From a virus: a DNA stretch of 42,797 nucleotides. The stretch spans positions 1-42,797 of IMG/VR virus record IMGVR_UViG_3300049893_003255. One strand, written 5' to 3'. Below are positions 1-42,797 of the stretch, one piece after another. How positions within the stretch are numbered: position 1 is the first letter of the stretch; each line of letters begins with the position of its first letter. The notes beneath the pieces were generated by a model. That model ran no database searches and was not told the DNA's origin. It saw nothing but the letters and a program-made list of their open reading frames with translations. A program made the position numbers and the translations under genes.

Positions 1-1
1 G

Positions 2-3000
2 GATGTTTCTGGAGACTATCAGGCTTCAACAGGGGAATATACTATTGAGATAGTTGCTAGGGATAACTTATATTTCTTAGAGTTGTCCAGTATAAATACA
101 CAGCCAAGTGTATTACAATTACAGGGTGCACTAGAAGATCCATTAACTCCTTATGAGATTACAGTAGACCCAACCACTGGGCTTCCAGAAAGCAAAAAGT
201 TATTGCCAGAGAATGTGCGTAGATTATCAGCAAATTTATACAAATTTCATGACTACCCATTTTTAGGTAAAGATGTCTCGCTAGAGGAAGAGCTCTACGT
301 CGATACTTCACGAAGCACGCTAACTGGAGCACGTACATTACGACATGTAAATGGATTATTGTATCGATGGAAGCGAGGTATATTATCAGTTACACGAAAT
401 GTCAATATGAGCAGACCACTTGCCGAAACATTTGCTACACCAGCAGAATTAGAACAGGACTATGGTCTAACAGTACTAAACAATATCTTTGCCAAGTTAG
501 ATTCAGCAGATATACTTAGTATTCTTATTTGTGGTAAGCCATATAACTATCATTCGTTTATCAGAGCAGCACTGGACTCAGGATCAATTACACTGCCAAA
601 TGAAGGTAGTACTAGCGCATACTTCGACCATCTATTTGATATTTTCGCAGAAACTAATCCAACAAATGGGCAATTCGTACCTGCAATCTCAGAAATAATT
701 AGTCGAGAAAAGGCAACTCAGGCAGCTCAATTCGAAAGAGAGGTAGTTAAAGCCAGCGGCTCTATGCAAGCATTGCAGAGAAAGGCAGCCTCAATATTAG
801 ATAAAATTAATGAAATTAAACAATCAGATAGCAGTCCAGCGATAAAGGAACAGCTTAGTCAACTAGAGGCAGAACAGGAGGAGATTAACAGCTCATTAAG
901 TAAACTTAGAGCTGCAGTTAGCAAAGTTGGTGATATTAAGATTTTTGGAAACGAGGTCTTCACTCACCTAGATGATACTGCACGTGCCGATGCAACTAAA
1001 CGTACACAATATATCTTACTTAAAAAACCCGAAGATGTTAGATATAATAGAGACGGTAATTTCTTTGTAGTTTCAGATAAGTACAGTACTGACGTAGCCA
1101 TACAAAGTTTCATACAGGATCTTAAAGATAATCAAGGTTTCGATCCATTTGAGAATACGTATAGGCAGCCAATAGAGATCGCCAAAGACGTAGCTAATGT
1201 ATTACATTTCGAATTATTTGCAGACAGTCAGGGCAATATTAATTTTCGTCCACCAGAATATAATAAAATGCCATTATCACTAATGCTGAGACTAATACAG
1301 CTAGGGCAAACAGATGGTGTCAGCCTAGTACCACCATTTATAGAAAATCTAATCAAAGATCGTTCAAAGACTTACGAGGATAAGCTCAAGGTTGTTGAAT
1401 TAGAAATTCGTGAAAGAGTAGCTCTTCTAGGCGGCCTTAATAAATTAAACGAATATGCTAATGGCGGAGACTTAGGAGCTGGGTTACAGTATGTAACGAC
1501 GACATTTCCGACAAATGATCCGAAGCTAGTTACATACGAGATAAATGATGCCGCACTTCGCAGAGCAAATGAAGCCAGCGCAGCATTTACAGAAGGAACT
1601 CAAGTTAATATAGTTCTCGAAGATAGTAGAAATGATGTTTTAAATAAAGATGAGTTGATAATTGAGATTATGTCTGTTCGCAACGCACTACGTAGACTTA
1701 CTGGTTATCCGGCAGAAGAGTATTATGCAGATTCAATTGATCAAACACTTGAGATTTCCGAGGAATTATCAAAATATACAAATGTAAGTGCAAATGCTGC
1801 TTCAGAAAGACTTCGTCTTACAAATGAAATTTCAACTAGAGTATCTCGCAGACAGACGCTAATTAATACAATAGTGAGATTAAGAGCGCAACAAAGTGAC
1901 ATTTCTAGTGCAGCAGATTTTCATGGACCTGGAGCTATGCTGGGAACATTTTTCAGTGCAATGGTACGGGATACATCATCTGGATTTGGAGATTTCTTAC
2001 CAAAGTTTTTGCAGGATATGATTGTAAATGATTTGCAGAATACTATTGGCAGGGATTCAGGAAAGAGATTTATCATAGAGGATGATGTTATCTTATCTAT
2101 GTCCTTTGCAATTAATGCTCCAGAATTTACTCGCGTAAATGTAACTGGTGCAGAGAATTTGCTAGGACAGGGTGGACAAGCAATTGTAGGAGATGCAACT
2201 GCCTATTGGGCTGGGGCAACTGACTTCGATATGTGGCGTCAATTCGGATATAGAAAGGGACCAGAAGAAAGAGTTCCGTACCTCAATAATGCAGAGACGC
2301 AGTTGGCTCCATATGCTGTAATGTTGCTTATGGCACAACGAGGTCAAATACATACCGGAAGTATTACTATTGCTGGAAATGAGCACTATCAAGTAGGTGA
2401 GACTGTATATGTAGCGCCGAAAGAGATGCTATACTACATTACAGATGTAACACACAATATATCACTCCAAGATAATAGCTTTACTACCACACTCAGGCTT
2501 GCTTATGGTCGGCCACTCGGACAGTACATTCCCCACCCATTTGATATCATCGGACGAACGCTCTTAACTGATGCGGCAAGAGGTGGACTTAATGATAGAG
2601 TAAATAGAGCGCCGCCAGCATCTGCAAGTGTAAAGATACTAGAGACATTACACTTCCCTATGAATACGCAACAAGCTCCACAAGAAGATGTAGCTAATGG
2701 TTCTTTACAGGCATTTATGAGAATAAATGCTGCCAAGATCAGAAATGCTATAATTAAGGCCCACAGCGCCATACATTCAAGCGGAGGGGGCACAGCAAAA
2801 CTTGAGATACGGGGGTTCGTAGTTGAAGATATCAGCAAACTAGCCGGACGCTCATCTAACGGACTTCCTGTTATTACTTCAAGTGCAGACACCATTACGG
2901 AATACATGTGGGCAGTTAGAACTATGATGACCACGGGAATATATCCAGAGTCACTACTTCAGTTCACTGATAATATAGAAATGATAGTAACAGACGTAAA

Positions 3001-3352
3001 TGAGCGCAGTGGAGAAGCACCTCAGCGTATAGAAGAAAAGTATTTTAAAGAGGGATCTTATCCAGGAAAGATAGTTATAATAGACAGACCCATGTCAGAT
3101 GATGATATTAAATATAGGCGCATGCCATCACAAAAAGCATGGTCTGCTAGCGGTCTAGACTCTGCGGGAAATGCTCTAGTATTGCCTACAAATGCCTTGG
3201 ACATTGCCTTAATCATAGATCGTAGTGTTGCAGGAGACTCTGTAGGAGAGCAGCGGCAGGGAGATCATGTACTACCATCATCCATACAAAAAGGGAACTT
3301 GGATGCTACTGGTATCGTATCTGATGACGATAAGGGTCAGGTGTTAGTATGA
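2..3352 (+). CDS. Baseplate hub-like structural protein, 5'-truncated
   Basis: The frame is open from base 2, so the gene begins upstream of the window and the TTG at 83 is an internal codon, not a start; 1116 residues are visible. Residues about 236-310 form a charged, heptad-like coiled coil. Around residues 785-850 there is a beta-rich stretch (GETVYV, YYITDVTH, TTTLRLAYGRP) resembling the C-terminal part of late-control-D/gp27-type hub domains, which sit at the tail-tube/spike junction. This is a family resemblance read by eye. Position supports it: a spike-like protein, gp25 and baseplate J follow in the same operon. Its TGA overlaps the next ATG (ATGA), indicating translational coupling. 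No enzymatic motif is seen. Confidence 0.55.
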   Translation, partial: DVSGDYQASTGEYTIEIVARDNLYFLELSSINTQPSVLQLQGALEDPLTPYEITVDPTTGLPESKKLLPENVRRLSANLYKFHDYPFLGKDVSLEEELYVDTSRSTLTGARTLRHVNGLLYRWKRGILSVTRNVNMSRPLAETFATPAELEQDYGLTVLNNIFAKLDSADILSILICGKPYNYHSFIRAALDSGSITLPNEGSTSAYFDHLFDIFAETNPTNGQFVPAISEIISREKATQAAQFEREVVKASGSMQALQRKAASILDKINEIKQSDSSPAIKEQLSQLEAEQEEINSSLSKLRAAVSKVGDIKIFGNEVFTHLDDTARADATKRTQYILLKKPEDVRYNRDGNFFVVSDKYSTDVAIQSFIQDLKDNQGFDPFENTYRQPIEIAKDVANVLHFELFADSQGNINFRPPEYNKMPLSLMLRLIQLGQTDGVSLVPPFIENLIKDRSKTYEDKLKVVELEIRERVALLGGLNKLNEYANGGDLGAGLQYVTTTFPTNDPKLVTYEINDAALRRANEASAAFTEGTQVNIVLEDSRNDVLNKDELIIEIMSVRNALRRLTGYPAEEYYADSIDQTLEISEELSKYTNVSANAASERLRLTNEISTRVSRRQTLINTIVRLRAQQSDISSAADFHGPGAMLGTFFSAMVRDTSSGFGDFLPKFLQDMIVNDLQNTIGRDSGKRFIIEDDVILSMSFAINAPEFTRVNVTGAENLLGQGGQAIVGDATAYWAGATDFDMWRQFGYRKGPEERVPYLNNAETQLAPYAVMLLMAQRGQIHTGSITIAGNEHYQVGETVYVAPKEMLYYITDVTHNISLQDNSFTTTLRLAYGRPLGQYIPHPFDIIGRTLLTDAARGGLNDRVNRAPPASASVKILETLHFPMNTQQAPQEDVANGSLQAFMRINAAKIRNAIIKAHSAIHSSGGGTAKLEIRGFVVEDISKLAGRSSNGLPVITSSADTITEYMWAVRTMMTTGIYPESLLQFTDNIEMIVTDVNERSGEAPQRIEEKYFKEGSYPGKIVIIDRPMSDDDIKYRRMPSQKAWSASGLDSAGNALVLPTNALDIALIIDRSVAGDSVGEQRQGDHVLPSSIQKGNLDATGIVSDDDKGQVLV

Positions 3353-5289
3353 GTAATCTGCCTAAAATACAAGCTAGGCCAGCAATAGTAGACTCATATG
3401 ATCCAGTCACTAATAAAATAGTGTATCGCTTCACTGACATGGATACTTCGCGGAAGTTTACAACTTATGCCCCTCATCCTTATGCAGCTAACGGCTGGGG
3501 TATATTTGTTGGGCCGACATCCAAAACACGATTAATGATGTCACATGCAGGAATGAGTCAGCATATTCCTATTGGTACCGTGCCATTATCAGCATACTCG
3601 CAGCTAGACTTTGGCGGCACTGCAGACCTAAGTTCCATATCAGTAACAGAACGTCAGTACCCGCGTCTCAGTCCTGGTGATATAGTAATGCAGAGCCTAG
3701 CTGGCAGCAGAGTGCGTCTAACGCAATATGGATTGGAGTTAAGCACTGGTGGAGACACCTTTATTAAGCACAATGCCCGCACTAAAACATCATTGGAATA
3801 TTTTAAAAATAAATATGAGAATACTGAAGCGCACAGACAGATTAGCGGCGTCGTATTGCGTGATTTGCGTTCAGCACCGCGCTCCATTGAGCAAAATAGC
3901 GACAAGCTCACATCCATAGATTATGATTATGAGTTGTCAGCAATAGGGAGAAATCCCGACATACAGGCGCAACCGCTCACAACGACGTCCAGTATAGCGT
4001 CACAGGCAATTTCATTTAGAAACCCAGCACTAGCAGAACACAGAACATTGGTATATGAGTATGCTCTAAAAGATATGAGTGAAGGTTTAGATAAGGAGGC
4101 TCAGCGATTATCAGCAGATGCAAGTAGAGATTTCTTAAATCAACCATCACGTAGAGACATGCAGCGAACTGATGTACTTAATCTAGGCATGCATTTACCG
4201 AATATACTTTTTGAAAATATAGTAGGCACAACAGTAGATATTTATGGTAATATTCTAGATCTTAATAGAAATAAGATACAATTCGAAACACAAGATAGCT
4301 CTAATCATATCTTGGAGAATAATCTAGCTTTATTACGGCGCTCCATTAAATATCATTTTGAATTAAATTCACGCAAGGCCCGAAATGAGATTGCTCCACC
4401 ACAATTAGATACTTTAGCAAGTGCTACTGACACTAATGGTACAGGGTACTCACATTCAAGATTTTCATTAGACATTGATGGAGAAGGATTAATGAAGATC
4501 AATGTGCCGGCCTCATCAAATACCGGTAACATTCCTTTGCTAAGCAGATTTATCAATTCCTACGATACATCGTCCGAGGCCACGCGTAACAATGGACAAT
4601 TTCGCGATAAAAACCGCGTAGATATACAACATTTTGGCTTCGGTACAGGGGCAGGGATATCACTAGACCCATCATATGCTCCGACCGATATAATAGCACA
4701 ACAGAGATTTACTTATAGAACAGCATATCATGATATATTAAATACCGCTCCAGAAGCTGAACTTGGTGAAATAATAAAGGCAGAATTAAATAATTCAATT
4801 GCTAATAATACTCAGGCTAATGCTGGCGGACGCAGCGTGCATGCAAATCTTGATGGCAGTCTAGAGCTAAATATTGGTCGTGATACAGCAGATAAAAAAT
4901 CCATTGTATTAGATACTGCTGGCTCCATTATATCTCGTATAGGAATGAATGGGGCAAAGCACAGTGTGATTTCTCAACTAGACGGAAACGTCTACGTTCA
5001 AGTTGGAGGTTCTTCAGTTGGTAGCGATGAAGCAAATGATAGCCCAACTGTAAAGATATTTGTGAAGGTAAAAAGTAAGGATAGTAATACAGCGGGATTT
5101 CATGTCATAACTCTAAATGAAGAGGGTATACAGCTGGAAAGTTCACCCGATACAGATATTAATATTAAATCAAAAGGCGATCTTAAATTAACTGCTGAGG
5201 GACAGACGCTAATATCAGGTTCATCAATAGCCTTTTATGGCAAGGATGGACAAAGGCTGCTGTTGCCTACTGGTATGGAGATTAAATAA
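3349..5289 (+). CDS. Baseplate spike-like protein (gp5/gpV-type, tentative)
   Basis: 646 residues, starting at an ATG that overlaps the previous stop. The first ~130 residues are beta-rich with a phrase of the kind seen in OB-fold baseplate/spike proteins (LSPGDIVMQSLAGSRVRLTQ). The C-terminus, about residues 500-646, alternates short strands and polar turns, including INIKSKGDLKLTAEGQTLI near residue 605, a pattern typical of the beta-helical needle of gp5/VgrG-like spikes. The middle (about 190-450) is not recognised. The likely role is the membrane-puncturing central spike or its adaptor on the baseplate hub. No lysozyme domain is visible, unlike T4 gp5. The stop is fused to the next start (TAATG). 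Confidence 0.5.
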   Translation: MSNLPKIQARPAIVDSYDPVTNKIVYRFTDMDTSRKFTTYAPHPYAANGWGIFVGPTSKTRLMMSHAGMSQHIPIGTVPLSAYSQLDFGGTADLSSISVTERQYPRLSPGDIVMQSLAGSRVRLTQYGLELSTGGDTFIKHNARTKTSLEYFKNKYENTEAHRQISGVVLRDLRSAPRSIEQNSDKLTSIDYDYELSAIGRNPDIQAQPLTTTSSIASQAISFRNPALAEHRTLVYEYALKDMSEGLDKEAQRLSADASRDFLNQPSRRDMQRTDVLNLGMHLPNILFENIVGTTVDIYGNILDLNRNKIQFETQDSSNHILENNLALLRRSIKYHFELNSRKARNEIAPPQLDTLASATDTNGTGYSHSRFSLDIDGEGLMKINVPASSNTGNIPLLSRFINSYDTSSEATRNNGQFRDKNRVDIQHFGFGTGAGISLDPSYAPTDIIAQQRFTYRTAYHDILNTAPEAELGEIIKAELNNSIANNTQANAGGRSVHANLDGSLELNIGRDTADKKSIVLDTAGSIISRIGMNGAKHSVISQLDGNVYVQVGGSSVGSDEANDSPTVKIFVKVKSKDSNTAGFHVITLNEEGIQLESSPDTDINIKSKGDLKLTAEGQTLISGSSIAFYGKDGQRLLLPTGMEIK

Positions 5290-7079
5290 TGGCAGATTGT
5301 ATACCGGTTGGACCTATAAACCCATTTAATGCAGCTATTATGGCAGCCTTTGGCGAAAATTTCCATCCGCCATTTAATGCTGGATTTCAACCAGCTGATA
5401 AAAAATCCAAGTCAAATGAGAAGTTATTACAAATTTCATTTCCTGGTGGCGGAAAGCTCATGCCAACAGGAGAGCCATATAGGTCAATAAATGAACTATT
5501 AACTACTATCATGGGGCCAATAAGCTCAGTGATGTCCGGGTTTGCCCCTATCTTCATTATTTTAGATCTTATTCGAGGCATACTAGATATTATATGCGCA
5601 CTATTTAATCCAGTACCGCTGATAGAAAGTACAGTCGAACTATTTTTAAATATAGTTCCACCAGTAATAGCGCTACTCCCACCAATTGCAGTAATACTAC
5701 TTCTCATTGATGTTATAAAGCTAGTCATTGCCGTCATCATGTCGATGTTCTCATCAATGATTCCTATTATAGAAGAGATTGTTGAATGTGGTATAAAAAT
5801 TCCTACAGATATTACCAGCGGTAATTTCGCTGCTGTTGATGGATGCTCACAACGTATTTGTCAGCTACTGCAGTTATTTCTTAATGAAATAGGCGCACTC
5901 ACACCCTTAACGCTTATACTTGAAATGATAGATTTATTTATGGGGTTAAGTGCAAAATTTTTCTGTGCTGCAGAGGCAGATTGTTGCAATCCCACTAGCT
6001 GTCCACCAATACTAAAAGATCCTCCAGCAGGCTCAGGAACCATTATATCATCACAAAACGGAATTTCTTTTGAGCCAGTAGACGGCTTTACAATAACAAT
6101 AATTCCAGAAGCAACAGTTCTATCCGTACCATCGCACCCAGAAGTAAATGATCTAAAGAAGTATATCATAGATGCTTCTAAATTATCTCAAACATCAGAG
6201 GATGAGGCGGAAAATAGAGAACCGGCAACTATACGTGTGTTAATTAACGATATTCTCTATCCTGTCACTGATGTTACTGTAGGTACAGTTACGTTCAAAG
6301 CGAGCGGCCTAACTGTAGATAGTGTTGTAAATTTTGAGATAGTGCCGGATCAAACGCAGCTACTACTTAAAAATCTCATTAGCCTTGGATGCATGGATGA
6401 TATCCAAGCAGCTCAACAGGCAGCAAGTAATAATGCCAATGAAGATTCGGGCGATGGAAATGGACTGGGGTCAGTTCGTGAAAAAGTAGGAAGGCCATTT
6501 CCATCACCAGATGATCTGGAAAATACATTGACGCAAATCCATGATCAGCTCGCTGCAGATCCTACATATAATGCAGTGCAAGACGTAAGTGATGCGATTA
6601 CAGGATACCTCACAGACCTAACTTCATTCTATCAAGACGTTGTATGTATAGGAGCATCAAGAACGGCCACCGCCTTTGATGTATCTAAACTCTATGTGAT
6701 TGCTGACGGCACAGATAGCGCACAACTATCACTACGCATTAATGAGCGTAGCGGCACTAACCTGCTGGCCGCACAGTTGCCAAACACAACGTTTCAAGCA
6801 GTATTCTCGTCTTCTATAGGAACCGTAGGGCCAGTAATATTCGATCCAGTAGACTCAACATATAAGGCATCATTTACTTCAAATTCAGTCGGCATAGCAG
6901 AAATTACAGCCTCATTTTTAGTTGAAAATAGAGAATGTATCGTACCTGGTATATTTAATGGGGCAAATATTGTTGATAAAGTACTGAGTGTGGAATTTGT
7001 CGAACCAGCCGGTCAGTATCCACGACGTAGGCGAGAAAGACAGTATGAGCAATCATCTGGCGGCCGCAGGAGACCGTAA
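5289..7079 (+). CDS. Baseplate-region protein with long hydrophobic block and C-terminal Ig-like domain
   Basis: 596 residues; start overlaps the upstream stop (TAATG). Residues about 70-222 are strikingly hydrophobic, with several segments long enough to span a membrane (FAPIFIILDLI, PPVIALLPPIAVILLLIDVI, VIAVIMSMFSSMIPII). A cysteine cluster follows at about 226-238 (CAAEADCCNPTSC). Residues about 470-570 read like a bacterial Ig-like/invasin (Big_1) domain: VIADGTDSAQLSLRI, then TTFQAVFSS and YKASFTSNSVGIAEITASF. The extreme C-terminus is arginine-rich. The family is unknown to me. The position suggests a baseplate or tail-tip component, and the hydrophobic block could interact with the host membrane or pack inside the tail; both are inferences. 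Confidence 0.6.
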   Translation: MADCIPVGPINPFNAAIMAAFGENFHPPFNAGFQPADKKSKSNEKLLQISFPGGGKLMPTGEPYRSINELLTTIMGPISSVMSGFAPIFIILDLIRGILDIICALFNPVPLIESTVELFLNIVPPVIALLPPIAVILLLIDVIKLVIAVIMSMFSSMIPIIEEIVECGIKIPTDITSGNFAAVDGCSQRICQLLQLFLNEIGALTPLTLILEMIDLFMGLSAKFFCAAEADCCNPTSCPPILKDPPAGSGTIISSQNGISFEPVDGFTITIIPEATVLSVPSHPEVNDLKKYIIDASKLSQTSEDEAENREPATIRVLINDILYPVTDVTVGTVTFKASGLTVDSVVNFEIVPDQTQLLLKNLISLGCMDDIQAAQQAASNNANEDSGDGNGLGSVREKVGRPFPSPDDLENTLTQIHDQLAADPTYNAVQDVSDAITGYLTDLTSFYQDVVCIGASRTATAFDVSKLYVIADGTDSAQLSLRINERSGTNLLAAQLPNTTFQAVFSSSIGTVGPVIFDPVDSTYKASFTSNSVGIAEITASFLVENRECIVPGIFNGANIVDKVLSVEFVEPAGQYPRRRRERQYEQSSGGRRRP

Positions 7080-8578
7080 TGACAGAACAGATTCAAAATA
7101 ATGTAGAAAATGAGAGCTCCAGCTTCGATGCTCTCTCGTTTGCCGAACAGCTATATGCAACCATTGACGCCTATCGCTCACAAGTATCGGCCAAATATAA
7201 TCAACTCATCTTGTCTGCACCAGAATCTCCTGGTGGTGTAGGCGAGACTAAGCTAAATGCGTTTTATCGCATGATTGGATTGCCAGCAATAGCAGATCCG
7301 TCATTTGTAAATCAATTTCGAAATAATAAGGCATTCAAAACTCAAATTTCTCAGGATGGAACAATAAATTACTTTCATTCTATTGAGAACGATAGTGCGT
7401 TAGATAGTGAATTATTTAGACGTATTAGAAATAGAAATGACCAACTTGTAGCGCCGCCAGATGAAGCTAGATTCGCGGAATTTATGCTAAAGCCAGAAAG
7501 TATTGCTGCTGGACTAAGTGATAATTCCAAACGAACATCAATATTTCCACTAGTTGTTGATGCCGCAGTGCCAATCTACCCTTTAAATAGAAGATTAGCT
7601 CAATCATTTAAGCACGCTATTAATGGAGAGGATTATATCCCGCTAGGCTCTAAGGTGCGTCTATCAAGACCCCTTATAGATAATATTATATATATGAGAG
7701 TCAAATCCAATAGTGATGCAGCTAGCATTGCAAAGCTTAAGGAGCAATTAAATCAGATAATTGGATTATCTACTTTTGATAATGATACCAAAGTACGCAT
7801 ACAAACTGATGTACAAAAGTCATCATTGACATTCGTTGATGCAGCGATGCGGACGAGACTACTTCAGATACTTAAAAGCTTATCATCTAGATTTGAGTCG
7901 GCACGTAAAGAGGTACAGGAATTATCAACAAAAATTTCATTTACACTAAGACCTGTCTCTAATCCAAAAATGCGATCAGCTAAAAGCACATCAATACAAC
8001 CGGAAATTAAAATTTATGCTCTAGATATGGAAATTGCAGCCATTGAAGCAGAGATTAGAAATCAAAATGCAGTGGCATTCACCCTTCCCACCGAACAAGT
8101 CAAGCGCAGAACTGAATATCGCAGACTTGAACACGGTATAGGAACATCCAATATAGTAGATGATGTATTGATATCGCAATTAAATAGCCTGCTTACATAC
8201 GAGATTGACGATTTAAATCGCAGATTAGCAGAGAAACAGCATGAAAGAGATGAGATACTGACGAGAATAGAGCAGTTAAAACAGCAGCTTATGTACTATA
8301 CCGGTGAGTTTAGCGGACTATCAATATTTGATGTTATATGTGTCATCTACGGTCTATTCGCCATCGAAACACGCTATCTGCTGGGACTGCTTAATGAAGA
8401 TGCACAAAAGCTATTAAAGGAGGATGAGTTTTTTCGCCCAGCCGATGCTACTATAGAGGCCCTCTTTAATGAGAATCCTGCATCTGTAGCAGATTCGCTG
8501 AAGGCTCTAGAGGAAAAAATAACCGAGGCCTTTAAAATAGCAGAGGGATTTGTTTCTACCCAAGCGAAAACTCAATAA
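7079..8578 (+). CDS. Unknown baseplate-operon protein, coiled coil
   Basis: 499 residues, coupled to the previous gene by TAATG. I recognise no family. Residues about 260-410 are rich in charged helices with heptad-like spacing (ELSTKISF; AEKQHERDEILTRIEQLKQQL), consistent with a coiled coil. Residues about 410-435 contain one hydrophobic stretch (LSIFDVICVIYGLFAI). A phrase near residue 170 (VVDAAVPIYPLNRRL) is followed by a likely beta region. It lies between the hydrophobic/Ig-like protein and the gp25-like wedge gene, so it is probably a structural or assembly component of the baseplate. The gene is clearly real by length and packing; the function is not assigned. Confidence 0.6.
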   Translation: MTEQIQNNVENESSSFDALSFAEQLYATIDAYRSQVSAKYNQLILSAPESPGGVGETKLNAFYRMIGLPAIADPSFVNQFRNNKAFKTQISQDGTINYFHSIENDSALDSELFRRIRNRNDQLVAPPDEARFAEFMLKPESIAAGLSDNSKRTSIFPLVVDAAVPIYPLNRRLAQSFKHAINGEDYIPLGSKVRLSRPLIDNIIYMRVKSNSDAASIAKLKEQLNQIIGLSTFDNDTKVRIQTDVQKSSLTFVDAAMRTRLLQILKSLSSRFESARKEVQELSTKISFTLRPVSNPKMRSAKSTSIQPEIKIYALDMEIAAIEAEIRNQNAVAFTLPTEQVKRRTEYRRLEHGIGTSNIVDDVLISQLNSLLTYEIDDLNRRLAEKQHERDEILTRIEQLKQQLMYYTGEFSGLSIFDVICVIYGLFAIETRYLLGLLNEDAQKLLKEDEFFRPADATIEALFNENPASVADSLKALEEKITEAFKIAEGFVSTQAKTQ

Positions 8579-8582
8579 TACC

Positions 8583-9014
8583 ATGTCATTCGATCTCACC
8601 CTAGTGAATGGCTCCTTTAATTTCAGCGCTGATGGCTCACTGCAGCGTATTTTCAATGAAGAGAAGCTAAAGCAAGATATCGTTAAAATACTACTTACCA
8701 CTCAAGGGAGCGTAATGCTCAATCCTTGGTATGGAAGTCCGCTCAGTGAACGCGTAATAGGCAAAAATATGCCATTTAATATTTTAGAAACAGAGGTAGC
8801 AGATGCAGTCAACTTCTGTCTTAATAATATAATAAAATTGCAAGCATTGCAACTTAAAGATGGCCAATACCTCACTCCAAATGAACAACTAAGTCAAATA
8901 TTAAATGTTAAGGTACAACGCAGCCTCTATGACACACGACAATACAATATCGTAATCGATGTCGGCACCAAAAAAGGTAGTGTCATACATGAAGTTTTTG
9001 ATATAGAATTGTAG
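8583..9014 (+). CDS. Baseplate wedge protein, gp25-like
   Basis: 143 residues using the ATG at 8583, four bases after the upstream TAA. The same frame opens further upstream at 8550, but that would overlap the previous gene, and MSFDLTLVNGSF is a natural start. The sequence fits the GPW/gp25 family, short baseplate wedge proteins with a lysozyme-like fold: SADGSLQRIFNEEKLKQDIVKILLTTQGSVMLNPWYGSPL, covering the conserved 'G-x-x-x-x-(N/P)-x-x-G' region, then a C-terminal strand pair (YNIVIDVGTKKG). The usual family length is about 120-150. In T4-like and P2-like phages the gene sits beside baseplate J/gp6, exactly as here. Confidence 0.88.
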   Translation: MSFDLTLVNGSFNFSADGSLQRIFNEEKLKQDIVKILLTTQGSVMLNPWYGSPLSERVIGKNMPFNILETEVADAVNFCLNNIIKLQALQLKDGQYLTPNEQLSQILNVKVQRSLYDTRQYNIVIDVGTKKGSVIHEVFDIEL

Positions 9015-9022
9015 GGATATAA

Positions 9023-12000
9023 ATGGCGAACTTTAGAAGCTTAGATAGTATCATACTCTCAATATTAGATAATATTAGGATCCTTCAGCCAAATGCCGAT
9101 ACTAAGCCGGGAACGGTATTTCGCGACGTGGCCGTAGACCCTGCAGCCCAAGAGATATCTAGACTATATGCTGATTTGCGCAATATATCCAGCCTGCAAT
9201 CATATGCTACGGCAACAGGGCCTAGTTTAGATAGGTTAGCTTCAAATTTCTCAGCCACACGTGGTAGTGGGGCCGCCGCTAACGGCATTGCCGTATTTAC
9301 AGCCACAGCGCTAGATACGGACATTCTCATACCAGTAAATACATCAGTGACATCACGAAGCGGAGTACGTTTTCGCACCATGATTTCTGCCACTATGGCA
9401 GCGACAAATTTAGGTGTATATGCTGCAAATGCAGCAAGAATGCGCTCAGATCTAGACACCGCAGGCATTACTGATGAATATGCCATAGAGGTACCAGTAG
9501 AGGCTATTAGTGCCGGTGCTTCAGGGAATATAAGCAAATACTCTCTTATCAGCACTAGCGTACCAGGAATCTCGGCTGTAACTAATCTCTCAACATTTTC
9601 TGGCGGTGCAAATGCAGAAAGTGATGCCACTTTTCGCGCTAGAATACTCAGCATATTCGCTGGCTCCAATATTGGAACCGCACTGGGGTATATTAATACC
9701 TTAAGAGCAGACACTAGAGTTGTGGACGTTCTTGCTGTTGAGCCAGGAGACCCGCTCATGACCAGGGACGGTTCTCAGATATCCACTAATTCTGCTGGCG
9801 AAAGCATTGTTATAAATCCAGGAACTGGCGGAAAAGTAGATTTATACGTACAAGGTCAGGCAACAGAAGAATCTACAGAGTCTTTTATATATAAAGACCT
9901 GAGCGGAAAGGGAGATCCCACAAGTTCAAAAAATGATTATATATTAGGTCAGCGTGGCATTAGTACTGATTTAAATTTTCAACAAAGACGCCGCGAATCT
10001 ATACGTGCAGGCACATTGCCGCTACAGCCAGTAGCAGAGGTACTTACTATAAGCGGCAGCTCCTCTGGGGCAAACTTTATTCAGAAATATATTGATGAAA
10101 ATGGCAATGAAGTTGGTAATTTTGAATTAGTGAGAGATGAAGGCGCATTCGGAGGCAGTCCATTTGGCTTCGATAAAGTACATTGGATAGATAATAAGAT
10201 TACATTAGAAGACGAAGTAATCATTAAGGGCATATCTAATGGTCAAGATTCTACAGTATTTACAGACGTACAGGCATTCCCTAATATACATCAGCAGATT
10301 GCGATTAAAAATGAGGCAGCGTTGCTATCGTCTACTGACAGATCGACAATCGCAATCCAGCACACACCCATAATTGCTGTAGATAGAGTTTATAACTCAA
10401 CTACAGGGGAAAGATATACTGTAGCAAACTCAAATCCAGACGGGGTGGTGGGTGAGCCAAATACTACGGGGCGCATCACGATTTCTGGAAATACATTGCC
10501 AGTAGCAACGGATAATTTAGAAATAAGCTATTTATGGGATCATATTCATGATCCAGATATAGATTTTGATGATCTTGAGTCTACAAGTAATTTTAGAACT
10601 ACCCAAGATTCAATTGACTGGGGTTATTCAAATAGAGTTGAATTAGAGGAAACTGAACTACTATATTCTATGGTAGACGGATACTATGTTATAGTCACGC
10701 ACCCAATTTCTCGAGTTATTGATGTAAGCACCATTCAAGAGGAAGTTGGGACAAATGCTGGCGGAAAAATTATAGTAACAAATCCAATATTAAATATACT
10801 TAGCATTATAGATAGTAATGGAAAAGAGGTATTTTACACCGAGCTGAGTAATGGTTCATATACTGGCAGTGAAATTACACTGCCAACAGATACATCACTA
10901 CCGTTGAGTGCTACAGCTACCGTAAAATATAATGTAGCAGATCAGTTCTCTCCAGATGGCTATGACTTAGGTACGTTCACTGGCACGCAAGTCAAGATAC
11001 CAAATTTCAATACACTATCTGTAGGATCGATTATGTATGTCAGTTATGTAGCAGACATTACTTCAATTCTACCTACAACCTCATTATCATCTCTTCCAGT
11101 GACCGGATCAGACAACACATTCGTAGTATCACTTACTACATCCGGTACGCAACCGATTACCAATATCTATTCTGGCACAGAGATAGTACGAAATCTACGC
11201 TATGCCCCATCGTATTTACGGATTAATCTACAAGGCACACCAAGTAGAGGCAGGTTAACAATAATGGGACATGTGCTTCGTAAAGTAGAAGATATAGTTA
11301 CAGTTACGCAAAACGGACTAACACTAGATCTGCAGTCTAGCATACTAAATAACCTAGGTATATCCAGTATACCAGCCAGTGGATTTATAGCTAGATTAGA
11401 GTCTATTGAACGTGTCACTGTAGCAAATGACGTGGTAAGCAATGTTGATTTTGAATTCGATACTATAAATTATGAGCTTTCAGATAATCGCTATTCTGAT
11501 GGATTAGGGTTTGTAAACCAAAATCTTTCTAGAACACAGATATCTCTGGCACCAACGCAAAATAATCTTGATAACTCATTTGCTACCGGACAGAAACTGC
11601 GTATTTCATATTACTATTGTGATACCAATAGCTCAGAGAGTCTAGTTGCTGGTTCAGCAGGCATATTTATCTCTAAATACAAATATGGATATGTTACGTC
11701 AATTGCAGTGGCCAGCGGCTTCACCAATACCTCTGGTGTAGTAACGGGAAATATTACAATTACACCAATGAATCAGCCCATCTCAGGTACAGGATACCTT
11801 ACTACCTATAGTTACACGGCACCTAAAGATGGCGAGCGCATAACAATTAGATATAACTATAATAAACTACTTACAGATTCAACATTCGCCATCGAGAAGG
11901 TAAGGCCAGTAACTGCAGATGTGCTAATTAAGCAGGCATCTCCCCTTTCTGTAGATATAGGGATGAAAATTGTAGTTACTACAAATGCAGTATCCAGTAC

Positions 12001-12241
12001 ACTGAGCGTTATTCAATCAGTAGAGCAGTCTATAACTGCATTTACAACAGCAACTGGACTAAATACCACGCTAGACGCCTCTGATTTGATAAATGCAGCT
12101 TATCAAGTTAGTGGGGTCGATCGAGTGATATTAACTAAATTTAACCTATCAGGCAAGACAGGTATAGTGCAGAGTATAGTAGCTGATAGAAGTCAATATA
12201 TAATACCTGGTGAGGTATCTATAGTTGAAGACAGCAGGTAA
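9023..12241 (+). CDS. Baseplate J-like protein (gp6-like wedge)
   Basis: 1072 residues. The N-terminal ~300 residues match the baseplate J pattern: an initial helix (LDSIILSILDNI), PGTVFRDVAVDPAAQEISRL near residue 30, TATGPSLDRLASNF, a beta segment about avoided or acquired values (IPVNTSVTSRSGVRFRT), SAGASGNISKYSLI and ESDATFRARIL. It is much longer than P2 gpJ (about 300) and than T4 gp6 (about 660). The extra length is repeated beta modules with phrases such as VYNSTTGERYTV (near residue 456) and strands ending ISYLW or ISYYY. The C-terminal ~120 residues again resemble the J/gp6 end (VDIGMKIVVTT, SQYIIPGEVSIVE). It follows gp25 by eight bases and would form the baseplate wedge inner ring. 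Confidence 0.88.
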   Translation: MANFRSLDSIILSILDNIRILQPNADTKPGTVFRDVAVDPAAQEISRLYADLRNISSLQSYATATGPSLDRLASNFSATRGSGAAANGIAVFTATALDTDILIPVNTSVTSRSGVRFRTMISATMAATNLGVYAANAARMRSDLDTAGITDEYAIEVPVEAISAGASGNISKYSLISTSVPGISAVTNLSTFSGGANAESDATFRARILSIFAGSNIGTALGYINTLRADTRVVDVLAVEPGDPLMTRDGSQISTNSAGESIVINPGTGGKVDLYVQGQATEESTESFIYKDLSGKGDPTSSKNDYILGQRGISTDLNFQQRRRESIRAGTLPLQPVAEVLTISGSSSGANFIQKYIDENGNEVGNFELVRDEGAFGGSPFGFDKVHWIDNKITLEDEVIIKGISNGQDSTVFTDVQAFPNIHQQIAIKNEAALLSSTDRSTIAIQHTPIIAVDRVYNSTTGERYTVANSNPDGVVGEPNTTGRITISGNTLPVATDNLEISYLWDHIHDPDIDFDDLESTSNFRTTQDSIDWGYSNRVELEETELLYSMVDGYYVIVTHPISRVIDVSTIQEEVGTNAGGKIIVTNPILNILSIIDSNGKEVFYTELSNGSYTGSEITLPTDTSLPLSATATVKYNVADQFSPDGYDLGTFTGTQVKIPNFNTLSVGSIMYVSYVADITSILPTTSLSSLPVTGSDNTFVVSLTTSGTQPITNIYSGTEIVRNLRYAPSYLRINLQGTPSRGRLTIMGHVLRKVEDIVTVTQNGLTLDLQSSILNNLGISSIPASGFIARLESIERVTVANDVVSNVDFEFDTINYELSDNRYSDGLGFVNQNLSRTQISLAPTQNNLDNSFATGQKLRISYYYCDTNSSESLVAGSAGIFISKYKYGYVTSIAVASGFTNTSGVVTGNITITPMNQPISGTGYLTTYSYTAPKDGERITIRYNYNKLLTDSTFAIEKVRPVTADVLIKQASPLSVDIGMKIVVTTNAVSSTLSVIQSVEQSITAFTTATGLNTTLDASDLINAAYQVSGVDRVILTKFNLSGKTGIVQSIVADRSQYIIPGEVSIVEDSR

Positions 12242-12244
12242 TCA

Positions 12245-15200
12245 ATGGCCCTTAGACTAGTACGATTTTTAAATAGGTCATCAACTCAAATACAGGCTCA
12301 ATTTTCAGATGACTTGAGCACTGCTATAGGTATAGCTAATGTTGTTATAGAGTCAAATATCGCAAATATACCGGCACTGACAATCAAATCAGTCAGAGTA
12401 TCTGGCAGTATACTGATAGTTGACACATCTCCACAATTTCCATTAGTGCTATACTCAGTAACATTTAAATCAACTAGCGCCCAACCGTTCATAAGTATAA
12501 ACAATGATATTTTACAAGAAAATGGAGAGAATAATAAGTATATATTTGTAGGCCTAGAGGATGAGAATCAACTCAGAACACAAATGCTTGATAATATGCC
12601 GGATGTGTATGATGTAGAATCTCCTACGCCAGTCAGATCGTATATTGCCAATATAGCAGAGCAGCTGTCACGTGCACGTAGTGATATATTTGAAACGGGA
12701 AACGCAAATTACTTATCTATACAAGTTGATAATGAGATAAAGAGACGCGGTTATTCTGCAACAGATCGCCTAAGTAATGAAGGGGCATTTCAAGTACTGC
12801 GAGTAGCAACTACCCCAGAAGGCTCTCAGATTACTAAAACAATTTTGTTTGATCCAAGCATGGCACAGGGGCTGCTGGCAGAAGATTACTACAAAGCGAA
12901 TCCAGCCATATCAGCATTTCCATCAGATCCAATCTCACTAAGATCAATATATGTTAAAGATGAGCAGGTATCAAATGCAGAAACAGTATCAAACTATTTC
13001 GATGATGTTACTATCACCTTATCGAAGTCAAATATAGCTCAGATACATGCAATTAAGCTTATTGATTCAAATTTAAATGAGTATATTTATGACATTCCGC
13101 GATACAAGTATTCATTATATACGAACAGATATGATTCAACGTATGCTACACAGCTACTTACATTATCAAGTAGACAATTTAAGCTCTCTGAGGCTGCAAT
13201 ACTGGATGGCTACTTCCCAGAACCGCAACCAACAGACACCATAGTAGTATCATACTCATATATACATAATGGCATCAATGTAGATACCGACACTATATCA
13301 GTAACGCAACTAAAGTCCGTTGTTCGTGAACCAATTGGAGCACTGCAGAATCAGTTTTTCTTAAAACATGCTCCTATTGTAACAACTGCTGATGTTATCG
13401 CTACTAGAGCAGGAGTTGCATTCCTCGACCCGGCACCAACATCAGGAATTCCGTACACCACTACACATCCTGCATTTAGAAAAGAAATTGTGTATAATCA
13501 AGCAAGACTTCCATCTGCTCCTGGTGAATTTAGTGTAAATTATGAAACCGGCCAGGTATTCACATATGGTGCATCTACAAATAATGGTACTGGAGGGGTC
13601 CCTCCAGTCGCCTCATATACGTACCGCAAATACTTTGTCGATGGTATAGACTATGCTTTTGAACCTGACAATGACGAGTTGGCTGCAGTGTCGTCTCGTA
13701 CTCTAGTAGGAGAATTAAATACTAAGATAACCTTTGACTATGAATTAGTTTTGTCCGAAGGCACAGATTACCTGGCTCTTGTTCACAAAGAGGTAATAGA
13801 TGAACCTGTAGATAATAGGCTGCTATCACCAAATAAACTAGTTACAAACAAGTATCCGATTACAAATGCATTTAGAGTATATAATGAAACAACTGGAGAG
13901 AGGTATCTGATTAATCGATTCAATGATTATCTGATACAGATATCTGGCTCTCAGTTGCCACGGATTCAGACAGTATCTAGTGAATTTGCAGATTTTACTA
14001 GAGTTGTCGGAGAAGATTTAGCGATAACAGAAACAATATCATCGACATTAACTAGTAAAATAGTAAAGTTTGAATTGCAACATTCTAAATTAGTTTCTGC
14101 AACAGGCAAGTATATCGGTTCCCCCGTCAATTCATCAGTATCATTTACTGACACTAGTATATTTCAATATGAGTTTTTCTATGACGGAGTAATTCAGTCG
14201 CTTGCAACAAATTTATTAAAGTTAAGTACTGATGGATATTTCCTGATAGATTATGATTCTGGTGTGGTGTATTTACGCACAGATATAGATAATGAGTTAT
14301 TTGGAGATATAAATTATACCTATGCCCGCCATTATACTCAGCGACCTCGTATTACGGGAGTAAATGGAGCATCATATAAACTTACGAATGTTAGCGAAAC
14401 GATATTTGATATTTCGTCACCAACGCATACATCAGAGTACATAGACGTACCATCGCTTTTGCCGGCGGGAGAACGATTCCTATCCAATAATACTGATAAG
14501 CCCAGTATATTAGGGCTAAAGCAACATGGTGTTGAAGGACAGAGAACAGTAAACTCCACCACATTCATAGCGCTAGACGCGGCGTTTGACAACGAACATG
14601 CCGACGGATATCACTATATACGTTTTCCAGATGATTTAGATAGAAAAATTACCTCAGTACTATCAACAAATACAGTGATAGTTGATATACCATTTACCGA
14701 CAGTGACAAATCAGTACAGTGGTCTTTATTTGATATTGATTTTTCAGATGGCTACACAGCCTCTACTAACTTTGATATACGAACAATAAATGGAATATAC
14801 TCTGTTATTGAAGTACAGTCGCTACCAGCAGATCAGTGGACAAATTACTACGATCCTACCGTAGATACTTTTAGCGGCAATACGATTACTATGACCAATA
14901 GTCTAGTGGGGTCGCTGACCGCAGGAGATGCGCTTCTCATAGATTATGATATAGGAAATCTATTTTTCGATTACAACTATGTTTATGATAGCCTTGTGGT
15001 AAGCTATGAGTATGGCGATAACGAGTTAGATTTCAGTATAAGTGATACTCTGAAGCTAAATGATGAATATTACGTTACATATAGATATGGTGCACTTAGA
15101 CAAGCACTTTTAGCTAATTTCGGAAGTCTAACACAAATTCCTGAGCTCACTAATTTCGACCTAAGCTTCGATCGCGAGCTATATAGAAGTGCTGTGATTG

Positions 15201-18200
15201 GCGCACTGCAGGCGTTTTTAACAGGACCTACAAATAGCGCAATTACAAAAATGGTGTCTAGCATCACCAAAGTCGATCCAGTTATCAGAGAGCTTGATTT
15301 TAATGAGTGGACAGCAGATCGAGATAATCTCTACCTCGCACCGCCATTATCTGGTGGAACTGTGGAATATCGGCCAGCCGGACGTAATATAGGCGCACAC
15401 ATAGCTGATGGAGACCTGCTAGAGTATCATGCCGAGGCATACATCTCTCATAGAGAGGGTACATTTATCGCAACTATCGCTCCAGACTGGAGGGGAATAG
15501 ATAACGATGCATCACTGACATTCAATATCACAGAAAATGGAGAGCCTATTAGCGATGGTTATGATGGTTATGATGGCTATACTTGGTTCTATGATTACGG
15601 TTTAAATGATGGGTACACTCTATCTCTTGGAGATATTTTTATAGGGGAGACGGCCTTTAATCCAACAGAGATGCCATTTACAATATCAAGGACAGATCTT
15701 TATCCAAATAGCCCTATAGGACGACCGTATAACATCGGCACAGATAAAGGATACTTTATATGGTATGACGATATAGAGAATAGATGGAAGGTACGATGGC
15801 AGGCATGGTCCAGCGACAACGTAGACTTCACTACAGAGATTAATACTACTGGTCAATTCTATAATATTACTGATGGATATGACAGCAACTTATTTATTAA
15901 TGAGGTGTCCGATTCATTCTATTCTACTGAAAATTACATTAAATTCTCTACTGTAATAGATGGTTATGACGGCTATGACGGCTATCTTTTGACGGACGGC
16001 ATAGATTTTTCATCAGATAATATCCATTATGTATTTGATACTGGTCCCAGTGAAATACACAACAGAATTTCTCTTTTTAAAGACGGATCCGGGTATCTTG
16101 TTGGTAGAGTATTTGATAAAAATGGAAGAATGCGCCCAGCTAGGCCCAGGGCATATGCAATTTCTGCAAATATTCAAGATTGGCTAGCCGGACAAGATCA
16201 CCAAGTGGCATTATCATGGAGATATAATTCAGCAGACAGCATAGATGAAATGCATCTGTTTGTTGACGGTAAAGAAGTTGCTAATAACTGGAAATTTGGC
16301 GGAAAACCAATGCCAGTATTAGGAACAGACTTATATCGTACAAACGCTACAGAAGAAATTCTTAGCTCGGCAACCCAAAATACAATAGGCGGTAGCGACG
16401 GCATTACTAGTGCCAGCTCAAACGTCTTTACATCTAGCTCGGCAGCATTTTTAACAAATGGCATTAACATCGGTGATCAATTAGTAATACTTGACCCTAC
16501 CAGTGACGGTGCGGCTAGTCCTCATACGATTACGGGAATATCAAGCGAAACGCAGATTGCGTTATCTGCGCCACTCACATTGTCCCTGACTAATGTAAAT
16601 TGGACTGTAAATCAACTGGAGCTAACTACCAATACAGATATTGATCTAGAGCCATTTGCAGTTTATACCCAATCAGGAACAGATGATCCGGTAGAGCTGC
16701 GCGGACTTAATGCCACGGAACCGCAATACTCTATTTCTAGAGTCGCAGGGACAAATGTAGTGACTATAAATTCAGGAGTGTCAATAGGCGATCGAGTTTA
16801 CATTAATACACTCGGACTTACGCGTGGCAGAATCAGAGATAAAATATATAAGTATACAACAGATAATCGACTAAAAACGAACTTCATACCACCTCAGTCA
16901 TTATCAAATATAGATATTTACAAATATATATTTGATAGAATATCGATAGAAGATGGTTCGGACGGATACCTAACAGACGGATACTTTACTCAAGTCGGGA
17001 CGACGATTACAGGTGTATTTACCTCACTTCCACAGCCATCAAATACTACTAACGGTAAAAAGTTAAGATTAACGTTACATGGTACAGATAATATCGATTT
17101 CGGGGCAACAAACGAGGCTATAATATCTGGAACAGCATATGGAATCGGATCATTTTCAGAAACGGTGACATTTACTGGATACGGTAATTTTATAACAACG
17201 AATTATTTCATGTCAATAAGCGATATAGAGTTTACGTTTAATAACTTTGATGGATATGAGTCATTTGGAGCTATTGAAATAATTGAAGATGTATCCTTAA
17301 CTAAATCGGAAAATAATGGCGATTATGCACAAATACTAAGCTACTATAATGGCAATTTCCGTCTACTCATATTTGGTAGCGGCGGCGTACCATTCAATCT
17401 AGAGCCGACATTTTATTTAATAGAGTACCCTACGCCACTAACAATAGAGCTTGATACCAAAGGCCAGCTTTTGCTCGGAACTGATTTAAATGGTAATAAT
17501 GCATTAAATGGCACATTTGATGAAATTCATATTTTAAATGAAATGCTAATGGATATTCGTGCAGGTGAAGAGCCGCCAGCAGAAGAGAAGTCAATAACAC
17601 GCTACTATCTAGAACCAACGCCAGCAATCTCAACTCCTCAGACGATGTTATTACTACATTTCGACGATAACCAACTTAATTCAGCAGATACATACAAAAC
17701 ATATAATAGAGATTATCTGACTAATAGTCGAAGTGTCAATGCGTTATTTGGAGATTGTGTTGTACTGACCGGTGAAAAGCCCGTAGCCTTCACAAATGAT
17801 GATGGCATTGTCCGACAAGATTCCGGCACTATAGAGTTTTGGGTAAGTCCAACTATAGACATTTATGACGATATGGAAAGTGTCAGATACTATGTCGACA
17901 TTACTTCAATGACATCCATCCAACTAACATCTTTAACTAAAAATACATTAAAGCTAGCTAATAGAGCAAGGTCTATAAATAGTATCAGACTTGTAACAGA
18001 CACGGATAGCTCTGGCACGGATTATGCGCAAGGCAGCAAGCTCGGTATAGACGGCAAGACCATAACGCTCAGCACGGCACTTCCAACGCAGAATACGCTC
18101 GTTGCCGTATCCTACACTCCTATAGATTCTGAGGGAGATCGTATATCTATATATAAGGACGGATATGGATATCTTAATTTTGAAATGAGGTCTTCTATAT

Positions 18201-18835
18201 CCACAAGCCTTATCTCTTATCCGATAGGATGGACAAGAAATAGCTGGCATCGCGTTATGGCCACGTATAATGTCAATAATCAAGATAATAAAGATCGCAT
18301 GAGATTGTGGGTAGATGGAGTAGAAGGTGGCGTTATTACCTGGGGCTCACCCGGACTTATTTATGGTACCGGCGTAGTCTATGGTTCAAGTGGAGTGCTA
18401 GGTTCAAATTTCTTAACAACAAACATAGATATTGTTGATACATTAGCCACCATAACCATAGGAAATAACTATAGCGGCACTGGAAATGCAATGGCTAGAA
18501 TGGATAATATCAGATTTTCACTAGCGGACCGACAACCATCCGTTGTAGCCGGTCAAAGTCTTGATTTAAATTACCAATCCAATCTAGAGGTAGCCTCGCC
18601 AGTAACAGACGACGCAATAACCACTGCAATATATGACTTTGATAAAAATATCACTGAAACACAATTTCTCTCGAATCTTTTATCACGCAGCACACATCTA
18701 TCAAGTTTTGATGTTGACGTATCTGACTCTTTTGATGTAATTATGAATAATGCCATAGCTGCAGCTCTTATAGAGAGTCTAATCGGCCGTATAAAGCCAG
18801 CGCATGCACGCGCATATGTAAATTTTATTAAGTAA
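12245..18835 (+). CDS. Giant gpI-like baseplate/tail-fibre mosaic with lectin-like domains
   Basis: 2196 residues, three bases after baseplate J. The N-terminal ~190 residues (LDNMPDVYDV, then a helix about RSYIANIAEQLSRARSDI) and the last residues (GRIKPAHARAYVNF) resemble the two ends of gpI-type tail proteins, which commonly finish in a 'KPAHT' phrase. A gpI-like helical piece also occurs near residues 965-1010. Between these lie beta modules sharing VYNETTGERYLI with the J protein, and two concanavalin/LamG-like regions, about 1220-1360 (MHLFVDGKEVANNW) and about 1860-2095 (SGTIEFWVSP, SWHRVMATYN, MRLWVDG). At least 16 DGY tripeptides occur, including two DGYDGYDGY runs at residues 1104 and 1239. 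Likely role: distal baseplate/fibre with glycan binding. Confidence 0.7.
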   Translation: MALRLVRFLNRSSTQIQAQFSDDLSTAIGIANVVIESNIANIPALTIKSVRVSGSILIVDTSPQFPLVLYSVTFKSTSAQPFISINNDILQENGENNKYIFVGLEDENQLRTQMLDNMPDVYDVESPTPVRSYIANIAEQLSRARSDIFETGNANYLSIQVDNEIKRRGYSATDRLSNEGAFQVLRVATTPEGSQITKTILFDPSMAQGLLAEDYYKANPAISAFPSDPISLRSIYVKDEQVSNAETVSNYFDDVTITLSKSNIAQIHAIKLIDSNLNEYIYDIPRYKYSLYTNRYDSTYATQLLTLSSRQFKLSEAAILDGYFPEPQPTDTIVVSYSYIHNGINVDTDTISVTQLKSVVREPIGALQNQFFLKHAPIVTTADVIATRAGVAFLDPAPTSGIPYTTTHPAFRKEIVYNQARLPSAPGEFSVNYETGQVFTYGASTNNGTGGVPPVASYTYRKYFVDGIDYAFEPDNDELAAVSSRTLVGELNTKITFDYELVLSEGTDYLALVHKEVIDEPVDNRLLSPNKLVTNKYPITNAFRVYNETTGERYLINRFNDYLIQISGSQLPRIQTVSSEFADFTRVVGEDLAITETISSTLTSKIVKFELQHSKLVSATGKYIGSPVNSSVSFTDTSIFQYEFFYDGVIQSLATNLLKLSTDGYFLIDYDSGVVYLRTDIDNELFGDINYTYARHYTQRPRITGVNGASYKLTNVSETIFDISSPTHTSEYIDVPSLLPAGERFLSNNTDKPSILGLKQHGVEGQRTVNSTTFIALDAAFDNEHADGYHYIRFPDDLDRKITSVLSTNTVIVDIPFTDSDKSVQWSLFDIDFSDGYTASTNFDIRTINGIYSVIEVQSLPADQWTNYYDPTVDTFSGNTITMTNSLVGSLTAGDALLIDYDIGNLFFDYNYVYDSLVVSYEYGDNELDFSISDTLKLNDEYYVTYRYGALRQALLANFGSLTQIPELTNFDLSFDRELYRSAVIGALQAFLTGPTNSAITKMVSSITKVDPVIRELDFNEWTADRDNLYLAPPLSGGTVEYRPAGRNIGAHIADGDLLEYHAEAYISHREGTFIATIAPDWRGIDNDASLTFNITENGEPISDGYDGYDGYTWFYDYGLNDGYTLSLGDIFIGETAFNPTEMPFTISRTDLYPNSPIGRPYNIGTDKGYFIWYDDIENRWKVRWQAWSSDNVDFTTEINTTGQFYNITDGYDSNLFINEVSDSFYSTENYIKFSTVIDGYDGYDGYLLTDGIDFSSDNIHYVFDTGPSEIHNRISLFKDGSGYLVGRVFDKNGRMRPARPRAYAISANIQDWLAGQDHQVALSWRYNSADSIDEMHLFVDGKEVANNWKFGGKPMPVLGTDLYRTNATEEILSSATQNTIGGSDGITSASSNVFTSSSAAFLTNGINIGDQLVILDPTSDGAASPHTITGISSETQIALSAPLTLSLTNVNWTVNQLELTTNTDIDLEPFAVYTQSGTDDPVELRGLNATEPQYSISRVAGTNVVTINSGVSIGDRVYINTLGLTRGRIRDKIYKYTTDNRLKTNFIPPQSLSNIDIYKYIFDRISIEDGSDGYLTDGYFTQVGTTITGVFTSLPQPSNTTNGKKLRLTLHGTDNIDFGATNEAIISGTAYGIGSFSETVTFTGYGNFITTNYFMSISDIEFTFNNFDGYESFGAIEIIEDVSLTKSENNGDYAQILSYYNGNFRLLIFGSGGVPFNLEPTFYLIEYPTPLTIELDTKGQLLLGTDLNGNNALNGTFDEIHILNEMLMDIRAGEEPPAEEKSITRYYLEPTPAISTPQTMLLLHFDDNQLNSADTYKTYNRDYLTNSRSVNALFGDCVVLTGEKPVAFTNDDGIVRQDSGTIEFWVSPTIDIYDDMESVRYYVDITSMTSIQLTSLTKNTLKLANRARSINSIRLVTDTDSSGTDYAQGSKLGIDGKTITLSTALPTQNTLVAVSYTPIDSEGDRISIYKDGYGYLNFEMRSSISTSLISYPIGWTRNSWHRVMATYNVNNQDNKDRMRLWVDGVEGGVITWGSPGLIYGTGVVYGSSGVLGSNFLTTNIDIVDTLATITIGNNYSGTGNAMARMDNIRFSLADRQPSVVAGQSLDLNYQSNLEVASPVTDDAITTAIYDFDKNITETQFLSNLLSRSTHLSSFDVDVSDSFDVIMNNAIAAALIESLIGRIKPAHARAYVNFIK

Positions 18836-18844
18836 AGAGGGAAT

Positions 18845-21613
18845 ATGACTATTGAACTATTGAAGAGGAATAATTTCTTTGATTTCATGCAAGTTAGTAC
18901 GGATGATTTGCGTGCAGAACAAGAATTTCATCTAGACAACACCGCATCCCTCGCTAATACTGTGGCAGGAAGTGGCATAATATTAGATTTTCCCACTGAG
19001 CCTATTATCTTTGATAGCGACTCACTGGATTCATTTCAACAAGGGCTGGTTGCATTAAATACTTTCGACGGCCAAGGGCTACTAAGTGAGCCGTATCTAT
19101 GTACTGACACCGTAGGGGGAAATCAACTTGCGGTGTCATTGTCAGATGCTAGAGTAGAGGGCGTTCTTAAGACATCAGTATTGATATTGGGTAAAACATT
19201 TGATGATAGCCTGATATATGAAATGATAGAGCTTAATGATAATACCTCAAAAGTAACACGCAATCATTTCATTGAAGTAGTTAATATTCTAACGCAAAAT
19301 TTACGTGGAAATGGCAACACATCTGTAGATGGATATGGATGTTTTAATGTTGGAGGGCGACTTGTTTTAACTGAGGCATCTTCATTTAGATTAGATCGTG
19401 GTTGCATTGCCGCAGAGCAAATTGCTGAACCAGACCTAAGATTAACATATTTCAAGACCTCAGAAACGGCAAATAGCTTACATGAAGAGCTGATATCAGC
19501 ACTGGGGCCATCAAATGATATAGATGACCTAAACGTCAATACTACCACTGCTACGACAAGAGAATTTACACAGGGGGCAGACACTGCCTTTATGTTAGCG
19601 CAGAAATTTAAAATGCGTGGCAATAATATTCAAAAGGTCTCATTAGCACTAGGATTATCATCAGGATCTTCATGGAGCGGTTCATTAGAAATAGGCATCA
19701 GGCCGTTGCTGGATACTGCTTCGGTATGTACTGATTATTTGCCAGATACCGAAATAGCATTTGATCCAGATGTTAATACTCTAGAAACAATAATCTTGAC
19801 AGAAGCGGATCTACTAAATCAAGGCGTTGTGCTTAGCTCTGATTATCAAATAGTGGATGTCATATTTTCAGGAACTAAATTAGGAAATCCTATTTTAAGT
19901 GGACTCGTTGACGGTCAATACTATGCAATCACACTTAGGCGACTAGGGTCAACTGCTACAGGTACCATTGTTACTCCAGAAGCGCGCAACTCAGATGCAG
20001 ATTTGCGACTAAGCGTATTTGACACCGGAGTGTGGACTGATGTATCTGATAAGTCATTGTGGTTTCAAGTGTGGACTGCCGGCGCATTTGCTGCCAGCGG
20101 AGCGGCATATGATACTGGAAGACTGATTGCTGAACCAAAAACAGAATTAAATGACAACGCTGTGACGGTGCAGCGATTTGCTGATAATATACCATTGGTA
20201 AATACATCTGAGGATGCAGAGAATTATATAATTCTTCAGAGCGCATTAGAATACTCTGATATCATAGCGCATCCTAGAACTGGAGACAGGCAGGCCACAA
20301 GGCAGTCCGATGTAGCACTTATTTCCGCATTAGAACAAGATAATGTTAGTGAATTATTTGACTCTGGACTAAAACCGTTGATTCTTGGGCGCATGATCGA
20401 TAAAAACCCGAAGAATAATCCGCAAATAACAGGCACATTAGACTATCCGGCACTAGCACAAGGCAATATAATAGATATCATAAATCCCGGTTCAGATCTA
20501 CTAGTGCAAAATGTAATTGGATCAACAATTATACCAAATACTTTGCAGCCAACTAAAAAGTATAGGATTATTGGACAAGATATTATTACTGATATTTATG
20601 GAGATCTTGATGGTGATGGTATCATCAGTATAGATGATGCTGCTAGGCTGATAGAACTTGACGGATATGCTCCAAATCTCAATCAAGGTACAGTATCCCC
20701 CACCATTCAACTTCAGGCAGTATTAGCTGGGTCAGTTAGCATAGCAGAGCTATTACGCGCAGATCTATCAAATGATGGATATGTTACATCAGCTGCAGAC
20801 GGCTATGAGATTACCGAATACTTAAATAACGGCACTGGGTTCACAGCGGGCTCATCATTTACACGTGTACGACTGACAGTAGAACCATTATTCAATCAGT
20901 TCTCTAAATTAACAGTTGACGCAGAATCAACATTAACAATACATGCAGAAGACTCTTCTCTAGTCAACAACACATCATTCTCATCATTAACTTTTCAGAT
21001 TGATTTTATACCCACATGGGACTGTGATAGTATTGAGGTAACCGATTTACGCAGATATACAACTACAACATTTATTGACTTTGATATTACAGATCTAGAA
21101 GCATCGCCAGAGAATGGAGGTCAGAATAGTACGTTTATCCCAGGCGACCTATATTTGACAGGTGGAGTGAAGAATCTTGATGGATCAGTACACTCTCTTG
21201 ATTTTGAAAAGAATATTATAGAGTTGGAACTTCCAACTGGTGATACGGTGGGAGAAATTAACATATTCTCATCATTAGTACTTGGCAAAATGAGGTTTTC
21301 TGATGGCACATATGTGTCTTCATCGGCCATAGCAGATAATCAAGTAAGATTCGAAGTGGCTATCAGTTCAATATCTAAAGACGTGGATGGATACGATTAT
21401 AATGATGGCTATTTTGTAGCAGATGAAATTGTTGGCACCTATATAGATCATAATACGGGATTACTACGTCTCCATTGTAAGAATATTAAAGAAAATAGTA
21501 CGCTCCCTCAGCTAAGAACGCGACTGTTAATTACAGTTAATCTAAAGAAGGCCGGATTTAAAGATGCTGTAACTAAAATATTATCATCTCAAATAGCAGA
21601 TCTTCTTGTGTAG
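18845..21613 (+). CDS. Tail-fibre-region protein with dockerin-like Ca2+ loop pair
   Basis: 922 residues, ATG preceded by AGAGGG. I do not recognise the overall family. Residues about 586-660 carry two calcium-loop motifs with dockerin spacing: D587-L-D589-G-D591-G592-I-I-S-I-D-D598, and D640-L-S642-N-D644-G-Y-V-T, with A651-D652 where an acidic residue would close the second loop. About 52 residues separate the loops, longer than in a classic dockerin. The flanking regions are beta-rich: a lectin-like segment about 240-290 (FKMRGNNIQKVSLAL) and C-terminal strands 660-922. Six DGY tripeptides link it in style to the preceding gene. It is last in the baseplate operon, so a receptor-binding or fibre role is likely but inferred. 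Confidence 0.62.
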   Translation: MTIELLKRNNFFDFMQVSTDDLRAEQEFHLDNTASLANTVAGSGIILDFPTEPIIFDSDSLDSFQQGLVALNTFDGQGLLSEPYLCTDTVGGNQLAVSLSDARVEGVLKTSVLILGKTFDDSLIYEMIELNDNTSKVTRNHFIEVVNILTQNLRGNGNTSVDGYGCFNVGGRLVLTEASSFRLDRGCIAAEQIAEPDLRLTYFKTSETANSLHEELISALGPSNDIDDLNVNTTTATTREFTQGADTAFMLAQKFKMRGNNIQKVSLALGLSSGSSWSGSLEIGIRPLLDTASVCTDYLPDTEIAFDPDVNTLETIILTEADLLNQGVVLSSDYQIVDVIFSGTKLGNPILSGLVDGQYYAITLRRLGSTATGTIVTPEARNSDADLRLSVFDTGVWTDVSDKSLWFQVWTAGAFAASGAAYDTGRLIAEPKTELNDNAVTVQRFADNIPLVNTSEDAENYIILQSALEYSDIIAHPRTGDRQATRQSDVALISALEQDNVSELFDSGLKPLILGRMIDKNPKNNPQITGTLDYPALAQGNIIDIINPGSDLLVQNVIGSTIIPNTLQPTKKYRIIGQDIITDIYGDLDGDGIISIDDAARLIELDGYAPNLNQGTVSPTIQLQAVLAGSVSIAELLRADLSNDGYVTSAADGYEITEYLNNGTGFTAGSSFTRVRLTVEPLFNQFSKLTVDAESTLTIHAEDSSLVNNTSFSSLTFQIDFIPTWDCDSIEVTDLRRYTTTTFIDFDITDLEASPENGGQNSTFIPGDLYLTGGVKNLDGSVHSLDFEKNIIELELPTGDTVGEINIFSSLVLGKMRFSDGTYVSSSAIADNQVRFEVAISSISKDVDGYDYNDGYFVADEIVGTYIDHNTGLLRLHCKNIKENSTLPQLRTRLLITVNLKKAGFKDAVTKILSSQIADLLV

Positions 21614-21644
21614 CATCTAACAACAAACAACAGAGAATATTCTT

Positions 21645-21701
21645 ATGCTGATATTAAAAACTATAGGTCCAAAGCCTAATGGTAAACTTATATCAGTATA
21701 A
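21645..21701 (+). CDS. Possible 18-residue leader peptide
   Basis: ATG to TAA frame reading MLILKTIGPKPNGKLISV, in the 116-base gap between the dockerin-like protein gene and the glycosyltransferase gene. Only a weak AGAG precedes it at about 10 bases. It overlaps the most upstream in-frame ATG (21679) of the glycosyltransferase frame, which is one reason to prefer the later start there. It could be a leader peptide or chance. Nothing else is visible in this gap. Confidence 0.15.
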   Translation: MLILKTIGPKPNGKLISV

Positions 21702-21729
21702 GAAATTTTATTTAATGGTAGGCAACAAG

Positions 21730-22890
21730 ATGAATATACGAAGCTATACCTGGGGAGCAGCTGACTTATCATGGTCAGTAGTAATGGAAGAGCTCCTGCA
21801 TACTGCAGAACTACATGGCCATAATGTAGATTTTATATCTACCAACGGCACAAAGGGAATGATGTATTGGGATGAGAGAAGAAATTCCTCAGCCATGCTT
21901 TCTGAGCGGAATATGCGCAGAAATGGTATACCATACGATTTGGACATCGTATTTACTGTGCCACAAAACTTTCCACAAAGATTCCTTCACTCATCTAAAG
22001 TAAAGATGGCGCTATATGACTACGAGTCTAGTCATATGCCAGCACTATGGAAGCAATTTTATCATTTAGTTGATTTTGTACTACCATCAAGCAAGTATGT
22101 AGCAGATATGTTTCGTCGCAATGGTTGTCCATCAGAGAAGATACAGGTAGTACATCACGGAATAGATTTAAATGCATTTAATCCTACAGTATCTCCTGTG
22201 ACGCTATCTACACAAAAAAAATTTAAATTTCTCTGCGTAGCAGCTCCGCATTACAGGAAGCAATTGCCAGCATTACTAGATATATATTGTCAGACATTCA
22301 CTGCATCAGATGATGTATCACTAGTATTAAAGACTAAGATATTTAGTAACGGAGAGCAGATTAAGCCATTTGAGGTTGATCTGAGACCGGTTATAAATAA
22401 GTTAACGAAGCGGTATGGGGCGAAGATGCCAGATATTTGCATTGTTAATCAAAAGATTGAGAATATGGCCGCATTATACACCGCCTGCAACTCATTTGCA
22501 CTAATGACAGCATCAGAGGGATGGGGAATGCCATTTCTTGAGGCGATAGCATGCGGACTACCAGTAATAGCTCCACGATTTGGAGGACAATTAGATTTTT
22601 TAAATGACTCAAATGCATTACTTACTAAATGCGGAGTAAGAAAAGCATTGCCGCAAGAGCAGTATTGGGGAGTGACTCCCGGAGCAACAACGGGAAACCC
22701 AGACCCAGTCGACTTCGGTGCGACTATGCGACATGTATACGATAATTATGATCAGGTCTGCTCTAAACTAAAACCAGAAATGAGTAACAGCATTATAAAT
22801 TATACTTGGGATCTTGCTTTTGATAAGATCTACAATTTAGCCAAATCAACTGGGAGGCTTATTGAAGAGGAAGGAAAAGAAAGAGGGTAA
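21730..22890 (+). CDS. GT4-family glycosyltransferase (GT-B fold)
   Basis: 386 residues from the ATG at 21730; in-frame ATGs at 21679 and 21715 also exist but have no ribosome site, while AGG at 21720-21722 sits about seven bases before 21730 and MNIRSYTW is a natural first strand. The C-terminal Rossmann domain shows the GT4 E-x7-E motif, E263-GWGMPFL-E271, followed by AIACGLPVIAPRFGG. The domain start is marked by FKFLCVAAPHYRKQ, and VHHGIDLNAFNP is the typical interdomain phrase. It should transfer a sugar from a nucleotide-sugar donor with retention; the acceptor is unknown. It opens the sugar cassette directly behind the tail-fibre genes, so fibres, host glycans or modified bases are all candidate acceptors. 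Confidence 0.85.
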   Translation: MNIRSYTWGAADLSWSVVMEELLHTAELHGHNVDFISTNGTKGMMYWDERRNSSAMLSERNMRRNGIPYDLDIVFTVPQNFPQRFLHSSKVKMALYDYESSHMPALWKQFYHLVDFVLPSSKYVADMFRRNGCPSEKIQVVHHGIDLNAFNPTVSPVTLSTQKKFKFLCVAAPHYRKQLPALLDIYCQTFTASDDVSLVLKTKIFSNGEQIKPFEVDLRPVINKLTKRYGAKMPDICIVNQKIENMAALYTACNSFALMTASEGWGMPFLEAIACGLPVIAPRFGGQLDFLNDSNALLTKCGVRKALPQEQYWGVTPGATTGNPDPVDFGATMRHVYDNYDQVCSKLKPEMSNSIINYTWDLAFDKIYNLAKSTGRLIEEEGKERG

Positions 22891-23008
22891 TGGCATATAT
22901 AAACTTGTTAGATGGACATACTTAGGTACTAAAATAGTCTGCAGTGATATACAGGAGTATCCTGACACCTCAAAAAAAGAGGGGCGCGACAGTGTTAAAG
23001 GTAAATAA
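22862..23008 (+). CDS. Possible 48-residue small protein overlapping both neighbours
   Basis: Frame starting at TTG 22862 with GGGAGG at 22852-22857 upstream (four-base spacer), ending in TAA at 23006-23008. It overlaps the glycosyltransferase end by 29 bases, fills an otherwise empty ~100-base gap and overlaps the start of the next gene. The product would begin very basic (KRKEKKEG), then IYKLVRWTYLGTKIVC and a charged tail. The gap is unusually long for this compact operon, which argues for something there. No family is recognised; chance is a real possibility. Confidence 0.3.
   Translation: MKRKEKKEGNGIYKLVRWTYLGTKIVCSDIQEYPDTSKKEGRDSVKGK
22979..22984 (+). promoter_or_regulatory. Shine-Dalgarno site deciding the GTG start at 22992
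   Basis: GAGGGG, seven bases before GTG 22992. An alternative upstream GTG at 22944 in the same frame has no comparable site, so the shorter protein is preferred. Confidence 0.65.
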
Positions 23009-23462
23009 GACAGAAAAGGTGCATATCTCTAACATAGTCGCAACACTTAATAGAAGTGCGCATGATTACGTTTTATATGAAAAGCATAAACGTACTATAG
23101 ATGAGATAGAAGCTGAGTTATCAAGCTGGCTAATAGTTACTGAAGATAGTTCATCACCGGTAGCCTTTATTAAGATAGGTAATATAGACTGGATAAGTCG
23201 TACGCTGCAATATACATTGGTATATAATTCCAATATAGCACATCGTGAACTCCTTATATGCGCAACAGAATATCTATTTAGTACATATAATTGCGCCAAA
23301 ATGTTTACTGAAATTAGATATGATCGCAGTGAGATAATAAAAGATCATATTTATATAGGCGGTAATATAGAGGTAAGGAAGAGGCAGCACTTATATGTGG
23401 ACGGAAAATACATACATGTGGTAGAGGTAGCCGTATTTCAAAATGAGTTTAAAAATGAATGA
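22992..23462 (+). CDS. GNAT-like protein, degenerate (first of a tandem pair)
   Basis: 156 residues from GTG 22992, chosen for its GAGGGG site. The order of elements follows a GNAT N-acetyltransferase: a strand pair around residues 55-80 (SPVAFIKIGNIDW, TLQYTLVY), a helix (RELLICATEYLFSTY), then NCAKMFTEIRY and a C-terminal strand. The phrase GNIDWISR matches TNIDWSSR in the next gene, so the two look like diverged duplicates. The acetyl-CoA pyrophosphate loop (usually Q/R-x-x-G-x-G/A) is not recognisable, so catalytic activity is doubtful. RimJ/RimL- and PseH-type sugar acetyltransferases are the nearest style. It may act on, or bind, the sugar made by this cassette. Confidence 0.5.
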   Translation: MLKVNKTEKVHISNIVATLNRSAHDYVLYEKHKRTIDEIEAELSSWLIVTEDSSSPVAFIKIGNIDWISRTLQYTLVYNSNIAHRELLICATEYLFSTYNCAKMFTEIRYDRSEIIKDHIYIGGNIEVRKRQHLYVDGKYIHVVEVAVFQNEFKNE

Positions 23463-24012
23463 TCTGCATGTGGAGTTATCGCAAATAGATAGGTCAGATA
23501 TTCATACAATAAAGGGCATAATTGGCTCAGGATTCGTAGATTTATTAAATACAAATACTGAGTTTAATCACATGAACTTTATCGAGTGGTATGGAGATGT
23601 ACTGTCTCGTAATAAACATATTTTTGCAATTAGAGTATCTAAGGCTGATGGTGGCGCAGCTGGGCGCAGCTGGCTTGTAGGAATATGCGGCATCACTAAT
23701 ATTGACTGGTCCAGTCGACATGGGCAAATAATATTTATCATGGTTGACAAGGATGGACATAAGAGTACGCTACAAAATCATCCAGCATCACAACATGCGT
23801 TTAAACAGCTAATACATTATGCATTCAAGGAGCTATGCTTAAATAAAATTTGGATAAGCTCATTGAGTAATAATAATATAGCTGATGTGCTTAATATACA
23901 TGGATTCACTGCAGATGGGATTAGACGAAAGCATGTGTTTATCAAAGGACGATATCGCGATGAGTCAATCTTCTCATTGACTATGAGAGAATTTATTGAG
24001 GGAACAAAGTGA
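23443..24012 (+). CDS. GNAT-family N-acetyltransferase (RimL/PseH style)
   Basis: 189 residues from ATG 23443, overlapping the previous gene by 20 bases; ATG 23455 is an alternative. The sequence follows the GNAT layout: strands WLVGICGITNIDW and HGQIIFIMVDKDG, helix ASQHAFKQLIHYAFKELCLNKIW, then NNNIADVLNIHGFTADGIRRKHVFIKGRYRD, the standard 'N-x-x-x...GF-x-x-x-G-x-x-R...G-x-Y-x-D' ending of RimL/PseH-type enzymes. The pyrophosphate loop normally written R-x-x-G-x-A is replaced by GHKSTLQNHPAS, so the cofactor site is altered. Neighbours are sugar enzymes, so an amino-sugar is the most plausible substrate (inference). Confidence 0.72.
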   Translation: MSLKMNDLHVELSQIDRSDIHTIKGIIGSGFVDLLNTNTEFNHMNFIEWYGDVLSRNKHIFAIRVSKADGGAAGRSWLVGICGITNIDWSSRHGQIIFIMVDKDGHKSTLQNHPASQHAFKQLIHYAFKELCLNKIWISSLSNNNIADVLNIHGFTADGIRRKHVFIKGRYRDESIFSLTMREFIEGTK

Positions 24013-24698
24013 TAGGATTGATAGTTTTAGGTAGCCTTCGTGAATCGACATGGGATTGGAAGCTGCTATATAGAATAGCAGGCAAAACAATATTAGAGCA
24101 CACTATTTCACTGGCTTCAGAAGTAGAAGTAGCACATAAAATCATCGTATGTCTAGACTACAAGGATATGCCGCATATACACGGTACGGCATTTTCAACA
24201 TCATCACTAAATAAATCAATCCTACAAACAGATGAGCGTATAAAGCTACATTTTTCTGATAAAAGTGACTGGATAGGTAAGGTATATGAGGCCTGTATTA
24301 AACATTCATTGACCTCCATATGTATTATTAATGCTGATAGCGTATTAATACCTCCGGGTTTAATAAAAGAATGTATTATGAAACATATGCTTACAGGGCA
24401 GCCAGTAAGAACATCCGGATATCCTGCCGGCATAGAAGCATCCGTGATGCCATTCTATACATTAGCAAACTTATATAGATATCGAGACCACCATAAGCAA
24501 AAAGCAGAGGTATTCAAACAAATACCGTGGACGTCACTTATAAATACTAATGATGGACCATATTATATATATAATGGAATAGAAGATTTGCGATTTGCTA
24601 ATAAATCCAATGCTGCAATGTTAGAGGCATTCCTAACTGACATAGCAGCTGGGGCAGACTTAAGTAATTTACTGCAAGACTGGCATGAACAAGAATAA
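24009..24698 (+). CDS. SpsF/NeuA-like nucleotidyltransferase, modified signature
   Basis: 229 residues from a GTG overlapping the previous TGA (GTGA). The N-terminus aligns by eye with the CTP-transferase fold of SpsF, KdsB, NeuA and PseF enzymes, which make CMP-activated sugars: LIVLGSLRESTWDWKLLYR, then IAGKTILEHTISLA. Here the usual nucleotide-binding phrase R-x-G-S-T-R-L-P-G-K is changed to LRESTWDWK, keeping only the final lysine. INADSVLIPPGLI corresponds to the GDxPLIDPxxI metal/nucleotide region, with the first Asp kept in altered context. The altered signature means the activity could be lost or changed. It lies between the acetyltransferase and a possible MptE/DUF115-like gene. Confidence 0.6.
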   Translation: MIGLIVLGSLRESTWDWKLLYRIAGKTILEHTISLASEVEVAHKIIVCLDYKDMPHIHGTAFSTSSLNKSILQTDERIKLHFSDKSDWIGKVYEACIKHSLTSICIINADSVLIPPGLIKECIMKHMLTGQPVRTSGYPAGIEASVMPFYTLANLYRYRDHHKQKAEVFKQIPWTSLINTNDGPYYIYNGIEDLRFANKSNAAMLEAFLTDIAAGADLSNLLQDWHEQE

Positions 24699-25290
24699 TT
24701 TACATGAAAATCATAGTTCAGCGATAAACGTCTCTGCGCTGTGCGGCTCAATGCTTGGAAAGCGCGTCCTAGTGCTAGATAAGTATATGCCTACCATGCC
24801 ATACTCCACACTTAAGGCTTTTTTTGATGTAATTATCGCTGTAGGGGAGGAGGCAGCAGAATACTGTATCCAACCAGATATATTTATATCAACTAGGCTA
24901 AATCCACATGTTAATGGCATACTAGATTTAACCCCATATAATAAATACAGATACTCCATACTATGCATCACCCACTCAGAAGTAGCTTTTTTACTAAAAA
25001 TGGCTAAGTATCATACATCCCATGTGCTTTTATGGCAGCCAATGGACGTGCCATTATCGGAATTAGCAGCAGTATATAAGACAATACCATATGGGCTAAA
25101 TGCAGAGGATCCAGGAGTGCATTTGGCTATGATAGCTGGGTCTACTAACATCTATTCATCCTCAATATATAAAGATGAGCTAGATACGAGACTTGATAAG
25201 TTAATTAATGCAAAGCGAGGCTATATGCCAGCAAATATCCTACGCCCCACACGACCTCCATTCTTAGAAGAGGCAAAGTTTATAGGATAG
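24685..25290 (+). CDS. Unknown cassette protein, possibly MptE/DUF115-like
   Basis: 201 residues; ATG overlaps the previous gene by 14 bases. Not confidently recognised. Residues about 20-75 follow a pattern seen in DUF115/MptE-like Rossmann domains: LGKRVLVLDKYMP, a helix LKAFFDVIIAVGEEA, then IQPDIFISTRLNP, comparable to 'K-P-x-L-I-V...L-K-x-x-x-x-I-I-A-x-x-x-A...I-x-P-D-x-x-x-x-x-D'. The normal 'G-x-G-P-S' loop is not present. Later segments (YSILCITHSEVAFLL, VHLAMIAGSTNIY) fit an alpha/beta fold. DUF115 proteins include Maf flagellin glycosyltransferases, which would suit this cassette, but that link is speculative. Confidence 0.45.
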   Translation: MNKNNLHENHSSAINVSALCGSMLGKRVLVLDKYMPTMPYSTLKAFFDVIIAVGEEAAEYCIQPDIFISTRLNPHVNGILDLTPYNKYRYSILCITHSEVAFLLKMAKYHTSHVLLWQPMDVPLSELAAVYKTIPYGLNAEDPGVHLAMIAGSTNIYSSSIYKDELDTRLDKLINAKRGYMPANILRPTRPPFLEEAKFIG

Positions 25291-25295
25291 GAGGT
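25289..25295 (+). promoter_or_regulatory. Strong Shine-Dalgarno site before a TTG start
   Basis: AGGAGGT overlapping the previous stop codon and ending three bases before TTG 25299. Its strength supports TTG as the start of the SDR gene, for which no nearby in-frame ATG exists. Confidence 0.6.
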
Positions 25296-25298
25296 AGT

Positions 25299-26165
25299 TT
25301 GTCAAAAATATTAATAATAGGCGGAGCATCAGGACTGGGCGCCAGCTTAGCAGCATCATTATTGCAGAGAACTCAGTATAATATCACTACTATCGATGAT
25401 CTTCGCGTAGAACCTACTCTACAAAATTTACAATTTGCCATGTCCCATAAAAAAGGCGATAGACATAGATTTCACTTAACATCTTTAAGCGATCAGCATA
25501 TAGCTAAAAGATTATTTGAAATTGAGAAACCAGATACGATAATCTTTTGCAAGACCCCAGAGAGCACTGCATATCATCAGTCTTTAGTACAAGCATTGTG
25601 TCACGCCAAGTCACATAAAATTCGCCTACTATACATCGTACCACACTCATGGTCATCCGAGCGAAATGAATCTTATAGCTACGGAGTGGAGATTTGCAGA
25701 TCGGAAAGCAATATAGGCATAAGCAGTATACTGCATACGTGTAGGATTTATGGGCCACGACAAGAGTCGGGAGATCCAATGATTGAAGCCATGGGGCAGA
25801 TTATCGCCGGTAAGTGGCCCAATATGTCACATTTTTCTCATGCACCCGAACATTGGCTTTATATAAAAGATCTATTAACTGCGATAGAATACATACTAGC
25901 CTCGCAAAATATAGAAAATGAATATAAGGTAGTACCCAATAGATCTTCTAGTGAATATGATGTAATCACATATTTACAAAAAATCGGAGATGGAACAAGG
26001 CCTGCTGTAATCAAAGAAGAAATTACAGCATCGACGGACTCCTCCTCCATTTACGCATTAGGCTGGAATCAGAAATATGCCTTGCGAGAGGCGCTAGAAC
26101 ACACTCTGTCCTGGTACGCAGTAAATGCATGGGCACTAAATGGAAGCAGCTATGAGTGCAAATAA
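25299..26165 (+). CDS. Extended SDR / NAD-dependent epimerase-dehydratase-like, catalytic Lys absent
   Basis: 288 residues from TTG 25299. The N-terminus is a Rossmann NAD(P) loop, ILIIGGASGLGASLA (G8-G9-x-x-G12-x-G14), followed by strand-end Asp33-Asp34. The C-terminal half has the RmlB-type phrase CRIYGPRQ, then WLYIKDLLTAIEYIL in place of the usual Y/F-V-x-D-x-x-x-A. The Y-x-x-x-K catalytic pair is not evident: the expected region reads YSYGVEICRSE (residues 126-136) with no lysine. It may therefore bind a nucleotide-sugar without ordinary 4,6-dehydratase or epimerase chemistry, or use another residue. It is the last gene of the sugar cassette and overlaps the tubulin gene. Confidence 0.72.
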   Translation: MSKILIIGGASGLGASLAASLLQRTQYNITTIDDLRVEPTLQNLQFAMSHKKGDRHRFHLTSLSDQHIAKRLFEIEKPDTIIFCKTPESTAYHQSLVQALCHAKSHKIRLLYIVPHSWSSERNESYSYGVEICRSESNIGISSILHTCRIYGPRQESGDPMIEAMGQIIAGKWPNMSHFSHAPEHWLYIKDLLTAIEYILASQNIENEYKVVPNRSSSEYDVITYLQKIGDGTRPAVIKEEITASTDSSSIYALGWNQKYALREALEHTLSWYAVNAWALNGSSYECK

Positions 26166-27603
26166 ATCGACGAGAGTTGTAATAATTGATGAGGATACAC
26201 AGACTACTTATGTTAAGTCTGAAGCTCAAATTATTAAAGAGAATGAACAGTTTAAAATACTCTTGAGTCACGGGAGACAGGAAATGACAGACCCAACAAA
26301 AGAAGCAATAAGAGACCAAGATTTTGAAAAATTCTTAGAGCATAAAAAGGCTCAAAAAGAAGCAGCGCAGGCAGAGGCTCCGGCACAAAAGTCGACAGAG
26401 AGACGTGTCTCACTTCGCTTTGGTGTTATAGGATCTGGTCAGGCCGGAGGTAAGCTAGCAAAGGTATTCTACGATCTTGGTTACGATGTGTGTGCTGTTA
26501 ATACGGCCAAGCAAGATTTGGAATTGCTTGAAATACCAGAAGGACATAAATTCTTTATGAATTATTCGCTTGGTGGTACAGGCAAGGATCTAGAGGTGGC
26601 TAGAGCAGCTATAGAAGATAATTTTGAGCATGTTAAAACATTTATCATTGAACATATTGCCGACGCGGATGTTCTGATACTTTGCGCATCAGCGGGTGGC
26701 GGTACAGGGGCTGGCAGCGCCAGCACCATAGCAAGTTTGCTAGCCACTTTCGGCAAGCCCGTAATAGTAATGCTTATCTTGCCGGGATCAACAGATGATA
26801 GCCAGTCTAAGTTTAATTCAGTCCAAGTCTTATCAGAAATGGCTGACATGGCAGCCAAAGAAGTTATTAACTCATTAGTATTAGTTGACAATGCGAAAAT
26901 AGAATTAGCATATTCAAATTTGGGACCGGCTCAGTTCTGGAAAGTAGCCAATAATGCCATAGTGGAACCACTACATATGTTCAATGCCCTTGCGGCACAA
27001 CCATCCAATCTAGAATCGTTAGATCCTATGGATTTAGCAAAATCTCTCTTAGAGGCCGGCAATTGTGTGTTATTCGGCTCAAATAGGATTTCAAGAGATG
27101 AATATGAGAGCAATGATCTAGCACTAGTTTCTGCTATTTCAGATGATCTAGAGCGAGGCCTACTGGCAAGCGGTTTCGATCTAAAGGAAGCACAGAGCGT
27201 AGGTATATTGGTAACAGCCAGTAAGGAAGTATTAGATCGCATACCGACACAGTCGATATCATTCATCTTCAAGTATATCGCAGATGAATACAGCTCAGCA
27301 CGTGTATTTAAAGGGATATACCAAGTACCATCAGAAGGTGATGATATACAAATATACTTTATCTTTAGCGGCATGGGACTGCCACGTGAACGTGTGGAGT
27401 CACTAAAGAAGGAGGCTGATCGGCACATGTCGGCTCTGGTAGACAAGAAGAAGATATCCGCAGATAAGATGAATGTTGGTCTTAACAAGGATAGAACTAC
27501 TACTGCAGCGGACAAAATGCTTGATAAGCTTCGTAAAAATAAGAGCGCTGTCGGCAAGCTCATCTCTGCTTCACGCAAAGATATTCTGGATAGGCGACGC
27601 TAA
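26152..27603 (+). CDS. Phage tubulin/FtsZ-like GTPase
   Basis: 483 residues from ATG 26152 (GGAAG five bases upstream); ATG 26140 is an alternative. The GTPase core has GVIGSGQAGGK (T1 loop), the tubulin signature G182-GGTGAG-S, and an acidic T7-like segment LD291PMD294L for GTP hydrolysis by the next subunit. It is longer than PhuZ (about 315) or TubZ: about 90 residues precede the core, mostly polar with an Ala/Glu/Lys helix, and about 50 very basic residues end it (DKLRKNKSAVGKL, ILDRRR). The basic tail could bind DNA or another polyanion. Phage tubulins position replication compartments (PhuZ) or segregate plasmid prophages (TubZ); which applies here cannot be told from sequence. Confidence 0.85.
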   Translation: MSANKSTRVVIIDEDTQTTYVKSEAQIIKENEQFKILLSHGRQEMTDPTKEAIRDQDFEKFLEHKKAQKEAAQAEAPAQKSTERRVSLRFGVIGSGQAGGKLAKVFYDLGYDVCAVNTAKQDLELLEIPEGHKFFMNYSLGGTGKDLEVARAAIEDNFEHVKTFIIEHIADADVLILCASAGGGTGAGSASTIASLLATFGKPVIVMLILPGSTDDSQSKFNSVQVLSEMADMAAKEVINSLVLVDNAKIELAYSNLGPAQFWKVANNAIVEPLHMFNALAAQPSNLESLDPMDLAKSLLEAGNCVLFGSNRISRDEYESNDLALVSAISDDLERGLLASGFDLKEAQSVGILVTASKEVLDRIPTQSISFIFKYIADEYSSARVFKGIYQVPSEGDDIQIYFIFSGMGLPRERVESLKKEADRHMSALVDKKKISADKMNVGLNKDRTTTAADKMLDKLRKNKSAVGKLISASRKDILDRRR

Positions 27604-27628
27604 CTAGTATAGCCACAATCAAACATTA

Positions 27629-27650
27629 GCGGGCCTGAAATATGGCCCGC
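27629..27650 (+). terminator. GC-rich hairpin at operon boundary
   Basis: Perfect seven-bp stem GCGGGCC/GGCCCGC with an eight-base loop (TGAAATAT), 26 bases after the tubulin stop and 20 bases before the helicase start. No U-run follows (ATGTACATTT), so it is not a textbook intrinsic terminator. It could be a weak terminator, an mRNA 3' end stabiliser or a processing site. It lies in one of the window's few real intergenic gaps. Confidence 0.5.
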
Positions 27651-27670
27651 ATGTACATTTAGGGTGATAA

Positions 27671-29152
27671 TTGACAGTTAAACTAATAGTCGGAACAGTT
27701 CATACTCAAATTGAAGGACTCAAACAACTTGAGATTATAGATGCCCTATCAAATCTACTATCATATTCTGAACCTGGATATAAATTCCAATTTCAATATA
27801 AAAATGGTGCATGGGACGGCAAGAACAGGCTTCTTACAAGAACACTGAAGTTTCCATCCGGCTTACTAGACAGAGTCCACACAGCGCTTTTAGGATTCGG
27901 ATTAGAAGTAGAAATCATCAATAACATATTATATGAACGGCACCTGAAGCCAGTTGCATATTTGGGCCCTAATCTCTACCCTCATCAGATACACATAACG
28001 GATGTTGCTCTCGATAAGAAGCGAGGGATGATTAAATCACCTACCGGATCAGGAAAATCTTATGCGATAGCCAACATAGTAAGTCAACTCAATCTGTCTA
28101 CTATGGTATATGTAGTCAGTCTTGAGCTTCTTAATCAAATGCATGAGACCATCGCCGATGCCACCGGACTTGATATTGGAATTATCGGTGGTGGCAAGTG
28201 CAATATTCAGAAAATTAACGTATGCAGCGTTTGGACTGCAGGTGCAGCGTGCGGACAATCAATTAAATCACTTGACGATGAAGATTCGGATCGCTGGACA
28301 CCAAATGAAAAGCAGAAAAGAGATATACTCGATGCAGTTCGCTCATCAAGAGTCGTGATATTGGATGAAGCGCAATTTGCGGCAGCACAATCAATTCGGC
28401 TGATACTTAAGGAAAGCAAGGAAGCCTCATACCGCCTAGGGTTTACAGCAACACCATGGCGCACAGCAGGAGATGATATCTTGTTGGAGGCAGCATTTGG
28501 CCCGCGCATTTGTGATATAACTGCGTCCGAGTTGATAGAAAAAGGTTATTTGGCACAACCAAAGATAGTATTTCGAGATATTCCGAAATATAGTGAATTT
28601 ATAGATAAGCAGTGGCGCGATGTTAAGAAAAAATACATTAATAACAATGATGTGCGCGACTCTATATTAGTCAATAATTCATTAAAACTACTCGAAATGG
28701 GTCGCAAGCCACTAATGTTATACAGAGAAATATCTCATGGGGAGCGACTAATTGAAAGAATGCCGTCTAATGTGCGCGTCCGCCTGGTAAATGGTAAGAT
28801 GCGTCCTAGTGAAAGAGAAGAGGTGCGCGATGATTATCGTGCTGGTCTAATAGATATACTGGTAGCTAGCACAATTTACGATCAAGGGGTCGATATCAAG
28901 GAGCTCGATGCATTAATACCATGTGCTGGCGGAAGAAGTACTGCTAAAGCACTACAGCGCATAGGAAGAGTAATACGTACAAATCCGGAATCTAATAAAA
29001 GGGATGCATTCATAGTAGAAACATTTGATCAAACACATTTTATGAAAGAACACTCTGCTATGAGATATGAGATTTATAAGTCTGAACCGGCATTTGCAAT
29101 AAAGACTGGACAAGAAATGAGTAAATACCTATCAAAAAAGGGAAAGTTATGA
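27671..29152 (+). CDS. uvsW: UvsW-like superfamily 2 DNA helicase
   Basis: 493 residues from TTG 27671, preceded by AGGGTGA. The N-terminal ~85 residues resemble the UvsW DNA-binding domain (PGYKFQFQYKNGAWDGKNRLL). Helicase motifs are complete: motif I SPTGSGK129S, motif II D232EAQ, motif III GFTATPWR at 257-264, ILVASTIYDQGVD (motif V) and Q429RIGRVIR (motif VI). In T4, UvsW unwinds R-loops and branched DNA and helps switch origin- to recombination-dependent replication. It opens an operon that continues to the DnaC- and DnaB-like genes. The stop overlaps the next ATG (ATGA). Confidence 0.9.
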   Translation: MTVKLIVGTVHTQIEGLKQLEIIDALSNLLSYSEPGYKFQFQYKNGAWDGKNRLLTRTLKFPSGLLDRVHTALLGFGLEVEIINNILYERHLKPVAYLGPNLYPHQIHITDVALDKKRGMIKSPTGSGKSYAIANIVSQLNLSTMVYVVSLELLNQMHETIADATGLDIGIIGGGKCNIQKINVCSVWTAGAACGQSIKSLDDEDSDRWTPNEKQKRDILDAVRSSRVVILDEAQFAAAQSIRLILKESKEASYRLGFTATPWRTAGDDILLEAAFGPRICDITASELIEKGYLAQPKIVFRDIPKYSEFIDKQWRDVKKKYINNNDVRDSILVNNSLKLLEMGRKPLMLYREISHGERLIERMPSNVRVRLVNGKMRPSEREEVRDDYRAGLIDILVASTIYDQGVDIKELDALIPCAGGRSTAKALQRIGRVIRTNPESNKRDAFIVETFDQTHFMKEHSAMRYEIYKSEPAFAIKTGQEMSKYLSKKGKL

Positions 29153-29868
29153 CGGGTAAGCGGAAGCCAATCATGCATGACTCTGAATCGTGTAAAGGCA
29201 TTGGCACATACGATATTTGTTACGATGAGGATAATACTCCATGGCTACAATGCAGTAATTGCGGGGCAGTGATTGATGATTGGATTCGTTGGAAAAACAG
29301 CTATTCGTCTTTTTGGCAAGATCCAGCACGGTGGAATATAAAAAAAGACCATCTCGTATGTTTACTAGGATATTTCGCCGAACAATACAAGAAGCATTAT
29401 AATATTCCATTTACATTTTCACTCAACGAAAGAGGGCTATTTCGTGGTGTTGAAATTTTTTGTATCAGAAAAGTGTACGCTATGCTGGGAAATGATGTCT
29501 ATATGGCAAGAGGGTACATAGACTGGATCTTTTCTACAAAAGTAGAGAAGAGGAAGAGGAAGATAACGAGCCTGAGCTTCCTTACTGTACCAGAATTAAT
29601 AAATGAATATAAACTCTGTCATGCTAAGAACAAAAAGATAACAAGAGATAGGCGACTTCCTGTTAAAATGCTAGATTGGATAAATGAAAATACACCTAGT
29701 ATATTAAATATTGTGTCTCTACGTGACTTTGGAGAACTAAGAATGGCACTGATAGCGTATCGAAATGGACACCTAGATGCAAATAATGACTTCACTCTAT
29801 TTATAGAACGACTTCGTGCTAATAACGTAATAGATGATAATATGAATATTGTTGGTTGGAGCGAGTAG
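29149..29868 (+). CDS. Unknown replication-operon protein with cysteine-rich N-terminus
   Basis: 239 residues, coupled to the helicase by ATGA. No family recognised. C35-x2-C38 (LQCSNCGAV) is a zinc-knuckle-like half site, and C15, C24 and H10 could supply further ligands. The remainder is helical and basic, with KVEKRKRKITS around residue 135 and a C-terminal helical part. The zinc-like motif and position between UvsW- and DnaC/DnaB-like genes suggest a nucleic-acid-binding replication accessory, for example a primase-like or single-strand-binding role; this is inference only. Confidence 0.6.
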   Translation: MTGKRKPIMHDSESCKGIGTYDICYDEDNTPWLQCSNCGAVIDDWIRWKNSYSSFWQDPARWNIKKDHLVCLLGYFAEQYKKHYNIPFTFSLNERGLFRGVEIFCIRKVYAMLGNDVYMARGYIDWIFSTKVEKRKRKITSLSFLTVPELINEYKLCHAKNKKITRDRRLPVKMLDWINENTPSILNIVSLRDFGELRMALIAYRNGHLDANNDFTLFIERLRANNVIDDNMNIVGWSE

Positions 29869-30579
29869 ATGTTAAAGGTTTTTCTTAAGATCCCCGGTGT
29901 GAGTAGACCACATGCCATTGTAGGAAACATGTTATTTGAAGATGAAAGATACTTGGTTATCACTCAAGATGTAATCCGCAGAAAGATTCTTTGGGACAAT
30001 ATTCTATATATAGAAGAGATTATAGCTATTGACGCAAATGATTTGAACTATGGTGAAAAGAGCAGTACTAATAGCATCCCCATGAGTGTGAAGACCACAG
30101 CGCAAGCATCTAAGCAGCTGTGTTCTATTACGGTAGCATTTACCGGGGCACTAAATAGATTATTCACTATTAATGAGGTAGATCAGGAGCTTATATCTCA
30201 TTCGAAGTGGACACCAGAGTTAGCCAAGTTAGTGTTTACAAATCCAGAAATTAAAACCATATTAGGATCCTTTATAGTGAAGGATATAGCTATTGATGGC
30301 CAGAACATCACTATAATAACAGAATCCGATAAGAAAGTCGATAATATAGCGGACATGCAGTCAAAAATTGATATGGTTAAACAATTTTCCTCTGTAGCTA
30401 ATAAATTAAATACTCCACGCACTGGCAGGCCATCTATGCGTTTGCCAACTGATTTTTCAATGTCAATGTCACCATTTGATAGTCCAGTGCCATTATCAGA
30501 TTCATATAGTGATAAGGAGAGCGAACATGTCAGTTATCGAGAAGAAGAAACGATTAGCGAAGTCGAAAATAAGTCTTGA
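29869..30579 (+). CDS. Unknown replication-operon protein, acidic C-terminal tail
   Basis: 236 residues; ATG immediately follows the previous stop (TAGATG). No family recognised. The first ~110 residues look like a beta-rich domain (KVFLKIPGV, YLVITQDVIRRKILWDN). The C-terminal ~60 residues are low-complexity, Ser/Pro/Met-rich (PSMRLPTDFSMSMSPFDSP) and end strongly acidic (KESEHVSYREEETISEVEN). An acidic flexible tail is typical of single-strand-binding and other replication proteins that recruit partners, but no OB-fold signature can be claimed. Its last 53 bases are shared with the DnaC-like gene in another frame. Confidence 0.58.
   Translation: MLKVFLKIPGVSRPHAIVGNMLFEDERYLVITQDVIRRKILWDNILYIEEIIAIDANDLNYGEKSSTNSIPMSVKTTAQASKQLCSITVAFTGALNRLFTINEVDQELISHSKWTPELAKLVFTNPEIKTILGSFIVKDIAIDGQNITIITESDKKVDNIADMQSKIDMVKQFSSVANKLNTPRTGRPSMRLPTDFSMSMSPFDSPVPLSDSYSDKESEHVSYREEETISEVENKS
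30514..30520 (+). promoter_or_regulatory. Shine-Dalgarno site deciding the start at 30527
   Basis: AAGGAGA, six bases before ATG 30527, inside the end of the previous gene. It favours this start over the more upstream in-frame codon at 30476. Confidence 0.65.
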
Positions 30580-31210
30580 ATGTGGATGTAATAATGGATG
30601 TCGCCAATGCTCTTCTTTACGAGCATTTATAGATACTATGGCCGACGCCAATATACCAGAAGCATATTGGGCACTATCATATAAAAATTTCTCAAGTACA
30701 GGATATATAAAGAGCAGTACAGAAAATTATATTGCACATTTATCTGAAAGATATGCAGAAGGTGAATCGCTTTGCTATGCAGGTTCACCCGGCACTGGCA
30801 AAACTATGAGTGCTTGTACTATATTAAAGGCTGCCCTTAAACAGGGATTTACCGCATACTACACATCATTGTCTGATGTTGCATCATATTTAACCGACCA
30901 CGCATATAAGACAGCATTTTATCATAAATTAATAAATGTAGACTTTTTATGTATTGACGAAGTTGATTCTAGACATTTTGCTGATACGGAGTCCTCTGAA
31001 AATTTCTTTGGACGATCATTGGAGAGAGTATTTAGATATCGCGTACAGAACAGGCTGCCTATTATTTTTGCTACAAATCATGCGACGTTAAATGAAGCAT
31101 TTAATGGACAATTCAAAAAGATATTTGAGTCCATATCGTCACAGTCAGTGACAGTAATACCATCTATTGGAATAGACTACAGAAGGACATCAGGAACAGC
31201 AAGACAATGA
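30527..31210 (+). CDS. DnaC-like helicase loader (AAA+ ATPase)
   Basis: 227 residues from ATG 30527, preceded by AAGGAGA. Walker A is G86SPGTGK92T, Walker B is FLCID144E145VD, and a sensor-1-like FATNH follows, the DnaC/IstB pattern of helicase loaders. Residues 19-28 form a compact cysteine cluster, C19-x-C21-x3-C25-x2-C28, probably a zinc site just ahead of the ATPase domain. The gene directly precedes the DnaB-like helicase with an ATGA overlap, consistent with a loader-helicase pair. The start lies 53 bases inside the preceding gene, a long overlap even for this genome. Confidence 0.82.
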   Translation: MSVIEKKKRLAKSKISLECGCNNGCRQCSSLRAFIDTMADANIPEAYWALSYKNFSSTGYIKSSTENYIAHLSERYAEGESLCYAGSPGTGKTMSACTILKAALKQGFTAYYTSLSDVASYLTDHAYKTAFYHKLINVDFLCIDEVDSRHFADTESSENFFGRSLERVFRYRVQNRLPIIFATNHATLNEAFNGQFKKIFESISSQSVTVIPSIGIDYRRTSGTARQ

Positions 31211-32667
31211 AGAATTTAGATCAAACAATTCTAGGCTATGCTGTACGTAGTCGAAAAAGTATGATGGAGCTATCACGCGCTGTCAAAGCAGGATACTTTA
31301 CAGTAGAATTTCGAGATTTCTTCACAGTACTACATTCGGCGTTTCTTGATCCATCTATCAAAGAAGTCTTGAGTCCAAAAGCAATGATGCAGTATTGTGA
31401 AGCCGGTGGGTTTGGCGCACTTAATGGAAAGCTAAGTGCCCAATATCAAGAAATACTCGGTACCGAGATTGGACCTGAGGGTGATTTCAAGCTATATCTT
31501 AAGTTATTAAAGGATAGATATAATAAGTCACTAGTATACGAACTATCGACCAATCTAGGAGCAGGGCTAACTTCAAATGTTGATATAAAGGAGTTAAATA
31601 AACGCCTGACAGATACTCACAGAGAGATTAATCTTATTACTCAAGGAAAATCTCTTGATGAGGGCACTCTGGGCGAGGATATTGTCAATATTTACAAAGA
31701 GTACGGGCATATTGCCTCAAATCCTCAAGATTTCAAGGGAGTATTAACTGGATTCGATAGTTTGGATAATCTCACAAATGGATTCTTCGGCGGAGAACTG
31801 ATTATCGTTGCTGGGTTTGAAGGTTCAGGCAAGTCGTTAGTATCAATGAACTGGGCTATCAATGCATGGATGGGGAGCAATACTATTGATACTGTACCTG
31901 ATAATTTTACAGACGATGGAAGCAATGTACTGTATATTTCATTAGAAATGCCTCGCTCAAATAAAGGTCAGCCATCAAGCAGTGCATACCTGAATAAAAG
32001 AATGGTATCCTGCATTTCAAGAATACCATTTAGTGATCTAAGACGAGGTCAACTGCAGCCAGATGATTTAAATGCATTCAGAAAGTCATGTAAGTTTATT
32101 AAAGAGTACGATAAACATAAGAAACTATTCGTAGCAGATATGCCTAGAGGTGTAGGCGTTGATGATGTTGAGGCTAAAATCTTAGAAATAAAAGATTCGA
32201 TGGAGATAGGGCTTGTAGTGGTAGACTATATAGGGCTAATGAAGGGAGCAGAGGACGAAGCTGACTGGCAGGCACAGGGAGAAATTGCTGCAGGACTACA
32301 TGAAGTTGCTCGTATATATGATATACCAATAGTAACTCCATGTCAGGTAAATAGACCAAATAATGCAAGTCATTCATTAAATAATCAAAAATACAATACA
32401 ACTCGATTGGCACGCGCATCAGGTATATCGCAGAATGCTAATATGGTGTTCGTTATAGAAAGCAGAGATAATGAACATCAGTATCAGGACATGCCATTTC
32501 AAATAGTAAAAATGCGAGATGCTGAGAAAGGCGAATTGCAGTTTGTAAAAGATTTTGCTAAAATGAGAGTATACGATCCATCTGCTACGGCCGCACTAGT
32601 GGATCAGTTAGATGATTTTATAGGTGTAAATAATGAGTTCGCAGAGAAAGACGACAATCAAGACTGA
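31207..32667 (+). CDS. dnaB: DnaB-like replicative helicase
   Basis: 486 residues. The RecA-like motor has Walker A G203FEGSGK209S and Walker B LVVVD340Y, followed by IPIVTPCQVNRP (the DnaB Q-x-N-R region) and ASGISQNANMVFVIE, equivalent to the DnaB 'S-G-x-I-E-Q-D-A-D' segment. The N-terminal ~150 residues are helical, as in DnaB's interaction domain. It would be the ring helicase that unwinds DNA at the phage fork, loaded by the preceding DnaC-like protein. The first DGPA-repeat gene starts 35 bases before its stop. Confidence 0.88.
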   Translation: MKNLDQTILGYAVRSRKSMMELSRAVKAGYFTVEFRDFFTVLHSAFLDPSIKEVLSPKAMMQYCEAGGFGALNGKLSAQYQEILGTEIGPEGDFKLYLKLLKDRYNKSLVYELSTNLGAGLTSNVDIKELNKRLTDTHREINLITQGKSLDEGTLGEDIVNIYKEYGHIASNPQDFKGVLTGFDSLDNLTNGFFGGELIIVAGFEGSGKSLVSMNWAINAWMGSNTIDTVPDNFTDDGSNVLYISLEMPRSNKGQPSSSAYLNKRMVSCISRIPFSDLRRGQLQPDDLNAFRKSCKFIKEYDKHKKLFVADMPRGVGVDDVEAKILEIKDSMEIGLVVVDYIGLMKGAEDEADWQAQGEIAAGLHEVARIYDIPIVTPCQVNRPNNASHSLNNQKYNTTRLARASGISQNANMVFVIESRDNEHQYQDMPFQIVKMRDAEKGELQFVKDFAKMRVYDPSATAALVDQLDDFIGVNNEFAEKDDNQD

Positions 32668-33907
32668 ATTCGGACATACGCACATTATTGATAATGATAA
32701 ATATGCATTACAGACTAGCCTCGATAGGTTTGGTAATACGGTAGATTTATTTCAAGGTAGACTTCTGCATTGTACTGATGGGCCAGCGGTAATTAGATCT
32801 GACGGTAAGGAGTTTTATTACCTATACGGCATGCGTTTGAATAAAGAGCAGTTTGAGCAAGATAAAGCTCTTGCTGTTCATTACTATCAGATGCCTGGAC
32901 GTGGATTGCAGCGCGTATGGAAGAGCTCAGTGACAGGAAAGATGCATCGTTTAAATGGCCCAGCAATAGAAACTTCGGACCAGTCATATACAGCATGGAT
33001 GTATAATGGCGTACAGCACAGAATTGGAGGCCCAGCAATCATTAGGGCACGTGGACATACTACTGAGGAATTGTACTATAGTTACGGCAAGCTACATAAT
33101 AGCAGTGGCCCAGCGAAAATAAATCATTCCACCGGTCGCTCAAGTTATTATTTGCATGGTAAGAGAGTTAGTAAAGAAAACTTTGAGAAAAGAAGACCGC
33201 ATCTTGCCAATCAATTACGACAAAGCGTTTCACGTAAAGAAGCACTATATAAGATCTATATGGATGCAGCTAAGAAATTTCACACCGGAACATCACTTGA
33301 AGAATACGATCCGGGCTCATATGATTTTATAGAGGATCTAATTTCTACAGCGGCAAACTTACAAGAGTCGGCGCAATTAAGGGCCGCAGCTCTCGGAGTA
33401 TATCACGTGGCTACCGGTAATTTAATGATCGAGAGTGAATTCCGAGATGTGTTCCAAGATATTGATGACGGACTTCCTCCTATATACGTAATGGACTCGG
33501 GCGAGAAGCTAGAGCCATATACCTTATACCTAACAACCTTCTTGCTAAGAGAATTTGAGCCAGCAGCAGTGTTTACAGCGATTGACCCAGATAAAATGAC
33601 TATGGATATAATAAACATAGCAATCTCAGATTCGGCATCTAATGACAGACCGTGCGGATACAGCGATTTTCATTCAAAAGTAGATCCTGGTGGTGATAAC
33701 ATGAGAAGCGCACACGAATCTTCGCTTGCAGATACTCATTCAATGAATGCGCAGAGTACAGAGGCATCAGATGACTCTATATCTTGGACTGCACCGCTAG
33801 TATTAGCTATGGGAGCAACGATACTGAATAGCTTATACTCAGCTAAGCCTAAGAAGCTTAATGATATTGATAAACACAAAAACAATCAGGTCATGCAAAC
33901 CAAATAA
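32633..33907 (+). CDS. DGPA (MORN-like) repeat protein 1 with C-terminal hydrophobic segment
   Basis: 424 residues; ATG 32633 lies inside the helicase gene with AGGTG upstream. Residues about 35-185 contain four degenerate repeats of the form 'G-x-x-H-R-x-(D/N/G)-GPA-x-I', each followed by an aromatic strand (YYLYGMR, TAWMYNGV, LYYSYGKLH, SYYLHGKR). They resemble MORN_2/YwqK-type repeats. Residues about 200-330 form a separate helical domain with no recognised family. Near the C-terminus a short hydrophobic segment (APLVLAMGATILNSLYS) is followed by a basic polar tail. The same end organisation occurs in the two other complete repeat proteins here. The function is unknown. Confidence 0.7.
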   Translation: MSSQRKTTIKTEFGHTHIIDNDKYALQTSLDRFGNTVDLFQGRLLHCTDGPAVIRSDGKEFYYLYGMRLNKEQFEQDKALAVHYYQMPGRGLQRVWKSSVTGKMHRLNGPAIETSDQSYTAWMYNGVQHRIGGPAIIRARGHTTEELYYSYGKLHNSSGPAKINHSTGRSSYYLHGKRVSKENFEKRRPHLANQLRQSVSRKEALYKIYMDAAKKFHTGTSLEEYDPGSYDFIEDLISTAANLQESAQLRAAALGVYHVATGNLMIESEFRDVFQDIDDGLPPIYVMDSGEKLEPYTLYLTTFLLREFEPAAVFTAIDPDKMTMDIINIAISDSASNDRPCGYSDFHSKVDPGGDNMRSAHESSLADTHSMNAQSTEASDDSISWTAPLVLAMGATILNSLYSAKPKKLNDIDKHKNNQVMQTK

Positions 33908-33935
33908 CAGATTTGAGTGTATACTAGGAACTAAT

Positions 33936-35960
33936 ATGAGCAGCGATAATTATATAAATCAAGCATATGCTTATGAGGAATATGTAAAAAGGCTATCGGA
34001 TATACTACATACTTATGGATATGGCGGGCAATCTTTAGATGAATCGGATCTAACTAGAAGTGCTATAAAGCACAATCATATTATTAATAATGACGACATT
34101 GAGATCAGATCCACATTCGATTCCACCGAATATCTGATCAAATCTACATCACTAAGACATAGGAGCGATGGCCCTGCCTGGAAAACGTCAGAGGTAGAGG
34201 GATGGTATCAACACGGGGTGCTTCACAGAGATGACGGGCCAGCATTAATACAACCAGGATGCATCCAATATTATCAATACGGAAGATTGCATAGAGATGA
34301 CGGCCCTGCGATAGAAATAAGAGATAGTAACGGACAACATCTATTTTCATGCTGGTATAAGAATGGAATACAGTATAGAGAGAATGGTCCATGCATGGTG
34401 TTGGGTGATGATGATGCTGAGGTATACGTAACAGATGGAAAGATTAATCGCATAGGAGGCCCCGCCATTTTTACAAAAGATGGCGCCCAAATCTGGGTTA
34501 ATAATGGCATCATTCATAATGAAGGAAATCCAGCAATTGTACATGGTAATCTGAAGCTGTATTATCACAGAGGAATGCGCATGACTGAAGGTCATAACAT
34601 ATCTTCAAATATACCAAAAGGCATATATAGTATGGCGATAACACTAAAGGCAAAAATAGTACATTGTGATGATAAATCATGTTGTTTAGAGTATCCAGAT
34701 GGCACATTATATTGGTATATGACACAGAAGATTATAAAGCATCGCGAGGACGGACCGGCGATTATATATCCAAATGGAACACAGATGTATTATATAGATG
34801 GAAAGCTGCATAGAGATGATGGTCCGGCAGTCATTAATGAGCGAGGAGATGAATACTACTATACTAAAGGCAAGTTACATTCCCCGTCAGCAACTACGCC
34901 AGCTATAAAGTTAGCCAGTGGCACAGAGATATTTTACACAAATGGAATGCTACATAGAGAAGGTGACTTACCTGCAGCTATAATAAAAGAATCTAACAGT
35001 GATACGCTAGTTTGGGCAAAGAATGGACTGATACATAGAGATAATTATAAGCTACCAGCAATTAAATGGGGATCCGATCCGCAGTTTACGTCAGAAGTTA
35101 TTGAGCTTTTAAGGGGATTAAGGATGCCAGGAGATTCAAACTGGCATAAAGTACTAACATATAATACAAAACCTGTAAATGAAGACAGTTTTTATCGTGG
35201 AGGTAGGCCAGTAGCAATCCAGGATACAGATAAAGAAAATGTTATTATAGAAATAGAGAACTTTGATGACAAACAAATTAGTATTATTGGAGCAGCTGAG
35301 CTAAAAGGGAGACTGAGCGAGCTAGGCTTAATCAATGCAACAATTCATAACGGATCAATAGTTATCAGATCAAATAGTGAAATAAAGTTAGAAAATTGCA
35401 CTATAGTCGACACTCATATTATAATCGAAGCACCGGGTAAGATCAGTATAGTTGGCAATAGATTAGATAACTCTAAAATTACAACATCTAGCAAATGCTT
35501 TTTAGCAGACAATGAATTGCTAAATAAATCTTATATTATACTATCTAATAATAATCACCATACTACCGGCGAACGGATCAAAGATGAGTCGAAGTTGCAA
35601 GCTGCATTTAAGCGCTATAACAATAACTTCTCCAGTGCATTAAGTGAAGTAAGTGCAGAAGGTGAAGAGATAGAATCTACTGAGGAGAAATATTCAGTTA
35701 GTGATAGCGATATACTAGATATACCTAATATAGTAAAGTATGAGGTAAGTCTTGCTTCTACAGCGCTCGAGCAGGTCAGACACTTCAATACCATCATAAA
35801 AGATATTAGTGATAGTACTGACAAGGATAATTCGCTATTAGCGACAGCTGCATTATGTATGGCAGCGGTAACTGCTATGGCATTTAATTCAAATAAAAAC
35901 AATAATGTAGATAGCGACAGCACCGAGATTGATGACGAGGTACAAAGTGCCGTTATTTGA
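33936..35960 (+). CDS. DGPA (MORN-like) repeat protein 2, large
   Basis: 674 residues from ATG 33936, chosen because AGGA lies seven bases upstream; an in-frame ATG at 33861 would overlap the previous gene. About eleven repeats of the 'LHRDDGPA' type are readable up to residue ~400, spaced about 20-24 residues, the later ones degenerate (LHSPSATTPAI, IHRDNYKLPAI). Residues about 430-545 switch to short alternating strands (NVIIEIENFDDKQISIIG, GSIVIRSNSEIKLENC) like a parallel beta-helix. The C-terminus has a small-residue hydrophobic segment (LLATAALCMAAVTAMAF), then an Asn/Asp-rich tail. A scaffold or binding surface is plausible; no catalytic motif is seen. Confidence 0.7.
   Translation: MSSDNYINQAYAYEEYVKRLSDILHTYGYGGQSLDESDLTRSAIKHNHIINNDDIEIRSTFDSTEYLIKSTSLRHRSDGPAWKTSEVEGWYQHGVLHRDDGPALIQPGCIQYYQYGRLHRDDGPAIEIRDSNGQHLFSCWYKNGIQYRENGPCMVLGDDDAEVYVTDGKINRIGGPAIFTKDGAQIWVNNGIIHNEGNPAIVHGNLKLYYHRGMRMTEGHNISSNIPKGIYSMAITLKAKIVHCDDKSCCLEYPDGTLYWYMTQKIIKHREDGPAIIYPNGTQMYYIDGKLHRDDGPAVINERGDEYYYTKGKLHSPSATTPAIKLASGTEIFYTNGMLHREGDLPAAIIKESNSDTLVWAKNGLIHRDNYKLPAIKWGSDPQFTSEVIELLRGLRMPGDSNWHKVLTYNTKPVNEDSFYRGGRPVAIQDTDKENVIIEIENFDDKQISIIGAAELKGRLSELGLINATIHNGSIVIRSNSEIKLENCTIVDTHIIIEAPGKISIVGNRLDNSKITTSSKCFLADNELLNKSYIILSNNNHHTTGERIKDESKLQAAFKRYNNNFSSALSEVSAEGEEIESTEEKYSVSDSDILDIPNIVKYEVSLASTALEQVRHFNTIIKDISDSTDKDNSLLATAALCMAAVTAMAFNSNKNNNVDSDSTEIDDEVQSAVI
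35937..35941 (+). promoter_or_regulatory. Shine-Dalgarno site deciding the GTG start at 35947
   Basis: GAGGT before GTG 35947. The resulting protein begins MPLFDF, the standard beginning of FmdB-type proteins, so the upstream TTG (35929) and ATG (35932) are rejected. Confidence 0.7.
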
Positions 35961-36252
35961 CTTTTTATGTAAAGATTGTAAATTTGCTAAAGAACATTTC
36001 GTATACGCTGGTGGTATAAAACCTAAGTGCCCCGAGTGCGGCTCTGATAGCTATTATAAACTTTTTAGTAAATTTAGAGTAGATGTTAAGTATGCTAATA
36101 CAACTGAATATATGCAAAGAAAGATGATGCCAGAGATACAAGAATTGTATGCCCAGATTGGCAAAGAGGCAATAAATGAAGACTCGAAAACTCTGGATAA
36201 TATCTTTGGGGAGCAAAAGGTAAGCGAAACGTATGGCGAACCAGACGACTGA
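35947..36252 (+). CDS. FmdB-like zinc-ribbon protein
   Basis: 101 residues from GTG 35947. It begins MPLFDFLCKDC, then KPKCPECGSDSYYKLFS, which is the FmdB/'putative regulatory' zinc-ribbon layout: C-x2-C ... C-x2-C-G-S within the first ~45 residues. The C-terminal half is helical and acidic. Such ribbons are common in phages; functions are poorly known, with DNA or protein binding usually assumed. It is sandwiched between two DGPA-repeat genes and overlaps both (14 bases upstream, 20 bases downstream), so it is co-translated with them. Confidence 0.75.
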   Translation: MPLFDFLCKDCKFAKEHFVYAGGIKPKCPECGSDSYYKLFSKFRVDVKYANTTEYMQRKMMPEIQELYAQIGKEAINEDSKTLDNIFGEQKVSETYGEPDD

Positions 36253-36808
36253 CGAACGCTCCATCTCACACATTCGCCTCAGTCGCCCTACTGGGCGACC
36301 ATTTTATATATACTTCGGATGCATAAATACCGCTGGATCTCAAATTTATTATGACTCAGCGGGACTATTATATTTTAACTACCCAAATATAGGCTCATCA
36401 CTTATGGTTCACAGTACTGGCGCCCCAGCGATTCGTTTCTCCGACGGGTCTCTAGTATGGGTTGAAAATGGTCGATACCACAGAGAAGACGGACCGGCTA
36501 TAATCGATACTGCGCTAGGCATTAATCAATACTGGCTAAACGGTGAGCATATAGAGACTGAGCAGTGGATCTCGGACGATGCGCAGCATACTGATTACGC
36601 AGAGCATGCAGATGACAGCAATATCATAAAAGTAAATTGTGACAGCAATATAAATGCACATGATAAAAGTAATCAGTCAAATGATGATATACTAACCATA
36701 GCTATTGCTGCATTTGGCACTATCAGCCTACTCAATGCATTCGGACGCTCTTCAAGTCAACGAAGAGACCGATTAACTAAATCAAAATCTTTAATATATA
36801 AAGGATAG
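36233..36808 (+). CDS. DGPA (MORN-like) repeat protein 3, short
   Basis: 191 residues, ATG overlapping the FmdB-like gene by 20 bases. It has two clear repeats (HSTGAPAIRFSDGSLVWVENG; YHREDGPAII followed by YWLNGEHI) and an upstream degenerate one (GSQIYYDSAGLLYF). After an acidic, His/Asp/Asn-rich linker comes the hydrophobic segment LTIAIAAFGTISLLNAF and a basic Ser/Arg/Lys tail (SSSQRRDRLTKSKS). The arrangement repeats-linker-hydrophobic segment-polar tail is shared with repeat proteins 1 and 2. A terminator-like hairpin lies in its early codons. Confidence 0.65.
   Translation: MANQTTDERSISHIRLSRPTGRPFYIYFGCINTAGSQIYYDSAGLLYFNYPNIGSSLMVHSTGAPAIRFSDGSLVWVENGRYHREDGPAIIDTALGINQYWLNGEHIETEQWISDDAQHTDYAEHADDSNIIKVNCDSNINAHDKSNQSNDDILTIAIAAFGTISLLNAFGRSSSQRRDRLTKSKSLIYKG
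36282..36299 (+). terminator. Terminator-like hairpin inside the start of repeat gene 3
   Basis: Perfect seven-bp stem GTCGCCC/GGGCGAC with a four-base loop (TACT), followed by CATTTTATATA. It is 30 bases after the FmdB-like stop and 49 bases after the start of repeat gene 3. It might attenuate transcription or translation of that gene. The U-run is short, so this is a moderate call. Confidence 0.45.
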
Positions 36809-36811
36809 CAC

Positions 36812-37300
36812 ATGCTTCCCATTAATATAGGTATCACTGGCCATAGACCCAGTGGATTCACTAGTATTGTACGCGCACAAGAATTTGCTACCAGTACAGT
36901 AATTAAATACATGAACGCTCATGATAGCTGCGAGTTTATTCTGGGCGGCTGCATAGGGGCAGACACTTGGGTAGCGGAAGCATGTATATTACATGAGATT
37001 AATTTTCATTTGCGGTTACCATTTCCAGCAAATGTACAAGGCAAATACTGGTCTGTCGATGATATGAATACATTATTGCGACATACAGCTGCAGCTAAAT
37101 CGGTTACCATAGTCGGAGAGCGTTATGCCTCGGCTAATTATCATATTAGAGATCGTCAAATTGTCGATCAATCAGATTTTATAGTATGTTTCTGGGAAGG
37201 CGCACGCAAAGGTGGTACATTTAGCACCATTAAGTACGCTATAAATTCTGGAAAAAAAGTTTTTAATGCAATGAATGAATTTCAGGAGGTTATTTTATAA
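36812..37300 (+). CDS. SLOG-superfamily nucleotide-binding protein (DUF1273/YpsA-like)
   Basis: 162 residues. The layout is that of SLOG Rossmann-like proteins: INIGITGHRP at residues 4-13, ILGGCIGADTWVAEA at about 43-57, a strand VTIVGERY, RDRQIVDQSDFIVCFWEGARKGGT, and the closing IKYAINSGKKVFNA. The family binds nucleotides or nucleotide-derived ligands; some relatives are phosphoribohydrolases or sensors in stress and defence systems. Here TAATG fuses its end to the ribonucleotide reductase gene, so a role in nucleotide pools (sensing or salvage) is suggested by context. The substrate cannot be read from sequence. Confidence 0.78.
   Translation: MLPINIGITGHRPSGFTSIVRAQEFATSTVIKYMNAHDSCEFILGGCIGADTWVAEACILHEINFHLRLPFPANVQGKYWSVDDMNTLLRHTAAAKSVTIVGERYASANYHIRDRQIVDQSDFIVCFWEGARKGGTFSTIKYAINSGKKVFNAMNEFQEVIL
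37284..37290 (+). promoter_or_regulatory. Strong Shine-Dalgarno site for the ribonucleotide reductase
   Basis: AGGAGGT nine bases before ATG 37300, inside the end of the SLOG gene; among the strongest sites in the window, implying high translation of the reductase. Confidence 0.6.
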
Positions 37301-40300
37301 TGGGCACAGCAACATTCTTTTCAGCCGAAGATGCAATGCAGGCATCTCTAGATTATTTTAGTGGCGATGAATTAGCAGCATCTGTATTTGTTAACAAGTA
37401 TGCGTTACGTGACAACGAAGGTCGTATTTTAGAGGCAACGCCGCACGATATGCATCGTAGATTGGCTAAAGAATTTGCTAGGATCGAGGCTAAATACCCC
37501 AATCCTATGAGTGAAGAGGAAATCTTTGCACTACTAGATCACTTTAGTAGAGTGATTCCGCAAGGATCTCCCATGAGTGCCATAGGTAATTTCTATAAAT
37601 TACAGTCGGCATCAAACTGCTTCGTTATCGATGATCCAAGGGATAGTTACGCAGGAATATTATACACAGATCAGCAACAGGCTCAGATTATGAAGCGACG
37701 TGGCGGCGTAGGCACCGATATATCTAGAATACGGCCTAAAGGACTCGCCACACAGAACGCTGCAGGTACCACCGATGGTATCGGCATTTTCATGGAACGG
37801 TTTTCAAATACGTGCAGAGAAGTGGCTCAAAATGGACGTCGCGGGGCACTGATGCTTTCAATTAGCTGCCATCATCCAGAAATACGTACATTTATAAATA
37901 TCAAGCGAGATTTATCAAAGGTCACTGGTGCAAATATTTCAATTAGATGGAGCAATGAATTTCTCAATGCAGTAGAAAATAATGAGAAAGTAGAGCTGCG
38001 CTTTCCTGTAGATCCAAGAGCTGTTCGTCAGGTAAGCGAATGGGTAAATGCTAAGGAGATATGGGATGAGTTCGTCGACTCGGCCCATGCATCGGGAGAG
38101 CCAGGATGTCTCTATTGGGACACAGCTATAGAGAATACACCGTCAGATATTTATACAGAAGAGGGATTTGGCAGCACCTCCACTAATCCATGCCTTACAG
38201 GTGATACTTTAGTAGCTGTAGCCGATGGTCGTGGTCATGTGAGCATCAAGCAGCTGGCTGAAGAGGGCAATGATGTGCCGGTTTGGACACGCAATGCCAA
38301 TGGCTCTATTGGCATAAAATTAATGAGAAATCCACGCGTAACGGGAATTGACCAAGATATATATTTAATTACTTTCGATGATGGTTCTACAATAAAGGCT
38401 ACCGCCAATCACCGATTCCTGACCTCTGAAGGAAATCCGATACGTGTTGATAAAATGGTGAAAGGAACTAGCCTTAGCATTGCCACACGGTATCTTGATG
38501 GCATTTGTTCTGCGAAATCATATAATAAAGCGGAGAAGATGTACTGGCACTGGTCTACAACTGGAGTGCAAACTGCAGCAATAGAACATAGAGAAGTATG
38601 GAAATATTATCATGATTCGACCATACCCAAGGATCATACTATACATCATATAGATTTTAATTCTCATAATAATTCGCCAGATAATTTACAATGTATGGAT
38701 TCAGCCGCGCATTACAGACTGCATGCAGATAGAATGAAAGGAGATAAAAATCCTATCTTTACTATTAAAGCTAATCCAGAAAGATTTGCTGAATATAGGG
38801 CCAAAATGTCTATATCAACCTCTGGTCATAAGAACGGAAATTGCTATTCTGAACTATCAAATGAGCAAATTAGAGAACATGCATTATTATTAACAGCAAA
38901 ACTAAATAAGAGATTTTCAAATGAAGAATGGACGGCTTATGCATCGGAAAATAATCTGCCTCAGTTATTCACTAATTATAGATCAGCAGAGCTTGGCTCG
39001 GTAAAGGAATTGAGTTTATGGGCAGCACATCAGAGCGGGATTGCATACAGAGAATATGATCAACGCTTAGCTGCTACTATGATTGCTGCAGAAGATCAAG
39101 GATATAAGCCATGGATAGAGTGTAGTTCTGATGGTAGAAACAACCTTGTAATGATATCTCGTAACTGCGAAGAGTGCAACGCATCATTCTCTGTAGAATA
39201 TCACAGGAGAGAGCGAGCATTTTGCAATTCAACCTGCTCAAACAATTACTTAAATAAACATACGGACACTAATATACGAAGAAGCCAGTCTATAAATGAT
39301 ACTTATAATGAAAAAGCCAGGAATATCAAGCAACAGCAGCTACTAGTGTATACCTCTCTAAAACAAGAGCTCGGGCGAATTCCAATGCTTAAAGAGTGGG
39401 AAGGTAAATGCAAAGATAGTGGCGTCCCATTTAGACTTAAAACCAAGCATGGATTTGCATCATGGAAGGAGATTAGGGCTCAGGGAGAGAGGTTTAATCA
39501 TAGAGTCGAGTCGGTAACTTACATAGGAAAAGACACTGTGTATAACGGTACAGTTGATGCTACTCATAATTTTTATATTGGAGGATTTAAATCAAATAAT
39601 CAATTCACATATATTAATACCTTTAATTGCGGCGAGATCATCCTTTCCCCACGAGATTCGTGCAGATTAATTACAATGAATTCAATGACTTACGTGAAGG
39701 ACGCATTCACTCCAAACGCAACATTCGATTTCGTTGAATTCAAGAGCGATGTAGAAAAAGCCCAAAGATTAATGGATGATATGATCGATCTAGAAATTGA
39801 GCTAGTGGATCGCATATTGGATAAGATTCACTCTGACCCTGAGCCTGATTATATTAAGGAGATCGAGAGAGATTTGTGGACAGGGATTAGAGTTGCAGCT
39901 GTTAATGGACGTCGCACTGGGTTAGGTATTACAGCTATAGGGGACACAATTGCGGCACTAGGCATATGTTACGGCTCCAAAGATAGCATACAGATGGTCG
40001 AAGAGATTTACAAGACACTTGCTCTCGGAGCTTATCGATCCAGCGTAAATATGGCTCGTGAACGTGGAACTTTTCCGATCTTTAATCTAAAGAAAGAGGA
40101 AGGTCATCAATTTTTGCAGCGTATATGGGACGCAGATCCTGAATTATATCAACTATATGTTCAATATGGTCGCAGAAACATAGCGTTGACAACCACTGCA
40201 CCAGTAGGATCTGTATCTACACTAACACAAACCACTAGCGGCATTGAGCCGGTATTTATGACTCATTATAAACGACGTAAGAAAATTAATCCAAATGATA

Positions 40301-41208
40301 AAGCTGCCCGTGTTGATTTCGTAGATCAGCTAGGCGATAAATGGCAGGAATATATCGTATATCATCATGGTGTTAGCAAGTGGATGCAGGCGACTGGTGA
40401 GACCGATATTGCAAAAGGCCCATATAACGGAGCTACCGCTAATGAGATTAATTGGGAGGCAGGTGTAGACTTACAGGCCGCAGCTCAAAAGTGGGTATGT
40501 CATGCTATTTCAAAAACCACGAATTTACCAAATTCTGCAACGAAAGAAGATATAGATCGCGTTTACCGTAGAGGATGGAAGTCCGGATGCAAAGGCATTA
40601 CAGTTTATCGCGATGGATGCAGAAGTGGGGTACTAGTAGCAGTCGAGCCAACCATCAGTGCAACTTACGATAGCCGTCCAGATAATATATTGCCAACACA
40701 TGCTCCGCGTAGACCAGAGAGTTTACCATGTGAGATCCATCATGTTACAATAAAGGGTATGAAATGGGTAATTTTAGTAGGACTTATGGGAGGAAAGCCC
40801 TATGAGATCTTTGCTGGGGCAGCGGAAAATTTGATATTACCAGCCAAACTAAAATCTGGATTCATCAAAAAGGTAAAAAATGGCACATACAGCTTACACG
40901 TTCCTGATGGTGATGATGAATTGATAGTCAAGAATATCGTTAATACATTCGACAATCCAGAATCAGCTTGGGCCTCAAGAATGATCTCAATGTCATTAAG
41001 ACATGGAGTTGCTATAGAATTTGTAGTAGAGCAGCTAAATAAGGATGGTAACATAACTGACATTAATAAAGTGCTTTCTCGGGTACTTAAAAAGTTTATT
41101 GGCGATGGCTCCGCTGCCGGTGCTAAGTGTAATAACTGCGGCTCTAAAAATGTAGCATATGCCGAAGGGTGTCTTACATGTCACGAATGCGGATCGTCTA
41201 AATGTTGA
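37300..41208 (+). CDS. nrdJ: Adenosylcobalamin-dependent (class II) ribonucleotide reductase with intein
   Basis: 1302-residue precursor; removing the intein (298-776) leaves 823 residues. Extein 1 has the class II features RRGGVGTDISRIRP and CREVAQNGRRGALMLSI and ends STNP. Extein 2 starts C777GEIILSPRDSCRL, restoring the STNPCGE catalytic motif (thiyl-radical cysteine plus glutamate). It continues with TTSGIEPVF, ISKTTNLPNSATKEDI and GCKGITVYRDG. A C-terminal zinc/redox ribbon (C1277-x2-C1280 ... C1291-x2-C1294-x2-C1297 ... C1302) closes it, as in NrdJ. It reduces ribonucleotides to deoxyribonucleotides using B12, without a separate radical subunit. The TAATG start couples it to the SLOG gene. 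Activity requires splicing because the intein splits the active site. Confidence 0.93.
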   Translation: MGTATFFSAEDAMQASLDYFSGDELAASVFVNKYALRDNEGRILEATPHDMHRRLAKEFARIEAKYPNPMSEEEIFALLDHFSRVIPQGSPMSAIGNFYKLQSASNCFVIDDPRDSYAGILYTDQQQAQIMKRRGGVGTDISRIRPKGLATQNAAGTTDGIGIFMERFSNTCREVAQNGRRGALMLSISCHHPEIRTFINIKRDLSKVTGANISIRWSNEFLNAVENNEKVELRFPVDPRAVRQVSEWVNAKEIWDEFVDSAHASGEPGCLYWDTAIENTPSDIYTEEGFGSTSTNPCLTGDTLVAVADGRGHVSIKQLAEEGNDVPVWTRNANGSIGIKLMRNPRVTGIDQDIYLITFDDGSTIKATANHRFLTSEGNPIRVDKMVKGTSLSIATRYLDGICSAKSYNKAEKMYWHWSTTGVQTAAIEHREVWKYYHDSTIPKDHTIHHIDFNSHNNSPDNLQCMDSAAHYRLHADRMKGDKNPIFTIKANPERFAEYRAKMSISTSGHKNGNCYSELSNEQIREHALLLTAKLNKRFSNEEWTAYASENNLPQLFTNYRSAELGSVKELSLWAAHQSGIAYREYDQRLAATMIAAEDQGYKPWIECSSDGRNNLVMISRNCEECNASFSVEYHRRERAFCNSTCSNNYLNKHTDTNIRRSQSINDTYNEKARNIKQQQLLVYTSLKQELGRIPMLKEWEGKCKDSGVPFRLKTKHGFASWKEIRAQGERFNHRVESVTYIGKDTVYNGTVDATHNFYIGGFKSNNQFTYINTFNCGEIILSPRDSCRLITMNSMTYVKDAFTPNATFDFVEFKSDVEKAQRLMDDMIDLEIELVDRILDKIHSDPEPDYIKEIERDLWTGIRVAAVNGRRTGLGITAIGDTIAALGICYGSKDSIQMVEEIYKTLALGAYRSSVNMARERGTFPIFNLKKEEGHQFLQRIWDADPELYQLYVQYGRRNIALTTTAPVGSVSTLTQTTSGIEPVFMTHYKRRKKINPNDKAARVDFVDQLGDKWQEYIVYHHGVSKWMQATGETDIAKGPYNGATANEINWEAGVDLQAAAQKWVCHAISKTTNLPNSATKEDIDRVYRRGWKSGCKGITVYRDGCRSGVLVAVEPTISATYDSRPDNILPTHAPRRPESLPCEIHHVTIKGMKWVILVGLMGGKPYEIFAGAAENLILPAKLKSGFIKKVKNGTYSLHVPDGDDELIVKNIVNTFDNPESAWASRMISMSLRHGVAIEFVVEQLNKDGNITDINKVLSRVLKKFIGDGSAAGAKCNNCGSKNVAYAEGCLTCHECGSSKC
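38191..39627 (+). mobile_element. HNH-containing intein in the RNR active site
   Basis: Encodes residues 298-776 (479 aa). Block A is C298LTGDTLVAV; block B is TIKATANHRFLT (T-x-x-H); the C-terminal block has VYNGTVDATHNFYIGG and ends INTF-N776 before the +1 Cys. The penultimate residue is Phe instead of the usual His. There is no LAGLIDADG domain; instead an HNH-like nuclease occupies about 430-480 (H449-H450-x-D452-x-N454 ... N457-N458 ... D461-N462-L463). Then comes a four-cysteine zinc-like site (C623-x2-C626, C642-x3-C646) and repeated helical DNA-binding segments. It is probably a mobile homing intein. The insertion site NP|CGE is a known intein position in reductases. Confidence 0.9.
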
Positions 41209-41222
41209 AAATGAGGTAATGT

Positions 41223-41348
41223 ATGACAAATGAAATATGTCTTGAGCATGAAGATGGAATTGACGATGACTTTAAAGAAGTACTTGCAGAGATTGATATT
41301 AAGTTAGATACTATTTTAGAATTAGAGATATCCAACACTAAAATTTAG
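41223..41348 (+). CDS. Small acidic protein, 41 residues
   Basis: ATG 41223 to TAG, preceded by GAGGT at 41213-41217 (five-base spacer), 14 bases after the reductase stop. The product is strongly acidic and predicted helical (EDGIDDDFKEVLAEIDIKLD, then TILELEISN). No family is recognised. The good ribosome site and packing behind nrdJ make it more than a chance frame; an acidic peptide could act as a regulator or mimic, which is speculation. Confidence 0.55.
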   Translation: MTNEICLEHEDGIDDDFKEVLAEIDIKLDTILELEISNTKI

Positions 41349-41617
41349 CATCTATACCAAAATAGTGTAAGTAACTATTGATAATGAAAAGAGGTCCTGT
41401 CAGTTAATATTTTCAATTAATGATTATTTGCCATTCTAATGGACGATGAGTATGATAATGAATTCATTCGCAGCACGATTTACAATAAGATGTGTAAGAG
41501 TAATGTATATGCCACAGAAAGAATAATTATAGCAATATCAAAGCCCTCTAACAAATACACATATTATACATAATTTAACTACAATATATTATAAAGACAT
41601 ATAATTACGGCAATAAT
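41349..41617 (+). other. AT-rich spacer before the repeat gene
   Basis: About 270 bases, very AT-rich, the longest stretch without a confident gene. It holds one weak 44-residue frame (41439-41573) and short AT inverted repeats (for example AATAGT/ACTATT at 41361-41379) too weak to name. The part just upstream of 41618 (CAATATATTATAAAG) could contain a promoter -10-like element, but no matched -35 is convincing. No tRNA or riboswitch is seen. Confidence 0.5.
41439..41573 (+). CDS. Doubtful 44-residue frame
   Basis: ATG to TAA, beginning MDDEYDNEFIRSTIYNKM and ending in a Tyr/Thr-rich stretch. No ribosome binding site is visible upstream and no family is recognised. Listed because the surrounding spacer is otherwise empty. 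Confidence 0.2.
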   Translation: MDDEYDNEFIRSTIYNKMCKSNVYATERIIIAISKPSNKYTYYT

Positions 41618-42797
41618 ATGATAGAAAATAATATAAATAATAGCACTACCATTAAAGTACACACCGATAATGTTAACAGTTACAAGGAGTTCTTGGTTGA
41701 AGGTAAAAGACATCGTACCGATGGTCCTGCTATAGAGTATACTGATGGTACTAAGGAATACTGGGCTGAAGGTAAATTGCATCGTACTGGGGGTCCTGCT
41801 ATAGAGTATGCTGATGGTACTAAGGAATACTGGGTTGAAGGTAAAAGACATCGTATCGATGGTCCTGCTATAGAGTATGCTGATGGTACTAAGGAATGCT
41901 GGGTTGAAGATAAGAAACATCGTACTGATGGCCCTGCTGTAGAGTGGGCTAATGGTACTAAGCAATACTGGGTTGAAGGTAAATTACACCGTACTGATGG
42001 TCCTGCTATAGAATATGCTTATGGCTCTAAGGAATACTGGATTGAAGGTAAATTACACCGTACTGATGGTCCTGCTATAGAACGTGCTGATGGTACTAAG
42101 GAATACTGGGTTGCAGGTAAATTGCATCGTACTGATGGTCCTGCTATAGAGTATGCTAGTGGTCATAAGGAGTACTGGGTTGAGTATAAGAGACATCGTA
42201 CTGATGGTCCTGCTATAGAACGTGCTAATGGTACTAAGGAATACTGGATTGAAGGTAAATTACATCGTACTGATGGCCCCGCTATAGAGTATGCTAATGG
42301 TACTAAGGAATACTGGATTGAAGGTAAGTTACTGCGCATAGAATACTGGGTTGAAGGTAAAAGACATCGGACTGACGGTCCTGCTATAGAGTATGCTGAT
42401 GGTTCTAAGCAATACTGGGTTGAAGATAAAAGACATCGTACTGATGGCCCTGCTATAGAGTGGGTTAATGGTTCTAAGGAACACTGGGTTGAAGGCAGAC
42501 AACATCGTACTGATGATCCTGCTGTAGAACGTGCTGATGGTCATAAGGAATACTGGGTTGAAGGTAAATTACACCGTACTGATGGTCCTGCTATAGAATA
42601 TGCTTATGGCTCTAAGGAATACTGGGTTGAAGGTAAAAAACATCGTACTGATGGTCCTGCTATAGAGTATGCTAATGGTACTAAGGAATACTGGGTTGAA
42701 GGTAAAAAACATCGTACTGATGGCCCTGCTATAGAATATTCTGATGGCTCTAAGGAATACTGGGTTGAAAGCAAGCTTCAACGCAGAGCGTACTGGG
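41618..42797 (+). CDS. DGPA tandem-repeat protein 4, 3'-truncated by window end
   Basis: Open from ATG 41618 to the last base with no stop (393 codons visible). After a ~27-residue Asn/Thr-rich start, the protein is fifteen near-identical 23-residue units with consensus EYWVEGKLHRTDGPAIEYADGTK. Two shortened 11-residue units interrupt the series (KLLRIEYW near 42330; KLQRRAYW at the end). The repeat is the same family as in repeat proteins 1-3 but far more uniform. Codons favour GGT, CCT, GCT and ACT, unlike the A-ending preference of neighbouring genes, suggesting recent expansion or separate origin. No ribosome site precedes the ATG. The C-terminus, which might carry the hydrophobic segment, is outside the window. 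Confidence 0.75.
   Translation, partial: MIENNINNSTTIKVHTDNVNSYKEFLVEGKRHRTDGPAIEYTDGTKEYWAEGKLHRTGGPAIEYADGTKEYWVEGKRHRIDGPAIEYADGTKECWVEDKKHRTDGPAVEWANGTKQYWVEGKLHRTDGPAIEYAYGSKEYWIEGKLHRTDGPAIERADGTKEYWVAGKLHRTDGPAIEYASGHKEYWVEYKRHRTDGPAIERANGTKEYWIEGKLHRTDGPAIEYANGTKEYWIEGKLLRIEYWVEGKRHRTDGPAIEYADGSKQYWVEDKRHRTDGPAIEWVNGSKEHWVEGRQHRTDDPAVERADGHKEYWVEGKLHRTDGPAIEYAYGSKEYWVEGKKHRTDGPAIEYANGTKEYWVEGKKHRTDGPAIEYSDGSKEYWVESKLQRRAYW
41690..42797 (+). repeat. 69-bp coding tandem repeat array
   Basis: About fifteen tandem units of 69 bp (23 codons), highly similar at DNA level including third positions, with two 33-bp short units. It is continuous to the window end. The array is coding on the + strand; the long minus-strand frames across it are by-products of the repeat period being a multiple of three. 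Confidence 0.9.

Follow-up and report, generated by a model that had tools for sequence, protein, structure and literature searches.

Restricted clusters of sugar genes have been described in phages (PMC7824862), and so have glycosylated virions (PMC12619734). For jumbo cyanophages a change of the host-surface glycan by such clusters has been proposed (Iyer et al. 2021, PMC7824862), and in mycobacteriophages the virion itself is glycosylated (Freeman et al. 2023, as cited in PMC12619734). It is usual to annotate sugar clusters of phages after the protein families and to take them as pathways. In the locus described here the family names also suggest a pathway, but the motifs and the missing steps give no support to it. 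While a phage sugar cassette is a known kind of locus, no combination of one intact glycosyltransferase with motif-altered partners, such as these two phages conserve, was encountered in the literature and records searched. If the cassette works, phages would be able to glycosylate with a reduced, host-dependent kit in which the helpers are divergent descendants of enzymes.

The block resembles the clusters of jumbo cyanophages and of Flavobacterium phage immuto (MW353176) in that a tailed phage carries a GT4 gene together with an SDR-type gene and further sugar genes, all read in the same direction in a single run (PMC7824862). In phage immuto there are several glycosyltransferases, and two genes are annotated as WecE-type aminotransferases; the block described here has a single GT4 with motif-altered partners and gave no aminotransferase match. 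With mycobacteriophage virion glycosylation, as presented in the citing account, it shares one or more phage glycosyltransferases and structural proteins as acceptors, the latter being a proposal for the present phage; its block adds GNAT, nucleotidyltransferase-like and SDR proteins to what that account describes.

Layout and conservation of the block

The window, i.e. the whole stretch of DNA that was analysed, is a virus record of 42,797 bases (IMGVR_UViG_3300049893_003255) from a tailed phage. Among its genes are those for a baseplate J-like protein, large fibre-like proteins, a TubZ-like tubulin, an UvsW-like helicase, a DnaC-type loader, a DnaB-type helicase and a ribonucleotide reductase. 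Six co-directional ORFs form one tight block, with the gene of a fibre-like protein upstream and a TubZ/FtsZ-like gene downstream (Table 1). The ORFs, order and position of this sugar-gene set behind the tail-fibre genes were as the first-pass annotation had given them. Its description of the genes as packed with overlapping ends applied to GNAT 1 and GNAT 2 (20 nt), GNAT 2 and the nucleotidyltransferase-like gene (4 nt), and the latter and the 201-aa gene (14 nt), but not to the SDR gene, which follows the 201-aa gene after a gap of 8 nt, nor to GNAT 1, which follows the GT4 gene at a spacing of about 100 nt. At its end the SDR gene overlaps the TubZ gene by 26 nt. The ORF of the GT4 opens at 21679 and that of GNAT 1 at 22944; comparison with a sister phage (see below) and the sequence itself place the likely starts at about 21724-21730 and 22992, respectively.

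Table 1. Features of the six-gene block and its two flanking genes.
Feature	Coordinates	Strand	Basis
922-aa fibre-like structural protein, candidate glycan acceptor	18845..21613	+	directly 5' of block; after baseplate J-like and 2196-aa genes
GT4 glycosyltransferase	21724..22890	+	PF00534, PF13692, PF13439 over cut-off
GNAT-like protein 1 (GNAT 1), SpeG/PseH-like fold match	22992..23462	+	PF13420 1e-4, slightly under cut-off
GNAT-like protein 2 (GNAT 2)	23443..24012	+	PF13420 4e-7, over cut-off
Probable nucleotidyltransferase-fold protein (IspD/KdsB/MobA-like), altered signature loop	24009..24698	+	related models E 0.001-0.1
201-aa protein, no family	24685..25290	+	no Pfam match
SDR, RmlB-like (dTDP-glucose 4,6-dehydratase), 288 aa	25299..26165	+	PF01370 4.6e-7, over cut-off
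TubZ/FtsZ-like tubulin	26140..27603	+	PF00091 1.4e-12, PF22453 8e-12

The six genes would be expressed as one unit according to our inference, and promoter- or terminator-like matches showed no excess over shuffled sequence. None of the six proteins matched anti-phage defence models. There was no sign of a recent import of the block, since the six genes differed little in GC3 from the remainder of the window, and a slightly lower GC was seen only in GNAT 1, GNAT 2 and the nucleotidyltransferase-like gene. Regarding the neighbours, the 922-aa fibre-like protein showed only a weak dockerin-like stretch (PF00404, E 0.82). The closest named phage relative of the tubulin was found in Bacillus phage G (25% identity), and this gene is probably a neighbour outside the sugar function. 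Cysteine accounted for 1.1-2.1% of residues in the cassette proteins versus mostly 0-0.7% in the upstream structural proteins, a composition more in keeping with proteins inside the cell than with those of a virion. One upstream structural protein (5289-7079) had 2% cysteine.

The same six genes were found in identical order and spacing in a sister phage (IMGVR_UViG_3300043177_000229, a contig of 97 kb), which has one additional gene (161 aa) 5' of the GT4 gene; either record may be a genome fragment. Protein identities between the two phages were 79% for the GT4, 58% for GNAT 1, 70% for GNAT 2, 66% for the nucleotidyltransferase-like protein, 60% for the 201-aa protein and 58% for the SDR, and amounted to 92% and 85% for the flanking TubZ and 922-aa fibre-like proteins. 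Selection was read from pN and pS only, as dS was saturated and the resulting dN/dS values (0) were set aside. With pN of 0.13-0.28 far below pS of 0.72-0.89, all six genes are under purifying selection. The shared order and spacing, the identities of 58-79% and the strong purifying selection together indicate that the block is a real and maintained unit. Searches of viral contigs returned the sister phage and one distant GT4 as relatives. No close relative of the cassette was found in phage records by DNA or protein search, none of the SDR in plasmid records, and none of the block in scans of genome contigs.

Family assignments and active-site motifs

The GT4 call of the first-pass annotation was confirmed by matches above cut-off to PF00534 (2e-9; 37.6 bits versus a cut-off of 26.4, with 40.1 bits for the sister protein) and PF13439, and the protein also matched phrog_2170 at 2.8e-27. 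Its catalytic EX7E motif is intact and reads EGWGMPFLE in both phages, and blocks of the protein are fully conserved. Judging from the alignments, the GT4 appears to be the only one of the six proteins with an intact textbook motif. Motif loss in the others was judged by alignment against one E. coli control per family (SpeG, RffG and KdsB), which is a thin base, and homologues this distant can retain activity with unusual residues.

The prediction of two GNAT-like proteins held for GNAT 2 and was supported for GNAT 1, for which the PF13420 score nevertheless fell just short. Both had SpeG-type polyamine N-acetyltransferases among their best relatives of solved structure: GNAT 1 matched spermidine acetyltransferases in the PDB at 1.6e-6, while the closest structures to GNAT 2 were a diamine acetyltransferase (6.5e-9) and also spermidine acetyltransferases. 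The acetyl-CoA motif [RQ]xxGx[GA], present in the E. coli SpeG control, is missing from GNAT 1 and GNAT 2 in each of the two phages. In GNAT 1 the acetyl-CoA loop is deleted and leaves a gap of four residues, around which the protein is least conserved (10% identity between the phages, against up to 85% in stretches of its C-terminal half). GNAT 2 carries VDKDGHKSTLQ[ND]HPASQHAF in place of the loop, and this is its most conserved stretch (95%). A recent duplication linking the two proteins was not shown (hhalign probability 2.6%). The PseH model matched them at 3e-3 and 6e-5, about equal to the spermidine acetyltransferase match, with 17.6-23.1 bits versus a cut-off of 93.1; with the acetyl-CoA loop missing as well, a PseH-type reading of these proteins was not upheld.

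The next protein in the block had been called an SpsF/PseF-like nucleotidyltransferase, and such an identity is only suggested by the searches. The best model matched at E 0.001, all models stayed under their curated cut-offs and agreed over about 40 N-terminal residues, and PF02348 reached E 0.06 (10-13.5 bits versus a cut-off of 22.6). The CMP-sugar-synthetase signature is missing, with both phages showing GSLR[ED]xxW[DE]WKLL where KdsB has RxxSxRxPxK. Two aspartates are kept in the alignment to KdsB and may correspond to its metal ligands. No relative with a solved structure was found, and an AlphaFold model (pLDDT 39) was too poor for a structure search.

A DUF115/Maf-like identity had been considered for the 201-aa protein. 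It had no match to PF01973 even at E 10 in either record, nor to any other Pfam family, and no relative in the PDB; the call was not supported. The protein has a conserved tail (RGYxPANILRPTRPxFLEEAxF), and its AlphaFold model (pLDDT 34) was likewise too poor for a structure search. A weak match to an rV5-type 'transposase-like' protein was ruled out, as the sister protein lacked it and the neighbourhood in rV5 was unrelated.

The annotation of the last protein as an SDR was correct, with PF01370 above cut-off. It matched TIGR01181 at 8e-15, though far below the equivalog cut-off, and RmlB structures in the PDB at 6.6e-8. Both its N-terminal dinucleotide-binding region and its C-terminal region align with RmlB/RffG, and the glycines of the dinucleotide-binding motif (GxxxGxG) are kept in both phages. 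However, it is 67 aa shorter than RffG and, in both phages, lacks the catalytic YxxxK as well as TDE at the expected place, both of which are present in the RffG control.

Proposed function and alternative explanations

The block may best be explained as a small phage glycosylation cassette in which the GT4 works with an NDP-sugar of the host and the divergent partners act in a non-canonical manner, a reading to which we assign a probability of roughly 0.4. We infer that the GT4 would transfer a sugar from the host-supplied NDP-sugar, most likely to structural proteins of the phage itself, i.e. the products of the fibre genes next to the block. Its partners of GNAT, nucleotidyltransferase and RmlB type would descend from enzymes of the nucleotide-sugar type and have lost canonical cofactor or catalytic motifs. 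Instead of running a complete pathway they would probably have an assisting part, in which they bind the sugar nucleotide or the acceptor, present one of them, or carry out an altered chemistry. Fibres are preferred as acceptor because their genes are adjacent and because virion glycosylation is known from phages, the link between cassette and fibres being one of co-location. The first-pass annotation had proposed glycosylation of the phage's own fibres or remodelling of a host sugar; a sugar-related set beside the fibre genes is supported, and fibre glycosylation is the single most plausible use of the GT4.

The same annotation had also framed the block as part of a nonulosonic acid or flagellin glycosylation set. 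Its likeness to that set (PseB, PseC, PseH, PseG, PseI and PseF, with Maf) is limited to the weak PseH-like matches of both GNATs and the weak KdsB/CTP-transferase-like matches of the nucleotidyltransferase-like protein. The PseH scores are far below cut-off and not clearly above those for SpeG, the catalytic motifs are missing, and the SDR is RmlB-like and without the catalytic lysine. In the window and sister records no match was found at E 10 to PF02719 (PseB-type), PF01041 (PseC) or TIGR03590 (PseG), which matched 14/14, 14/14 and 10/14 control genomes, respectively, nor at E 0.001 to PF03102 (PseI/NeuB; 9/14 control genomes), nor at E 10 to PF01973 (Maf/MptE-like), for which the control also gave matches. 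The absence of PseC, PseG and PseI equivalents had already been noted in the first-pass annotation. With no aminotransferase, NeuB, PseG or PseB match a full pathway is unlikely, unless its genes are located in unseen parts of the genomes, and the block is not read as a pseudaminic acid pathway because the GT4 alone kept a textbook active-site motif. On the window and sister records the synthesis of a pseudaminic- or legionaminic-type nonulosonic acid, or a flagellin-style glycosylation, is largely refuted and in our opinion hardly credible.

Envelope glycan loci typically hold genes of GT4, acetyltransferase and SDR type, and the cassette might instead alter an envelope glycan of the host during infection, for example as a block to superinfection. 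Iyer et al. 2021 (PMC7824862) suggested remodelling of this kind for sugar clusters in phages, the smaller sets of other phages among them. We consider it rather unlikely here, as no flippase, polymerase or membrane-bound glycosyltransferase family was matched among the six proteins, none of them had a membrane segment in the last 90 residues that were scanned, and the genes are located directly behind tail structural genes. Unlikely, too, is a non-catalytic reuse, in which the five partners would be pseudoenzymes kept for binding or assembly and the GT4 would be the sole enzyme or also a binder. It is favoured by the loss of canonical motifs from four proteins of three enzyme families, seen in each phage while the genes stay under purifying selection, and by the low conservation of the former loop of GNAT 1 compared to stretches of its C-terminal half. 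The replaced loop of GNAT 2 and the altered loop of the nucleotidyltransferase-like protein are, however, fairly conserved, which fits new catalytic chemistry as well, and a cysteine content of 1-2%, against near none in most structural proteins, argues weakly against a role in the virion. Finally, some glycosyltransferases of phages are known to act on DNA (among the work cited in PMC12619734), and the GT4 could act on hydroxymethylated phage DNA. This is very improbable because the sister phage has a true ThyA as its thymidylate-synthase-family protein (4e-119 in NCBIfam, above cut-off), which gives no hint of hydroxymethylated bases as acceptors, and because the genes scanned, a part of those in each record, included neither a hydroxymethylase gene nor one for base modification.

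Returning to the glycosylation cassette, it is conceivable, if on balance doubtful, that several sugar-enzyme families of a conserved phage operon jointly lost their canonical active or cofactor sites and came to serve one working GT4 in glycan attachment or recognition, as partners without catalysis or with a newly acquired one. Relatives of this GT4 in other phages were also found near sugar or structural genes, namely in the cluster of Flavobacterium phage immuto and, as a GT4-GT2 gene, among the head genes of L016.

C-terminal hydrophobic segments and repeats

Several otherwise unlike proteins of the window and of the related 97,323-base phage contig IMGVR_UViG_3300043177_000229 (sister) shared a common C-terminal architecture: a polar or acidic stretch leads into a single hydrophobic segment, roughly 17 residues long, after which the chain finishes in a short tail made up mostly of basic residues. 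These proteins look as if they were membrane-anchored at the C-terminus. Some of them also contained repeats of the type HR.DGPA...W...G..HR, which by eye appeared YwqK/MORN-like.

Coordinates of the features (L001, sister locus)
Feature	Source	Position	HR.DGPA-type repeats
C-terminal hydrophobic-segment protein	window	32633-33907	
same	window	33861-35960	present
same	window	36233-36808	
same	sister	65900-66385	
same	sister	77313-78542	present (L001 16519-17748)
same	sister	78515-79327	
same	sister	79308-81563	present (L001 18514-20769)
same	sister	81836-82438	
Ribonucleotide reductase large subunit, 1302 aa	window	37300-41208	
TubZ/FtsZ-like protein	window	26140-27603	
Fibre-like protein	window	18845-21613	

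TubZ/FtsZ-like protein and ribonucleotide reductase

The TubZ/FtsZ-like protein, which carried a TubZ-type C-terminal domain (PF22453), was 92% conserved between window and sister, and its closest named phage relative was Bacillus phage G (25%). The ribonucleotide reductase large subunit was split by an HNH-endonuclease-like stretch (residues ~415-715), and this insertion is probably an intein.

Fibre-like protein

Residues ~585-649 held dockerin/EF-hand-like repeats (DLDGDGIIS...ADLSNDGYVT) that scored under the Pfam cut-off (E 0.82).
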